The notes below the pieces were generated by a model. The model saw only the letters and a program-made list of their open reading frames with translations. It was not told the DNA's origin and searched no databases. From IMG/VR virus record IMGVR_UViG_3300049595_004909, positions 1-48,889 of that record: DNA of 48,889 bases; one strand, written 5' to 3'. The position numbers were made by a program, and so were the translations under genes. Numbering within the stretch: the stretch's first letter is position 1; each line of letters starts with the position of its first letter. Shown here piece after piece: positions 1 through 48,889 of this stretch. Origin of the DNA: a virus.

Positions 1-1
1 C

Positions 2-712
2 TACTCGTGGCTGCAGGACCACGAAGAGATCACCCACGTCCACGACGAAGAGTCGGCGGGCGGCACAGTGCCGAAGCAGATGTACATGAACCAGGTTCGA
101 GAAGTCGGCCAGGAGGAGGGTCTCTTCGCGCCTGATGGCATGGTCAATGAGGGTGATGAGCCACTTGACGAGACCGACGTCCTCGACGAGATGACAGATG
201 ACGCATACAACGACGACCTCCAGAGCCGTCACGGCCGCTTCACGACACCCGAGGACGTCAAAGGCACACCACAGCACAGAGCTGCTCACGGTCCCTACGT
301 CAGCGACCGCAGAGGTGCACCCTCGACACCGATGGGCCCGGCATCTGCGGAGGAGCTTGAGAGGATCCGTGCACGCCTCGCGGGCAGTCCCCCGCAGCCC
401 TTCAACACGCACTATGGCCCCAACAGCCCCAACAGCCCTTACTACGACCTCCGCGAAGGTGCTTTCCCCGAGGAGATCGAGGGCGTCTACGGCGAAGAGC
501 CACCCGAGTTCGACGACGACATGGACTACGAGGACTACGAGGACTACGAGGACGACTCCTGGATGGACTACGAGACGGGAGAGGACGACGTCCCCTACGG
601 CGCAGCCGACGTCGCCCTTCGGATGGGACGTGGCTACAGGACAGACGAGGGTGAGGCTGCCCCGGTCAACGAGGCACGCTGGGCGAAGCTGGCTGGCATC
701 CTGAAGGGCTGA
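2..712 (+). CDS. Acidic hypothetical protein, 5'-truncated by window edge
   Basis: The frame is open from base 2, so the start lies outside the window; the GTG at 68 is only an internal candidate. The visible ~236 residues are very acidic (many Asp/Glu), with Pro/Gly-rich low-complexity stretches and a short DYE tandem encoded by three copies of a 9-bp unit at 524-550. The C-terminus ends in EARWAKLAGILKG. No enzyme motif is recognised. It is GC-rich, like the next gene, and lies upstream of genes that share an N-terminal tag; whether it carries the tag cannot be seen. An acidic disordered virion or scaffold-like protein is possible, but this is a guess. Confidence 0.6.
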   Translation, partial: YSWLQDHEEITHVHDEESAGGTVPKQMYMNQVREVGQEEGLFAPDGMVNEGDEPLDETDVLDEMTDDAYNDDLQSRHGRFTTPEDVKGTPQHRAAHGPYVSDRRGAPSTPMGPASAEELERIRARLAGSPPQPFNTHYGPNSPNSPYYDLREGAFPEEIEGVYGEEPPEFDDDMDYEDYEDYEDDSWMDYETGEDDVPYGAADVALRMGRGYRTDEGEAAPVNEARWAKLAGILKG

Positions 713-1060
713 CGGGCCGCGCCCGCTGCAGGGCTATGCAGACAAGGGGTCACCAGGCAGGGATGCAGGGTGGCCCCGAGCCCTATCTGCGGCTTGCTGT
801 CTGGGGAGCAGGGTAGGGGCGCCCCTAGCCCCCTACGTGGTAGAGCGCTCCGGGCGCGCCCCCTGGGGACCCGCCCCGGGGCGTACAAGCCCACCGGCGC
901 CCCCTGGGGGCCTGGAGGGGGCCTAGGTCTCCGCGCATTTCCCGGGAACTTTCCATCACTTTACCTACCTCCCCGCATGCACTGTAGGTACCCCCTCTCT
1001 CCCGATGTCCCCGAAATGCTCCCCGTCACCCGAGAGCTGTGGATATCCCCTTTCCCGAGA
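713..1060. other. GC-rich gene-free spacer with short palindromes
   Basis: About 350 bases (470 to the next start codon) hold no convincing gene. GC reaches about 80% around 841-900. Several short perfect palindromes are present: GGCGCGCC (853-860), GCCCCGGGGC (873-882), CCCCCTGGGGG (900-910) and TTCCCGGGAA (939-948). The last matches the core of the promoter-proximal repeat found downstream. Open frames here (for example 770-1171 on the plus strand) have low-complexity Pro/Arg/Gly translations and look spurious. Function is unknown. Confidence 0.5.
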
Positions 1061-1168
1061 GCAAAATCTGCACCAAGGAATTTCCGGAAGGGCTCATTTT
1101 GTCAAAAAACTTCCCGGGAGAAATTCGCGACTTTTGACCTTTCTGGTCGGTGTCCATATGTAAAACAG
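1061..1168 (+). promoter_or_regulatory. Intergenic promoter block, copy 1
   Basis: First of three similar blocks. In order: an AAAATCTGCACCAA box (1063-1076), an AAAAAACTTCCCGGGA box (1104-1119) with a palindromic TCCCGGGA core, then CGACTTTTGACCTTTC. This gives a sigma70-like -35 TTGACC at 1134-1139 and, after 17 bp, TATGTA at 1157-1162. The expected start site is near 1169, 17 bases before the ATG of the ADP-ribosyltransferase-like gene. Copies 2 and 3 precede the genes at 1990 and 3185. Confidence 0.65.
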
Positions 1169-1185
1169 TAGACCTGAGTCACCCG

Positions 1186-1860
1186 ATGTCACCCAAGCCC
1201 CTTCGTCACCTGATCCGCGCCATCCTTGCAGAATCGCAAGATGATGCGAATCCGCCATATGAGCTGCCTTATTCATTCCCTGGGGAGGCGGGCGACCTCC
1301 CGCCGCCGCCGGGCGGACCGCCTGTAAGCAGAGAGACGCAGCCCGATGACCTCCAGCGCCGAGGGGCCAACTTGTTGAGCTGGTTCGGTGACTCCAAGAT
1401 CCGACATGCCGACGGGTCTCCCCTTCGCATGTACCATGGGACCTCCGCTGGGTTCACAGTCTTTAAGTCAGGGGAGTTAGGAATGTTCGGTGCTGGGATG
1501 TATTTCACAGATGAGCCTGCATTTGCAAACAAATACGCTGGCCTTGATCGCGGTCGCCGGCGTGCGGAGGTCTCCGATGAACCGATGAAGACACCCAACG
1601 TGATGCCCGTATATCTTCGAGTTGTTCGACCCTATGTTATCAATGCCCGACCTGATACGATCGAAGAGGATCTCGAAAACAGCGGTGCAGTGTGGCGCGC
1701 GAAAAAGCTGGGCTACGATGGGGTCGTCGCCCGTATCTCTAGACAACCTTTCCATCAAGTTGTCGTCTGGGATCCTCGGCAGATCAAGTCGGCGGTGGGC
1801 AATGCAGGTGACTTCGACTGGCAGCAGGAGGACATCACACTCGAGGAAGGCGACGGATAG
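1186..1860 (+). CDS. ADP-ribosyltransferase-like protein with N-terminal tag
   Basis: A 224-residue protein. Residues 1-16 (MSPKPLRHLIRAILAE) carry the tag shared by five later genes. A Pro/Gly-rich linker follows (about 35-47). Residues 80-205 look like the ART fold of polyvalent-protein and toxin ARTs: YHGTS with His84, GAGMYFTDEPAFANKYA with Tyr106, a LGYDGVV strand, and VVVWDPRQIKSA near the C-terminus. The usual third catalytic Glu position appears to be Gln191, so activity and target are uncertain. T4 Alt is a capsid-packaged, injected ADP-ribosyltransferase, and the tag plus this fold suggests the same plan. The start at 1186 is chosen because it begins directly at the tag and lies downstream of the promoter block. 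Confidence 0.7.
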   Translation: MSPKPLRHLIRAILAESQDDANPPYELPYSFPGEAGDLPPPPGGPPVSRETQPDDLQRRGANLLSWFGDSKIRHADGSPLRMYHGTSAGFTVFKSGELGMFGAGMYFTDEPAFANKYAGLDRGRRRAEVSDEPMKTPNVMPVYLRVVRPYVINARPDTIEEDLENSGAVWRAKKLGYDGVVARISRQPFHQVVVWDPRQIKSAVGNAGDFDWQQEDITLEEGDG

Positions 1861-1868
1861 CAGAAGGG

Positions 1869-1970
1869 TAAAAATCTGGGCAGCAAAAGTGCCCCAGGCG
1901 CTTGCGGGTCAAAAAAACTTCCCGGGAAAATTTGACGACTTTCAAACACCCTAGAATTCGTATATTTAGA
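1869..1970 (+). promoter_or_regulatory. Intergenic promoter block, copy 2
   Basis: Same order of elements as copy 1: AAAAATCTGGGCAGCAAA (1870-1887), AAAAAAACTTCCCGGGAAAA (1911-1930), then a diverged GACGACTTTCAAA stretch. The -35/-10 pair is less clear than in the other copies: TTGACG at 1932-1937 is 23 bp from TATATT at 1961-1966. A Shine-Dalgarno-like AGGAGA follows at 1975-1980, and the ATG is at 1990. Confidence 0.55.
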
Positions 1971-1989
1971 TTCCAGGAGATAGAGAATC

Positions 1990-2208
1990 ATGAAGATCAC
2001 ACAGAGACAATTGAGACAGATCATTCGCGAAGAGCTCACCAGAGAAATGAGCTCGCAGACACCGCCCGATCTGGGGCCTGCAACCTCGCGTGCCGTGTCT
2101 TGCGGGACCTGCGCAGCCTTCTGCCCCAAAACGGGGACCTGCAAGGCATTCGGCGGCTACCCCGTGTCCGCAGACATGGTGTGCGACGCATGGCAGCCCC
2201 AGTCGTAA
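1990..2208 (+). CDS. Small four-cysteine protein with N-terminal tag
   Basis: A 72-residue protein starting MKITQRQLRQIIREELTRE, nearly identical to the start of the gene at 2337. The rest is a compact Cys motif: CGTCAAFC, then TGTCKAF, then MVCDAW, a spacing seen in small zinc- or iron-sulfur-binding (HiPIP-like) phage proteins. AGGAGA at 1975-1980 gives a good ribosome binding site. Promoter block copy 2 lies directly upstream. Function is unknown; a metal-binding injected peptide would fit the tag. Confidence 0.65.
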   Translation: MKITQRQLRQIIREELTREMSSQTPPDLGPATSRAVSCGTCAAFCPKTGTCKAFGGYPVSADMVCDAWQPQS

Positions 2209-2257
2209 AATATCGTGGGGCCCCAGAATAGAATGTGCCTCTCCAAGCGCCGTTGGG

Positions 2258-2279
2258 GGCGTCGCGAATCGCGGACGCC
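2258..2279. other. GC-rich hairpin in the 2209-2336 gap
   Basis: GGCGTC-GCG-AAT-CGC-G-GACGCC can fold as a near-perfect stem with a three-base loop and one bulge. No T tract follows, so it is not a classical terminator. It could be an mRNA 3'-end stabiliser for the small cysteine gene or a weak attenuator. The remaining gap carries GGAG at 2327-2330, just before the ATG at 2337. Confidence 0.4.
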
Positions 2280-2336
2280 ATGAACCAACTTTAGGCTGGT
2301 AGACATTGAATATTTAGTCATCGTATTGGAGATTAC

Positions 2337-3065
2337 ATGAAGATCACAAGCAAACAACTTCGCCAGATCATCCGTGAGGAGCTTGAGCGTGAGGCAGTAC
2401 AAAACCCTCTCGCAGGTCGAAATGCAGCTTTTGCTATGGCATTTTCACTTTCTCCATTTCATCCAAAACAAAGTCACGAGATTAGATCTTTTCATCGACT
2501 TGTTGAAATTTTTCTGAATGGGCCGAATCGTGATAGAATCGCTCCTGACGCTCAAAAAGATCTAGCATTTATTTCACAACAAGTTCGAAAAGGTTTCAAT
2601 GATCCTGCTTATTTGAGTCGTGCAGACATTGAGAAAGCATTTTTTAAGCTTAAAGAATTATTCGGACCAGACTATGATTCTCATTTAATCAATTTTTATG
2701 ATGGATTTGAATCGCCTTTAGTCTCCGGAGGTTTGCGCAGCAGTTTGGACAAGATCAATAATGCTCTTAGAGAAATTAGCAAGGAAACCGGTTATGAGAC
2801 TTCCTATGTTAAAGGGCAACGTGTCGGTGCGATTGTTGACGGAATCGCAGCATTCAAATCGCGCTTGGATGCTATTCCAGACAGTGATATAGAATATTTG
2901 ACTAGAATTCATCAATTAATTTCCAAACTTACAAGTTTGTCAACAGACGATATTGATCCCGATTATAAGTCAAGTTTCGCTAGACTTATAAATTCTGGTC
3001 CCGATGGCATTGCTCAAGCTGTCGAATTATTTGATGTATTAAACCAGCCTGATGCGGAAGAATGA
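2337..3065 (+). CDS. Hypothetical helical protein with N-terminal tag
   Basis: A 242-residue protein beginning MKITSKQLRQIIREELERE. The body is predicted mainly helical, soluble and without Cys clusters or membrane segments; I recognise no family. Base composition is clearly lower in GC than the flanking tagged genes (one 60-base line at 2461 is about 32% GC), so the body probably has a separate origin from its tag. TTGGAG (2325-2330) is the ribosome binding site. The gene is flanked by tagged neighbours and followed by promoter block copy 3, whose first box overlaps its stop codon region. Confidence 0.65.
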   Translation: MKITSKQLRQIIREELEREAVQNPLAGRNAAFAMAFSLSPFHPKQSHEIRSFHRLVEIFLNGPNRDRIAPDAQKDLAFISQQVRKGFNDPAYLSRADIEKAFFKLKELFGPDYDSHLINFYDGFESPLVSGGLRSSLDKINNALREISKETGYETSYVKGQRVGAIVDGIAAFKSRLDAIPDSDIEYLTRIHQLISKLTSLSTDDIDPDYKSSFARLINSGPDGIAQAVELFDVLNQPDAEE

Positions 3066-3170
3066 AAATCTGCGCACCAAATTTTTTCTCCCGGGTCGTT
3101 TCCTTGAAAAACTTCCCGGGAAAATTTTTCGACTTTTGACCTTTCCTGCCGATCGCCATATGTAAATTCT
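3064..3170 (+). promoter_or_regulatory. Intergenic promoter block, copy 3
   Basis: GAAAATCTGCGCACCAA (3064-3080), a second TCCCGGGT (3089-3096), AAAAACTTCCCGGGAAAA, then CGACTTTTGACCTTTC with TTGACC at 3136-3141 and, 17 bp on, TATGTA at 3159-3164 within CCATATGTAAA. It matches copy 1 across about 100 bp. The predicted start is near 3171, and a GAGAGGA ribosome binding site (3171-3177) precedes the ATG at 3185. Confidence 0.65.
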
Positions 3171-3184
3171 AGAGAGGATTCATC

Positions 3185-3763
3185 ATGAGTGTTACACGTC
3201 AAAGGTTGAGGCAGATCATCAAGGAAGAGCTGGGTCGTGCGGGCCTGGTTGAGGGCCGCTGGGGCCGTGGCAGCTACGATCCAGGTGGATTTCCTCGTTA
3301 TGGTTCCAGCCGGATGTCGGACTCGGAGGCCCGCTTCCGTGGTGGTCGCGGGTATGATGAGCCCCGCGAGCGGGGTCCCCGGCATGTCGCCTCGGGTGGC
3401 GTCCACTCAGCAGTCAATCTATTTGTCGGCAAGACGCAGGGCAAGCAGCTTCTTGATGCGCTTTCAAGGTTGGACTCAGACGCCATGGGCTCCTTCAAGC
3501 GTGGTTATGATTCGGTCGTCAGCGCAGTCATAGGCGATATGGATCCTGCCACCGGTTATTACATGCAGGGCCCACGTTACCGCATCTCAACAGATGCCGA
3601 CGGCTACACCTTTACGGTAGGCGCAGTCGTGGGCAAGGGTGCGACACCCACCGAGGCCCTTCGGGATGCCGCGTCACAGGGATTTGAGGGATCTGATGTG
3701 ATCCTTGCCGCCATGGACGGCGTCGCTCCCCTCGGTGAGGGTCGACAGAGGAGAAGGCGGTGA
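3185..3763 (+). CDS. Hypothetical protein with N-terminal tag
   Basis: A 192-residue protein starting MSVTRQRLRQIIKEELGRAG, driven by promoter block copy 3. Residues 25-70 are a Gly/Arg/Ser-rich, probably disordered stretch. The C-terminal half (about 75-185) looks like a small alpha/beta domain with repeated Ala/Gly/Asp segments. It ends in a basic RQRRRR tail, which could bind DNA. It is GC-rich (about 60%). Its stop overlaps the GTG start of the next gene (GTGA), so the two are translationally coupled. No family is recognised. Confidence 0.65.
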   Translation: MSVTRQRLRQIIKEELGRAGLVEGRWGRGSYDPGGFPRYGSSRMSDSEARFRGGRGYDEPRERGPRHVASGGVHSAVNLFVGKTQGKQLLDALSRLDSDAMGSFKRGYDSVVSAVIGDMDPATGYYMQGPRYRISTDADGYTFTVGAVVGKGATPTEALRDAASQGFEGSDVILAAMDGVAPLGEGRQRRRR

Positions 3764-4227
3764 GGGGCGTAGGGCGTCTTCTAAGAGACTTGATCCGTGA
3801 GAATCTTAATGAGGCTGACGTTGCCAGCCTTAGCGATTACACGTTATCTGTCTCTGGTACCGACCAGATAAGGGTCAATAACATCAAGACGGGCAAGACA
3901 AATGTGTCCAAGAACATCGAGGTCATGTCGTCTAAGTGGACAAAGTCATTCCTTAATATCAAGTCAATGACCATACCCCCAGGTGGATTTAATCCCGCCG
4001 CCGCTGATGGTGCGCCTATCCTTACCGTTGACGTTGTCATCGAGAGCCCGATTCCTTTTATGTCCGATATCAAGGAGCACGCGGTCCTGGTCAACCGGGC
4101 CGCGCTTCTAAAGATGGCTGATGCGATTCTTTCTGGTCGTGGTTATTCAGCACCCAAGAAGGTCAAAGAAGACGGCTCGTGGGCTCGACTTATCGTCAAT
4201 GGCGGCGATGGAACAGAAAAAGGTTGA
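3760..4227 (+). CDS. Hypothetical protein with N-terminal tag variant
   Basis: A 155-residue protein starting at GTG (3760), overlapping the previous stop by four bases. The N-terminus MRGVGRLLRDLIRENLNEA is a looser version of the shared tag. The remainder is a mixed alpha/beta sequence with a hydrophobic beta-rich centre (PILTVDVVIESPIPF) and no recognised motif. It is co-transcribed with the genes at 3185 and 4230. Confidence 0.6.
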   Translation: MRGVGRLLRDLIRENLNEADVASLSDYTLSVSGTDQIRVNNIKTGKTNVSKNIEVMSSKWTKSFLNIKSMTIPPGGFNPAAADGAPILTVDVVIESPIPFMSDIKEHAVLVNRAALLKMADAILSGRGYSAPKKVKEDGSWARLIVNGGDGTEKG

Positions 4228-4229
4228 TC

Positions 4230-4652
4230 ATGAAGACACACCAAGCATTGCGCCTATTGATTAGAAATGAGGTCAATCGTGCTCTAAACGAGGCAAAGAA
4301 GAAGGCGCCGCTGCCTCCTCTTCCTCCGATCGCGTCAACACCGCAGTTTGATGATGAGATGCGAGACATATCGATGATGCACGATCTAGGCTATGATGTC
4401 GAAAGCATGCTAGGCACTGACATATTCGGGTCAGGTGATTATCCTGAGAGTGACCAGCTTGCGAGAAAGTCACGTTATTCTGATCCCGAGGACCTTTACC
4501 GGAAGCCGTCTGCCCAATGGATGGCACAGCATCTAGCTGCAAGCGCCGATCCTGAGAAGCGAAAAATTGGCCAGCGTCTCTTGCAGAAGATGCGAGCAAG
4601 ACTAGGTGACGCTTCTTTCTTGCGCTTAGGTGACAGTGGTGGTGATGTTTAA
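4230..4652 (+). CDS. Hypothetical protein with N-terminal tag variant
   Basis: A 140-residue protein. The ATG at 4230 is preferred over an in-frame start at 4179 because it begins at the tag (MKTHQALRLLIRNEVNRAL) and lies just after the previous stop. A Pro-rich linker PLPPLPPI follows, then an acidic helical body. AAAAAGG at 4217-4223 is the likely ribosome binding site. It is the last gene of the tagged group; no terminator hairpin is evident before the next gene. Confidence 0.6.
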   Translation: MKTHQALRLLIRNEVNRALNEAKKKAPLPPLPPIASTPQFDDEMRDISMMHDLGYDVESMLGTDIFGSGDYPESDQLARKSRYSDPEDLYRKPSAQWMAQHLAASADPEKRKIGQRLLQKMRARLGDASFLRLGDSGGDV

Positions 4653-4668
4653 CTTCTTCATCTTATAG

Positions 4669-4674
4669 CATAAT
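4669..4674 (+). promoter_or_regulatory. -10-like hexamer CATAAT, leaderless geometry
   Basis: CATAAT ends seven bases before the ATG at 4682. No Shine-Dalgarno sequence lies between and no -35 is obvious. TTATAGCA (4663-4670) overlaps it. The same geometry recurs at 10314, 23664, 38391, 40343 and 41185. Confidence 0.4.
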
Positions 4675-4681
4675 TTTTCTT

Positions 4682-5428
4682 ATGAAAGTTGCCGTTTGCT
4701 TATCGGGTCAGACACGTTCTTTAGAAAAGACTTGGCAATCAATTCAAGAATTTCTTGTTGAACCATATCAATCAGACATTTTTGTTCACACATGGCACGA
4801 TTCTCCTGGAGTCTCCAACACATCACTAAGATGTCTTGATAATGTTGATAATTTCTTTGGTGATAAAATTGTCTCATCTTTATATGAGAGTCACAAAGAT
4901 GTATCGCCTTATCTTAAAAGTGCTTCTAAAGAAAATCAATCATCCATGTTTTATAGTATTTTAGCTTGTAATGAACTAAAGAAGTCATTTGAGACCAAAA
5001 ATTCTTTCAAATATGACTTGGTTATTAGATCTAGAATGGACTGCCTGTTTCATCAAGAAATAGAAAAGTCTAGCATTGACAAACTTTTATGTGATGAAAA
5101 TCTGATTTTAGTAAGAGGTGAGAGCGATCACAGAATTTTTAATGGCAACTTCTTTTTCGATCAGAAAAAGTCCTACATCTGTGACATATTTGCGATAGGC
5201 TCATCCAAGTCAATGGATATCTTTTGCGACGTATACAATCATGATGAGCTATTAAAATCAGATTTTTATGATGACTCAGAAAGTAAGATCCCTGAACTGT
5301 TGAAGCCTAATAACGTTAGGCCAGACTGGCTAAGCTTCAAATTTTTTCGTCAAAAGTCAGTCAAAGATGACAAATTTGTGATGTGGTCAGACTATAAAGA
5401 TGAGGGCTACATAGAAAAACTGGTCTAA
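4682..5428 (+). CDS. Putative glycosyltransferase-like protein
   Basis: A 248-residue protein. The N-terminus KVAVCLSGQTRSLEKTW and SDIFVHTWHD match a family of poorly characterised, capsule-locus-associated glycosyltransferase-like proteins (KVAxCLSGQxR...DxFxHTW). DLVIRSRMDCLF is the central RxD-type motif of this group. A paralogue lies at 31243 inside the glycan locus. It is AT-rich compared with the tagged genes before it, and its stop codon overlaps the stop of the convergent gene. The substrate is unknown. Confidence 0.55.
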   Translation: MKVAVCLSGQTRSLEKTWQSIQEFLVEPYQSDIFVHTWHDSPGVSNTSLRCLDNVDNFFGDKIVSSLYESHKDVSPYLKSASKENQSSMFYSILACNELKKSFETKNSFKYDLVIRSRMDCLFHQEIEKSSIDKLLCDENLILVRGESDHRIFNGNFFFDQKKSYICDIFAIGSSKSMDIFCDVYNHDELLKSDFYDDSESKIPELLKPNNVRPDWLSFKFFRQKSVKDDKFVMWSDYKDEGYIEKLV

Positions 5429-5802
5429 TAAGCTATGAATAGCTTAACAATCTGGCCTGCGACGGCATTTGCCTGATCCTCGAAGAATCCGCCGACGTCT
5501 TTGATCTGAGTCCTTCCATAAAAGTCATGCTTTCCCTGTTGCATGTGTGTCATCTCATGCGCGATTGAGCGGCACACGTCGTGTGGGTGACGACCGTTTG
5601 TATAGATCACAACATGGTTGTTTGACGGATTGAAGAATGCTGTCGTCTTGATGCCGTGTTTTTCTTTATCACCTGTTAATATGACCGTGTATTCCTGGTC
5701 CTGCAGGTGAAGAAATTCCTCGGCAAAAACACAAAATTGGCAAATCGTTGAAATTGCTTCTTCATCGTGCCCGCATGTTTTTTCAGCTATGACCTTTTTC
5801 AT
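5425..5802 (-). CDS. Putative zinc metallopeptidase (HExxH)
   Basis: A 125-residue minus-strand protein. SIAHEMTHMQQ gives the HExxH zinc motif, and a downstream FFEDQANAVAG supplies a likely third ligand Glu in the EDxAN pattern typical of small phage and bacterial gluzincin-like peptidases. An N-terminal CGHDE...CQFC cysteine group is present. It is one of only two minus-strand genes, converging with the gene at 4682; a palindromic TAAGCTAT-GA-ATAGCTTA (5429-5446) sits at the overlap. Upstream, on its own strand, TTATAGCA (5816-5823) may be a promoter element. The substrate is unknown. Confidence 0.5.
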   Translation of the reverse strand: MKKVIAEKTCGHDEEAISTICQFCVFAEEFLHLQDQEYTVILTGDKEKHGIKTTAFFNPSNNHVVIYTNGRHPHDVCRSIAHEMTHMQQGKHDFYGRTQIKDVGGFFEDQANAVAGQIVKLFIAY

Positions 5803-5880
5803 ATTTCTAGTCTCATGCTATAAGTATTCAAGAAACGAACTTCGAGTGCCTAGTATTATTAACGAGAGCAGGAGATAAAT

Positions 5881-7074
5881 TTGTCAATCTTCAGAGAGCA
5901 CAAGACATCAGCAGATCGGTCAGCATCCGATCGGTCTCGTCACAAGAAGAAGATTGAGAAGGCCATTCGTGAGGGCATAACCGATATTATCGCCGAGGAA
6001 TCGATCATCGGCCAAGACGGCAAGAAGCGTGTCAAGATTCCTGTGCGTGGTATTAAAGAGTGGCAATTTGTCTACGGTGATAACCAAAATCAGAAAAAGG
6101 CAGGATCAGCTCCTGGCCACGACCTAGAGCAAGGCCAGGTCGTAAAGAAAGGGCAGCAAAAAGAAAAGGCTGCAGGTGGCTCAAAGGCTGGCAAGGATAA
6201 AGGTGAGGAGACGTACGAGGTCGAGATCTCACTTGAGGAGCTTGCCGAGTACCTTTTTGAGTCACTTAATCTGCCTGATCTTGATAAGAAGAAATTCAAG
6301 AACATGCTTAGCTCCAAGCCTAAGCGACATGGGACACGGACTAGCGGTATACGCCCAAGACTTGACAAGAAGTTATCTGCAATTGAGAGGATTAAGCGCA
6401 AGACGGCGGCAAAGAAGACAGGAACACTTGAAGTTGATTCGGAAACTGGCGAAGAGATATTCCCATTCCATGACAACGATCTAAGATACCATTTCATCAA
6501 GGATAAGCCAAAAGAGGCGACAAATGCCGTAGTTTTCTTCATGATGGATGTCTCGGGCTCCATGACCCGTGATATAAAATACGTTGCCAGGTCCTTCTTT
6601 TTCATCCTCTACCAGTTCTTGCGCTACAAATATGAAAATGTTGAGATCGTATTTATATCGCACACGACAGAGGCATCTGAGGTTGACGAGGATGCCTTCT
6701 TCAAGCGGGTCGAGTCGGGTGGAACATATGTGAGCACTGCACCCAAGCTCGCACTTGAGATCGCAAGAGAAAGATTCCATCCTAGCAGCTGGAATATCTA
6801 CGCATTTCACTGCACAGACGGTGATAACTGGGGTGAGGATAACGATCGTGCTGTCAAGGCATTCAGAGAGCTATCTGAGATCTGCCAGATGACGGGATAT
6901 TTCGAGATCTTGTTGGGAGGCAAGGACAGTAGCTGGAATGAGGATGTTGAGAAGACCTTGTGGGGTCATCTTGTCAGAGTCAAGGACGACAGATTTAAGA
7001 TGAATATTTTAAAGTCAGCACAGGACATCTGGCCTGTGTTTAAGAAGCTTTTTGGAGGGCTTCCAGATGTCTGA
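5881..7074 (+). CDS. DUF444/YeaH-YhbH family protein with VWA-like domain
   Basis: A 397-residue protein starting at TTG with GGAG (5871-5874) upstream. The N-terminus (DRSRHKKKIEKAIREGITDIIAEES) and IKVPIRG-like segment are diagnostic of DUF444. A Lys/Gly-rich linker (70-110) follows, then a VWA-like domain with the metal-site motif DVSGS at residues 223-227 and a later FHCTDGDNW. Length is in the normal family range. In bacteria this protein (YeaH in E. coli, YhbH in Bacillus) is encoded with PrkA and SpoVR, and here the three are consecutive. Its stop overlaps the SpoVR start by eight bases. It probably works with the kinase; the molecular role is not well known. Confidence 0.9.
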   Translation: MSIFREHKTSADRSASDRSRHKKKIEKAIREGITDIIAEESIIGQDGKKRVKIPVRGIKEWQFVYGDNQNQKKAGSAPGHDLEQGQVVKKGQQKEKAAGGSKAGKDKGEETYEVEISLEELAEYLFESLNLPDLDKKKFKNMLSSKPKRHGTRTSGIRPRLDKKLSAIERIKRKTAAKKTGTLEVDSETGEEIFPFHDNDLRYHFIKDKPKEATNAVVFFMMDVSGSMTRDIKYVARSFFFILYQFLRYKYENVEIVFISHTTEASEVDEDAFFKRVESGGTYVSTAPKLALEIARERFHPSSWNIYAFHCTDGDNWGEDNDRAVKAFRELSEICQMTGYFEILLGGKDSSWNEDVEKTLWGHLVRVKDDRFKMNILKSAQDIWPVFKKLFGGLPDV

Positions 7075-8371
7075 ATGGTCAATGGAAGATCTATATGAGT
7101 GGGACAAGAAGATCTGTGCTATCGCAAAGCAGGAGGGGTTGGATTGGTACGAGATCGCGTACGAGACATGCGATTACTTTGAGATGATCGGTAACATGGC
7201 ATATCACGGTATGCCGAGCCACTTCTCTCACTGGTCTTATGGCAAGTCTTTTGAACGGACCCACTTCATGTATAATGCGGGACAAGAAGGATTACCATAT
7301 GAGCTAATCATCAACTCAAATCCTTCTATAGCTTACCTGATGGTGGAGAATCCACTCTACCTACAGGTCCTGATTATGGCTCACTGCGTCGGTCATTCTG
7401 ATTTCTTTAAGATGAATAGAACGTTTAAAGACACAGATGCTGATATGATAACTGCAAAGTTTAGAAGCGCTAGATCTAGGATCCAGAAATATATTGAGGA
7501 TCCTTCCATTGGAATCGAAAAGGTTGAGAAGCTTATTGATGCCTGCCACAGCATTCAATACCAGATTGATCGTCGAGGGAGATTTAGAAGATCTGAACGG
7601 GAACTAGTAGATTCTTTCATACAGTCTGATCAGAATACAAATAAAAAGAAAGATCTTGAATCAGTTAAGTTTCCAATAGAACCAGAGTATGATATTCTTC
7701 TATTTCTATTAGAGAATTGTAAAGCACTAGCCCCTTGGCAGAAAGATGTATTAGAGATTATTAGATATGAGTCGCTCTATTTCATGCCACAGATTAGAAC
7801 GAAGATTATGAACGAGGGATGGGCAAGCTTCTGGCACTACAGGATCTTGCAAAAGCTTAACTTACCTGATGATATGCACATTCCATTCATTAGGATTCAC
7901 AACCTGGTTTTAAGGCCTTGGGGAGGAGCCATAAATCCCTATCATCTGGGGTTTGAGCTCTTCAAGAAGATCGAGGAAGAACGGGGCATTGAGGAATGTT
8001 TTCTAGCAAGAGAAGTTCACAACGATGAGTCATTTATCATGCAGTATCTTGATCGAGAGATCTGTGAAAGACTAAATCTGTTCACTTATTCTATGAAGTC
8101 AAGAAATGGTGATTGGACCATCGACGATCTATCAGATGAAGACGGCTGGAAGGAAATACGTGCAACATTGCTGTCAAATGTTGCTGGGAATGGTATTCCT
8201 ACCATATACGTCGATGAGGTCAAGAAGGATACTTTAATATTAAGACATGAACATGACGGACGTGACCTTGAGCTTGATTACGCAGAGAATTGTGTAAGAA
8301 ATATCAAAGACATCTGGGGTGGTCCTGTTAAATTACTTACAAAGATCGAGGATGAAGATTTTGAAATCTAA
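7067..8371 (+). CDS. SpoVR family protein (YcgB-like)
   Basis: A 434-residue protein. The ATG at 7067 follows GGAGGG (7054-7059); an in-frame TTG at 7052 is less likely. The sequence shows SpoVR landmarks: an N-terminal DWYEIAYETCDYFEMIGNMAYHGMPSHFSHWSYGK, then the central NEGWASFWHYRI, and HNLVLRPWGGAINPYHLGFELF. Length is slightly below the cellular family (about 470-510). SpoVR is known from Bacillus spore cortex formation and, as YcgB, from the enterobacterial stress triad. A phage copy between DUF444 and PrkA implies that the whole module was acquired together. Confidence 0.92.
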   Translation: MSEWSMEDLYEWDKKICAIAKQEGLDWYEIAYETCDYFEMIGNMAYHGMPSHFSHWSYGKSFERTHFMYNAGQEGLPYELIINSNPSIAYLMVENPLYLQVLIMAHCVGHSDFFKMNRTFKDTDADMITAKFRSARSRIQKYIEDPSIGIEKVEKLIDACHSIQYQIDRRGRFRRSERELVDSFIQSDQNTNKKKDLESVKFPIEPEYDILLFLLENCKALAPWQKDVLEIIRYESLYFMPQIRTKIMNEGWASFWHYRILQKLNLPDDMHIPFIRIHNLVLRPWGGAINPYHLGFELFKKIEEERGIEECFLAREVHNDESFIMQYLDREICERLNLFTYSMKSRNGDWTIDDLSDEDGWKEIRATLLSNVAGNGIPTIYVDEVKKDTLILRHEHDGRDLELDYAENCVRNIKDIWGGPVKLLTKIEDEDFEI

Positions 8372-8387
8372 TAAGGGGAGCCAAACC

Positions 8388-10313
8388 ATGGATTTTCTTG
8401 AACTAATTAAGAAGCAGCGTGAAGAGGGACAGAAGGAGTCCTGGCGAGGAACTCTCATCGAATATTTGGATCTTGTCAAGGCAGATCCAACAATTCCTAA
8501 GCTTGCAGCAAATAGGTTATATGATTCTGTAGCATCTTATGGAATCAATTCTATGTCAGATTCTGACCCACGTTGCCGGAAGCTATTTGATGGCGATAAG
8601 CTGAAGATCTATGATTACTTTAAAGATGACTTTTATGGTCATGAGAGAGTAATTGCCAAGATTATGAGATTCCTCAGAGCAGCTTCACTGAAGGGTGAAG
8701 AAAGCCGCCAGGTTCTGCTTCTTATGGGTCCTGTTGGTTCTGGTAAATCAGCTCTTGCAGATGGTCTTAAGAAGGCTCTAGAAAAAGCAGCAGATCCAAT
8801 CTACCATCTTGATGGATGCCCTGTACGTGAAGAGCCATTGCATCTCTTGCCACGATCTCTCAGGGATGATTTCTCTAAGATGCTTAATGTTCATATCGAG
8901 GGTGATCTCTGCCCAGTCTGCAGGTATCGTCTCTTGAATGAATTTAATGGCGAGTATGAGAAGTTTCCAATTGTTCGTAGCGGTTTCTCTCAGCGCGGGC
9001 GTCGTGGCATTGCTGTGGTTCCTCCCATGGATGCCAACTCTCAGGATGTCTCGGCACTTATTGGTTCTGAAGACATCTCTAAGCTTGACAAGTACAGTGA
9101 GTCTGATCCTCGTGTCCTTAATCTTGATGGAGCATTCAACGTGGGCAACCGCGGCACTGTTGAGTTTGTTGAGATCTTTAAGAACGAGATCGAGTTCCTC
9201 CATACAATCATCACTGCAACTCAGGAGAAGAACGTTCCAACACCAGGAAAGAACGGAATGCTCTACTTCGATGGTGTCATCATCTCTCACTGTAACGAGT
9301 CTGAGTGGAACCGCTTCAAGTCTGAGCACACCAACGAGGCCATCCTTGACCGTGTCGTGAAGATCGAGGTCCCATACGTCCTCGAGCTCTCTCAGGAGAT
9401 GAAGATCTACGAGAAGATGATTCGTAAGTCTGACTTCCGTTTCCACCTTGCTCCCCACACGATCAAAGTTGCGGCTATGTTCTCAGTCATGAGCCGACTC
9501 AAGCCATCCCAGAAGTGTGACCCTCTTACCAAGATGAAGATCTATGATGGTCAAGAGGTTGTTGAGAAGGGACGCACCAAGAAGGTTGACATCAAGGATC
9601 TTCGCGAGGAGGTTCGACATGAAGGAATGGAAGGAATCTCTACTCGATTCATCACTAAGGCAATCGACTCAGCGCTTACTGATTCTGATAAGGGCTTTAT
9701 CACTCCAATGCGAGTTATTGATGCTCTCATTAAGCAGGTGAAGGAGCAGGTCGTTGACGAAGAGAAGAAGAAAGCCTACCTAGAGATCCTCCAGAAGACC
9801 ATCCGTGAGGAGTACCTAAAGATCCTTGAGGGTGAGATCGCCAAGGCCTTCGTCACCGCCTACGAGGAGCAAGCCCAGAGCCTCTTTGATAACTACCTCG
9901 ACAATGCTGAGTCTTTTACCACAAAGCAGAAGCTGAAGGATCGTGTCACCAATGAGGAACGTGATCCAGATGAGAAGTTCATGCGTGCAATCGAGGAACA
10001 AATTGGTATCTCAGGATCGTCGAAGGATGGATTCCGTGCAGATGTTACAGCTTACATGTTCGCTAAGGTTCGTCGAGGACAGAAGGTTGACTATAAGGCA
10101 TATGAGCCGCTCAAGGAGGCGATCGAGAGCTATCTGATTGCCACTGTGAAGGATCTTGCAAGAATCGTCACTAAGTCTAAGAGCCGAGATAATGAGCAGC
10201 AGAAGAAGTACTCTGAGATGGTCAACACTCTAGTTAATGACTATGGTTACACACCAGATTCAGCAGAAGAGATTATCACATTTGCTGCCAATAATCTTTG
10301 GAGAGATTCCTGA
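8388..10313 (+). CDS. prkA: PrkA family serine protein kinase / AAA+ protein (YeaG-like)
   Basis: A 641-residue protein, essentially full length compared with cellular PrkA/YeaG (about 640). The ATG at 8388 follows AAGGGGAG (8373-8380). The N-terminal PrkA AAA domain has Walker A GPVGSGKS (114-121). A CPVC pair is present near 184-187, then LIGSEDISKLDKYSESDPR and NRGTVEFVEIFKNEIEFLHTI; the C-terminal PrkA domain continues with KKVDIKDLREEVRHEGMEGISTRFI. No frameshift or truncation is seen, so it is probably active. It is expected to phosphorylate proteins or act as an AAA+ remodeller under stress; phage targets are unknown. Confidence 0.93.
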   Translation: MDFLELIKKQREEGQKESWRGTLIEYLDLVKADPTIPKLAANRLYDSVASYGINSMSDSDPRCRKLFDGDKLKIYDYFKDDFYGHERVIAKIMRFLRAASLKGEESRQVLLLMGPVGSGKSALADGLKKALEKAADPIYHLDGCPVREEPLHLLPRSLRDDFSKMLNVHIEGDLCPVCRYRLLNEFNGEYEKFPIVRSGFSQRGRRGIAVVPPMDANSQDVSALIGSEDISKLDKYSESDPRVLNLDGAFNVGNRGTVEFVEIFKNEIEFLHTIITATQEKNVPTPGKNGMLYFDGVIISHCNESEWNRFKSEHTNEAILDRVVKIEVPYVLELSQEMKIYEKMIRKSDFRFHLAPHTIKVAAMFSVMSRLKPSQKCDPLTKMKIYDGQEVVEKGRTKKVDIKDLREEVRHEGMEGISTRFITKAIDSALTDSDKGFITPMRVIDALIKQVKEQVVDEEKKKAYLEILQKTIREEYLKILEGEIAKAFVTAYEEQAQSLFDNYLDNAESFTTKQKLKDRVTNEERDPDEKFMRAIEEQIGISGSSKDGFRADVTAYMFAKVRRGQKVDYKAYEPLKEAIESYLIATVKDLARIVTKSKSRDNEQQKKYSEMVNTLVNDYGYTPDSAEEIITFAANNLWRDS

Positions 10314-10319
10314 TATAAT
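10314..10319 (+). promoter_or_regulatory. -10-like hexamer TATAAT, leaderless geometry
   Basis: A perfect TATAAT lies exactly six bases before the ATG at 10326, just after the prkA stop. No Shine-Dalgarno and no -35 hexamer at 17 bp are seen. Transcription would start at or next to the start codon. Confidence 0.5.
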
Positions 10320-10325
10320 CAATAC

Positions 10326-11624
10326 ATGCACAGCAGACTTCTTGATGATAGAAAGGTAATCTCTAGAGCAAGAGCTGCTTGTGCTGATATTGATAAAATT
10401 GTCAATTCAGGTAATGTGTACACGGGTCTTGGCTATCACCGAGACCCTGTACAGACCCTTGTCTTACGCAACGGATCAAAAAATGATGGCATCATCATGC
10501 CGCTGTTTGAAGCTGCTGCCATTGAGGCAGAAAAAAGATCAGCAGGTGCGGGTGAGATACTTTTAAAGATTGTGTCGACTCACTTGATGAATGACATGAA
10601 AAATATGGAGATTGGTGCCATTTCTGATGATGAGTGGCAAGATATTCTCTTAAAGATCAAGTCAAGCTCTATTCCCACTAGAAAGTCTAATCTTTTGGAC
10701 ATTTTGCCGATTGACACTAGATTTTCTAATATCGTAAAAAATGTATTCCAAAATTTGTATGCTGGTGACAGAGTTCTTGTTAAAAAGTCTGCTATAAGCA
10801 GTACTCAAATCACAAGAAAGAATGGTTACATATTTGATGGTCTGAACATTAATAGAAGGTTCAATTCAAAAGGTATGTGGACCAAGAAAAATTGCAGGCT
10901 TATATTGATAGACGGCGTTATAGAGCAGATTAGTGAGATCCATAGATTTCTTGAAGAACTATCTAAATCCAAGCAGCCTGCTGTCATAGCGTGTCTTGAT
11001 GCTTTGCCTGATGTTTGCGAGACTCTTGCTAAGAACTATGAGATGGGTAACCTAGATGTTGTCTTAGTTAAGATCCCTGTTGACGAATACCATATCAACA
11101 CTCTAGTAGATCTAGGTGAGATTATACAGAACCACCCAATATCAGCAAAACTAGGCGAAACAGTCGCACAAGGATGCCTTAGACACACCTCTGTTGTCGA
11201 TAGAATCAGCATATTTGGTCAAAAAATGATCATTGAAGACAAGAAGCATACACAAAGTGTTTCAAAACATGTCCTGGGTCTAAGGCAAAGAATCGACCAA
11301 AACCGAGATCTTAGTACGATCCTTGAACCACGAATTCAAAGTCTTTGTGGATCTGCGATCCAAGTCGATATTGGCATAGAAGATCTTAAGGCAGATCCTA
11401 ATATCATTGAAAAGCTTGACAGGTTCTTTAGATCACTTCCTAGAATTATGAATTTTGGTTTAATTGATAAAAAAGATCTAGATTCCTTTTCTAAAGACAA
11501 AGTGTGTCTATTATTTGGTGAGACAGATGTGGCCCCTGCTGAAACTATTACTAGGTCGATTGAGATCTTTCTTTCGATTAGAAAAACAATCAGAAGCACT
11601 GGCGCTGCAATCGAGTCAATTTAA
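10326..11624 (+). CDS. Divergent, shortened GroEL/Cpn60-like protein
   Basis: A 432-residue protein that I align by eye with GroEL. Residues 61-90 (FEAAAIEAEKRSAGAGEILL) match the equatorial [21 protein letters not shown] region, but GDGTT reads GAGEI, so the ATPase Asp (GroEL Asp87) is missing. Residues 165-310 match the apical domain: GYIFDGLNINRRF, CRLILIDGVIEQISEIHRFLEEL, KQPAVIACLDALPDVCETLA and LDVVLVKIPVDEY. Residues 318-350 (LRQRIDQNRDLSTILEPRIQSLCGSAIQVDIG) match the return segment. The N-terminal nucleotide loop and the C-terminal equatorial half appear absent or unrecognisable (432 versus 548 residues). It may be a substrate-binding chaperonin without ATPase, or a partner or decoy for host GroEL. 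It directly follows the PrkA triad. Confidence 0.72.
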   Translation: MHSRLLDDRKVISRARAACADIDKIVNSGNVYTGLGYHRDPVQTLVLRNGSKNDGIIMPLFEAAAIEAEKRSAGAGEILLKIVSTHLMNDMKNMEIGAISDDEWQDILLKIKSSSIPTRKSNLLDILPIDTRFSNIVKNVFQNLYAGDRVLVKKSAISSTQITRKNGYIFDGLNINRRFNSKGMWTKKNCRLILIDGVIEQISEIHRFLEELSKSKQPAVIACLDALPDVCETLAKNYEMGNLDVVLVKIPVDEYHINTLVDLGEIIQNHPISAKLGETVAQGCLRHTSVVDRISIFGQKMIIEDKKHTQSVSKHVLGLRQRIDQNRDLSTILEPRIQSLCGSAIQVDIGIEDLKADPNIIEKLDRFFRSLPRIMNFGLIDKKDLDSFSKDKVCLLFGETDVAPAETITRSIEIFLSIRKTIRSTGAAIESI

Positions 11625-11646
11625 TCTTGAGGAAGCAAGGAAAAAA

Positions 11647-11868
11647 ATGTCAAAATCGTCAAAGCTAAGGACAGACTTTAAGCTCGCAATTGATCACATA
11701 CGTGATCGTGTTGTGAGCAACGTCGTCGAAGGCAACCAGAAAAATCTCTACAAGGTCTCTGATAATGACATTAGAGCCATTGTTAGGATAGTTGAGGCAT
11801 CATTTGAGCAGGGTTTCATCTCTGCATCAAGCCAGATTGAGCAGTCCATCAATGAGGCAACGAAGTAA
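11647..11868 (+). CDS. Small hypothetical protein
   Basis: A 73-residue, mostly helical protein (MSKSSKLRTDFKLAID...). The start at 11647 follows GAGGAAGCAAGG; a longer frame from 11515 overlaps the GroEL-like gene and is rejected. No motif is recognised. It lies two bases before the next start and is in the same operon as the chaperonin-like gene. Confidence 0.65.
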   Translation: MSKSSKLRTDFKLAIDHIRDRVVSNVVEGNQKNLYKVSDNDIRAIVRIVEASFEQGFISASSQIEQSINEATK

Positions 11869-11870
11869 AA

Positions 11871-12341
11871 ATGTCTGTTGAAGGTGTGAAACACCTGGTA
11901 CAGTGTCATTGTGTGCTCCCGCAATATCGGAATACCAATCCACCCATGTTTCACAAATTTGTTGTTTTTAGTGTTGTTGATGATGACCAGTTTAAGGATA
12001 AAGTGGTCCAATGCAACAATTGCGGTGTCCTACACAAAGTTGTTGACTACTGCAAGTCAGAGATTCTTCATGGCAATGAGGCAAGCAGCTCAATTAGAAC
12101 CATTGAAGATGTTGAAGTCTGTCTTCCAGAACGTCTAGCAGCTTATCTAAAGACTCAAAATGTTGATCTTGCCACGTGGGAACAAGTTGAGTTTATTGTT
12201 GAGAACTCAAGCCAAGATACTGATGTTACAATCAGGCGCGATGAGCAGGGAATTCACACCAATCTTAAGATCTTAACCATAAAGAGAGATGGTAATTTCA
12301 AGGTAAGATCTGAAATCATGAGCAATACGCTGGAGGCTTAG
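11871..12341 (+). CDS. Zinc-ribbon-like hypothetical protein
   Basis: A 156-residue protein. Cys12 and Cys14 (VQCHCVL) and Cys48 and Cys51 (VQCNNCG) form a likely zinc ribbon around a PMFHKFVVFSVV strand; Cys61 is nearby. The C-terminal half (about 100-150) is beta-rich with no recognised motif. It could be a transcription- or translation-related accessory factor, but nothing seen proves this. Its final codon overlaps the GTG start of the next gene by one base. Confidence 0.6.
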   Translation: MSVEGVKHLVQCHCVLPQYRNTNPPMFHKFVVFSVVDDDQFKDKVVQCNNCGVLHKVVDYCKSEILHGNEASSSIRTIEDVEVCLPERLAAYLKTQNVDLATWEQVEFIVENSSQDTDVTIRRDEQGIHTNLKILTIKRDGNFKVRSEIMSNTLEA

Positions 12342-12574
12342 TGGATTACAACAATTCAAAAGTCGCGCAAGTTGCAAAGCAGCTTCAAGCTTGCCGTGAC
12401 ATTGTTAGAGAGATAGACAATTTTGGAATAAATGAAACACAGCGATTGCAGGTAGTTTACTTGCTATCACTTGGGCTTGAAAATAGAGATGCGCTGGTCG
12501 AGTTAACGGCAGTAGCTAAAAAATATCTTGGCGATCCCCTTGAGGAAGCCGAAAAAACACAATTGGAGGTTTAG
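12341..12574 (+). CDS. Small hypothetical helical protein
   Basis: A 77-residue protein starting at GTG (12341), with GGAGG at 12332-12336 as ribosome binding site. The sequence is helical (VAKQLQACRDIVREIDNFGI, QRLQVVYLLSLGLE). No family is recognised. It is coupled to the preceding gene (one-base overlap) and directly followed by the H1-like gene. Confidence 0.6.
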   Translation: MDYNNSKVAQVAKQLQACRDIVREIDNFGINETQRLQVVYLLSLGLENRDALVELTAVAKKYLGDPLEEAEKTQLEV

Positions 12575-12766
12575 ATGAGTCTAGTAGATAGTTGGTCAGA
12601 GCTTCGTACTCTTGTTGAGAGCATTGAGGTTGATGTTAAGAAGAATGCAAGCGGTAATAAGTCGGCGGGAGTCCGCGCACGTCGAGGCCTTCGGCTTGTT
12701 AAGCAGGCAGCAGCAAATCTTGTCAAGCTCTCGATGGAGACTGAGAAGGACGAATCTGCGGCTTGA
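12575..12766 (+). CDS. Histone H1-like (Hc1 family) DNA-binding protein
   Basis: A 63-residue protein. SWSELRTLVESIEVDVKKNA and GNKSAGVRARRGLRLVKQAA closely follow the bacterial/chlamydial Hc1 pattern (L...L..DL.KA..GNK.A..R.R......K..). The family binds and condenses DNA; bacterial and phage versions usually lack the long Lys/Ala tail, as here. GGAGG at 12565-12569 precedes the ATG. It is the last gene before the terminator at 12788. It may condense phage DNA or act on the host nucleoid. Confidence 0.75.
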   Translation: MSLVDSWSELRTLVESIEVDVKKNASGNKSAGVRARRGLRLVKQAAANLVKLSMETEKDESAA

Positions 12767-12787
12767 TTTTTAGCTGACAGATACTTT

Positions 12788-12825
12788 GAAGGCCACCGCA
12801 AGGTGGCCTTCTTAGTTTCTATTTC
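12788..12825. terminator. Rho-independent terminator between convergent genes
   Basis: GAAGGCCACC, a GCAA loop, then GGTGGCCTTC make a perfect 10-bp stem (12788-12811), followed by TTAGTTTCTATTTC. The T-rich tract is moderate. It ends the 5881-12766 operon, and because the stem is symmetric it could also serve the minus-strand gene that ends at 12819. Confidence 0.8.
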
Positions 12826-13043
12826 ATGACTATGTTTGAGATCTTGCTAATTACTTTTTTCTCTATCTGACATATTCTCATTCTTGTCACACCCAATATG
12901 TCACCAATTTCCTGCAGTGACAGTGGACCGTTCTTCGAAGCAATAAGCGTGCAATTTTGCGTCTGCTTGCAGTTAATCCACATCCTGCAGCCCTTATTCT
13001 GGCACTCAACTTTCTCTTTATCGTGAAGATCAAAGCACTTCAT
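12819..13043 (-). CDS. Small sigma-region-4-like HTH protein with Cys-rich N-terminus
   Basis: A 74-residue minus-strand protein. The ATG at 13043 follows GAGG and is preferred over 13085. Residues 40-68 (PLSLQEIGDILGVTRMRICQIEKK) match the region-4 helix-turn-helix of sigma70 factors. Five cysteines precede it (positions 3, 14, 19, 25, 31), suggesting a zinc site. It lacks region 2, so it is not a complete sigma factor; it could be an anti-sigma/co-sigma or a -35-binding regulator. It is transcribed against the rest of the window, which suits a regulator with its own timing. Confidence 0.65.
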   Translation of the reverse strand: MKCFDLHDKEKVECQNKGCRMWINCKQTQNCTLIASKNGPLSLQEIGDILGVTRMRICQIEKKVISKISNIVMK

Positions 13044-13125
13044 GTTAAAACCTCGATATGAAATACTATTGACTTGATGACACATTTACTAGTGGATAAG
13101 TAACTGTAGAAGACTGGAGCTTGAT

Positions 13126-15897
13126 GTGGCTGTCAGAAGAAAGGTATTTGAGACAGGAAAGATCTACACCTATAATGGTTCTGAAGGTGCATACTCAGTT
13201 ATTTTAGGTGAGATACTCGAAGGTAATGGTTATCCATCTCTAACTTATGGCGACGGTCCGCCCACGTCAGGTAGCGGTAAGCTAGGCGATATTTTTATCG
13301 ATAAGACAAATTTCAAGCTTTACACACGCGGAAGCACAAATTGGGACTCAGGAGTAATCTTTAAAGGTGAGACAGGACCACAAGGCGCTACAGGTGCAAC
13401 GGGCGCAGCTGGAAATGCTCTAACAGGATATCTCTCTAATGAGACACACACAGTTGCTTCAACAGCTGCATCTCCTGCAAAACTTATCGGAACTTCTCCA
13501 CTTTCTACGGCGGGTGGATCAATAGTCTTAATTAATGGAACGACGGTTTTAAGCTCCAGCGTAAATTATTCGATGGTAGATGAAACTTCTAATGATTCAA
13601 CATATTCATGGAAGATAAGCGGCGGTTCAGATTCATCTAACGGTCTTAAGGTTAGGGTCAATAAATCGACAGGTGCCTATGATGTTTCTGAAACAAGCAC
13701 AAATGCATGGACAAGTGACACAGAATCATTTGACATTAGAGGAACATACAGCGGCACAAATATCACTAAGTCTTATAAGATCACAAAATCTAAAGGCGCA
13801 ACAATCATAAAGTTGAAAGCGTCGGGTCAAACATTTAGAATCAAGCCTGACGGCACTGCGTTTAATGGATCGAATAAGATCTACTTCACAGCAAAAAAGC
13901 AAGGTCACGCAGGATCTGGCGGTGGAGATGTTACTTGGAAGGTTTACGGTGTTTCATCTACAGGTGTCGAAACTGATATAACAGCAGAAGGAACTGTTGG
14001 CGCGTCAGGGACAGTATTAACGGTTCCCACGACTTCTAATACAGACAAATTAAACGCTAATATGACGGCATCACAATTTCTTGTCGGAATAGCACTCCCG
14101 GCTGGAGATGATTATGCATCACTAAAGGTTGAAGCGTCATTTGACGGAACAGAAGATGAGATTACTGTAAATCCTGTTTCAAATGGCTCAAATGGCGCAG
14201 ACGGTGCAAACGGTGCCGATGGTGCTAGTGCCATAACTGGTTATCTTACGAACGAGGTTCACACTGTTGCAGCCTACACATTTGGTGATAGAATAAACAA
14301 GGATGAGCTTTCTGGGACAACAATCTCAAATGCGGGCGGCACATTCAAGGTCTTTGATGGCATAACAGATAAAACCACCTCAGCAACATTCTCATTGCCC
14401 TCACAGGGAGGAACGACGGGATCTTCAACGGGTGTCGTCTATGTTGATAAAAATGGCTTGAGAATGGAGATAAACACAACAACGGGTGCCTACACTCTCA
14501 AGGTTCCATCCGGAGGAGTTTCTGGTTGGACATCTGCAAGAGGTGAGAATTTCACGCTAAGAGCCACCTATGGCGGCGTAAGTGTTGACAAAGTCTACAA
14601 GATTACAAAAAATAAGACGGGCGAGTCTGTAGTTCTCACACCCACAGCATTTACGTTCAATCTTAAATCTGACGAAACTGCCAAAAATGCAGCAGATTTT
14701 ATACAATTTACAACCAAGATTAGCTCGGTTAAGGGTGCTAAATCTGCAAATGATGATGTAACTTGGACAGTCTACGGAGTTGATTCTGACGGGACAGTGT
14801 CTTCTGCAATTCAAACATCATCTGCCGCCGTTGATGGAACTTATCTTCAAGTTATTGCAGGAAATGATCTAACAATTGCAAAGATGACAATTGCTAAGTT
14901 CATCACAGCAAGATCGACATACTATGCTGTCAAAGTTAGAGCAACATATGATACTGGCGTTTATGACGAAGTAACAATTAATCCCTCATTTGACGGTGCC
15001 GATGGTGCTGATGCCATTACAGGCTATTTGACTAATGAATCAGATATTGTTGCAGCAGATGCCGATGGAGTCGTTTCATCTTTTGCTGCAGCCACAGGAA
15101 GTCTTGTGGTTCAAAGAGGGGAATCTACAGTGTCTTCCAGCGTAGTCTACTATGCAGGAACATCTGGAACAGGAACAACACAAACTCTGAGCGACCTAAG
15201 GCTGACAATCAATAGCTCTACAGGCGCTTATTCGCTTGCTGAGACATCGTCAGGATCATGGTCATCAAGCAGAGAGACATTCACAGTCAGAGCAGTTTAT
15301 TCGGGTGTTTCTCCTAGCGTAACCGTCACTAAGACGTATAAAATTTCCAAAGCAATTAGAGGAATTGCAGGATCGACAGGACCGACAGGACTTCAAGGAG
15401 TAGGAACAGACAAATATGTAGACGCTTTAGCATCTGATCAAACACTTACGTATAATGTTGAGAAAAAGCTTTATTTTAACGACATCGAGACCAATGAAGG
15501 AAATCTAATTACTAAATCTGGAACATCGGGTTCAGGATCTACATTTACAATTCAAACAGGTAAAGCGGGCAGATACAGAATTGATGTTGTTTTTGGTGTA
15601 AGAGCTAGCGCGTCAGGAGCATTTACAGCGTCTTACACAGGAAAACTTTACATTGCAGGAATTGTTAAAAAATCAGTATCTGGATCAAAATCAGTATTTA
15701 GCATAGGTGGCGCTGTTGTTGGGTATGATTCATCTGAACTTAGCTGGATAGGTTACCTCCCAGCAGCAACCGCAATTGATGTTAGAATAATAAAAACATC
15801 TAACAATGATGATGACATAGTTCTCGCTGCAAATGCCGTTGAAAAAGATACAGTTGGTGACAGAGAAGACACTGTTATTTCAATCACCAAACTGTGA
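13126..15897 (+). CDS. Fibre-like structural protein with collagen and repeated Ig-like modules
   Basis: A 923-residue protein starting at GTG with TGGAG upstream. Residues about 84-99 are collagen-like (GETGPQGATGATGAAG), and a second collagen-like stretch (GSTGPTGLQG) lies near 750. Between them are three related modules, each starting with a TGYLxNExxxVA motif (near residues 99, 370 and 635) and containing STGAYxLxE and RATYSGV-type beta strands. The C-terminal ~140 residues look like a beta-rich globular (TNF/C1q-like) head. This architecture is typical of phage tail or head fibres. The receptor is unknown. Confidence 0.75.
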   Translation: MAVRRKVFETGKIYTYNGSEGAYSVILGEILEGNGYPSLTYGDGPPTSGSGKLGDIFIDKTNFKLYTRGSTNWDSGVIFKGETGPQGATGATGAAGNALTGYLSNETHTVASTAASPAKLIGTSPLSTAGGSIVLINGTTVLSSSVNYSMVDETSNDSTYSWKISGGSDSSNGLKVRVNKSTGAYDVSETSTNAWTSDTESFDIRGTYSGTNITKSYKITKSKGATIIKLKASGQTFRIKPDGTAFNGSNKIYFTAKKQGHAGSGGGDVTWKVYGVSSTGVETDITAEGTVGASGTVLTVPTTSNTDKLNANMTASQFLVGIALPAGDDYASLKVEASFDGTEDEITVNPVSNGSNGADGANGADGASAITGYLTNEVHTVAAYTFGDRINKDELSGTTISNAGGTFKVFDGITDKTTSATFSLPSQGGTTGSSTGVVYVDKNGLRMEINTTTGAYTLKVPSGGVSGWTSARGENFTLRATYGGVSVDKVYKITKNKTGESVVLTPTAFTFNLKSDETAKNAADFIQFTTKISSVKGAKSANDDVTWTVYGVDSDGTVSSAIQTSSAAVDGTYLQVIAGNDLTIAKMTIAKFITARSTYYAVKVRATYDTGVYDEVTINPSFDGADGADAITGYLTNESDIVAADADGVVSSFAAATGSLVVQRGESTVSSSVVYYAGTSGTGTTQTLSDLRLTINSSTGAYSLAETSSGSWSSSRETFTVRAVYSGVSPSVTVTKTYKISKAIRGIAGSTGPTGLQGVGTDKYVDALASDQTLTYNVEKKLYFNDIETNEGNLITKSGTSGSGSTFTIQTGKAGRYRIDVVFGVRASASGAFTASYTGKLYIAGIVKKSVSGSKSVFSIGGAVVGYDSSELSWIGYLPAATAIDVRIIKTSNNDDDIVLAANAVEKDTVGDREDTVISITKL

Positions 15898-15950
15898 TCA
15901 ACTATTTTCTTAATTTTAGAAACGGGTAATATTTGTCCAGGAGTCTAATT

Positions 15951-17261
15951 TTGTCAAATCGAAAGCTTCTTGTCATCGACACCTCGGTCATGCTCTACGA
16001 CCCTAACTCTCTCACGGTTTTTCGAGGCAATGATGTCATCATTCCTCTAATTGTCCTAGAAGAGCTAGATCGATTTAAGGAGCGGAAGGAGCAGATAGGA
16101 TCATCTGCTCGCGAGGTCAATCGCTTCTTGGATTCTCTTAGGAAGCTAGGCAGCCTTCATGATGGTGTTGCAGTTCCTGATAAAGATGTAACAATCCGTG
16201 TGGTCCAGGTCAATGTATCGCAGAATGACGCGCCTTCTGAGTTTCCGATTGAGAAGGGTGACAACAACATCATAGCAGTTGCCTTAACTCTAAAGGAGAG
16301 AAATCCAGATCGTGAGGTCCGCGTCATCACCAAGGACATCAACCTTCGTGTTAAGTGCGATGCTCTAGGTATGAGGGCCGAGGATTATTACAGCGACATC
16401 CCACAATCATTTAGAGAAGGCTCACCGAGCTACTCTGGCCAGGCCCAGATCACTGTGGCGAACCGAGATGTAGATTTGTTCTACCAGGATGGTGAGGTGT
16501 CTCTGATTGAAACAGAGGGACTTCTAGAGAACCAGCTAGTTGTAGGACAGTCTGACATTGATCCACAGAAGTCGATCCTTGGAATGTATTCGAAGGGAAG
16601 CATCAAGAAGCCTAAGATCTTCCTTGAATCATCGATGGGCATTAAGCCTCGGAGCAAGGAGCAGACAGCCGCACTTCACCTCCTTACCAACAAGGACATA
16701 CCACTTGTCAGCTTAACAGGTCTTGCTGGATCTGGCAAGACTTTCCTTGCACTTGTTGCTGGGATGTCAGGTCTCAACACAAAGCTCTATGATAGGATCG
16801 TCATCACTCGATCCATTGAGCCTGTTGGTCGCGACTTAGGCTTCTTACCTGGCACACTCGAGGAGAAGATGGCACCATGGCTTATGCCTATTGTTGATAA
16901 CTTCCGTAGCGCATTTCACGATCCTTCTTATTTCGAGATGATGCGGCAACGAGGAAGTATTGAAATCTCACCAGTCAGCTATATTAGAGGTAGAAGCTTT
17001 AATAACTGCTACATCATTGTTGATGAAGCACAAAATTTGACCATTCATGAGATTAAGACCATCATCACGCGTTGCGGAGCAGGGACTAAGATAGTTCTCC
17101 TGGGTGACACAGACCAGGTCGACACCCCTTATCTTGATAAGCTGTCAAATGGACTAGCAATTGCAATTGAGAAGCTGAAAGGAAAAGAGCTGTTTGGACA
17201 TATTAAGTTGGACAGGGGTGAGAGGTCGCAGCTCGCAACTCTCGCAAGTAAGGAGTTGTAG
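15951..17261 (+). CDS. phoH: PIN-PhoH ATPase (PhoH2-type)
   Basis: A 436-residue protein if read from TTG 15951, which lies ten bases after CAGGAG; an in-frame TTG at 15933 precedes that site. The N-terminal PIN nuclease domain has LLVIDTSVML (Asp10), IPLIVLEELD and KGDNNIIAVA and ITKDINLRVK acidic positions. The C-terminal PhoH helicase/ATPase domain has Walker A GLAGSGKT (257-264), GFLPGTLEEKM, and Walker B IIVDEAQN. PhoH2 proteins are RNA helicase/RNase combinations; many phages carry only the ATPase half. It sits between fibre genes, which is an odd position. A role in host or phage RNA turnover is inferred. Confidence 0.9.
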   Translation: MSNRKLLVIDTSVMLYDPNSLTVFRGNDVIIPLIVLEELDRFKERKEQIGSSAREVNRFLDSLRKLGSLHDGVAVPDKDVTIRVVQVNVSQNDAPSEFPIEKGDNNIIAVALTLKERNPDREVRVITKDINLRVKCDALGMRAEDYYSDIPQSFREGSPSYSGQAQITVANRDVDLFYQDGEVSLIETEGLLENQLVVGQSDIDPQKSILGMYSKGSIKKPKIFLESSMGIKPRSKEQTAALHLLTNKDIPLVSLTGLAGSGKTFLALVAGMSGLNTKLYDRIVITRSIEPVGRDLGFLPGTLEEKMAPWLMPIVDNFRSAFHDPSYFEMMRQRGSIEISPVSYIRGRSFNNCYIIVDEAQNLTIHEIKTIITRCGAGTKIVLLGDTDQVDTPYLDKLSNGLAIAIEKLKGKELFGHIKLDRGERSQLATLASKEL

Positions 17262-17294
17262 TCCTGTAACAGCCTAATTAAATCAGAGGATGTT

Positions 17295-17609
17295 ATGGGA
17301 AGCGTAACTCTTAGAAAGCGAGATCTTGCACGATACGCTAAGGTCTACCCTTATAGTCGACCTGACCCACGCTATGCGTATGTGTCAGATGAATCATTTG
17401 TTCTAGAGAGTGCCGTTGTTAATTTTAACGGCAGCTCATCTGTAACATACGCATTTGTCAATACTTACAGCTCAGTGCCTGTTGTCGTTGCAACATCTCT
17501 AAATGACGCATTCAACGTTCATGTGAGTGCAATAACCACTACGCAGGTAACAATTACAGCTAGTGTTGCTAATAATGACTCTGCATCAATCGTGGTGGTG
17601 TCACAATGA
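17295..17609 (+). CDS. Small beta-rich putative virion/fibre-associated protein
   Basis: A 104-residue protein with AGAGGA upstream. Residues 40-104 are strongly beta (VTYAFVNTYSSVPVVVATSLNDAFN, TTTQVTI, ASIVVVSQ), resembling the small beta-sandwich (H-type-lectin-like) domains attached to phage fibres. It is coupled by a four-base overlap to the next gene and precedes two long fibres. Adhesin or fibre-tip function is inferred. Confidence 0.55.
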   Translation: MGSVTLRKRDLARYAKVYPYSRPDPRYAYVSDESFVLESAVVNFNGSSSVTYAFVNTYSSVPVVVATSLNDAFNVHVSAITTTQVTITASVANNDSASIVVVSQ

Positions 17610-17845
17610 AAGGTAGTACATTTGTTCATATTCAGTTTGGAAGAGCAGCGCTTGACTCATCAGGTGTAGGACCGATCATTATTACAACACCTGACTATGA
17701 AAACATCCCTAATATTGCTCTAATAGCAACACCCGAAACTCCCGTTGAACTGTCCTATTATGAGCAAGAAAAGCCGCTTTACGCGATTGCATCTACAATT
17801 CCTGAAACAACAACTTTTGACTACCTAATAGTGAGTTCTAGATAA
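17606..17845 (+). CDS. Small hypothetical structural protein
   Basis: A 79-residue protein overlapping the genes on both sides (ATGA at 17606; TAATG at 17843-17847). It is beta-rich (FVHIQFGRAAL, PIIITTPDY, IALIATPETPVEL) with no recognised motif. Tight coupling to the fibre gene at 17845 suggests a fibre accessory or chaperone. Confidence 0.5.
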   Translation: MKGSTFVHIQFGRAALDSSGVGPIIITTPDYENIPNIALIATPETPVELSYYEQEKPLYAIASTIPETTTFDYLIVSSR

Positions 17846-20800
17846 TGGCATCAAGACCACCCGATTTTAAAGCATCCGGCGTAAGGGTCGAAAGAATCAT
17901 AGCCTCAGGCAGTGATACTAACCCGAAGCTTTACATTATCGGCAAATCTGCTGCCGGCAATGATGGTATCACTGTTAACACTAATGATCTAATTCTTAGT
18001 GGTGACGGATCAGATACGTGGTTATACATTTCAGGTGGAATAGGAGATAACAATCGAGTAACTTTTGGTGGTGATGTATACATCTCAGGAACTTTAACTG
18101 CAGCTGCTGGCGGCGGTGGGTCACCCGGAGGAGCAAACACAGAAGTTCAATTCAACAACGCTGGATCTTTTAGCGGAAGTTCGGGCCTAAGATACATCGC
18201 TTCAACGCAGACTCTTGTTGTAGCAAATCTTACAGTCACAGGATCATCGACAATCGTTACATCGTCGAATCTTGTCATATCTGATCCCATAATCTATCTT
18301 GCATCAGGTAGCAAGACATCCAACCAGGACGGTGGGATTGCCATTGCGTCCGGGTCTAGCGTTGCAAATCAGTCGCTTGTTTTCGGTCGCGTGGCGAATG
18401 ATGTCTGGGGCGTAGGACGACAAGATGTTGCAGGCGGTGCATCAACTAGCCTAACAAGCATGACGCACGTCCCAATACGAGCTTCTGCTGTCCAATTAGG
18501 CGGATCTGTTGCTGTTATCACATCATCTGATGCCACCACGGTCACAATCAGTGGATCTGGCGTCCAATTAAAAGGAAATGATACCAACGGTGTCAAATTC
18601 TATGAGAACGGCACAGAATACTTGAAGTTCACGATGAATGGGGGATACTCTGCGCAGATTACTGCAACAGAATCTGCCTATCCATCACTTTATCTTTCAG
18701 GCTCTTCAGTTCACCTAGATTCATCTGATGGTCTAACGTGGTTTGGTGCTTACGGTTCTGAACGTCTTGCAGTTGATCATAGTGATTCTACTAAACCCCA
18801 GCTCGTAGCACGATTCCCGTCAGGTCAGTCTGTTAATCTAGTAATATCGGGGTCGGGCGTTAAGATTGGCTCCAATGTTGGAACAACAACATTTTCTAAG
18901 GGAACAGCTGACTACCTTAATCACACATACGACGGTGTTAATGATGTTACTGTTAGCGCCCAAACATACAACGTCAATTTTGGATCACAAGGATTTGCTG
19001 CACTTAGCGGTTCAACTGTAGCACTAAATTCTACAAACGCTGTTGCATTGCAGAAAGACGGCACATCTTATATCAGCATAAGCAATAACGGCACGAATAC
19101 CACACTTTCTGCATCAAATAGCATATATGTCACTCCAGGACCTGCAGGTTCTCTGTTTGTAACAGGATCTGTAGTCTCACCTAGGCTTACAGGATCTTTG
19201 ACAAGACTTGTTGATGGTTCACCATATCTTCTTGCTGGTCCTAACATCACCATCGCTACAAGCTCTAACGGATCGATACAGATCACGGGCAGTGCTGGTG
19301 CAGCAGCTGGATCTAACACGCAAATACAGTATAATGACGGTGGATCGTTTGGCGGCGATGCTGAATTCACATATAACAAGACAGCTAACTTACTAACGCT
19401 TACAGGATCGATTACACACGGTGATAGGAACACCTCATCAGGTAACTACTCGCATTCGCAAGGTGAGGTAACCACCGCATCGGGCAACTACTCGCACTCT
19501 GAGGGATCTCAAACTACTGCATCTGGCGGCTCATCACACGCTGAAGGATACCAGACAACTGCTTCTGGTAATAACTCACATGCCGAGGGTGGCATGACGC
19601 TCGCGTCAAACTCTCTCGCACACGCCGAAGGACAGTATACAATTGCTGCCGGAAGCGCCGCTCACGCAGAAGGATACAGCACAGAAGCAAATGCATGGTA
19701 TTCGCACGCCGAGGGTCTGGATGCTATAGCGTCGGGTGACTACTCACATGCTGAAGGTGAACTCACCAAAACTTTAGGGCGATCCTCACATTCTGAAGGA
19801 TATCTCACAATTGCAAGTGGTTCATACTCACATGCCGCAGGCATTGGAACCATTACGTCTGGATCAGGTCAGAATGTAGTAGGAAATTACAACAAGAGAA
19901 ATAATAACACATCGTTGTTCATAATTGGCGATGGAACTGGTGACACTGATGCGCAAAGAAGTGATATTGTTCGTGTCAATAGCGGCTCAACAATTGGCAC
20001 GGGACGAGTTGAGATCACAGGATCACTTGTTGCCACACTGGGCATATCAGGATCTTTAACAACTCTTGCAAATGGCTCTCCTTATCTTCTTGCTGGCCCA
20101 AATATCACTATTAATACTGGGTCTAACGGTAGAATTGAGATAACTGGATCTGCAGGCGGCGGCGGTGGTTCATCTGGTCCATTTACAGAGGCAAGCAATG
20201 TTGCTGCATACACCACTTCATCGATCGCTATTGGATTAGGTGGCGCAGCATCGACGAGAGGGAGCGACATATCCTTCTTTGTATCGGGATCGATAGGAAG
20301 CGCACCGTCAAGAGCAACAAGCGGACTATCTCTATTTGGTGGAGATGTCGCAACCTCTGGCTCGATTCATCTTGTTACAGGAAGCTATCAAACTGCAATA
20401 TCGCTTATTGGAACAGCAACATCAGCAAGTCTAGAAGTTAGAAACATGACGCTTGGCGGTGGCGTAATCCACAGTGTTAAGACGTCCACCAACAATACTG
20501 TTAACTTCCTTGAGGTTTTGCCTAACGGATCACAAGAAAATACAAAGATCGCTGTAATGAGGACAGCGTACGCTGGAAGCACAGCGATTAATCCTTACAA
20601 GACGACAGATACAAACTTCTTTGTTGGTGGTATAGCAGGATCAAAGAATGGAAGCTCTGGGGGCACATCGGTCTTCGGAGGAGACCTTGTCATCTCAGGC
20701 TCAGCCTACCTTGGGTCCACTAGCACAGATAATCTTGTCCTTAATGGCAGATTGACATCAGATATAATACCTTCATCTGACCGCGTCTACAACCTTGGAT

Positions 20801-20982
20801 CTTCAACTTATAGATTTGCCAACGTCTATACAGGCGACTTGCACCTGAGAAACGAGCGTGGTGACTACACTCTAATTGAAGAGGAAGACTGCCTCACCAT
20901 TAGATTTAATAAGACTGGAAAAAGATATAAGTTTGTTCTTGAAGCTGTGCCACAATATGATGAAGATCCAATCGTAAGGTGA
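17845..20982 (+). CDS. Long fibre protein A with YadA-like repeats
   Basis: A 1045-residue protein rich in Ser, Gly, Thr and short ISGSG/LTGS beta motifs, typical of trimeric fibres. Residues about 532-671 hold ten 14-residue YadA/Hag head-type repeats (SGxxSHAEGxxTxA), given separately. A LLAGPNITI module occurs twice. The C-terminal ~60 residues (NLGSSTYRFANVYTGDLHLRNERGDYTLIEEED...) are shared with the fibre at 21012. The segment around ISDPIIYLASGS...DVWGVGRQDV...PIRAS is also shared. It is probably a homotrimeric adhesin-like fibre on the virion. The C-terminal domain may be for trimerisation or attachment. Confidence 0.8.
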   Translation: MASRPPDFKASGVRVERIIASGSDTNPKLYIIGKSAAGNDGITVNTNDLILSGDGSDTWLYISGGIGDNNRVTFGGDVYISGTLTAAAGGGGSPGGANTEVQFNNAGSFSGSSGLRYIASTQTLVVANLTVTGSSTIVTSSNLVISDPIIYLASGSKTSNQDGGIAIASGSSVANQSLVFGRVANDVWGVGRQDVAGGASTSLTSMTHVPIRASAVQLGGSVAVITSSDATTVTISGSGVQLKGNDTNGVKFYENGTEYLKFTMNGGYSAQITATESAYPSLYLSGSSVHLDSSDGLTWFGAYGSERLAVDHSDSTKPQLVARFPSGQSVNLVISGSGVKIGSNVGTTTFSKGTADYLNHTYDGVNDVTVSAQTYNVNFGSQGFAALSGSTVALNSTNAVALQKDGTSYISISNNGTNTTLSASNSIYVTPGPAGSLFVTGSVVSPRLTGSLTRLVDGSPYLLAGPNITIATSSNGSIQITGSAGAAAGSNTQIQYNDGGSFGGDAEFTYNKTANLLTLTGSITHGDRNTSSGNYSHSQGEVTTASGNYSHSEGSQTTASGGSSHAEGYQTTASGNNSHAEGGMTLASNSLAHAEGQYTIAAGSAAHAEGYSTEANAWYSHAEGLDAIASGDYSHAEGELTKTLGRSSHSEGYLTIASGSYSHAAGIGTITSGSGQNVVGNYNKRNNNTSLFIIGDGTGDTDAQRSDIVRVNSGSTIGTGRVEITGSLVATLGISGSLTTLANGSPYLLAGPNITINTGSNGRIEITGSAGGGGGSSGPFTEASNVAAYTTSSIAIGLGGAASTRGSDISFFVSGSIGSAPSRATSGLSLFGGDVATSGSIHLVTGSYQTAISLIGTATSASLEVRNMTLGGGVIHSVKTSTNNTVNFLEVLPNGSQENTKIAVMRTAYAGSTAINPYKTTDTNFFVGGIAGSKNGSSGGTSVFGGDLVISGSAYLGSTSTDNLVLNGRLTSDIIPSSDRVYNLGSSTYRFANVYTGDLHLRNERGDYTLIEEEDCLTIRFNKTGKRYKFVLEAVPQYDEDPIVR
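19438..19857 (+). repeat. Ten 42-bp coding repeats (YadA/Hag head type)
   Basis: Ten consecutive units of 42 bases encode 14-residue repeats of the form SGxYSHAEGxxTxA. The SH[AS]EG core is kept in almost every unit, and the last changes to SHAAG. DNA identity between units is lower than protein identity, so the repeats are old and under protein-level selection. In bacterial YadA such repeats form a left-handed parallel beta-roll. Confidence 0.85.
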
Positions 20983-21011
20983 TAGTTAGTTCCTGAGATG
21001 AGGGAACTTCT

Positions 21012-23597
21012 ATGGCATTAGTCACTAACAACATCTCCGGTAGCTCAGCAGGCAACTGGAGAATTGGCGTAACAGGTTCGGTTACAATTGCAAATCCAGG
21101 ATCAAGGCCATGGCCCAAGCTTCCTGGTGTCGATGTTGATCTATTCGTTAGCGGTAACATCGGCGGCGTAGGTGCTGGAAGCGGCGTCACTGTTTTCGGT
21201 GGCGACGTTGTTCTCAGCGGTACTCTACACGGAGGATCACCGCTTAAGATTGGCACAGACGTTGGTGTTACAGGCAGCTTGGCTCTTAACAACGTTGCTG
21301 CTGCTCCAACAGCAGGCGCTAACGAGGCAGTCCTCTACGCAAGAGCAGGCACGCTCTACTTCAAGAATGCAGGCGGTGGTGAGACTGCTGTAGGATCAGG
21401 CGGCGGCGGCGGCGGCGGTGGACCGTTCACTGAGTCTACCAACGTCGCTGCGTTCACCACATCGTCGATCGCCATCGGACTCGAAGCTGTAGCAAACACA
21501 AAGGGAACAGACGTCTTCTTCTTCGTCTCTGGATCGACTGACGGCCAGAAGGCTGCACTTTTCGGTGGAACCATTGTAACATCTGGCTCTCTAAACCTCA
21601 CTAGCGATGCAGGTGAGATTGCTCACATCGGCGGCAACGGTGAGATCAGCGGTTCTGGCGCGCTGCAGGCAGGTGGAAACCTCACTGTTGGTGGAACGGC
21701 ACTGGTTGTTGGAACTTCAACCCTAACAGGCGATGTCACCTTTGGTGGTAACATTGTTGCTGATGCGGATGAAGCAAAAAGCATCTTCACTGCTGTGACG
21801 TCCAATGCAATTACCATTGGTAACGGAACATCCACAGCTACAGTGAGAAACCTCACAGTCAACGGATCAACGATCACTGCTACAACGCCAACTTCGATAA
21901 ACCTCGGAGACACGGCAGCGACAGTAAATGTTGGCCAGAGCGGAACAAGCAACACGCTAAATGTTCGTGGTAACGCAAATATCACAGGCAATGCTGTTGT
22001 ATCGGGCGACCTAACTGTTAATGGTACGACAACTACAGTCAGCACAACAAATCTCCTGGTTAGAGATCCGCTTCTTTATATTGGAAGCGGAAGCGCTGCA
22101 GGCGTAGTCGCATACGGAGGTCTCGCTCTCGCATCAGGCTCTGCAACGGCAGACAATGCGATGGTGTTTGTCAAGGACTCAAGCGACGTCTGGGCAGTCG
22201 GTCGCCAAGATGTCACTGCGGGTACAAGAACCAATACAACATCACTGAACTACATCCCGCTCAGAGCCAGCAGCTTGCAGCTAGGTGGAACGGTTGGATC
22301 GGCAGCAACAACAGCTAACGTCTACCTTACATCATCTGATGGATCATCAGCGATATTGAACGTCAAGTCATCGGGCAACTCGTTAGCTTTCGCGCAAGGT
22401 GGAACCAATAAGATTCTATTCGGTGACTATGCTGGGTCAGGTGAAGCGATTATTCAAGGTCAAAATGGCGAAGGTGTTACAAGTGATTTATGGATTTCAG
22501 GCACAAACATCAACATCGGCCACACAACAAACAACGCAATACAGATTCTTGGAAATGATAAGCCGGGCGGTCGTCTATCGATTGACGGAACTCTCCCAAA
22601 TCTTGTCTTCAACATTGCAGCAAGAAACGCAACCTCAGCTTTCGCAATGTCGCTTACAGGATCGGGTGTAACGCTTGGCTCAAACGATGGAAAGACATTC
22701 TTCCAGTTTGCTAATTTAGCTTATGCTGAAGCTGCTGTTGATATACCTAACTCATCTGGCTTCAAGGTTGGTGCAGTTGCAGGAAAGTCACTTCTAGTCA
22801 GCGGATCGACAATTCTTGCAAATGCAGGTGCTGCTGGGTTTAGAGTCCAAAGAGATGGCTCAAACGTCGGATCTATCCAGGGAATCATAGGATCAAGCCT
22901 CATACTTGCTGCATACACAGGCAATGCCGGTCCGTCGTTCGGAACGGCTACACAACTTGTGCTTACGGGCTCAGAGGTTGTTCTAGGCTCACAAACAGCA
23001 GGTGTGGTCAACTTCCAGCAGGCCGGCGGAACACACCTTAGCATCCTCAAGAATGCGAACACAACTCTCATCACAGGATCTGCAAACCAGAATGTTACGC
23101 TTGCTGCAGGTGCTGGAACTACCGCGCTTACCCTGAGCGGTAGCACAGTCATAGCAAACACCGGTAACGGTGGATTTGTCTTCATAAAAGATGGTGCCAC
23201 AGAGCTTCACATCAATGCGCTAGGTTCAACAACAACAATCTCGGGTTCTGCAACCCAGAATGTTACGATCGCTGCTGGAACTGGAGCAACGACAGTAGAG
23301 GTTAGCGGCAGCATTGCTAAGATAACAGGTGGAACGTCTATTGACTTCTTCAAAGACACGACAAGGATAGCATTCGTTGGTGCATCACCAACCAACAACC
23401 TCCTTGGTTTGCATCCTAACTCTGATGTCACCTACAACCTTGGCTCACCCGAGCGTCGCTGGGCAAACATCTACACCGGAGACTTGCACCTCCGAAACGA
23501 TCGCGGCGACTGGACCATCATCGAGGAGAGAGATTACCTCAGCATCACGAACAACTACAACGGCAAGCGTTACAAGTTCGTTCTCGAGGAAATATAA
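21012..23597 (+). CDS. Long fibre protein B, paralogue of fibre A
   Basis: An 861-residue Ser/Thr/Gly-rich protein with GAGGGA upstream. It shares with fibre A a poly-Gly hinge followed by GPFTESTNVAAFTTSSIAIGL, the VRDPLLYIGSGS...DVWAVGRQDV...PLRASSLQLGG segment, and the C-terminal NLGSPERRWANIYTGDLHLRNDRGDW...KRYKFVLE domain. It lacks the YadA repeats. Local GC is higher near both ends than in the middle. It is the last gene before the strong terminator. The pair probably arose by duplication and may give alternative or hetero-oligomeric fibres. Confidence 0.8.
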   Translation: MALVTNNISGSSAGNWRIGVTGSVTIANPGSRPWPKLPGVDVDLFVSGNIGGVGAGSGVTVFGGDVVLSGTLHGGSPLKIGTDVGVTGSLALNNVAAAPTAGANEAVLYARAGTLYFKNAGGGETAVGSGGGGGGGGPFTESTNVAAFTTSSIAIGLEAVANTKGTDVFFFVSGSTDGQKAALFGGTIVTSGSLNLTSDAGEIAHIGGNGEISGSGALQAGGNLTVGGTALVVGTSTLTGDVTFGGNIVADADEAKSIFTAVTSNAITIGNGTSTATVRNLTVNGSTITATTPTSINLGDTAATVNVGQSGTSNTLNVRGNANITGNAVVSGDLTVNGTTTTVSTTNLLVRDPLLYIGSGSAAGVVAYGGLALASGSATADNAMVFVKDSSDVWAVGRQDVTAGTRTNTTSLNYIPLRASSLQLGGTVGSAATTANVYLTSSDGSSAILNVKSSGNSLAFAQGGTNKILFGDYAGSGEAIIQGQNGEGVTSDLWISGTNINIGHTTNNAIQILGNDKPGGRLSIDGTLPNLVFNIAARNATSAFAMSLTGSGVTLGSNDGKTFFQFANLAYAEAAVDIPNSSGFKVGAVAGKSLLVSGSTILANAGAAGFRVQRDGSNVGSIQGIIGSSLILAAYTGNAGPSFGTATQLVLTGSEVVLGSQTAGVVNFQQAGGTHLSILKNANTTLITGSANQNVTLAAGAGTTALTLSGSTVIANTGNGGFVFIKDGATELHINALGSTTTISGSATQNVTIAAGTGATTVEVSGSIAKITGGTSIDFFKDTTRIAFVGASPTNNLLGLHPNSDVTYNLGSPERRWANIYTGDLHLRNDRGDWTIIEERDYLSITNNYNGKRYKFVLEEI

Positions 23598-23616
23598 TCC
23601 TCTAGTTAGAGGTTTT

Positions 23617-23652
23617 GGCCCGGCAGTTTACCTGCCGGGCCTTTTCTTTTTT
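23617..23652 (+). terminator. Strong rho-independent terminator
   Basis: GGCCCGGCAG, loop TTTAC, CTGCCGGGCC form a perfect 10-bp GC-rich stem (23617-23641), followed by TTTTCTTTTTT. A smaller CCTCTAGTTAGAGG hairpin (23599-23612) precedes it. It separates fibre genes from the glycan locus. Confidence 0.93.
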
Positions 23653-23663
23653 CGCCAGAGTGC

Positions 23664-23669
23664 CATTAT
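23664..23669 (+). promoter_or_regulatory. -10-like hexamer CATTAT, leaderless geometry
   Basis: CATTAT ends six bases before the ATG at 23676 and sits immediately after the terminator, where a new promoter is needed. No Shine-Dalgarno sequence fits between it and the ATG. It overlaps a TTATAGCA (23666-23673) that also occurs at 4663. Confidence 0.42.
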
Positions 23670-23675
23670 AGCAGT

Positions 23676-25505
23676 ATGAATAAAAACTGCATTTTTGTTG
23701 CCGATCTCTTTTCTGAAGATTACGCCGGAGGCGCTGAGCTAACCACAGAGGCGTTGATCGAATCGTCACCACTTCCTGTTATTAAGAAGCGTGCCCGTGA
23801 GCTTGACATAAAGTTTATGGAGGAGCACAAGGATGACATGTGGGTCTTTGGAAATTTTGTCTCGATAGACTTCAATCTTATTCCCACAATAGTGGCAAAC
23901 CTGAAGTATGTCGTTCTTGAATATGACTACAAGTTCTGTCTGTATAGGTCTATTGAGAAGCACGAGAATGAGACAGGACACAGGTGTGACTGTCATGAGT
24001 CACAAATCGGCAAGATTGTTTCGGCTTTTTACTATGCCGCTGATCATATTTTCTGGATGTCAAGCGGTCAGAGAGACAGGTACTATTCTAGATTTCCGTT
24101 CCTTGGAGATCACGCTTCTACCGTCCTTTCTTCTGTGTTTAATAGAGAATTCTTTAATTTTGTCGACAGCGTGGATAAAACTAAGATTCGCGATGGCTGG
24201 ATTGTTCTAGGCTCTAATTCATGGATCAAGGGCGCAGAGGACGCAACAGAGTGGTGTCTAGCAAATAACAAGAAGCATGAAGTTGTCTGGGATCTTCCAT
24301 ATAACCAGCTTCTTGAAAAACTCTCATCTGCCGAGGGCTTCGTCTACCTACCTCGAGGCGGTGACACATGTCCTCGGATGGTCATTGAGGCAAAACTTTT
24401 AGGCTGCCAGCTCCAGACCAACGATAACGTCCAGCACTCAAACGAAGATTGGTTCCAGAGTTCACCAGATGATGTCTGTTCTTACTTGAAGGGGCGGCCT
24501 GATGTGTTTTGGGGGCAGGTAAATAAAATCATCCAGAATCAACCCACGTTATCTGGATACACTACAACCAAAGACTGTGTGTCGCAAGGCTATCCTTGGG
24601 AAGAGACTATCAATTCGATGTTAGGATTTTGTGATGAGGTCGTTGTTGTTGATGGAGGTTCAACTGATGGGACATGGGAAAAGCTTGAGGATCTTGCACA
24701 GAGCAATAGTAAGCTAGTCATCAAGCAGATTACGAGAGACTGGAACAGTAAGCGATTTGCTGTTTTTGATGGTGCTCAAAAGGCAGAAGCTCGTAAGCTT
24801 TGCACGAAAGATTTCTGTTGGCAGATGGATGCTGATGAAATAGTGCTAGAGCGCGATTATGACAAAATTCGTGAGCTATGCAAAGGATTCCCAAAGTCAA
24901 TAGATCTGATCTGCTTGCCTGTTGTTGAATATTGGGGATCGAAGTCCAAGGTAAGGATGGATATCAACCCGTGGAAGTGGCGACTTAGTCGAAATTTGCC
25001 ACACATCACGCATGGCATACCAGCAAATCTTAGGCGCTTCGATGAAAACGGCGACATGTTTGCCTCGCAAGGAACTGATGGTTGCGATTTCATTCACACT
25101 AAATCGGGCACGCCAATCCATAGTGCAGGTTTTTACACAGAAGAGGCACACAGGGTAAGAATGACAGCGCTATCAGGTCACCCAGAGGCACAGCATGCAT
25201 ATTCGACATGGTTCAAGCATATTGTTGATGCTTTGCCATCTGTGAGGCACTATTCCTGGTTTAATATTGAGCGTAAGATCAAGACTTATCGAGGATACTG
25301 GCAGAAGCACTGGGAAAGCCTCTATGACATACGACAGGAGGACACGGCAGAGAACAACATGTTCTTCGACAAGCCCTGGTCAGATGTAACAGATGATGAT
25401 ATCAAGACCTTGGCACATAGGCTTTCGACCGAGCTTGGTGGCCACATATTCCACAATAAGATTAGCTGGAGCCGCAAGACGCCGCACATAGAAGGCATCG
25501 AATGA
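23676..25505 (+). CDS. Two-domain glycosyltransferase (GT4-like + GT2)
   Basis: A 609-residue fusion. Residues 1-290 resemble a GT-B/GT4-type protein: an N-terminal DYAGGAELTTEAL loop, FVYLPRGGDTCPRMVIEAKLLG as the nucleotide-sugar-binding motif. Residues 300-609 are GT2 type: MLGFCDEVVVVDGGSTDGTW, a DxD motif in QMDADEI, and a later acceptor-side half. It starts the glycan locus and probably transfers two sugars in sequence. It has ATGA coupling to the next gene. Sugar and acceptor are unknown. Confidence 0.8.
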   Translation: MNKNCIFVADLFSEDYAGGAELTTEALIESSPLPVIKKRARELDIKFMEEHKDDMWVFGNFVSIDFNLIPTIVANLKYVVLEYDYKFCLYRSIEKHENETGHRCDCHESQIGKIVSAFYYAADHIFWMSSGQRDRYYSRFPFLGDHASTVLSSVFNREFFNFVDSVDKTKIRDGWIVLGSNSWIKGAEDATEWCLANNKKHEVVWDLPYNQLLEKLSSAEGFVYLPRGGDTCPRMVIEAKLLGCQLQTNDNVQHSNEDWFQSSPDDVCSYLKGRPDVFWGQVNKIIQNQPTLSGYTTTKDCVSQGYPWEETINSMLGFCDEVVVVDGGSTDGTWEKLEDLAQSNSKLVIKQITRDWNSKRFAVFDGAQKAEARKLCTKDFCWQMDADEIVLERDYDKIRELCKGFPKSIDLICLPVVEYWGSKSKVRMDINPWKWRLSRNLPHITHGIPANLRRFDENGDMFASQGTDGCDFIHTKSGTPIHSAGFYTEEAHRVRMTALSGHPEAQHAYSTWFKHIVDALPSVRHYSWFNIERKIKTYRGYWQKHWESLYDIRQEDTAENNMFFDKPWSDVTDDDIKTLAHRLSTELGGHIFHNKISWSRKTPHIEGIE

Positions 25506-26197
25506 TAGAAATCTCAGTTGTCATACCTGCATACAATGCGGCAGGGACTCTTCGTGAGGCAGTTGTAAGTGCTCTGTCGCAGGGAGAAGAAGTACGTGAG
25601 GTCATCATTGTTGTCAATGGATGCACTGATGATACAATGAATGTTGCCGTGTCTTTAAAAGAAGAAGATGATAGAGTTTTAATCTTCGAATCTAGAAAGG
25701 GCAAAGTTCCTGCAAGAAATAAGGGATTCGCAATGGCTAGGTTTCCTTTTATCGCGCTTCTAGACGCTGATGACATCTGGCATGCAGGTAAAATTAAGAA
25801 GCAGGTGGCAGCCTTTGATGATGATATTGATATTGTAGGAACACAGATAGTCACAACAGATAAGAAGGGCACAATTTTACCAGAACAGATCACTCATCCA
25901 AGTGATCATGATCAAATTGTTTCATATCTCTTAAATGGAAGAAATTGCATAGCCAATTCAAGTGTTGTTTTTAGAAAGTCTATCTTAGACTTCATTGGAA
26001 CATACGAGGACTGCTTCCCTTTCTGCGAAGATTATCATCTTTGGATTAGAGCAATCAAGTTTGCGAGGATGAAGAACCTTCCTGACAGGCTTGTAACCTA
26101 TAGGTTTGAGCACAGTCCTGCATATGACCCACAAATTGCCATGGCATTATCAACCTTCTATAAGTCGCTGTATGCTTATACGGGTGTCATAAGATGA
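25502..26197 (+). CDS. GT2 family glycosyltransferase
   Basis: A 231-residue GT-A enzyme: ISVVIPAYNAAGTLREAVVSALSQ, VNGCTDDT, GKVPARNKGFAMARFPFIALLDADDIW (the DDD metal site), and CEDYHLWIRA in the acceptor region (ED-Y). All core GT2 motifs are present and length is normal. It overlaps both neighbours by four bases, so translation is coupled. Confidence 0.88.
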   Translation: MIEISVVIPAYNAAGTLREAVVSALSQGEEVREVIIVVNGCTDDTMNVAVSLKEEDDRVLIFESRKGKVPARNKGFAMARFPFIALLDADDIWHAGKIKKQVAAFDDDIDIVGTQIVTTDKKGTILPEQITHPSDHDQIVSYLLNGRNCIANSSVVFRKSILDFIGTYEDCFPFCEDYHLWIRAIKFARMKNLPDRLVTYRFEHSPAYDPQIAMALSTFYKSLYAYTGVIR

Positions 26198-27000
26198 TTG
26201 ATGTTATAGTTTTTTCTAAGAATCGTCCTCTCCAGCTTTACGCACTACTAGAGTCGATGCTTTCTTTTACTGATGCTGGTCAAGTTGCGCAAGTTTCTGT
26301 TATCTACTCGTATGATGATGAGTACAGCTCCGCTCTTGATGAGGTAAAAAAGAAATTTGAAGGAATAACCTTCATCAAGCAGACAAATTTCAAAAGAGAT
26401 GTTGCAACTGCTCTCTTTGCCAGCACCAATGATTTTTGTACATTTTTAGTTGATGATATTGTCTTCAAAAATACGATATCACTTGGCAACATAGTTGAGC
26501 TATTGAAGAACAATCCCGGATTGCTAACTTATTCGATGAGAATGGGTCTTCATCTTAACTTTTGCTACCCGACAGACAAAATCCAACCCATCCCAGATGG
26601 AAGCATTATTAGTCAGACATTTGTTTGGAATTGGACGAATGCACAAGGTGACTGGAGTTATCCACTTTCTCTTGATGGACACGTCTTTAAAAAGTCTGAT
26701 GTGATGACATGGACTTCAAAGATTAACTTCAATAATCCAAACCAGCTTGAAGATTTTATGCAGCATGCAAAGACACAAGGCTTATCACAGCATTGTGCGT
26801 GTCATGTGTTTTCATCCATTGTCAACATGCCAATCAACCGTGTGCAAAATGAATATGCTAATCGATGTGGTGAAGTAGATCCATCAAAGTTACTAGAAGT
26901 TTGGAGTAGCGGTAAGAAGATCGATATTGGGCACACGTTCAAGATCATCAATGAATCAGCACATTATCCTGTCAACATAAAGATCGTGGATCGTGAATGA
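26194..27000 (+). CDS. Putative GT-A glycosyltransferase
   Basis: A 268-residue protein with N-terminal MIDVIVFSKNRPLQLYALLESML, and CTFLVDDIVFK as a likely DxD metal site. The C-terminal part has a His/Cys-rich segment (SQHCACHVF). It resembles uncharacterised GT2-like proteins of phage and capsule loci. It is coupled on both sides by ATGA overlaps. The donor is unknown. Confidence 0.65.
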   Translation: MIDVIVFSKNRPLQLYALLESMLSFTDAGQVAQVSVIYSYDDEYSSALDEVKKKFEGITFIKQTNFKRDVATALFASTNDFCTFLVDDIVFKNTISLGNIVELLKNNPGLLTYSMRMGLHLNFCYPTDKIQPIPDGSIISQTFVWNWTNAQGDWSYPLSLDGHVFKKSDVMTWTSKINFNNPNQLEDFMQHAKTQGLSQHCACHVFSSIVNMPINRVQNEYANRCGEVDPSKLLEVWSSGKKIDIGHTFKIINESAHYPVNIKIVDRE

Positions 27001-27845
27001 AAGAAACAGTTAACCTACACCTCGCCTCGCTGCATAGAGGCCCAGGGCGTGTCGCAGAAAATCTTATTGTAGGCCTGCAAAAGAAAGGCATAGATGTTAC
27101 TGCATGTGATGAGCCTCGCAAAGGTGTCTACCAAGGGTGCCTCCAGGCAACAGCCGCCATTAAGTCTATAGATGGCAACACTCTGATGGGACCTAACCTA
27201 TTTGTGCTACCCTCAGAGTGGGGTGACTACACAAAGAAGTTCAATCATTTTGTCGTTCCAAGCCTGTGGGTCAAGAACAAGTATCTAGAATTTGACAGCA
27301 TGCAGCATGCGTCAATCGATGTTTGGCCCGTGGGCATTGCTACGGATATCTGGAATAGAAAGGATCCCGTTTCTAATAAGACGGCGCTAATTTACTTCAA
27401 AAATAGACAGCAGCATGAGCTTGACGCTGTTAAAGAATCGTTGAAATCGCTAGGATGGAACTACAACATACTCACGTATGGCTCATATGAAGAGAAAGAT
27501 CTGTTTGAGGCATGCCAGGTGGCACAATTTTGTGTCATTCTGACCAACACAGAGTCTCAAGGAATTGCCTACATGCAGATCTTATCAATGAATGTTCCTT
27601 GCCTTGTATTTAACAAAAACACGTGGAATAATGAAGGTAGGTACAAACATGTTCCTGCTACTAGCGTCCCTTATTTTGATCACAGCTGCGGCCTTATAAA
27701 GGACGCCATTTCTAACGAAGACATCGAAGAATTCACTAGACAGTATCAAAATTTTTCACCAAGATCCTTCATAGTTGAAAATTTCAACTTAGAGAAGCAG
27801 GCACAAGAGTACATGACATTACTTAGAAGGTATCAAAATGTCTAA
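26997..27845 (+). CDS. Putative GT-B (GT4-like) glycosyltransferase
   Basis: A 282-residue protein. The N-terminal LHLASLHRGPGRVAENLIVGLQKKGI is a GT-B acceptor-domain start. VVPSLWVKNKY and the C-terminal CVILTNTESQGIAYMQILSMNVPCLVF correspond to the E(x7)E-like donor region, although the second Glu of the usual motif is not clear. It is shorter than typical GT4 enzymes (about 370). It overlaps the next gene by eight bases. Confidence 0.65.
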   Translation: MKETVNLHLASLHRGPGRVAENLIVGLQKKGIDVTACDEPRKGVYQGCLQATAAIKSIDGNTLMGPNLFVLPSEWGDYTKKFNHFVVPSLWVKNKYLEFDSMQHASIDVWPVGIATDIWNRKDPVSNKTALIYFKNRQQHELDAVKESLKSLGWNYNILTYGSYEEKDLFEACQVAQFCVILTNTESQGIAYMQILSMNVPCLVFNKNTWNNEGRYKHVPATSVPYFDHSCGLIKDAISNEDIEEFTRQYQNFSPRSFIVENFNLEKQAQEYMTLLRRYQNV

Positions 27846-28641
27846 TCTGGTAAGCACGATCACATCGTGTTACAAAATGAAAGATTATTTGCTTCCGTTT
27901 CTTAACAACCTACCCAATCAAGTCGCGTTTGATAGATTACAGGTTGTTCTTGATCACAATGAGCCGGATGAAGAAGAAGTTTCCTGGATAGAACAGTTTA
28001 ACAAGAAATATCCTGGAAAGATCAAGCATATGATCAAAGATAAGGTGGTACCATATGGCATGTCTGTCAATGAGTGCATAAGAAATGCTGATGGTGATTA
28101 CCTGACAATTTGGAATATCGATGACACGCGAACATTTGACAGTATTGCTTCTCAAGCTCAAATTTTCGACAATGACCAAACCATCGACATTGTCAATGGT
28201 AGCTTTATCATAACCAACAAGTTTGATCTGAGATGGGGCAAGTTAGTAGATCACAGCCACCACCCAAGATCAGAATATCTCAGAAGCATGATTTTGGGCC
28301 CTTTCTTTATGTTTAGAAAGTCGCTAATAGAAAAATGCGGCTATTTTGATGAACAGCTTAAAAGCGGTGCAGATTTTGACTTTGCAATCAGAGCAGCTTA
28401 CAATTCTAATAAAATCGGGTACTCAAAATCAATTTTAGGATACTATCTTGATGAAGGTAAAGGACTATCAACAAGAGGTGATGGCTTACAAGAAACTGAG
28501 CGCACTGTAATAGAATTGAGATATGAAATTTTAGATAAAGTTGATCATCGATTTGTTGAAGCAGCGAGCAAATATGATATTAAGAATGTAAATGTCTTAG
28601 GTAAGAAGCTGCCTGCAGTCAACTATGTGAGGAACAAGTGA
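27838..28641 (+). CDS. GT2-like glycosyltransferase
   Basis: A 267-residue GT-A type protein: LVSTITSCYKMKDYLLPFLNNL, YGMSVNECIRNADGDYLTIWNIDDTR (IDD in place of DxD), FFMFRKSLIEKCGYFDEQLKSGADFDFAIRA as the acceptor-side loop. Motifs are complete enough for an active enzyme. The stop overlaps the GTG of the next gene. Confidence 0.78.
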   Translation: MSNLVSTITSCYKMKDYLLPFLNNLPNQVAFDRLQVVLDHNEPDEEEVSWIEQFNKKYPGKIKHMIKDKVVPYGMSVNECIRNADGDYLTIWNIDDTRTFDSIASQAQIFDNDQTIDIVNGSFIITNKFDLRWGKLVDHSHHPRSEYLRSMILGPFFMFRKSLIEKCGYFDEQLKSGADFDFAIRAAYNSNKIGYSKSILGYYLDEGKGLSTRGDGLQETERTVIELRYEILDKVDHRFVEAASKYDIKNVNVLGKKLPAVNYVRNK

Positions 28642-29519
28642 AGTTTATTGCGCTAATCCCGTTTAAGAATGAAGAAAGATTTTTGCCAACTTGCTTATCG
28701 AGCATCGTTGATGTTGTTGATGAAATAATCTGTGTTGACGATGGATCGACAGATAGGTCTAGAGAGATTGCTGAGAGCTTTGGGTGCAAAGTTCATCAAA
28801 ATGATCAACTAAGAGAATTTGGATGGTCTGAGCATCACATACGCCAGACATTGCTGAATCTTGGAAGGAAAGCAGGCGGAACGCATTTTTTATGCCTCGA
28901 TGCTGATGAAGCTTTAACATACCAGTTTGGCATTACATGTCGTTTTGTCTTGCCCATGCTAAAGCCGGGTTTCAATGCGAGAATGCAATGGCTTGCCTTG
29001 TGGAAAAGCCCCCACCATTTTAGACATGATAGATCTGTTTGGAGCAATAATTTTAAGGATTTCATATTTGCAGATGATGGGATCTGTAGTTACAAGTACG
29101 AGTTCATGCATGTTTCTAGGACACCTGTAACAAATAATGAAATCACGCTGAATCCAGAAATGGGTGCCGTTCTTCATTATCAATTTGTTGATTGGGAAAA
29201 TTTTAACATAAAGCAGGCAGATTACAGGTGCTCTGAGCTAATCAATGAACCTGGCAACTTCTTCAACATAAATCAAAAATACTCTATAACTTTTGAAAGA
29301 GATGACGTCTACTTACATGAAGTGCCTGAAGAGTGGCTGCTGAACATCAAGCAGCCAGATTTTGTGTCTAATCTAAAAGATTGGCGTAGAGACAGAATAA
29401 CATCATTTTTTAGAGATAAAGGCCCTGAGTTTTTTGAACCCCTTGACATATGGCACATAGAATCTCTACGTGAAGAGTTTAAAAATATGACAGGTAGGTA
29501 TCCAAGGAGCTCAAGGTGA
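28638..29519 (+). CDS. GT2 family glycosyltransferase
   Basis: A 293-residue protein starting at GTG (28638), overlapping the previous TGA. It has KFIALIPFKNEERFLPTCLSSIVDVVDEIICVDDGSTDRS and LCLDADEA (DxD), the core of the GT2 family close to lipopolysaccharide core transferases. The C-terminal half contains many aromatic residues. Ribosome binding is probably by GTGAGG just upstream. Confidence 0.85.
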   Translation: MKFIALIPFKNEERFLPTCLSSIVDVVDEIICVDDGSTDRSREIAESFGCKVHQNDQLREFGWSEHHIRQTLLNLGRKAGGTHFLCLDADEALTYQFGITCRFVLPMLKPGFNARMQWLALWKSPHHFRHDRSVWSNNFKDFIFADDGICSYKYEFMHVSRTPVTNNEITLNPEMGAVLHYQFVDWENFNIKQADYRCSELINEPGNFFNINQKYSITFERDDVYLHEVPEEWLLNIKQPDFVSNLKDWRRDRITSFFRDKGPEFFEPLDIWHIESLREEFKNMTGRYPRSSR

Positions 29520-31243
29520 TTAAAGTCGCGTGTGTAAAATTTGGAGGACTCGCAACTGGAGGTACAGAAAAGCTCCTACAGTCAATAGCAGCCTATTTGC
29601 CAAAAGACCAGTTTGATGTAACATTTTTCTACTGCGATTCAGCACCATACATCGGATCAAACTGGGTTCATCCCGACACAGACCCAGAACGTCTTAAATT
29701 CTTGCAGGATCATAACGTCAAGCTAAAGAAGTTTCATGTTGGTGCAAAAGATGTGACTCACCCGCATCACATGTGGATCGATAGTAATTTCTTTGAGATC
29801 TTTAATGAAGATGATTATGACATCATACAGACAGCACGCGCAGGACATACAGAATATCCATTTACTTTAATTAATCGGACACCAATCGTCGATGCAATTA
29901 CTCTGCCAGGCATGGCAGAAGATAAGATAAACATCAAGTCAGTTTTTCATATTAGCAAGTACCAGGCAATGACATGGGTTAACGCAGGCGGCCCAATTAG
30001 AAAAGCTGTGATACTTCCCATCTTCCAGAATCTTAATAAGTCCTCTAAGAGCTTAAGAGAAGAGCTAGAAATTCCTGAAGATGATTTTGTGTTTGGCTTC
30101 CATCAAAGAGTCGATGATGGAATTGCAACATCAATTGCTTTGCAAGCCTATAAAAGAATACAAAATGACAAGACACACTTTGTCGTCATGGGCGGTAGTA
30201 AAAACTACACAGAATTTGCCAAAAGCATCAACTTGCTTAATTTCAAGCAAATCCCACACTCAGGAAATGAAGAAGACATTAGTCAATTTTTGAATACACT
30301 TGATGTATTTTGTCATAATCGTGCTGATGGTGAAACTTTTGGTGCAGTAATTTCTGAAGCGCTGTTTCATGGATTGCCTGTCATATCACATTATGCACCC
30401 GCACTAGGACAAATTGAAACTGTCGGACCTGCAGGCTTCATTTGTTCAAATGAACTAGAATATGCAGATGCAATGACGAGATTGATGATAGATGATGATC
30501 TTTACCAGCGATTGTCTGTGCTAGCTGTTAATCACTATGACAAGAACTACACAACTGAGTCGTGCATGAAGACAGTTGTTTCTACATACAAGAGAGTTTA
30601 TAGAAAGTTCTTGACAAAAAAGCGATCAAGCTACGATGCACACAATTCTGAGTACATCGAAGAAGGAAAGTTTGAGAAAGAGCTGGCAATGCACCTGGAA
30701 AACACTAAAAATCGTGTTCAATATAACCCTGATATGACGTTAGGTCTCATGCTTGATAATTCTGAAGTAAAGATCGGTGTCGATATTGGGTCTGGAACAG
30801 GGTGGTGTGCCAGTCTGATGTCAAATAAACTAGATCATGTTTATGCAATCGAGCCTTCTAAAGCAGCTATTGAAATTGCTAACAAGATTTATCCTAGAGT
30901 AGAAAACATCACATGGATCAATAGATTTGCTTGTGAAGGTCTAGACCAGATCGAGCTTAACGAGCCCGCGATCTTTAATGCATCATGCGTGCTTAGCCAC
31001 CTTGAAGATGCTGACGTTGAAGCTATCTGCGCCAAGATTAATAAGATGTCTAAGCCTGGTTCATATCTAAGTTTTTCTGAGTGCCATGGAAATTACTTCA
31101 ATGACATAGAAAACTTATGGCACGTCAGACCTGAAGCGTGGTGGCAATCTAAGTTCCCATCTTGGCGTTTTTATTTCAATAGTCACACAATTAATCACCC
31201 ACAAGGTGCTAAAAAAGGGTTTTGGGCGGTGAAGGCGGCATAA
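29516..31243 (+). CDS. Glycosyltransferase-methyltransferase fusion
   Basis: A 575-residue protein starting at GTG (29516). Residues 1-360 are GT4-like: KFGGLATGGTEKLLQSIAAYLP, FGFHQRVDDGIATSIALQAY, and NRADGETFGAVISEALFHGLPVI (E-x7-E donor motif). From about residue 418 a class I SAM methyltransferase begins: IGVDIGSGTGWCASLM (SAM motif I), HVYAIEPSKAAIEIA, and a C-terminal KPGSYLSFSECH strand. The enzyme may add a sugar and then O-methylate the glycan as a capping step. It is coupled at both ends. Confidence 0.8.
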   Translation: MIKVACVKFGGLATGGTEKLLQSIAAYLPKDQFDVTFFYCDSAPYIGSNWVHPDTDPERLKFLQDHNVKLKKFHVGAKDVTHPHHMWIDSNFFEIFNEDDYDIIQTARAGHTEYPFTLINRTPIVDAITLPGMAEDKINIKSVFHISKYQAMTWVNAGGPIRKAVILPIFQNLNKSSKSLREELEIPEDDFVFGFHQRVDDGIATSIALQAYKRIQNDKTHFVVMGGSKNYTEFAKSINLLNFKQIPHSGNEEDISQFLNTLDVFCHNRADGETFGAVISEALFHGLPVISHYAPALGQIETVGPAGFICSNELEYADAMTRLMIDDDLYQRLSVLAVNHYDKNYTTESCMKTVVSTYKRVYRKFLTKKRSSYDAHNSEYIEEGKFEKELAMHLENTKNRVQYNPDMTLGLMLDNSEVKIGVDIGSGTGWCASLMSNKLDHVYAIEPSKAAIEIANKIYPRVENITWINRFACEGLDQIELNEPAIFNASCVLSHLEDADVEAICAKINKMSKPGSYLSFSECHGNYFNDIENLWHVRPEAWWQSKFPSWRFYFNSHTINHPQGAKKGFWAVKAA

Positions 31244-31941
31244 TGAAAGTAGCTTTGTGTCTTTTTGGCCAACCACGCTTCTTTGAAGAAGGGAGCGTTG
31301 GGATTAAGCACTTTATTGATGGCTGTGATGTTGACACTTTTATTCATGTCTGGTTATCAAATGACATGATAGGCAAGTTGTACGGATCTGTAAATTATCC
31401 TAACATGCCAGGCTGGCTTGTAGAATCCGATACCGATAAAAAAATAATTGATTTGTATCGGCCTAAAGCATGCACATTTCAACCACCTATCGATTTTGGT
31501 GACAATTATCGATTTGATTTTAATGATGCGAACAGCAAGCCTGCGAAGCACATTGTCTCACAATTCTATTCTAGAAAGGCTGTTGGCCAGCTCTTAAAAG
31601 AGTATTCTGACAGATCGGGCAATACATACGACGCAGTCATTTTTTCAAGAACGGACTTGAGGATTCATTCCAGATTGATAGATGAGACTCAAGTTGTTAA
31701 AAATGAAGTTTTGACCGCGTTTGTGAATGGACACATATGGAATAATGATCATCTAAATGATCCAATAATCATTAGTGATTATGACACTATGATTCATTTC
31801 TCAAACTTGTATGATTCGTTTGAAAGTTATGTGAAAAATGGCATGTATTTGTGCTCTCATCGCCTATCGATACATCACTTGAAGCAGCATAATGTCACAT
31901 TTAAACAGATCTTACAGGACAAGTGGGACTACATACGCTAG
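31243..31941 (+). CDS. Putative glycosyltransferase-like protein, paralogue of 4682
   Basis: A 232-residue protein starting at ATG 31243 (TAATG overlap with the previous stop). The N-terminus KVALCLFGQPRFFEEG and DVDTFIHVWLS match the gene at 4682, as does AVIFSRTDLRIHS (the SRxDL motif). The two copies are well diverged. Its 3' end is echoed by a short direct repeat just after the gene. The donor is unknown. Confidence 0.55.
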   Translation: MKVALCLFGQPRFFEEGSVGIKHFIDGCDVDTFIHVWLSNDMIGKLYGSVNYPNMPGWLVESDTDKKIIDLYRPKACTFQPPIDFGDNYRFDFNDANSKPAKHIVSQFYSRKAVGQLLKEYSDRSGNTYDAVIFSRTDLRIHSRLIDETQVVKNEVLTAFVNGHIWNNDHLNDPIIISDYDTMIHFSNLYDSFESYVKNGMYLCSHRLSIHHLKQHNVTFKQILQDKWDYIR

Positions 31942-31965
31942 CATATAAACAGGACTACATTCGCT
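31926..31965 (+). repeat. Short direct repeat at gene end
   Basis: GGACTACATACGCT (31926-31939) at the end of the preceding gene is repeated as GGACTACATTCGCT (31952-31965) in the gap, with one mismatch. The spacing is 26 bases. It may mark a recombination junction or a remnant of a small duplication. TAGAAT at 31970-31975, just downstream, is a possible -10 for the epimerase gene. Confidence 0.5.
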
Positions 31966-31991
31966 GTTTAGAATACACCTGAGAGAAGAGA

Positions 31992-32984
31992 ATGATATTA
32001 ATCACAGGTGTCGCAGGCCTCATGGGATCACGTCTAGCTGATTGGATCCTTAAAAATACTAACCATAGGGTTATTGGTATCGACAACCTATCAGGCGGGT
32101 ACATTGAGAATGTTCCTAAAGATGTCATCTTTTATAAAAATGATTTAGTCAATGACGTTGACATTATTAAGAAGATATTTTCTGATCATAAGATCGATAC
32201 AGTTTATCACTTAGCAGCTTATGCTGCTGAGGGCCTCTCACCTTTTATTAGAAAGTTCAACTATGAGACAAACGTCATTGCATCGATGAACCTAATCAAT
32301 GCATCTGTCCAAACAGGTGTTAGACGATTTGTTTTTACGAGCTCGATGGCTGTTTATGGAAATCAAACAGAACCGCCATTTAGCGAAGACTTGACACCAT
32401 GTCCCATAGATCCATACGGCATTGCTAAATACTGTGTTGAAATGGATCTAAAAGTTGCATGCCAACATCACGGTCTTGATTATACAATCATCCGACCTCA
32501 TAACTTTTATGGGGAGAACCAAAATATTTGGGACAAGTATCGCAATGTTTTAGGAATCTGGATGTTGCAGATAATGAATAGTCAATCCCCCACAATTTAT
32601 GGTGATGGTCAACAGACACGAGCCTTTAGCTATGTTGATGATTCTTTAATGCCACTGTGGAAAGCATCACAGCTTGATTCTTGCAAGTCTCAAATTATCA
32701 ACTTAGGCGGTATAAAAAGCTACAGCATTAATGAAGCGTGTGACATACTGCGAGATGTTACAGGCACCAGATTAAAGCCCATCCACCTTGAAGAACGACA
32801 CGAAGCAAAGCATGCCTGGTCTACTTGGGAAAAGTCTGAGAAGTTACTTGACTTTAAGCATGAAATAGATCTTCATGATGGTCTAACTAGAATGTGGAAT
32901 TGGGCACAAATTCAACCCAATCGACCTATCAAAAAGTGGTCTTCATACGAAATTGACCGAGACATTTACAGCTATTGGAAGTAA
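31992..32984 (+). CDS. NAD-dependent epimerase/dehydratase (UDP-glucose 4-epimerase-like)
   Basis: A 330-residue extended SDR. It has ILITGVAGLMGSRLADW (NAD-binding GxxGxxG), VYHLAAYAAEG, FTSSMAVYG (Ser), YGIAKYCVE (YxxxK), IIRPHNFYGENQ and ADDS-like YVDDS. It probably interconverts or dehydrates a nucleotide sugar for the locus. The exact substrate is not clear from motifs. GAGAAG upstream is the ribosome binding site. Confidence 0.85.
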   Translation: MILITGVAGLMGSRLADWILKNTNHRVIGIDNLSGGYIENVPKDVIFYKNDLVNDVDIIKKIFSDHKIDTVYHLAAYAAEGLSPFIRKFNYETNVIASMNLINASVQTGVRRFVFTSSMAVYGNQTEPPFSEDLTPCPIDPYGIAKYCVEMDLKVACQHHGLDYTIIRPHNFYGENQNIWDKYRNVLGIWMLQIMNSQSPTIYGDGQQTRAFSYVDDSLMPLWKASQLDSCKSQIINLGGIKSYSINEACDILRDVTGTRLKPIHLEERHEAKHAWSTWEKSEKLLDFKHEIDLHDGLTRMWNWAQIQPNRPIKKWSSYEIDRDIYSYWK

Positions 32985-32985
32985 C

Positions 32986-33741
32986 ATGTTTTCAATCGGT
33001 ATCGTAACATACGAAGCAAGATTTGAAAAGTTCTTCATGCCCTTGCTTCACAGTATTAAGGTTACAAATCCAAACGTAGAAGTCATTGTCTGCATTAACG
33101 GCAGCCACAATAAGAATTTTGACGAGTCTTATAGGTCAAAGATGTGTCAATTTTTAAGCAATTATAACAATGTTTTTCCCATGTTCTGGACACAATTTAG
33201 ATCTTTGTCAAAACTTTGGAATAACATATTAATTAATTCGAGCAATGACAATGTTTTAGTTTTAAATGATGACGTTACGATACACGATCCGAACGTGTGG
33301 AGCTACGTCAACCAAGGAATTGAGCTAGCACAAGGGCAGTCGTTTAAGATCAATGAGATGTGGAGCTTTGTATGTCTTAATAGACGTGAAATTGATGCAG
33401 CAGGCTGGTTCGATGAGCGACTATTAGGAATCGGTGAAGAAGACGGTGATATGGAATACAGGCTTTGTGAAATTAAAGGCTTGAGTAAATTTCCTTCAAT
33501 CAACGGCTACCCAATAGTCAACCACTCGTCAGAAGATGGAAATCAATCTAATACAAGAACACATCTTGGTAGGTACAATACGTTTAATCGTGACTTCATA
33601 CACCAAAAGTATAGAATTGACCAGAAGGGCGTTGTTAGAGGAAATACATGCGGCGACGGTCAACCTCGATTGATTGTTGATCCATCTCCACCGCAGTACC
33701 TTTGTGAGAAATTCTACTGGGATAACAAGGATAAGCTATGA
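32986..33741 (+). CDS. GT2-like glycosyltransferase
   Basis: A 251-residue protein; the ATG at 32986 follows GGAAG and is preferred to an in-frame start at 32953 inside the epimerase gene. It shows FSIGIVTYEARFEKFFMPLLHSIK, VLVLNDDVTIHDP (DD metal site), and WFDERLLGIGEEDGDMEYRL (ED acceptor motif). These fit a GT-A glycosyltransferase. The stop overlaps the GDP-fucose-synthase-like gene. Confidence 0.75.
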   Translation: MFSIGIVTYEARFEKFFMPLLHSIKVTNPNVEVIVCINGSHNKNFDESYRSKMCQFLSNYNNVFPMFWTQFRSLSKLWNNILINSSNDNVLVLNDDVTIHDPNVWSYVNQGIELAQGQSFKINEMWSFVCLNRREIDAAGWFDERLLGIGEEDGDMEYRLCEIKGLSKFPSINGYPIVNHSSEDGNQSNTRTHLGRYNTFNRDFIHQKYRIDQKGVVRGNTCGDGQPRLIVDPSPPQYLCEKFYWDNKDKL

Positions 33742-34658
33742 AGACATTAATCACAGGTGCCTCTGGATTACTCGGAAGTGAGGTAATGTCATTGTCTCCA
33801 GGTTCAGTGGGCCTTAATTCGAAATACTGTGACCTCACTAGCCCAGGTCAACTGAGGCTTCATCCAAATGGCAAATTCGATACTGTCATTCACTGCGCAG
33901 CTAGAGTGGGTGGTGTGAAAGCAAACACTGACTTTGTCGCAGAATTTTTCGATGATAATGTTCGAATAAACATGAATGTCCTTGAGGCCTGCAAGCATGA
34001 CGGTCTCAAGCTCGTTTCAGTTCTTTCCACTTGTATCTACCCAGACGCACCATATGTGAAGTACCCACTCACAGAAGATCAGCTTCACATGGGACCCCCA
34101 CACACATCAAACTTTGGTTACGCTTACGCAAAGAGAATGCTGGAGATTCAGAGCAGAGCCTATCGTCAGCAGTTCGGTTGTAACTTTATCTCCGTGATTC
34201 CTAACAATCTCTACGGCCCTAACGACAACTACGACCTCGATAGTGGTCATGTTATTCCAGCATTGATTAGAAAGTTTCATGAGGCAAAAATCAATAAGCA
34301 AAAAGAAGTCGTCATATGGGGCACAGGAAAACCTCTAAGAGAATTTACTTTTTCACGTGACGCAGCAAAGATCATACTTTGGCTCGCAGAGAACTACAAT
34401 GGCGAAAAGCCCGTTAATATTGGCAACCCAGAACAAGTTTCGATTGAAAGTTTAGCTCTCGCAATCTCAGGAGAGATGAGATTTTCTGGCACTATAAGAT
34501 TTGATAACACGAAGCCCGATGGTCAGTTTAAGAAGCCATCATCAAATTCTTATTTAAGATCTTTAGGGTGGAAAGGAGAATACACACCGCTCCGAGACGG
34601 TCTTAAAGAGACCATTGAGACGTTTCTATCACGTTATCCTAATGTTAGAGGCATGTAA
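33738..34658 (+). CDS. fcl: GDP-L-fucose synthase
   Basis: A 306-residue SDR with family-specific motifs: LITGASGLLGSE, CAARVGGVKANTDF, LSTCIYPD, YAYAKRMLEIQSRAYRQQ (YxxxK), PNNLYGPNDNYD, SGHVIPALIRKFHEA, WGTGKPLREF and a DNTKPDGQFKK tail motif. It converts GDP-4-keto-6-deoxymannose to GDP-L-fucose. The partner dehydratase Gmd is encoded 3.7 kb downstream. Length is normal (about 310-320). Confidence 0.9.
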   Translation: MKTLITGASGLLGSEVMSLSPGSVGLNSKYCDLTSPGQLRLHPNGKFDTVIHCAARVGGVKANTDFVAEFFDDNVRINMNVLEACKHDGLKLVSVLSTCIYPDAPYVKYPLTEDQLHMGPPHTSNFGYAYAKRMLEIQSRAYRQQFGCNFISVIPNNLYGPNDNYDLDSGHVIPALIRKFHEAKINKQKEVVIWGTGKPLREFTFSRDAAKIILWLAENYNGEKPVNIGNPEQVSIESLALAISGEMRFSGTIRFDNTKPDGQFKKPSSNSYLRSLGWKGEYTPLRDGLKETIETFLSRYPNVRGM

Positions 34659-34675
34659 CATTGTTATTGACGACG

Positions 34676-34681
34676 TATAAT
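34676..34681 (+). promoter_or_regulatory. -10 hexamer TATAAT
   Basis: TATAAT within CGTATAATAGA, 17 bases before the ATG at 34699, with an AAAAAGGTGG ribosome binding site between. No -35 is found at normal spacing. The sequence CGTATAATAGA recurs at 40341. Confidence 0.45.
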
Positions 34682-34698
34682 AGACAAAAAGGTGGACG

Positions 34699-35805
34699 AT
34701 GAATATCGTAGTTCCAATTGTTGGAATAGGTAAACGCTTTTTGGACGCAGGCTACGAAAAACCTAAGCCACTGATTAGCGTTAGATCCAAACCAATTGTC
34801 CAGCACGCTGTAGAAAGCTTTGGCGTCGACGGAAAGTACATTTTTATCATCAGAAAATCTGATTTTTATGACGAACTAAAATTTTTGCTTCTCTCAATGA
34901 AGCCAAATTGCGTAATTGTAGAAACAGATACTATGACTGAGGGATCAGCATCCTCTATTTTGCTCGCCAAGTCATATATTGATAATGATGAAGAGCTGAT
35001 TACGATCAACTGCGATCAAAGAACCGACTGGCACCCACAAGAATTTTTAGATTTTTGTAGGTTATGTGACGCTGATGGTGTTGTTGGAACTTACCCGTAT
35101 GACGGCATCGTTAGAAACGAGCATAGTCCTTATAGCTTCATTGAACTTGACAGTAAAGGAAACGCTGTACGTCTCGAAGAGAAGTTTGCAATATCAGATC
35201 ATGCACTTTGTGGAATCCACTATTGGCGTAAGGGTAGCGACTTTGTTAGTTCTGCTGAAGAAATGATCAGAAACAACGACAGAATTAACAATGAATTTTA
35301 TGTGTCAAAAACATACAACTATTTGATTAAAAATCATAAAAAGATCAAGAATTATACGCTTGGAAAAGGTCAATTCTTTTCTCTCGGGACACCAGACGAC
35401 ATCAAGAAGTTTAATGGCATCCAGAATGAATTTAGAAAAGTTAAACCTGCAACAATTTTTTGCGACCTTGATGGAACAATAATGAAGCATGTTCACTCAT
35501 TCTCAGAAGTAACATTTGCGAAACCAGAGCTATTGCCCGGCGTTAGAGAAAAATTTGATGAATGGGACTCGCAAGGTAACAGGATCATTCTGGTTACGGC
35601 AAGAAAAGAGAGTGCTAGAGAGATAACAGAGCGTCATTTAAGAGAGCTAGGAATTCCATACGACCAATTAATCATGGGTGTTGCATCTGGGTGCCGCATT
35701 TTGATCAATGATATGATTTTTGAGAACGAAGAGCGGGCTAAGTCTGTAAACGTTATCACAAATCATGGTTTTATTGATACTAACTGGGAAAATTACGGTC
35801 TCTAA
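34699..35805 (+). CDS. Sugar-phosphate nucleotidyltransferase-HAD phosphatase fusion
   Basis: A 368-residue two-domain protein. Residues 1-240 are a nucleotidyltransferase of the capsule type: NIVVPIVGIGKRFLDAGYEKPKPL (in place of GxGxR), ITINCDQRTDW (metal-binding Asp), and ALCGIHYWRKGSDF. From about residue 254 a HAD domain follows: FCDLDGTIM (DxDGT motif I), VTARKES (motif II), and a later GCRILINDM segment (motif III region). Such fusions activate a dephosphorylated or unusual sugar. It begins the subcluster that includes the RuBisCO-like protein. Confidence 0.8.
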   Translation: MNIVVPIVGIGKRFLDAGYEKPKPLISVRSKPIVQHAVESFGVDGKYIFIIRKSDFYDELKFLLLSMKPNCVIVETDTMTEGSASSILLAKSYIDNDEELITINCDQRTDWHPQEFLDFCRLCDADGVVGTYPYDGIVRNEHSPYSFIELDSKGNAVRLEEKFAISDHALCGIHYWRKGSDFVSSAEEMIRNNDRINNEFYVSKTYNYLIKNHKKIKNYTLGKGQFFSLGTPDDIKKFNGIQNEFRKVKPATIFCDLDGTIMKHVHSFSEVTFAKPELLPGVREKFDEWDSQGNRIILVTARKESAREITERHLRELGIPYDQLIMGVASGCRILINDMIFENEERAKSVNVITNHGFIDTNWENYGL

Positions 35806-35806
35806 T

Positions 35807-36127
35807 ATGAAGTTATCGAACATAAGCGAAATGACACGTGGTTGGTTTATTGGAAATTTTGAACCGTCTATTTTAAAAACAAAAGATTTTGAAGTTGGCG
35901 TGATGTCTCATAAGAAGGGTGAATATTGGGCACCTCACATCCATAAGGAAGCAATCGAATACAATCTTTTGTTAGATGGATTAATGAACGTGAATGATGT
36001 GATTATTGAGCCAGGAACAATTTTTATCTTTGACAAGGGCGAGATAGCACGACCTATCTTCTTAGAAGATTGTAGAGTCTTAGTCGTAAAGACCCCATCA
36101 ATTCCAGGAGACAAATATGTCGTTTAA
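35807..36127 (+). CDS. Small cupin-like protein
   Basis: A 106-residue protein; ATG 35807 is one base after the previous stop. It shows a single-domain cupin layout: GEYWAPHIHKEAIEYNLLLDG (metal-type His-x-His) and VIIEPGTIFIFDKGEIARP. Cupins in glycan loci are often isomerases or epimerases. The 3' end overlaps the RuBisCO-like gene by 11 bases, so the two are coupled and probably work in one pathway. Confidence 0.7.
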   Translation: MKLSNISEMTRGWFIGNFEPSILKTKDFEVGVMSHKKGEYWAPHIHKEAIEYNLLLDGLMNVNDVIIEPGTIFIFDKGEIARPIFLEDCRVLVVKTPSIPGDKYVV

Positions 36128-37304
36128 TATTTTCAAGGATTATGTTAATGAACATGATTACATAATTGTTGACTACTTCTTAGAGTCAAAAACTAATCTT
36201 TGTGATGCTGCATGGAATCTTGCAATTGGACAAAGTGTCGGCAACCCAAACGTTAGAAATAGCTGGGAGACAGATTCTCTATTTGAGAATCACTCTGCAT
36301 TGGTGCTAGGACAAGAATCGCAGCTTATGGCACAGAAATCGGGCAACGTCAAGATCGCTTTTCCTGTCATCAACATAGATTTCACATCTGATGGTGTGAG
36401 CCACTTGTTGTGCACAATTATGGGTGGTCAACTTGACATTGATTTGATACAAAAATGTCATGTTCTTAATGTGACGTATCCTGATGTGGTTAAGAAACAC
36501 TTTTTAGGGCCAAAATTTGGAATTAGCGGAATTAGAAGCTTCACGGGAGCTTTTGATAAGCCGCTTTTAGGTGGAATTGTCAAGCCAAAGATCGGCATTA
36601 GACCCGATGTGCTGCTTGAGATGGTAAAGGAGATGGTCGAGGGTGGCGTTAACTTCATCAAAGAGGATGAGATCATGTCAAATCCGCAGTTTTGCACGAT
36701 TGAAGAGCGTGTCCCTCTGATTATGGACTATCTAAAAGATAAGAAAGTCATATACGCAGTTTGCATTAATGCTGATCCTGCACATATTCTTGATCGCGTC
36801 AGACAAGTCTACAAGCTTGGTGGCAATGCAGTTCACATCAACTTTTGGAGCGGGCTAGGTGTGTATAAGTCGGTTAGAGAGCTTGATCTACCCATTTTTA
36901 TGCATTTTCAAAAGAGCGGTGACAAGATTTTGACTAATAAAAACCATGATTATCATATTGACTGGGACGTTATCTGCCAGCTTGCAACAATGATGGGAGC
37001 AGACACGATCCACTCAGGCATGTGGGGCGGTTATATGAGTGACAACGAGGATGATCTAAAGAAGACGCTTGACATTCTTGTTAAAGGAAATACTCTGCCA
37101 GCATTGAGCTGTGGAATGCATCCAGGCTTGGTCGGTGCGATTAATTCTCGTTTTGGTGTAGATTATATGGCAAATGTCGGTGGTGCAATGCACGGTCACC
37201 CAGGTGGCACCAGAGATGGCTCTAGAGCAATGCGTCAAGCAATCGACAATAATCATGGTCCTGAGTACGATACGGCAATCGAAAAGTGGGGATTAGTAAA
37301 ATGA
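36117..37304 (+). CDS. RuBisCO-like protein (form IV type)
   Basis: A 395-residue protein with both RuBisCO large-chain domains. The N-terminal part has DYFLESKTNLCDAAWNLAIGQS. The barrel starts GPKFGISGIRSFTGAFDKPLLGG, then IVKPKIG (Lys156 and Lys158, RuBisCO K175/K177). The carbamate-metal triad is kept: Lys182, Asp184, Glu185 (K201/D203/E204). His263 and His299 match H294/H327. Changed: R295 becomes Phe264 and loop-6 K334 becomes Tyr306. Ser331 (S379) and the GG phosphate site are kept. It is therefore not expected to fix CO2; an enolase, isomerase or decarboxylase reaction on a sugar-derived substrate is more likely. CAGGAG precedes the ATG. Confidence 0.9.
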   Translation: MSFNIFKDYVNEHDYIIVDYFLESKTNLCDAAWNLAIGQSVGNPNVRNSWETDSLFENHSALVLGQESQLMAQKSGNVKIAFPVINIDFTSDGVSHLLCTIMGGQLDIDLIQKCHVLNVTYPDVVKKHFLGPKFGISGIRSFTGAFDKPLLGGIVKPKIGIRPDVLLEMVKEMVEGGVNFIKEDEIMSNPQFCTIEERVPLIMDYLKDKKVIYAVCINADPAHILDRVRQVYKLGGNAVHINFWSGLGVYKSVRELDLPIFMHFQKSGDKILTNKNHDYHIDWDVICQLATMMGADTIHSGMWGGYMSDNEDDLKKTLDILVKGNTLPALSCGMHPGLVGAINSRFGVDYMANVGGAMHGHPGGTRDGSRAMRQAIDNNHGPEYDTAIEKWGLVK

Positions 37305-37915
37305 AGTGGCAAGAAGATCTTTTAATTGATATTAGAACTAGCACACCTGATGATGATAATGACTTTCCATTTGGTGATCTTCTTGAATTGATGCAGTGTG
37401 TAAGTAATGAGTTTTCAATTGACAATCACTATGCTTTACAACACGCCATTAATCTTTGCAAGAACACGCCGCGTGTCTTTGTAGAGATCGGTGTTCACAG
37501 AAACGATGATAAGTCTTCAACTCATACAATTCTCAAGAATCTTCCCCAGGATGGAATTTATTTAGGGATTGACATCGAAGATAAGACTTTCTTAGATGAT
37601 CCTGCTAGAGGAATACACACCATCAAGACTAGTTCATCTAACTACGCTGTTGTTGTTAATAAGCTAAAAGACCTAGGATGTGATCAAATTGACTTTCTAT
37701 TCATTGATGGGTGGCATAGCATCAACCAAGTCTTAGATGATTGGGAGTATACCCGTATTCTATCACCTGGCGGTGTTGTAGCTTTTCATGATACAACAGC
37801 TCATCCAGGTCCTCATTATTTTATGAAGCAACTAAATCGTGGCACGTGGCACGTGTTTGAAAATGTCTGTCCTAATGATAATGGATTTGGCTATTGCTAC
37901 TTAAGAGATAGCTGA
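37301..37915 (+). CDS. Class I SAM methyltransferase-like protein
   Basis: A 204-residue protein starting ATG 37301 (ATGA overlap). RVFVEIGVHRNDD corresponds to SAM motif I, GIYLGIDIEDK to motif II, and DQIDFLFIDGWHSINQVLDDWEYTRILSPGGVVAFHDTT is characteristic of the Methyltransf_24/cephalosporin-hydroxylase-like group. It may O-methylate a glycan residue. Coupling to the RuBisCO-like gene suggests the same pathway or product. Confidence 0.75.
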   Translation: MKWQEDLLIDIRTSTPDDDNDFPFGDLLELMQCVSNEFSIDNHYALQHAINLCKNTPRVFVEIGVHRNDDKSSTHTILKNLPQDGIYLGIDIEDKTFLDDPARGIHTIKTSSSNYAVVVNKLKDLGCDQIDFLFIDGWHSINQVLDDWEYTRILSPGGVVAFHDTTAHPGPHYFMKQLNRGTWHVFENVCPNDNGFGYCYLRDS

Positions 37916-38373
37916 TGATCATCATAGCTCATCGAGGCAACACTAGCGGACCTAATAAAGCAAGGGAAAATCATCCTAGCTATATTGATGAAGCAATTAA
38001 TGACGGCTTTGACGTAGAAGTAGATGTCTGGGTAATTGATGACAAAATCATGTTAGGTCATGATGGACCTGCGCACCATGTTGATATAGAATTCTTAGAA
38101 AAAATAGCAGATAAAGCATGGTTCCATTGCAAGAACCTAAAAGCATTAAGGTCATTGAGTGAAACAAATTTCAGGTATTTCTGGCATCAAAGTGATGACT
38201 TTACTCTGACATCAACAAATCATATTTGGACATACCCGAATAAAGATCTAACTGATAGATCGATCGCTGTAATGCCTAAAAATTATGAATCAGTTGCAAG
38301 TCTTGACATATACGGCATCTGCACAGATGACTGTTTACAACTGCAAGCCTTTATGAAGAAAAATCGCCTATAA
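37915..38373 (+). CDS. Glycerophosphodiester phosphodiesterase-like protein
   Basis: A 152-residue protein coupled by one base to the previous gene. It has [37 protein letters not shown] and LGHDG: the catalytic His and metal EVD motif of the GDPD/PI-PLC-like barrel. It is shorter than typical GDPD (about 240-300), a compact form seen in capsule loci. It may hydrolyse a phosphodiester in a lipid or glycan. Confidence 0.75.
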
Positions 38374-38390
38374 CAGAAGCAATAGACAAC

Positions 38391-38396
38391 CATAAT
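38391..38396 (+). promoter_or_regulatory. -10-like hexamer CATAAT, leaderless geometry
   Basis: CATAAT ends six bases before the ATG at 38403 (CTTGTT between), with no Shine-Dalgarno sequence. The same geometry is seen before 10326. Confidence 0.45.
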
Positions 38397-38402
38397 CTTG
38401 TT

Positions 38403-39374
38403 ATGAAGACTGCATTGATCACAGGTGTAACAGGTCAAGATGGCTCTTATCTTGCTGAATTATTAATAGAAAAGGGATACAAAGTCGTGGGAATGAAGAG
38501 GCGGACCTCACTTCTCGCAACTGATCGAATTGACCACCTTCTCGACCATCCTAACTTCCAGCTTGTCTATGGATCTATGAATGATGCTGGTGCCTTCTAT
38601 CGACTCTTTGCCAATCAGAAGTTCGACGAGGTCTACAATCTTGCAGCTCAATCTCACGTAAGAGTCTCATTTGAGGTTCCTGAGGAGACTGTTGACGCAG
38701 TCGCAATGGGACCTCTTAGATTGTTGGAGTGCATCAGGACAATGCAACCACAATGTAGATTCTACCAGGCATCCTCCTCTGAGATGTACGGAGATAATCC
38801 TGAACATCCACAGAGCGAGGAGACCCGCCTCATGCCGGCTTCTCCTTATGCCTGTGCCAAAGTCTTTGCACACGGTCTCACACGCAACTATCGAGAGGGA
38901 TACGGAATCCACGCATCTTCCGGCATCCTCTTCAATCACGAGAGCCCTCGCCGCGGTGAGACGTTTGTCACACGTAAGATCACCCTAGCTGCAGCGCGTA
39001 TCAAGCTCGGCCTGCAAGACAAGATCGCACTCGGCAACCTCGATGCTCTTCGCGACTGGGGATACGCCAAGGACTATGTCGAAGCAATGTGGCTGATGCT
39101 TCAACAGGATAAGCCTGATGACTATGTGGTTGCAACTGGAGAAACTCATACAGTTCGTGAGTTCTTAAATGAGGTCTTTGAAATTGCTGAACTAGACGTT
39201 GATCGACACCTTGTTATTGATGATCGTCTAAGGCGACCACACGAAGTTCCGTGGCTTGAGGGAGATTACACGAAGGCTAGAGACCGCCTTGGTTGGACAC
39301 CAAAGACCACATTTAGAGGTCTTGCCAGATTAATGTACATGGCTGATTTAAGTCTTCTGGAGACAAAGAGATGA
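38403..39374 (+). CDS. gmd: GDP-mannose 4,6-dehydratase
   Basis: A 323-residue SDR with GMD signatures: [57 protein letters not shown] (YxxxK), [42 protein letters not shown] and [12 protein letters not shown]. It makes GDP-4-keto-6-deoxymannose, the substrate of the GDP-fucose synthase at 33738. The middle part (38500-39100) is somewhat higher in GC than its neighbours. It has ATGA coupling to the next gene. Confidence 0.95.
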
Positions 39375-40339
39375 GCATCGCAGTTGTAGGACAAGGATTT
39401 GTGGGTGGCAGTTTAACATCTGTCTTTGCAGAACGCGGAGAGACAGTTTTTGTCTATGACAAGGCTGGCAAGACTGCTCCGGGCGGGATCTGTGAATTTA
39501 AGAGAAGTGACAGCTCATTCATCAAGCCTGATTCGCTTACGCAATTTGTAAGAGAATGTGAAGCAACATCGGGCTTTACAGGCATATTCTTTGTCTGTGT
39601 CCCGACGCCTATGTACGAAGATGGTTCACCAGACGTTTCAATAGTCCTGGACGTTCTCGAGCTAATAGCGGCTGCACCATACGCATCAGACTCACCAGAA
39701 AGAATTGCTGTTATCAAATCAACAGTTCCACCGGGGTCAACACAAAGATGGAATCAAGACTTCAATGATCGTGGATTGCACATTGTCTTTAATCCAGAGT
39801 TTTTGACAGAAGCAAACGCTGTAAACGACATGCGCGAGCAGAATCGAATAGTTCTAGGTGGTCCAAGACCTTACATCAACACAGTCCGAAATGTCTTTAT
39901 GCGGGCCTTCCCAAAGGTGCCTATCATAAAGACAAGCTCAACCACAGCTGAGATGGTGAAATATACGACAAATTGTATGCTTGCAGTCAAGGTTGCCTTT
40001 GCTAATGAGGTCTCGCAGATTTGTGAAATGCTCGACAGAGACGGTTTAAACGTCGATTACGACAAGGTAGTTGAATATATCAAATTTGATAAGCGTCTAG
40101 GCGAAACACACTGGTCCGTTCCTGGACCTGTTCCGACAAATGATGGTCGCTATGTCAAGGGGTTTGGCGGTCATTGCTTTCCTAAAGATATTAACGCCTT
40201 GATTAGCGTTGCTAGAGGTTATGATATTAAGCCCATTGTTATGCGTGCTGCATGGGAAAAGAACCTTGAAGTCAGGCCTCCTGAAGATCGTGACTGGGAG
40301 AAACAAGTAGGTCGAGCAGTTAGTAAAAGAAAGAATTAG
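39371..40339 (+). CDS. UDP-glucose/GDP-mannose dehydrogenase-like protein, short
   Basis: A 322-residue protein. The N-terminal NAD site is GQGFVGGS (7-14). It also has [39 protein letters not shown] and the catalytic-cysteine motif GGHCFPKD with Cys269. Usual family members are about 390-440 residues; here the C-terminal UDP-binding domain is missing, with a clean stop rather than a visible frameshift. It would oxidise a nucleotide sugar to a uronic acid if the short form is active. Confidence 0.85.
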
Positions 40340-40342
40340 GCG

Positions 40343-40348
40343 TATAAT
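40343..40348 (+). promoter_or_regulatory. -10 hexamer TATAAT, leaderless geometry
   Basis: TATAAT in GGCGTATAATAGA ends six bases before the GTG at 40355. There is no ribosome binding site between, and the context matches that at 34676. Confidence 0.42.
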
Positions 40349-40354
40349 AGAAAA

Positions 40355-41164
40355 GTGAATAAATTCCCAACTGGCAAACCGCATATTTCTTTCTCTGAAG
40401 TCAAGATGTGGCATGAATGTGGCTGGCGTCACAAGCTTGTCCATATTGATAAAATTGATGTATTCAAGCCTGCTGAAAGTCCTAGCTTTGGAACAGCTGT
40501 GCACGAAGAGTGCGAAGAATTTCTAGAGAAAAGAACGTACAATGTCGAAAGATTAACAGAGACAATCAAGAAGACATGGGAGCAGCACAACTTCGAAAAA
40601 GTCGACGACTGGATCAATGACGGTAAAGTGATCATGTCTGAGATTGCAGATTTTCTCAACACCACGTTTCCCGACTGGTCATTTATAGCTGCAGAGCAGG
40701 CGCTATATGAACCTATCGAGGGTGAGGAAGAGATCAAGTTTAAGGGATTTGTTGACGGAATGATTCGTGCAAAGAACAAGCGCGGTCAAGATTGTCTATG
40801 GATTATTGACTGGAAGACGGCAGGTCCTCGTGGGTGGAATTCTGATAAACGTAGAGACAAGCTGGTTCTGGCTCAGCTTGCGCTTTATAAGCATTTCTGC
40901 AGTGAGAAATTCGAGATTGACCCGAAAGACATCAAGTGTGGATTCATACTTCTCAAGCGCGGCGTTAAACCAGGTAAGGCATGTGAGCTATTCGAGATAT
41001 CGACGGGCCCAAAGACACTTGAAGATGCCAAAAAGCTTGTTGATTCTATGATTAAAGGCGTTAGAGCAGGCAAGGCGATTAAAAATCGTCTATCTTGTAA
41101 GTACTGTGACTTTAAGGGAACTTCACATTGTCCTGGTTCAGGGGAATTCTCGGCATTTACTTAA
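40355..41164 (+). CDS. PD-(D/E)XK nuclease, RecB/Cas4-like, putative 4Fe-4S
   Basis: A 269-residue protein. SPSFGTAVHEECEEF (His50), a GFVDGMI Asp (134), IIDWKTA (Asp152, Lys154) and a LAQLALYKH Gln (174) form the RecB-type nuclease core. Cys22 (WHECGW) with Cys248, Cys251 and Cys259 (CKYCDFKGTSHC) gives the cysteine pattern of AddB/Cas4 iron-sulfur nucleases. There are no other cas genes. It is likely a replication or recombination exonuclease, out of place among glycan genes. The start is GTG. Confidence 0.8.
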   Translation: MNKFPTGKPHISFSEVKMWHECGWRHKLVHIDKIDVFKPAESPSFGTAVHEECEEFLEKRTYNVERLTETIKKTWEQHNFEKVDDWINDGKVIMSEIADFLNTTFPDWSFIAAEQALYEPIEGEEEIKFKGFVDGMIRAKNKRGQDCLWIIDWKTAGPRGWNSDKRRDKLVLAQLALYKHFCSEKFEIDPKDIKCGFILLKRGVKPGKACELFEISTGPKTLEDAKKLVDSMIKGVRAGKAIKNRLSCKYCDFKGTSHCPGSGEFSAFT

Positions 41165-41184
41165 TTATGCGCGGTGCTATTGTT

Positions 41185-41190
41185 TAGAAC
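41185..41190 (+). promoter_or_regulatory. -10-like hexamer TAGAAC
   Basis: TAGAAC ends seven bases before the ATG at 41198, in the context TGTTTAGAACA, similar to TGTTTAGAATA at 31966-31976. It is a weaker match than the TATAAT copies; a weak AGG lies between. Confidence 0.3.
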
Positions 41191-41197
41191 AGGTACC

Positions 41198-42442
41198 ATG
41201 AGCAAGAAAAAAGTAATCGTTTTATCTGATCACGCGTTATCAACGTCAGGTGTAGGCACACAAACTCGTCATCTCATCAATGGAATGATTGCCAAGGGTG
41301 ACTGGACATTTAGACAGTTTGGTGCTGCTATGAAACACACCGACTATCGAACTGTTGCTGTTAATGAAGACTTCATCATCAAGCCAATTGATGGATTCGG
41401 TAATAGAGACTTAATTAGAGTCACGCTTGCAGCAGAAAAACCAGATCTTCTTTTAATCTTTACAGACCCGAGATTCTTCATCTGGTTATTCGAGATGGCA
41501 GATGAAGTTAACCAGGTCTGCCCAATAGCGTGGTGGCATGTATGGGATAATCTTCCATATCCAGCGTTCAACGGACCACTGTATGAATCAACTGGTCTGT
41601 TAAACTGTCACTCTCATTTGACATACTCTATGCTCAAGGAGCGATTCCCAGATAAGACCAATTTTGTCCCACATTCTGTTCCGCCCGACCTATTTTTTCC
41701 TCTAACACAGATTGAAAGGAGAATGTATAGGAACCAGCTTCTAGGGTCAGGACGTGAGGATCATTTCGTAGGCGTCTGGATCAACAGAAATGCCCGCAGA
41801 AAGCGCCCAAGCGATGTCATAGAGTCATGGAAGATCTTTATTGATGACTTGCATACAAAGCATGGTCATAAGCGGGCAACGCTTATTATGCATACAGATC
41901 CATTGGATCAAGAAGGCCCGAATCTTTATGCAGTTGCAGATAACTTAGGCATTCAAGATAACATTGTTTTCTCTAAGGATCGTCTACCTTTTGACAAGGT
42001 GAACGTTCTCTACAACATATCAGACTTCTGCATCAACATCAGCTTTGCTGAGGGTTTTGGACTAGGAACTCTGGAGGCGATGAATGCAGGTATCCCGATC
42101 ATCGCTGCCAAGACGGGTGGATTGACCAGACAGGTTGTCGATCATCGTGATGGATCACATAACGGCGTGGCACTTGATATTGACCTTCAAACTCTTGTAG
42201 GATCACAATCTGTGCCTTATATCTACGAAGACTATGTCACAAACCAGAACGTTGCAAAAGGCATTATGCAGCTTTACTCTTTGTCTGACACCGAACGCAG
42301 AGCACTAGGGCAAAAAGTTCTCAGTTATGCAAGGTCAGAGTTTAGCTTCAACAACACTATTGATACGTGGCACAACACGGCATCACAGCTCTTGAGCACG
42401 TGGAAGCAAAATAAGAAAAACTTTACGATCAAGGAACTCTAA
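41198..42442 (+). CDS. GT4 family glycosyltransferase
   Basis: A 414-residue GT-B enzyme starting at ATG 41198. It has IVLSDHALSTSGVGTQTRHLINGM, WHVWDNLPYP, NRNARRKRPSDVIESW, and FCINISFAEGFGLGTLEAMNAGIPIIAAKTGG (E-x7-E donor motif). Length and motifs are normal for the family. The last base overlaps the ATG of the next glycosyltransferase. Donor and acceptor are unknown. Confidence 0.88.
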   Translation: MSKKKVIVLSDHALSTSGVGTQTRHLINGMIAKGDWTFRQFGAAMKHTDYRTVAVNEDFIIKPIDGFGNRDLIRVTLAAEKPDLLLIFTDPRFFIWLFEMADEVNQVCPIAWWHVWDNLPYPAFNGPLYESTGLLNCHSHLTYSMLKERFPDKTNFVPHSVPPDLFFPLTQIERRMYRNQLLGSGREDHFVGVWINRNARRKRPSDVIESWKIFIDDLHTKHGHKRATLIMHTDPLDQEGPNLYAVADNLGIQDNIVFSKDRLPFDKVNVLYNISDFCINISFAEGFGLGTLEAMNAGIPIIAAKTGGLTRQVVDHRDGSHNGVALDIDLQTLVGSQSVPYIYEDYVTNQNVAKGIMQLYSLSDTERRALGQKVLSYARSEFSFNNTIDTWHNTASQLLSTWKQNKKNFTIKEL

Positions 42443-43593
42443 TGAAAGTAATTGTTCGTGCGCCGCTTCTTAGCATTTCTGGTTATGGACAGCATAGCCG
42501 CCAGATATACGAGGCGGCTAAGCGTCTACCAAATGCGCAGGTCAGCACACAAGTTGTGCAGTGGGGAAACACATCGTGGTATGTCAACCCAGATGCTGAA
42601 GAAGGTCTCATCGGTGAGATTATGAGTCGATCGACAGATGCCAGTGAAGGCTATGACGTCTCTTTCCAAGTTCAGCTACCCGATGAATGGACACCAACTT
42701 TAGCAAAGTTTAACATAGGCGTAACTGCTGCTGTCGAAACAGATCGTTGCAATCCAGTCTGGGTAGACGCATGCAACAGGATGAACGCCGTTATTGTTCC
42801 ATCACATTTTACTCGAAAAGTTTTGATGGACACGGGCAACATTACGGTTCCTATTCATGTAGTAGGTGAATGGTACATCGATGAGATCAACCACATCAAA
42901 GATCACCTTGACGTCGACTTCAGAACACCTTTTAATTTTTTGATTGTTAGCCAGATGTCATCTCCAGATTCTTCTATCGACAGGAAGAACATTACAAATA
43001 CGATAAAGTGGATTTGTGAGACATTCAAGGATGACCCAAGTGTTGGAATTATTCTCAAGACTAACAGCGGTAGAGGCACTGATATTGATAGGCACGTTAC
43101 AGTTGCAAGCATAAACACAATCCTAGGACCAGTAAGGCAGAAGTCTAAAGTTCCTGTCTACCTGATGCATGGTAACATGACCAATGTGGAGATTGCCTCG
43201 CTGTACAGGCATCCAAAGATCAAGGCTCTAGTGAGCTTGACGAGAGGCGAAGGATTTGGCCTACCAATCCTTGAAGCCTCAGCATCTGAGCTTCCAGTTA
43301 TAGCCACAGATTGGTCGGCCCATGTAGAATTTATGAATCTAGGCAAGTGGATCAAGATTGAGTCGAACAAGACAACCATACCGGATTCTAGAGTCGACAA
43401 TAGGATATTCATGCCAGGCGTCCAGTGGGCAGATCCAAGTGAGCAGGACTTTAAGAAGAAGATCAAAAAGTTTAGAGATTCTCATGTCGTGCCCAAGGGA
43501 TGGGCAACAGAGCTCGCTTCTGTCTGCAAGACACGGTACACAAAAGAGAGTATTCTTGAAGATTATAGAAAGCTTTTCAATGAGATCTTGTAA
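42442..43593 (+). CDS. GT4-like glycosyltransferase
   Basis: A 383-residue GT-B protein with VIVRAPLLSISGYGQHSRQIYEA, VPSHFTRKVLMDTG, and VSLTRGEGFGLPILEASASELPVIATDWSAH (E-x7-E motif). It is coupled at both ends by one-base overlaps. It closes the glycan locus before the late structural genes. Confidence 0.87.
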   Translation: MKVIVRAPLLSISGYGQHSRQIYEAAKRLPNAQVSTQVVQWGNTSWYVNPDAEEGLIGEIMSRSTDASEGYDVSFQVQLPDEWTPTLAKFNIGVTAAVETDRCNPVWVDACNRMNAVIVPSHFTRKVLMDTGNITVPIHVVGEWYIDEINHIKDHLDVDFRTPFNFLIVSQMSSPDSSIDRKNITNTIKWICETFKDDPSVGIILKTNSGRGTDIDRHVTVASINTILGPVRQKSKVPVYLMHGNMTNVEIASLYRHPKIKALVSLTRGEGFGLPILEASASELPVIATDWSAHVEFMNLGKWIKIESNKTTIPDSRVDNRIFMPGVQWADPSEQDFKKKIKKFRDSHVVPKGWATELASVCKTRYTKESILEDYRKLFNEIL

Positions 43594-43880
43594 TGCTTAT
43601 CTTGACGTCAATCATTTTTCTACTTTTATGTGTATCCATCTACTATAATGTCAGATTCGGCCTAATTATCCTACGTCTTGAGGACGCGATCGAAGAGTGT
43701 CTTGACGACCTTGACGAACGCTATAAGGTAGTTTCTAAAATTCTTGAAAAACCAATATTCTTTGATTCGATTGAGGTTAGACAGACAGTCCAAGAAATTA
43801 GATTAAGTCAAGAATCTATCTTGAAAGTTGCCAATACGATATCAAATCTACAGGAGCCTGTATCTGATGAAAAAGATTAG
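43593..43880 (+). CDS. Small single-pass membrane protein
   Basis: A 95-residue protein. Residues 1-18 (MLILTSIIFLLLCVSIYY) form one membrane segment, followed by a charged, likely coiled-coil domain (LEDAIEECLDDLDERYKVVSK). It starts at the stop of the previous gene and overlaps the sigma-like gene by 14 bases. Possible spanin- or membrane-anchor-like role; no family is recognised. Confidence 0.6.
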   Translation: MLILTSIIFLLLCVSIYYNVRFGLIILRLEDAIEECLDDLDERYKVVSKILEKPIFFDSIEVRQTVQEIRLSQESILKVANTISNLQEPVSDEKD

Positions 43881-44586
43881 CAAGAAGCAGGTTTCTAAGA
43901 AAAATGATTTGAAGATGTATTTTCATTCTGGGACGCACGATGCAATTGTTCGATTCCAGAAAGAAGGTCAACAAGAAGTTAGAGATTTCATCTATACTAT
44001 TGAGATATTACCCGCTTTCACAAAGCTTGTTGAAAATTTGATATTCATACACGGTGCCAATGTCATAGGGCCTGTTGATGAATTTAAGAATGATTGCATC
44101 AGCTTTTTATATGAAACTCTCAAGAAGTTTGACGCATCGCGCGGAACAAAGGCATTTTCGTATTTTAATGTAGTTGCCAAGAATTGGATTGTTGTCAAGA
44201 CCCGTCAGAAGACAAAGCACAGTAGAAAACATGTTAATATCGATGACAAGACTGTTGTTCCTGAGCTTGAGACACTTGACGTTGTAGAACCAACATTTGA
44301 GATCTACGGTGTAGGTGGCAAAAAAGCATTTCAAGCAGAGCAGCTTGAGCTGATGTTTAATGAGATACGATCGCGGCTTGAGCAAGATCATGAAATTGTC
44401 TGCATGGACGCCATAATCGAGATCTTCCACAACATCGACGATATTGACTTCTTTAATAAGCGCGCCGTCTTTGTCTACATACGAGAGATGACAAACCTCA
44501 ACACGAAGCAGATATCAACTGCCATGTCTAGCATCAAAAAGCACTATAGAGAATCGATGAAAGATTGCGAGTTTGATATTTTCTAA
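43867..44586 (+). CDS. T4 gp55-like late sigma factor
   Basis: A 239-residue protein starting at ATG 43867 with CAGGAG upstream (43852-43857). The centre, FKNDCISFLYETLKKFDASRGTKAFSYFNVVAKNWIVVKTRQ, is a region-2-like sigma segment in the form found in T4-like gp55 proteins; the C-terminal LNTKQISTAMSSIKKHYRESM is a possible HTH. It would direct host RNA polymerase to late promoters with a -10-type TATA element. Such elements recur in the window without a -35. It stands just before baseplate genes. Confidence 0.78.
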   Translation: MKKISKKQVSKKNDLKMYFHSGTHDAIVRFQKEGQQEVRDFIYTIEILPAFTKLVENLIFIHGANVIGPVDEFKNDCISFLYETLKKFDASRGTKAFSYFNVVAKNWIVVKTRQKTKHSRKHVNIDDKTVVPELETLDVVEPTFEIYGVGGKKAFQAEQLELMFNEIRSRLEQDHEIVCMDAIIEIFHNIDDIDFFNKRAVFVYIREMTNLNTKQISTAMSSIKKHYRESMKDCEFDIF

Positions 44587-44596
44587 TGAGGAACCA

Positions 44597-44974
44597 ATGT
44601 CAAAAAAGTCAGACGTAGAAAAGATTAACGACCAGATTGACGGTCTTAAGCATAAAGAGACCAAGGTGTCACAATTTTCTGACATCTTGGAATCCATAGA
44701 AAATCTTGATGATAAGAAGCGCGTGTTATGGCTCGAGATTTATCACAATGCGCTCACAGACCGTGAGAATGCATCAATCCTCTTCACAGACACGATCTTG
44801 CAAATTAAAGGCAACGCTGCTAATCACTCTATTCTAGGTCCCGTTGTAGTCAAATACATAGAAAGAATGTCAAGAGCCAATGACCAGATTATAAAGCTTG
44901 CTGAAATGATCACGGCCGAAGAGAACAAGCCACTTGACACAGGATCGATATTCGACAAGATAATGGAGGACTAA
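44597..44974 (+). CDS. Conserved phage-type hypothetical protein
   Basis: A 125-residue protein; ATG 44597 follows GAGGAA. It is helical, with WLEIYHNALTDRENASILFTDTI and ILGPVVVKYIERMSRANDQIIKLAEMI, a pattern I associate with an unnamed protein family in T4-like and large marine phages. The C-terminal FDKIMED is short and acidic. It could be a small-terminase-like or structural assembly factor, but this is not shown. Confidence 0.6.
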   Translation: MSKKSDVEKINDQIDGLKHKETKVSQFSDILESIENLDDKKRVLWLEIYHNALTDRENASILFTDTILQIKGNAANHSILGPVVVKYIERMSRANDQIIKLAEMITAEENKPLDTGSIFDKIMED

Positions 44975-45933
44975 TGTTTGACGAGATCTTAGTGATCGAT
45001 TATGTGTCAAGCTATTCAAGCCTCACAGACGAGCAAAAAGCTAAATTGGCTGATCTTGTTATCGATCCAGGTTTTCTGGTTAATTGCCCAAATGGGACAA
45101 TAATCGGCCAGATTATTGCCAACAATAGAATTGCTAAAGGGCGCGTTTTTTATCCTTTCTTCTCTCATATGCGTGTGCCGATTAAGGCAGGCGAGAGAGC
45201 CTGGGGTTTCACAAATGACAAAGGGCAAGTATCTTACTGGCTTTCTAGAAAGGTACAAAATGGCTCAGCTGAAGATTTAAACTTCACACATGATGATCGA
45301 GCATTTTTTTCAAAAAGTGTCGATCCAGTTACCAATAGCCGTGTATTCTTGGACGCTAACACGTCAGGAGCAGACCTTGAAAAGACTCGACGTGATGCTT
45401 TATCAAGATCACAGTTTGTAGGAAAGCCTATTGTTAGCTTGCCTTCTAAGTCACCTGATTTGATGCTACAAGGATCTAATAGCACTGCCATCGTGATGTC
45501 AGAAATTGGCGGTGAAGGCACGATAATTCTTAAATCGGGTTTAAAAGAAGACATTCAGGCAGAACGTGAAGCCGTTCAAAACGTAGATGGATACAAAGAA
45601 ACAGTTAAGCCCTACTCGATTCCAAGCGCAACAGCCTCAGATGCTTCTGTTATCGAAGTTTCTGCGCCTTTAGGAGTATTAATAAGAGTAGGCAGCGCTG
45701 CAATACAGGTTCTAACAAACGGCGACATAATCATAACACCCAGTGAGACAGGCTTCATAAAACTAGGTGGTTCTGATGCTAGCAAGGCAATTCTTTGTCA
45801 AGAAGCTGATCAAGCAACAACAACACCTGGAAATGTGTCTGCAAAGAGCATAGTTTCGACGGCAGGCGGAATAATCGGATCACCTGCTGTATTAGGAACA
45901 GGATTGTTTGCTTCTAAAATCCTGGTGAAGTGA
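44974..45933 (+). CDS. Putative baseplate hub/spike protein (gp5 OB-fold-like)
   Basis: A 319-residue protein with GGAGG before the ATG. Residues 45-95 (GTIIGQIIANNRIAKGRVFYPFFSHMRVPIKAGERAWGF) resemble the OB-fold of phage spike and baseplate-V proteins. The C-terminal part (GDIIITPSETGFIKLGGSDASKAILC) resembles the end of spike proteins that precede a beta-helix tip. Its position before the gp25- and gp6-like genes supports a baseplate role. No lysozyme domain is seen. Confidence 0.6.
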   Translation: MFDEILVIDYVSSYSSLTDEQKAKLADLVIDPGFLVNCPNGTIIGQIIANNRIAKGRVFYPFFSHMRVPIKAGERAWGFTNDKGQVSYWLSRKVQNGSAEDLNFTHDDRAFFSKSVDPVTNSRVFLDANTSGADLEKTRRDALSRSQFVGKPIVSLPSKSPDLMLQGSNSTAIVMSEIGGEGTIILKSGLKEDIQAEREAVQNVDGYKETVKPYSIPSATASDASVIEVSAPLGVLIRVGSAAIQVLTNGDIIITPSETGFIKLGGSDASKAILCQEADQATTTPGNVSAKSIVSTAGGIIGSPAVLGTGLFASKILVK

Positions 45934-47066
45934 TGGGTGCTCTAAGCAATATAGGCGTTATTGAATCTATAGACCGAAGAAGCAGACTTTCTTCTAGACC
46001 AAAAACATTGTTTAAAGACGAGACTGTTTCATCCGTCGAAAATGGATTTTCAATTGGCACTTTTCAAGTTCCACCCATACCTGTTCCACTAGGTAAATTC
46101 GCTAGTGAGAACGATCAGGCACACGCCGATGCATTTCCAGCGTGGAATGGAATGTATGTAACAGGACTTCTAGAAAATGTAGCTCTTCTATTAGATGCAA
46201 TACCTGATGCAGGCATTCTAAAGCCTATTGGCCTATTTGATCCAACTAAGCCAATACTGATTGTGATCAACAAGCTTCGTTCTCTATTTGATCGGATTTT
46301 TTCGTTTTTAACGTTTTCTATCGATAGCCTGCTTCTTTTACATCTAGATATTGTTTTATCAAAAGCCGATGTGATTATTGCTGCTCTGAACGAAGTAATT
46401 GACGCTCTGAGTGACGGTGTTGAAGCTGCTAAAGATGCAGCGTCCGGGTTTGTTGATGTCATTAAAGATACTGTTCAAAGTGTAATGAGCGCTGAAAGAA
46501 TTGATAGAAGCATAATTGATGACACCATCCAGAAAATTTCTGAGTCATCAACGCAAATCAAAGAGGCAGCTGTAGAAACTGCATTAGAGATAACAGAATC
46601 TGTTAATTTACCTATTCCATCTTTTCCAATACCGTCTCTTGATGTTTCTTTTATGCAGCCCGACGTTAATTTAGCACCACTTTTTGCTACGCTCGAGGCA
46701 AATCAAGTCGATGGAATTGCAACAAAATTTATCAAACTTATGACTGTGTTTGCTTCACTTCCTAGTAAAATTGTCCAGCAAATCCAGGAAGCTGTCGAGT
46801 TTGGAGAGCAGCTTAAAAATGCTTTCAAAAAATTGATCACAAACGTTGCTGAAGGAGTTCAAGAGCTCTTAGATGTTTTGCTTGGACTTGTTTGGAGCAT
46901 CATCACGAGCGCAATTAATGTTACGTCTGCCATTGTTCTCGAGGCAGCGTCTGTCTACCAGCTAGTTGTGTTTTTTGTCAAGTATTTCATTGTTAGTATG
47001 ATTTCATTCTTGCTAGGCTCAGGATTAATTGCGCTTAGCGCTGCTTCGATTCTTGGAATCGCGTGA
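45933..47066 (+). CDS. Hypothetical virion protein with hydrophobic C-terminus
   Basis: A 377-residue protein; ATG 45933 overlaps the previous stop (a GTG at 45930 is also in frame). The centre is long helices with coiled-coil character (ALNEVIDALSDGVEAAKDAASGF...), the C-terminal 70 residues contain two hydrophobic membrane-like segments (VWSIITSAINVTSAIVL, YQLVVFFVKYFIVSMISFLLGS). It sits between the spike-like and gp25-like genes. A baseplate hub or tail-associated membrane-penetrating protein is possible. Confidence 0.6.
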   Translation: MGALSNIGVIESIDRRSRLSSRPKTLFKDETVSSVENGFSIGTFQVPPIPVPLGKFASENDQAHADAFPAWNGMYVTGLLENVALLLDAIPDAGILKPIGLFDPTKPILIVINKLRSLFDRIFSFLTFSIDSLLLLHLDIVLSKADVIIAALNEVIDALSDGVEAAKDAASGFVDVIKDTVQSVMSAERIDRSIIDDTIQKISESSTQIKEAAVETALEITESVNLPIPSFPIPSLDVSFMQPDVNLAPLFATLEANQVDGIATKFIKLMTVFASLPSKIVQQIQEAVEFGEQLKNAFKKLITNVAEGVQELLDVLLGLVWSIITSAINVTSAIVLEAASVYQLVVFFVKYFIVSMISFLLGSGLIALSAASILGIA

Positions 47067-47097
47067 AGGGCACTCATTTTGCTGATACTTATAAACG

Positions 47098-47568
47098 ATG
47101 GCAGAGCGTAGCTTTAAAAGTGTAGGTGAGTTGAATGTGGATGTGCGTGCAGCACAGACACGCCAGCCTGTTCCTGTGGGAATTGTAACTCCTGTGGTAT
47201 ACAGCAGCAAGGTTGGCGGACCACTAGAAATGTCAACAAGCATTGTCAATCAAGTTATCGACAATTTTAGAAACATGCTGTTGACTAATCATGGCGAAAG
47301 GGTCCCACTGTTTGACTATGGTGCAAACCTAAGACAGCTTTTGACAGAAAGACTTGCAATTGATGATTATGAATCTCAAGCCATGCTATTGATCAAGGCA
47401 ACGACAGAGAAGTACATGCCGTATGTCAATCTTGACACTTTTGAGGTCCAGACAATGCAAACTGACACAGAATCTTTGTCAAAGGTTAAAGTACTTGTGA
47501 AGTTTTCCATACCTCGACTAACAACTTCATCAAAGCTTCTTGAGATAATTCTCACAAACATAGGGTAA
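47098..47568 (+). CDS. gp25-like baseplate wedge protein
   Basis: A 156-residue protein with the gp25 (GPW/gp25) signature: SIVNQVIDNFRNMLLTNHGERVPLFDYGANLRQLLTE, followed by the short beta domain. TATAAAC lies directly before the ATG (47090-47096) and may be a late promoter element; no clear Shine-Dalgarno sequence is seen. gp25 initiates the sheath and completes the wedge in contractile tails. Length is typical. Confidence 0.88.
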   Translation: MAERSFKSVGELNVDVRAAQTRQPVPVGIVTPVVYSSKVGGPLEMSTSIVNQVIDNFRNMLLTNHGERVPLFDYGANLRQLLTERLAIDDYESQAMLLIKATTEKYMPYVNLDTFEVQTMQTDTESLSKVKVLVKFSIPRLTTSSKLLEIILTNIG

Positions 47569-47574
47569 GAAGAA

Positions 47575-48889
47575 ATGGCTTTAACTGATGTTAAAAAGAC
47601 ACTGAAGCAGAAGCGCCAGAGGAACTATCTTGCCCGTGACTTCGATAGTTTTAGAGCAGAGCTTCTTCAATATGCACAGGCATACTTTCCTGACAAGATC
47701 CAGGATTTTTCTGAGGCATCTGTTGGAGGCATGCTTCTAGATCTTGTTGCCTATATCGGTGACACCACTTCTTTCTACCTTGACCACCAGTTCAATGAGC
47801 TTAGCCTTGACACGGCTGTAGAACGTGCGAATGTTGAAAGGCTGATTAGGTTAGCAGGGGTCAAGATTAAAGGCGCATCGCCCGCTTTTTGTGATGTTGA
47901 TCTTACGTTCAAGGTAGATGCTGAATTAACATCACAGGGATACCTACCGAAAAGCTCACAACTTCCAATTGTCAACATCGGCACTACAGTCCGATCAAAC
48001 ACTGGGATCGAGTTTTCTCTAGTGGATGACGTTGATTTCTCACAGATTAATGCAAAAAATAAGTACATTGCAAGATATAGAGTTGCGTCAACAGGTTCAG
48101 CAGGCGTCCCAACATCATTTAACGTGACGCGAACTGGAACTTTTGTCTCAGGCGCAACAGCAGAAGAGCTGTTCACTTTCGGTGGAGATTTAACACCATT
48201 CAAGACTATAGACTTGACCAATTCCAACGTGAACGAGATTCTTCTTGTCAAAGACACGGAAGGAAACGAATACTATGAAGTTGATACTCTAGCTCAAGAC
48301 ACTGTCTTTAAGATCGTTGACAATGTTCGTGATGACAATGATCAAGTTCCAAATGCAATTGCCGTTATACCTGCACCCTATCGATTTGTTGCTCGTGTCG
48401 CAGCAGACTCTGGCGCAGTCCAGCTAATTTTCGGGTCAGGTGACGCATCTTCTCTAGATAACGATATCTTACCTGACCCAAGCCAGGTTTCTTTGCCACT
48501 GTATGGTGACAGAAAGTCTTTCTCAAAGGTTTCAATTGACCCTAATTCACTTCTAAACTCCCAAAGCCTAGGAATAACACCTGCAAATACCACACTTAGA
48601 GTGCGGTACAGATACGGTGGGGGTGTGTCACACAACGTCTCACCTAACACCATCAAAACTGTTGGTAACCTGGTTACCTCATTTAGTTCATCAGTCTCAC
48701 CAGGTAAAGTTGCAGCGATAAGAGCATCAACAACAGTCAATAACATCGCGGCCGCACAGGGAGGTGAAAATGCTCCTACGCTAGAGGACTTGAGGCAGGT
48801 CGCGCTATCTGTTAGAAATTCACAGAACAGAATTGTATCTAAAGAAGACCTAATATCGCGTGTCTACACCATGCCATCAAACTTTGGCA
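47575..48889 (+). CDS. gp6/Baseplate_J-like baseplate wedge protein, 3'-truncated by window edge
   Basis: Open from ATG 47575 (AAGAAG upstream) to the window end: 438 codons with no stop. The N-terminus KQKRQRNYLARDFDSFRAELLQYAQAYFPDKIQDFSEASVGGMLLDLVAYIGD is the T4 gp6 / Baseplate_J start. The central beta domains (TFVSGATAEELFTFGG, LRVRYRYGGG) and a final NAPTLEDLRQVALSVRNSQNRIVSKEDLISRVY follow. It forms the inner baseplate ring. The downstream part is outside the window. Confidence 0.9.
   Translation, partial: MALTDVKKTLKQKRQRNYLARDFDSFRAELLQYAQAYFPDKIQDFSEASVGGMLLDLVAYIGDTTSFYLDHQFNELSLDTAVERANVERLIRLAGVKIKGASPAFCDVDLTFKVDAELTSQGYLPKSSQLPIVNIGTTVRSNTGIEFSLVDDVDFSQINAKNKYIARYRVASTGSAGVPTSFNVTRTGTFVSGATAEELFTFGGDLTPFKTIDLTNSNVNEILLVKDTEGNEYYEVDTLAQDTVFKIVDNVRDDNDQVPNAIAVIPAPYRFVARVAADSGAVQLIFGSGDASSLDNDILPDPSQVSLPLYGDRKSFSKVSIDPNSLLNSQSLGITPANTTLRVRYRYGGGVSHNVSPNTIKTVGNLVTSFSSSVSPGKVAAIRASTTVNNIAAAQGGENAPTLEDLRQVALSVRNSQNRIVSKEDLISRVYTMPSNFG

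Follow-up and report, generated by a model that had tools for sequence, protein, structure and literature searches.

What does a homolog of RuBisCO do among the glycan genes of a phage? The question is raised by an ATG-started reading frame for a RuBisCO superfamily protein in IMG/VR virus record IMGVR_UViG_3300049595_004909, whose 48,889 nucleotides are referred to here as the window (Table 1). The reactions so far ascribed to RuBisCO-like proteins (RLPs) are few and belong to catabolic or salvage pathways. A sequence-only reading of the window had described the protein as a full-length, phage-borne, non-carboxylating RuBisCO homolog in a glycan locus, possibly with a new biosynthetic role.

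Table 1. Positions of the RLP gene, its neighbors, and other annotated features of the window.
Positions	Strand	Feature	Remarks
15933..17261	+	PhoH-like phage gene	PHROGs
23676..31243	+	GT2/GT4-like glycosyltransferase run	Includes one GT-methyltransferase fusion
31992..32984	+	SDR sugar epimerase/dehydratase	Glycan context
33738..34658	+	GDP-L-fucose synthase-like SDR	Glycan context; below NCBIfam cut-off
34699..35805	+	Sugar-1-phosphate-type nucleotidyltransferase (NTase) fused to HAD-like phosphatase	NTase, residues 1-240; HAD-like part, residues ~250-345
35807..36127	+	Cupin	~106 aa; stop overlaps RLP start
36117..37304	+	RuBisCO-like protein (RLP)	395 aa
37286..37915	+	CmcI/rhamnosyl O-methyltransferase-like	Between RLP and GDPD-like gene
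37915..38373	+	Compact GDPD-fold phosphodiesterase-like	152 aa; phrog_34507 (unknown function)
38403..39374	+	GDP-mannose 4,6-dehydratase	Glycan context; above NCBIfam cut-off
39371..40339	+	Nucleotide-sugar dehydrogenase	Glycan context; TIGR03026 above cut-off, shorter than model
40355..41164	+	PD-(D/E)XK / phage exonuclease	PHROGs
41174..43593	+	Two GT4-type glycosyltransferases	

Membership in the RuBisCO superfamily is clear from the match to RuBisCO_large model PF00016, which scores 116 bits (cut-off 30.1; E-value 2.6e-33); the N-domain model PF02788 gave a sub-threshold 17.3 bits. Among solved structures, MtnW enolases and form III RuBisCO are closest in sequence, with E-values of about 1e-39 to 1e-36. 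An AlphaFold2 model of the RLP, for which the input alignment consisted of the window and locus proteins (mean pLDDT 88.6), has as its top PDB match the form III RuBisCO of Pyrococcus horikoshii, 2d69 (E-value 3e-32, TM 0.87 to the query), followed by MtnW 2oem (TM 0.83), while a search of a viral structure library returned no close RuBisCO match. On these grounds the protein is full length, in agreement with the earlier description.

The PhoH-like and exonuclease genes, with the surrounding sugar genes and glycosyltransferases, bear out the placement of the RLP gene in a phage-borne glycan locus. A gp25-like baseplate protein at 47098-47568 is a weak, sub-threshold match, and the reading frame at 10326-11624 shows a weak match of 51 bits to the phage GroEL-like family phrog_5725. 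Positions 1-1000 have a GC content near 0.65, against about 0.40-0.49 over most of the window, which may mark an atypical or a chimeric contig end.

A first scan for relatives of the RLP yielded 20 loci in viruses, with identities of 48-71%, and a profile scan of IMG/VR found relatives encoded on 348 stretches. The best 80 of these 348 were retained, and 74 distinct viral RLP loci served for counts of neighboring genes. So many independent viral contigs, taken together with the phage genes of the window, rule out contaminating bacterial DNA as the source of the gene. The RLP is thus phage-encoded, as claimed, but it is not confined to phages: a scan of about 85,000 cellular genomes detected 13 RLP loci, the carriers being SAR11 single cells, an alphaproteobacterium, Azospirillum oleiclasticum, two Bacteroidota assemblies and one Patescibacteria assembly. 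Viral contigs may account for some of these assemblies. In one SAR11 locus, L029, the RLP gene is flanked by ordinary cellular genes, which from their translations we take to be thyX, nadA, and mrp. An RLP is carried by 2 of 397 genomes from the SAR11 order and 1 of 385 from the class of Azospirillum. Isolated phages in INPHARED yielded no RLP match, and PHROGs has no family for it. A plasmid search with the Azospirillum RLP found nothing above 60% identity; most of the 25 places listed, at 27-31% identity, carry annotations for other groups of RuBisCO or RLP.

Viral and cellular RLPs form a single clade (38 sampled sequences, bootstrap/aLRT 100/100, stem branch 0.92) that lies outside forms I, II, II/III, and III and outside the MtnW, OiaX-like, and IV-Photo groups. 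The Chlorobium-type IV-Photo group, recognized by a 972-bit match to 1tel (the L168 group), branches elsewhere. The phylogeny that the sequence-only reading had proposed as a check therefore places the protein in neither the methionine-salvage nor the OiaX clade. Viral and cellular sequences interleave within the clade, so the gene has probably moved between phages and cells. The OiaX-like group is a weakly supported sister, with an aLRT of 79 in a quick tree and values of 70/49 in a careful one. Near MtnW in the tree lies a separate Bacteroidota RLP family (L199-L218) of proteins about 370-425 residues long; His takes the place of the metal ligand Glu204 in 10 of 10 sampled members.

Active-site residues were mapped by profile-profile comparison with hhalign, both to true RuBisCOs and to OiaX-like RLPs, and in a 92-row alignment. 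The RuBisCO residues K175, K177, K201, D203, E204, and H327, which include the metal and carbamate site, are retained in the window RLP as K156, K158, K182, D184, E185, and H299, and counterparts of the first five occur in all 38 clade members sampled. By contrast with what a CO2-fixing enzyme has at these sites, E60 is replaced by Gly, N123 by Gly, H294 by Gln, and K334 by Tyr in 38 of 38 sequences (G38, G104, Q265, and Y306 in the window), and three further changes are equally without exception: T65 to Asn (N43), W66 to Pro (P44), and G380 to Cys (C332). The loss of essential carboxylation residues with retention of the metal site makes the protein a form IV RLP, broadly defined. The earlier residue list fares well for the Lys/Asp/Glu triad and Lys156, on which both types of alignment agree, and for the replacement of the loop-6 Lys by Tyr306, invariant in the clade; it overlooked the substitutions at E60, T65, W66, N123, and G380. 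Its assignment of Phe264 to the position of Arg295 finds no support and was probably an alignment slip. Both hhalign comparisons set Q265 opposite H294 and K266 opposite R295, so that Lys266 is most likely the counterpart by alignment, although a pairwise phmmer alignment to MtnW would permit F264 there and the site is formally ambiguous.

Read through the established RuBisCO mechanism, these residues suggest that the metal and carbamate center that forms the enediolate is intact and that the residues acting after enolization in CO2 fixation have been lost. The protein nonetheless has the PF00016 match, the RuBisCO metal site, and a K177 counterpart as in true RuBisCOs, and viral genes called rbcL are listed in PMC12607003 as auxiliary metabolic genes. 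That the RLP is a true CO2-fixing RuBisCO of this kind we regard as extremely unlikely, given the four replaced residues, a placement outside forms I-III with full support, RuBisCO equivalog model scores of 168.6, 157, and 101 against 497, 438, and 489, and a conserved neighborhood in which no phosphoribulokinase was seen. The earlier view that the protein does not carboxylate is supported.

The weak sister relationship brings up a different possibility, that the RLP is a 3-oxo sugar-acid phosphate decarboxylase resembling OiaX, supplying a shortened or branched sugar for an NDP-sugar. Decarboxylation, too, would need an enolate-stabilizing metal site. The residue pattern runs the other way, however: E60, K334, and R295 are present and K177 is absent in OiaX-like proteins, whereas the RLP clade shows the opposite. 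The score to the OiaX model NF042437 is 141.8 against a cut-off of 700, and the conserved cassette described below includes no gene of a tetronate or apionate pathway. We consider a decarboxylase unlikely.

The phosphate-site residues T65, W66, and G404 are altered in the clade, and N43, P44, and R47 are new invariants. These changes, and a very tight linkage to the NTase gene, would fit an RLP that has a non-phosphorylated substrate, such as a nucleotide-sugar, or that serves as a non-enzymatic subunit of a complex with the NTase or cupin. Against this, the conserved metal site, K156, K158, K266, and the conserved G333/G355 argue for catalysis on an anionic substrate, and we hold such a role to be improbable.

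The genes surrounding the RLP gene are conserved well beyond the window. Among the 74 distinct viral loci, an NTase gene is present in 72, a gene for the GDPD-like protein in 66, a cupin gene in 58, and all three in 50. The partners are almost always on the same strand as the RLP gene and within a few kilobases, and the commonest order, NTase-cupin-RLP-GDPD, is found in 39 loci. Cellular RLP loci, those of SAR11 and Azospirillum included, have the same neighbors. For the window's cupin, the reading frame was listed from 35765, but its relatives and the NTase stop favor the ATG at 35807. Its invariant residues H58, H60, and E65 (numbered on the 120-aa reading frame) make up a His-x-His...Glu motif; matches to Cupin_7 and Cupin_2 are confined to some of its relatives. 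A search centered on the cupin found an RLP in 77 of the 80 best viral loci, making the cupin nearly RLP-specific among the best matches. The pairing of cupin and RLP anticipated by the sequence-only reading is therefore real, but the cupin, which several SAR11 loci and 16 of the 74 viral loci lack, is a less constant partner than the NTase or the GDPD-like protein. Four SAR11 loci (L028, L029, L030, and L031) have no detectable cupin and have a second, divergent NTase on the opposite flank of the RLP.

For the GDPD-like protein, Pfam gave no reliable identity, and the assignment was made by fold comparison; its invariant residues are H6-R7, E35, D37, H49-D50, and K73. It is not specific to the RLP, as it also accompanies fusions of NTase to HAD and to RpiB and, in locus L349, NeuB-like and PseF-like genes. 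It is a common, unexplained helper of varied phage nucleotide-sugar cassettes (the window, L311, L328, L349, and L371). The O-methyltransferase-like gene of the window is not conserved in other RLP cassettes and is accessory.

In the window, RLP, HAD, and cupin are contiguous, the cupin keeps its His-x-His...Glu motif, and MtnW, like the RLP, has Gly at E60. These features recall a methionine-salvage-like branch in which an MtnW-like RLP would yield an enediol phosphate, an MtnX-like HAD would dephosphorylate it, and an acireductone dioxygenase-like cupin would cleave the product. Several results make this unlikely, and somewhat less probable than a decarboxylase or a non-phosphorylated substrate. 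The HAD part is absent from the NTase relatives in most RLP cassettes, and HAD genes were detected in 10 of 88 RLP loci examined, on which count the HAD was rejected as a general member of the cassette. The conserved NTase would be left with no role. MtnW model scores are far below cut-off (TIGR03332, 142.1 against 513.6 bits; NF007095, 170.4 against 409 bits), the RLP retains K177 and H327, which MtnW does not, and the matches obtained with the cupin profile are quercetinase and Cupin_2 chains, not acireductone dioxygenase. With the HAD so rare and the NTase the constant partner, an equation of RLP, HAD, and cupin with MtnW, MtnX, and MtnD was rejected as the main model.

Related cassettes without an RLP offer a further view of its possible place. 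In 52 of 58 distinct RLP-less loci the NTase carries a fused HAD or RpiB-type isomerase, as compared with 6 of 121 RLP-bearing loci. The fused domains are of three types: a beta-phosphoglucomutase-family HAD (80.9 bits, below the cut-off of 153), a second HAD type, and an RpiB/LacA/LacB-type isomerase (100.9 and 104.9 bits, above the cut-off of 88.3). Two NTase-RpiB/LacA/LacB fusions (L371:5757-6923 and L376:6530-7687) adjoin the same cupin family and a GDPD-like gene. The contrast gives a Fisher p of about 3e-31 for loci that were drawn by similarity queries rather than at random. On the NTase tree there are at least 8 changes of RLP state and three independent pairs on well-supported branches; once relatedness is counted the replacement pattern is not significant, and we keep it as suggestive. 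The window has both a HAD fusion and an RLP, as do five other RLP loci. HAD and RpiB fusions where the RLP is missing fit an RLP that fills the sugar-phosphate-converting slot.

From the fold, clade, residues, and cassette we infer the chemistry, its outcome, and its product, and on balance we favor a Mg2+- and carbamyl-lysine-dependent enolase that isomerizes or epimerizes a ketose phosphate for NDP-sugar synthesis. A ketose phosphate would be deprotonated to an enediolate on the metal held by K182, D184, and E185, and reprotonation at another carbon would give an isomer or epimer. The sugar-1-phosphate-type NTase would then convert the RLP product to an NDP-sugar, from which glycosyltransferases of the contig could build a glycan, on a phage-modified host envelope or as virion decoration. 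The cupin, probably metal-holding, would presumably carry out a further isomerization or anomer step. A general helper role would fall to the compact GDPD-fold protein, and the HAD fused to the window's NTase may remove or move a phosphate. Known RLPs (MtnW and the Rhodospirillum RLP) catalyze enolization or proton-transfer isomerization on ketose 1-phosphates. In PMC12663927, RLPs are termed isomerases. Counting against an isomerase is the closest large outgroup, the OiaX-like group (weakly, at 70/49), whose characterized member is a decarboxylase. The fuller proposal, in which the RuBisCO fold is put to a new biosynthetic use and the phage RLP converts a central ketose phosphate to an undescribed sugar phosphate that the NTase activates for glycan decoration, is put forward more tentatively.

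Hundreds of uncultured phages, then, carry an RLP in a small cassette whose probable product is an unusual activated sugar that would go into coating glycans. If so, a biosynthetic role would be added to those of the RLPs, and the extent to which the enolization chemistry of the fold has found new uses would become apparent. The cassette has three to four genes, and the reaction is therefore directly testable in vitro. Automated pipelines enter viral rbcL as an auxiliary gene for CO2 fixation (PMC12607003), a role that is very unlikely for this clade. Because the clade has lost CO2-fixation residues and sits in a sugar cassette, viral "RuBisCO" genes need checking before they are read as evidence of carbon fixation.

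Among known systems, the best structural match is form III RuBisCO of P. horikoshii (2d69/2cwx), which shares K175, K177, K201, D203, E204, and H327 with the RLP but differs in K334, E60, N123, and H294 and belongs to another clade. MtnW (2,3-diketo-5-methylthiopentyl-1-phosphate enolase; 2oej/2oem, 4nas, 2zvi) shares the fold and metal triad and has likewise lost E60 and K334, and enolization is presumed for the RLP as well; it differs in its separate clade, its lack of K177 and H327, and its neighbors, the RLP being found beside NTase, cupin, and GDPD-like genes rather than methionine-salvage genes. OiaX-like, or IV-nonphoto, RLPs (3nwr; NF042437, 3-oxo-isoapionate-4-phosphate decarboxylase) share superfamily and metal site but form a separate branch, each group at 100/100. 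They occur in catabolic contexts, unlike the phage RLP in its NDP-sugar cassette. The phage NTase-HAD and NTase-RpiB fusion cassettes (for example, L311, L371, and L376) have the same NTase family and GDPD-like partner, and use a beta-phosphoglucomutase-family HAD or an RpiB-type isomerase in place of the RLP.

Two sets of prior reports come closest. The available text of PMC1821046 describes 65 RuBisCO homologs outside known groups from Global Ocean Sampling, and that of PMC10173188 names a metagenome-only RLP group, IV-GOS, marine and uncharacterized; neither genomic context nor host appears in these texts. The clade reported here may equal or overlap IV-GOS, as marine viral contigs and SAR11 commonly carry its members. 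For landfill phages and IMG/VR, the accessible part of PMC12607003 lists viral rbcL for CO2 fixation and groups one landfill viral protein with "RbcL-like" proteins; these are phage-borne members of the RuBisCO family, as is the RLP, with CO2 fixation assigned, in that part of the report, without analysis of cassette, clade, or active site. Neither the RuBisCO fold nor the concept of a form IV without carboxylation is novel. Set against the openly licensed literature, a large phage-centered clade with an invariant active-site signature and a nucleotide-sugar cassette appears to be new.
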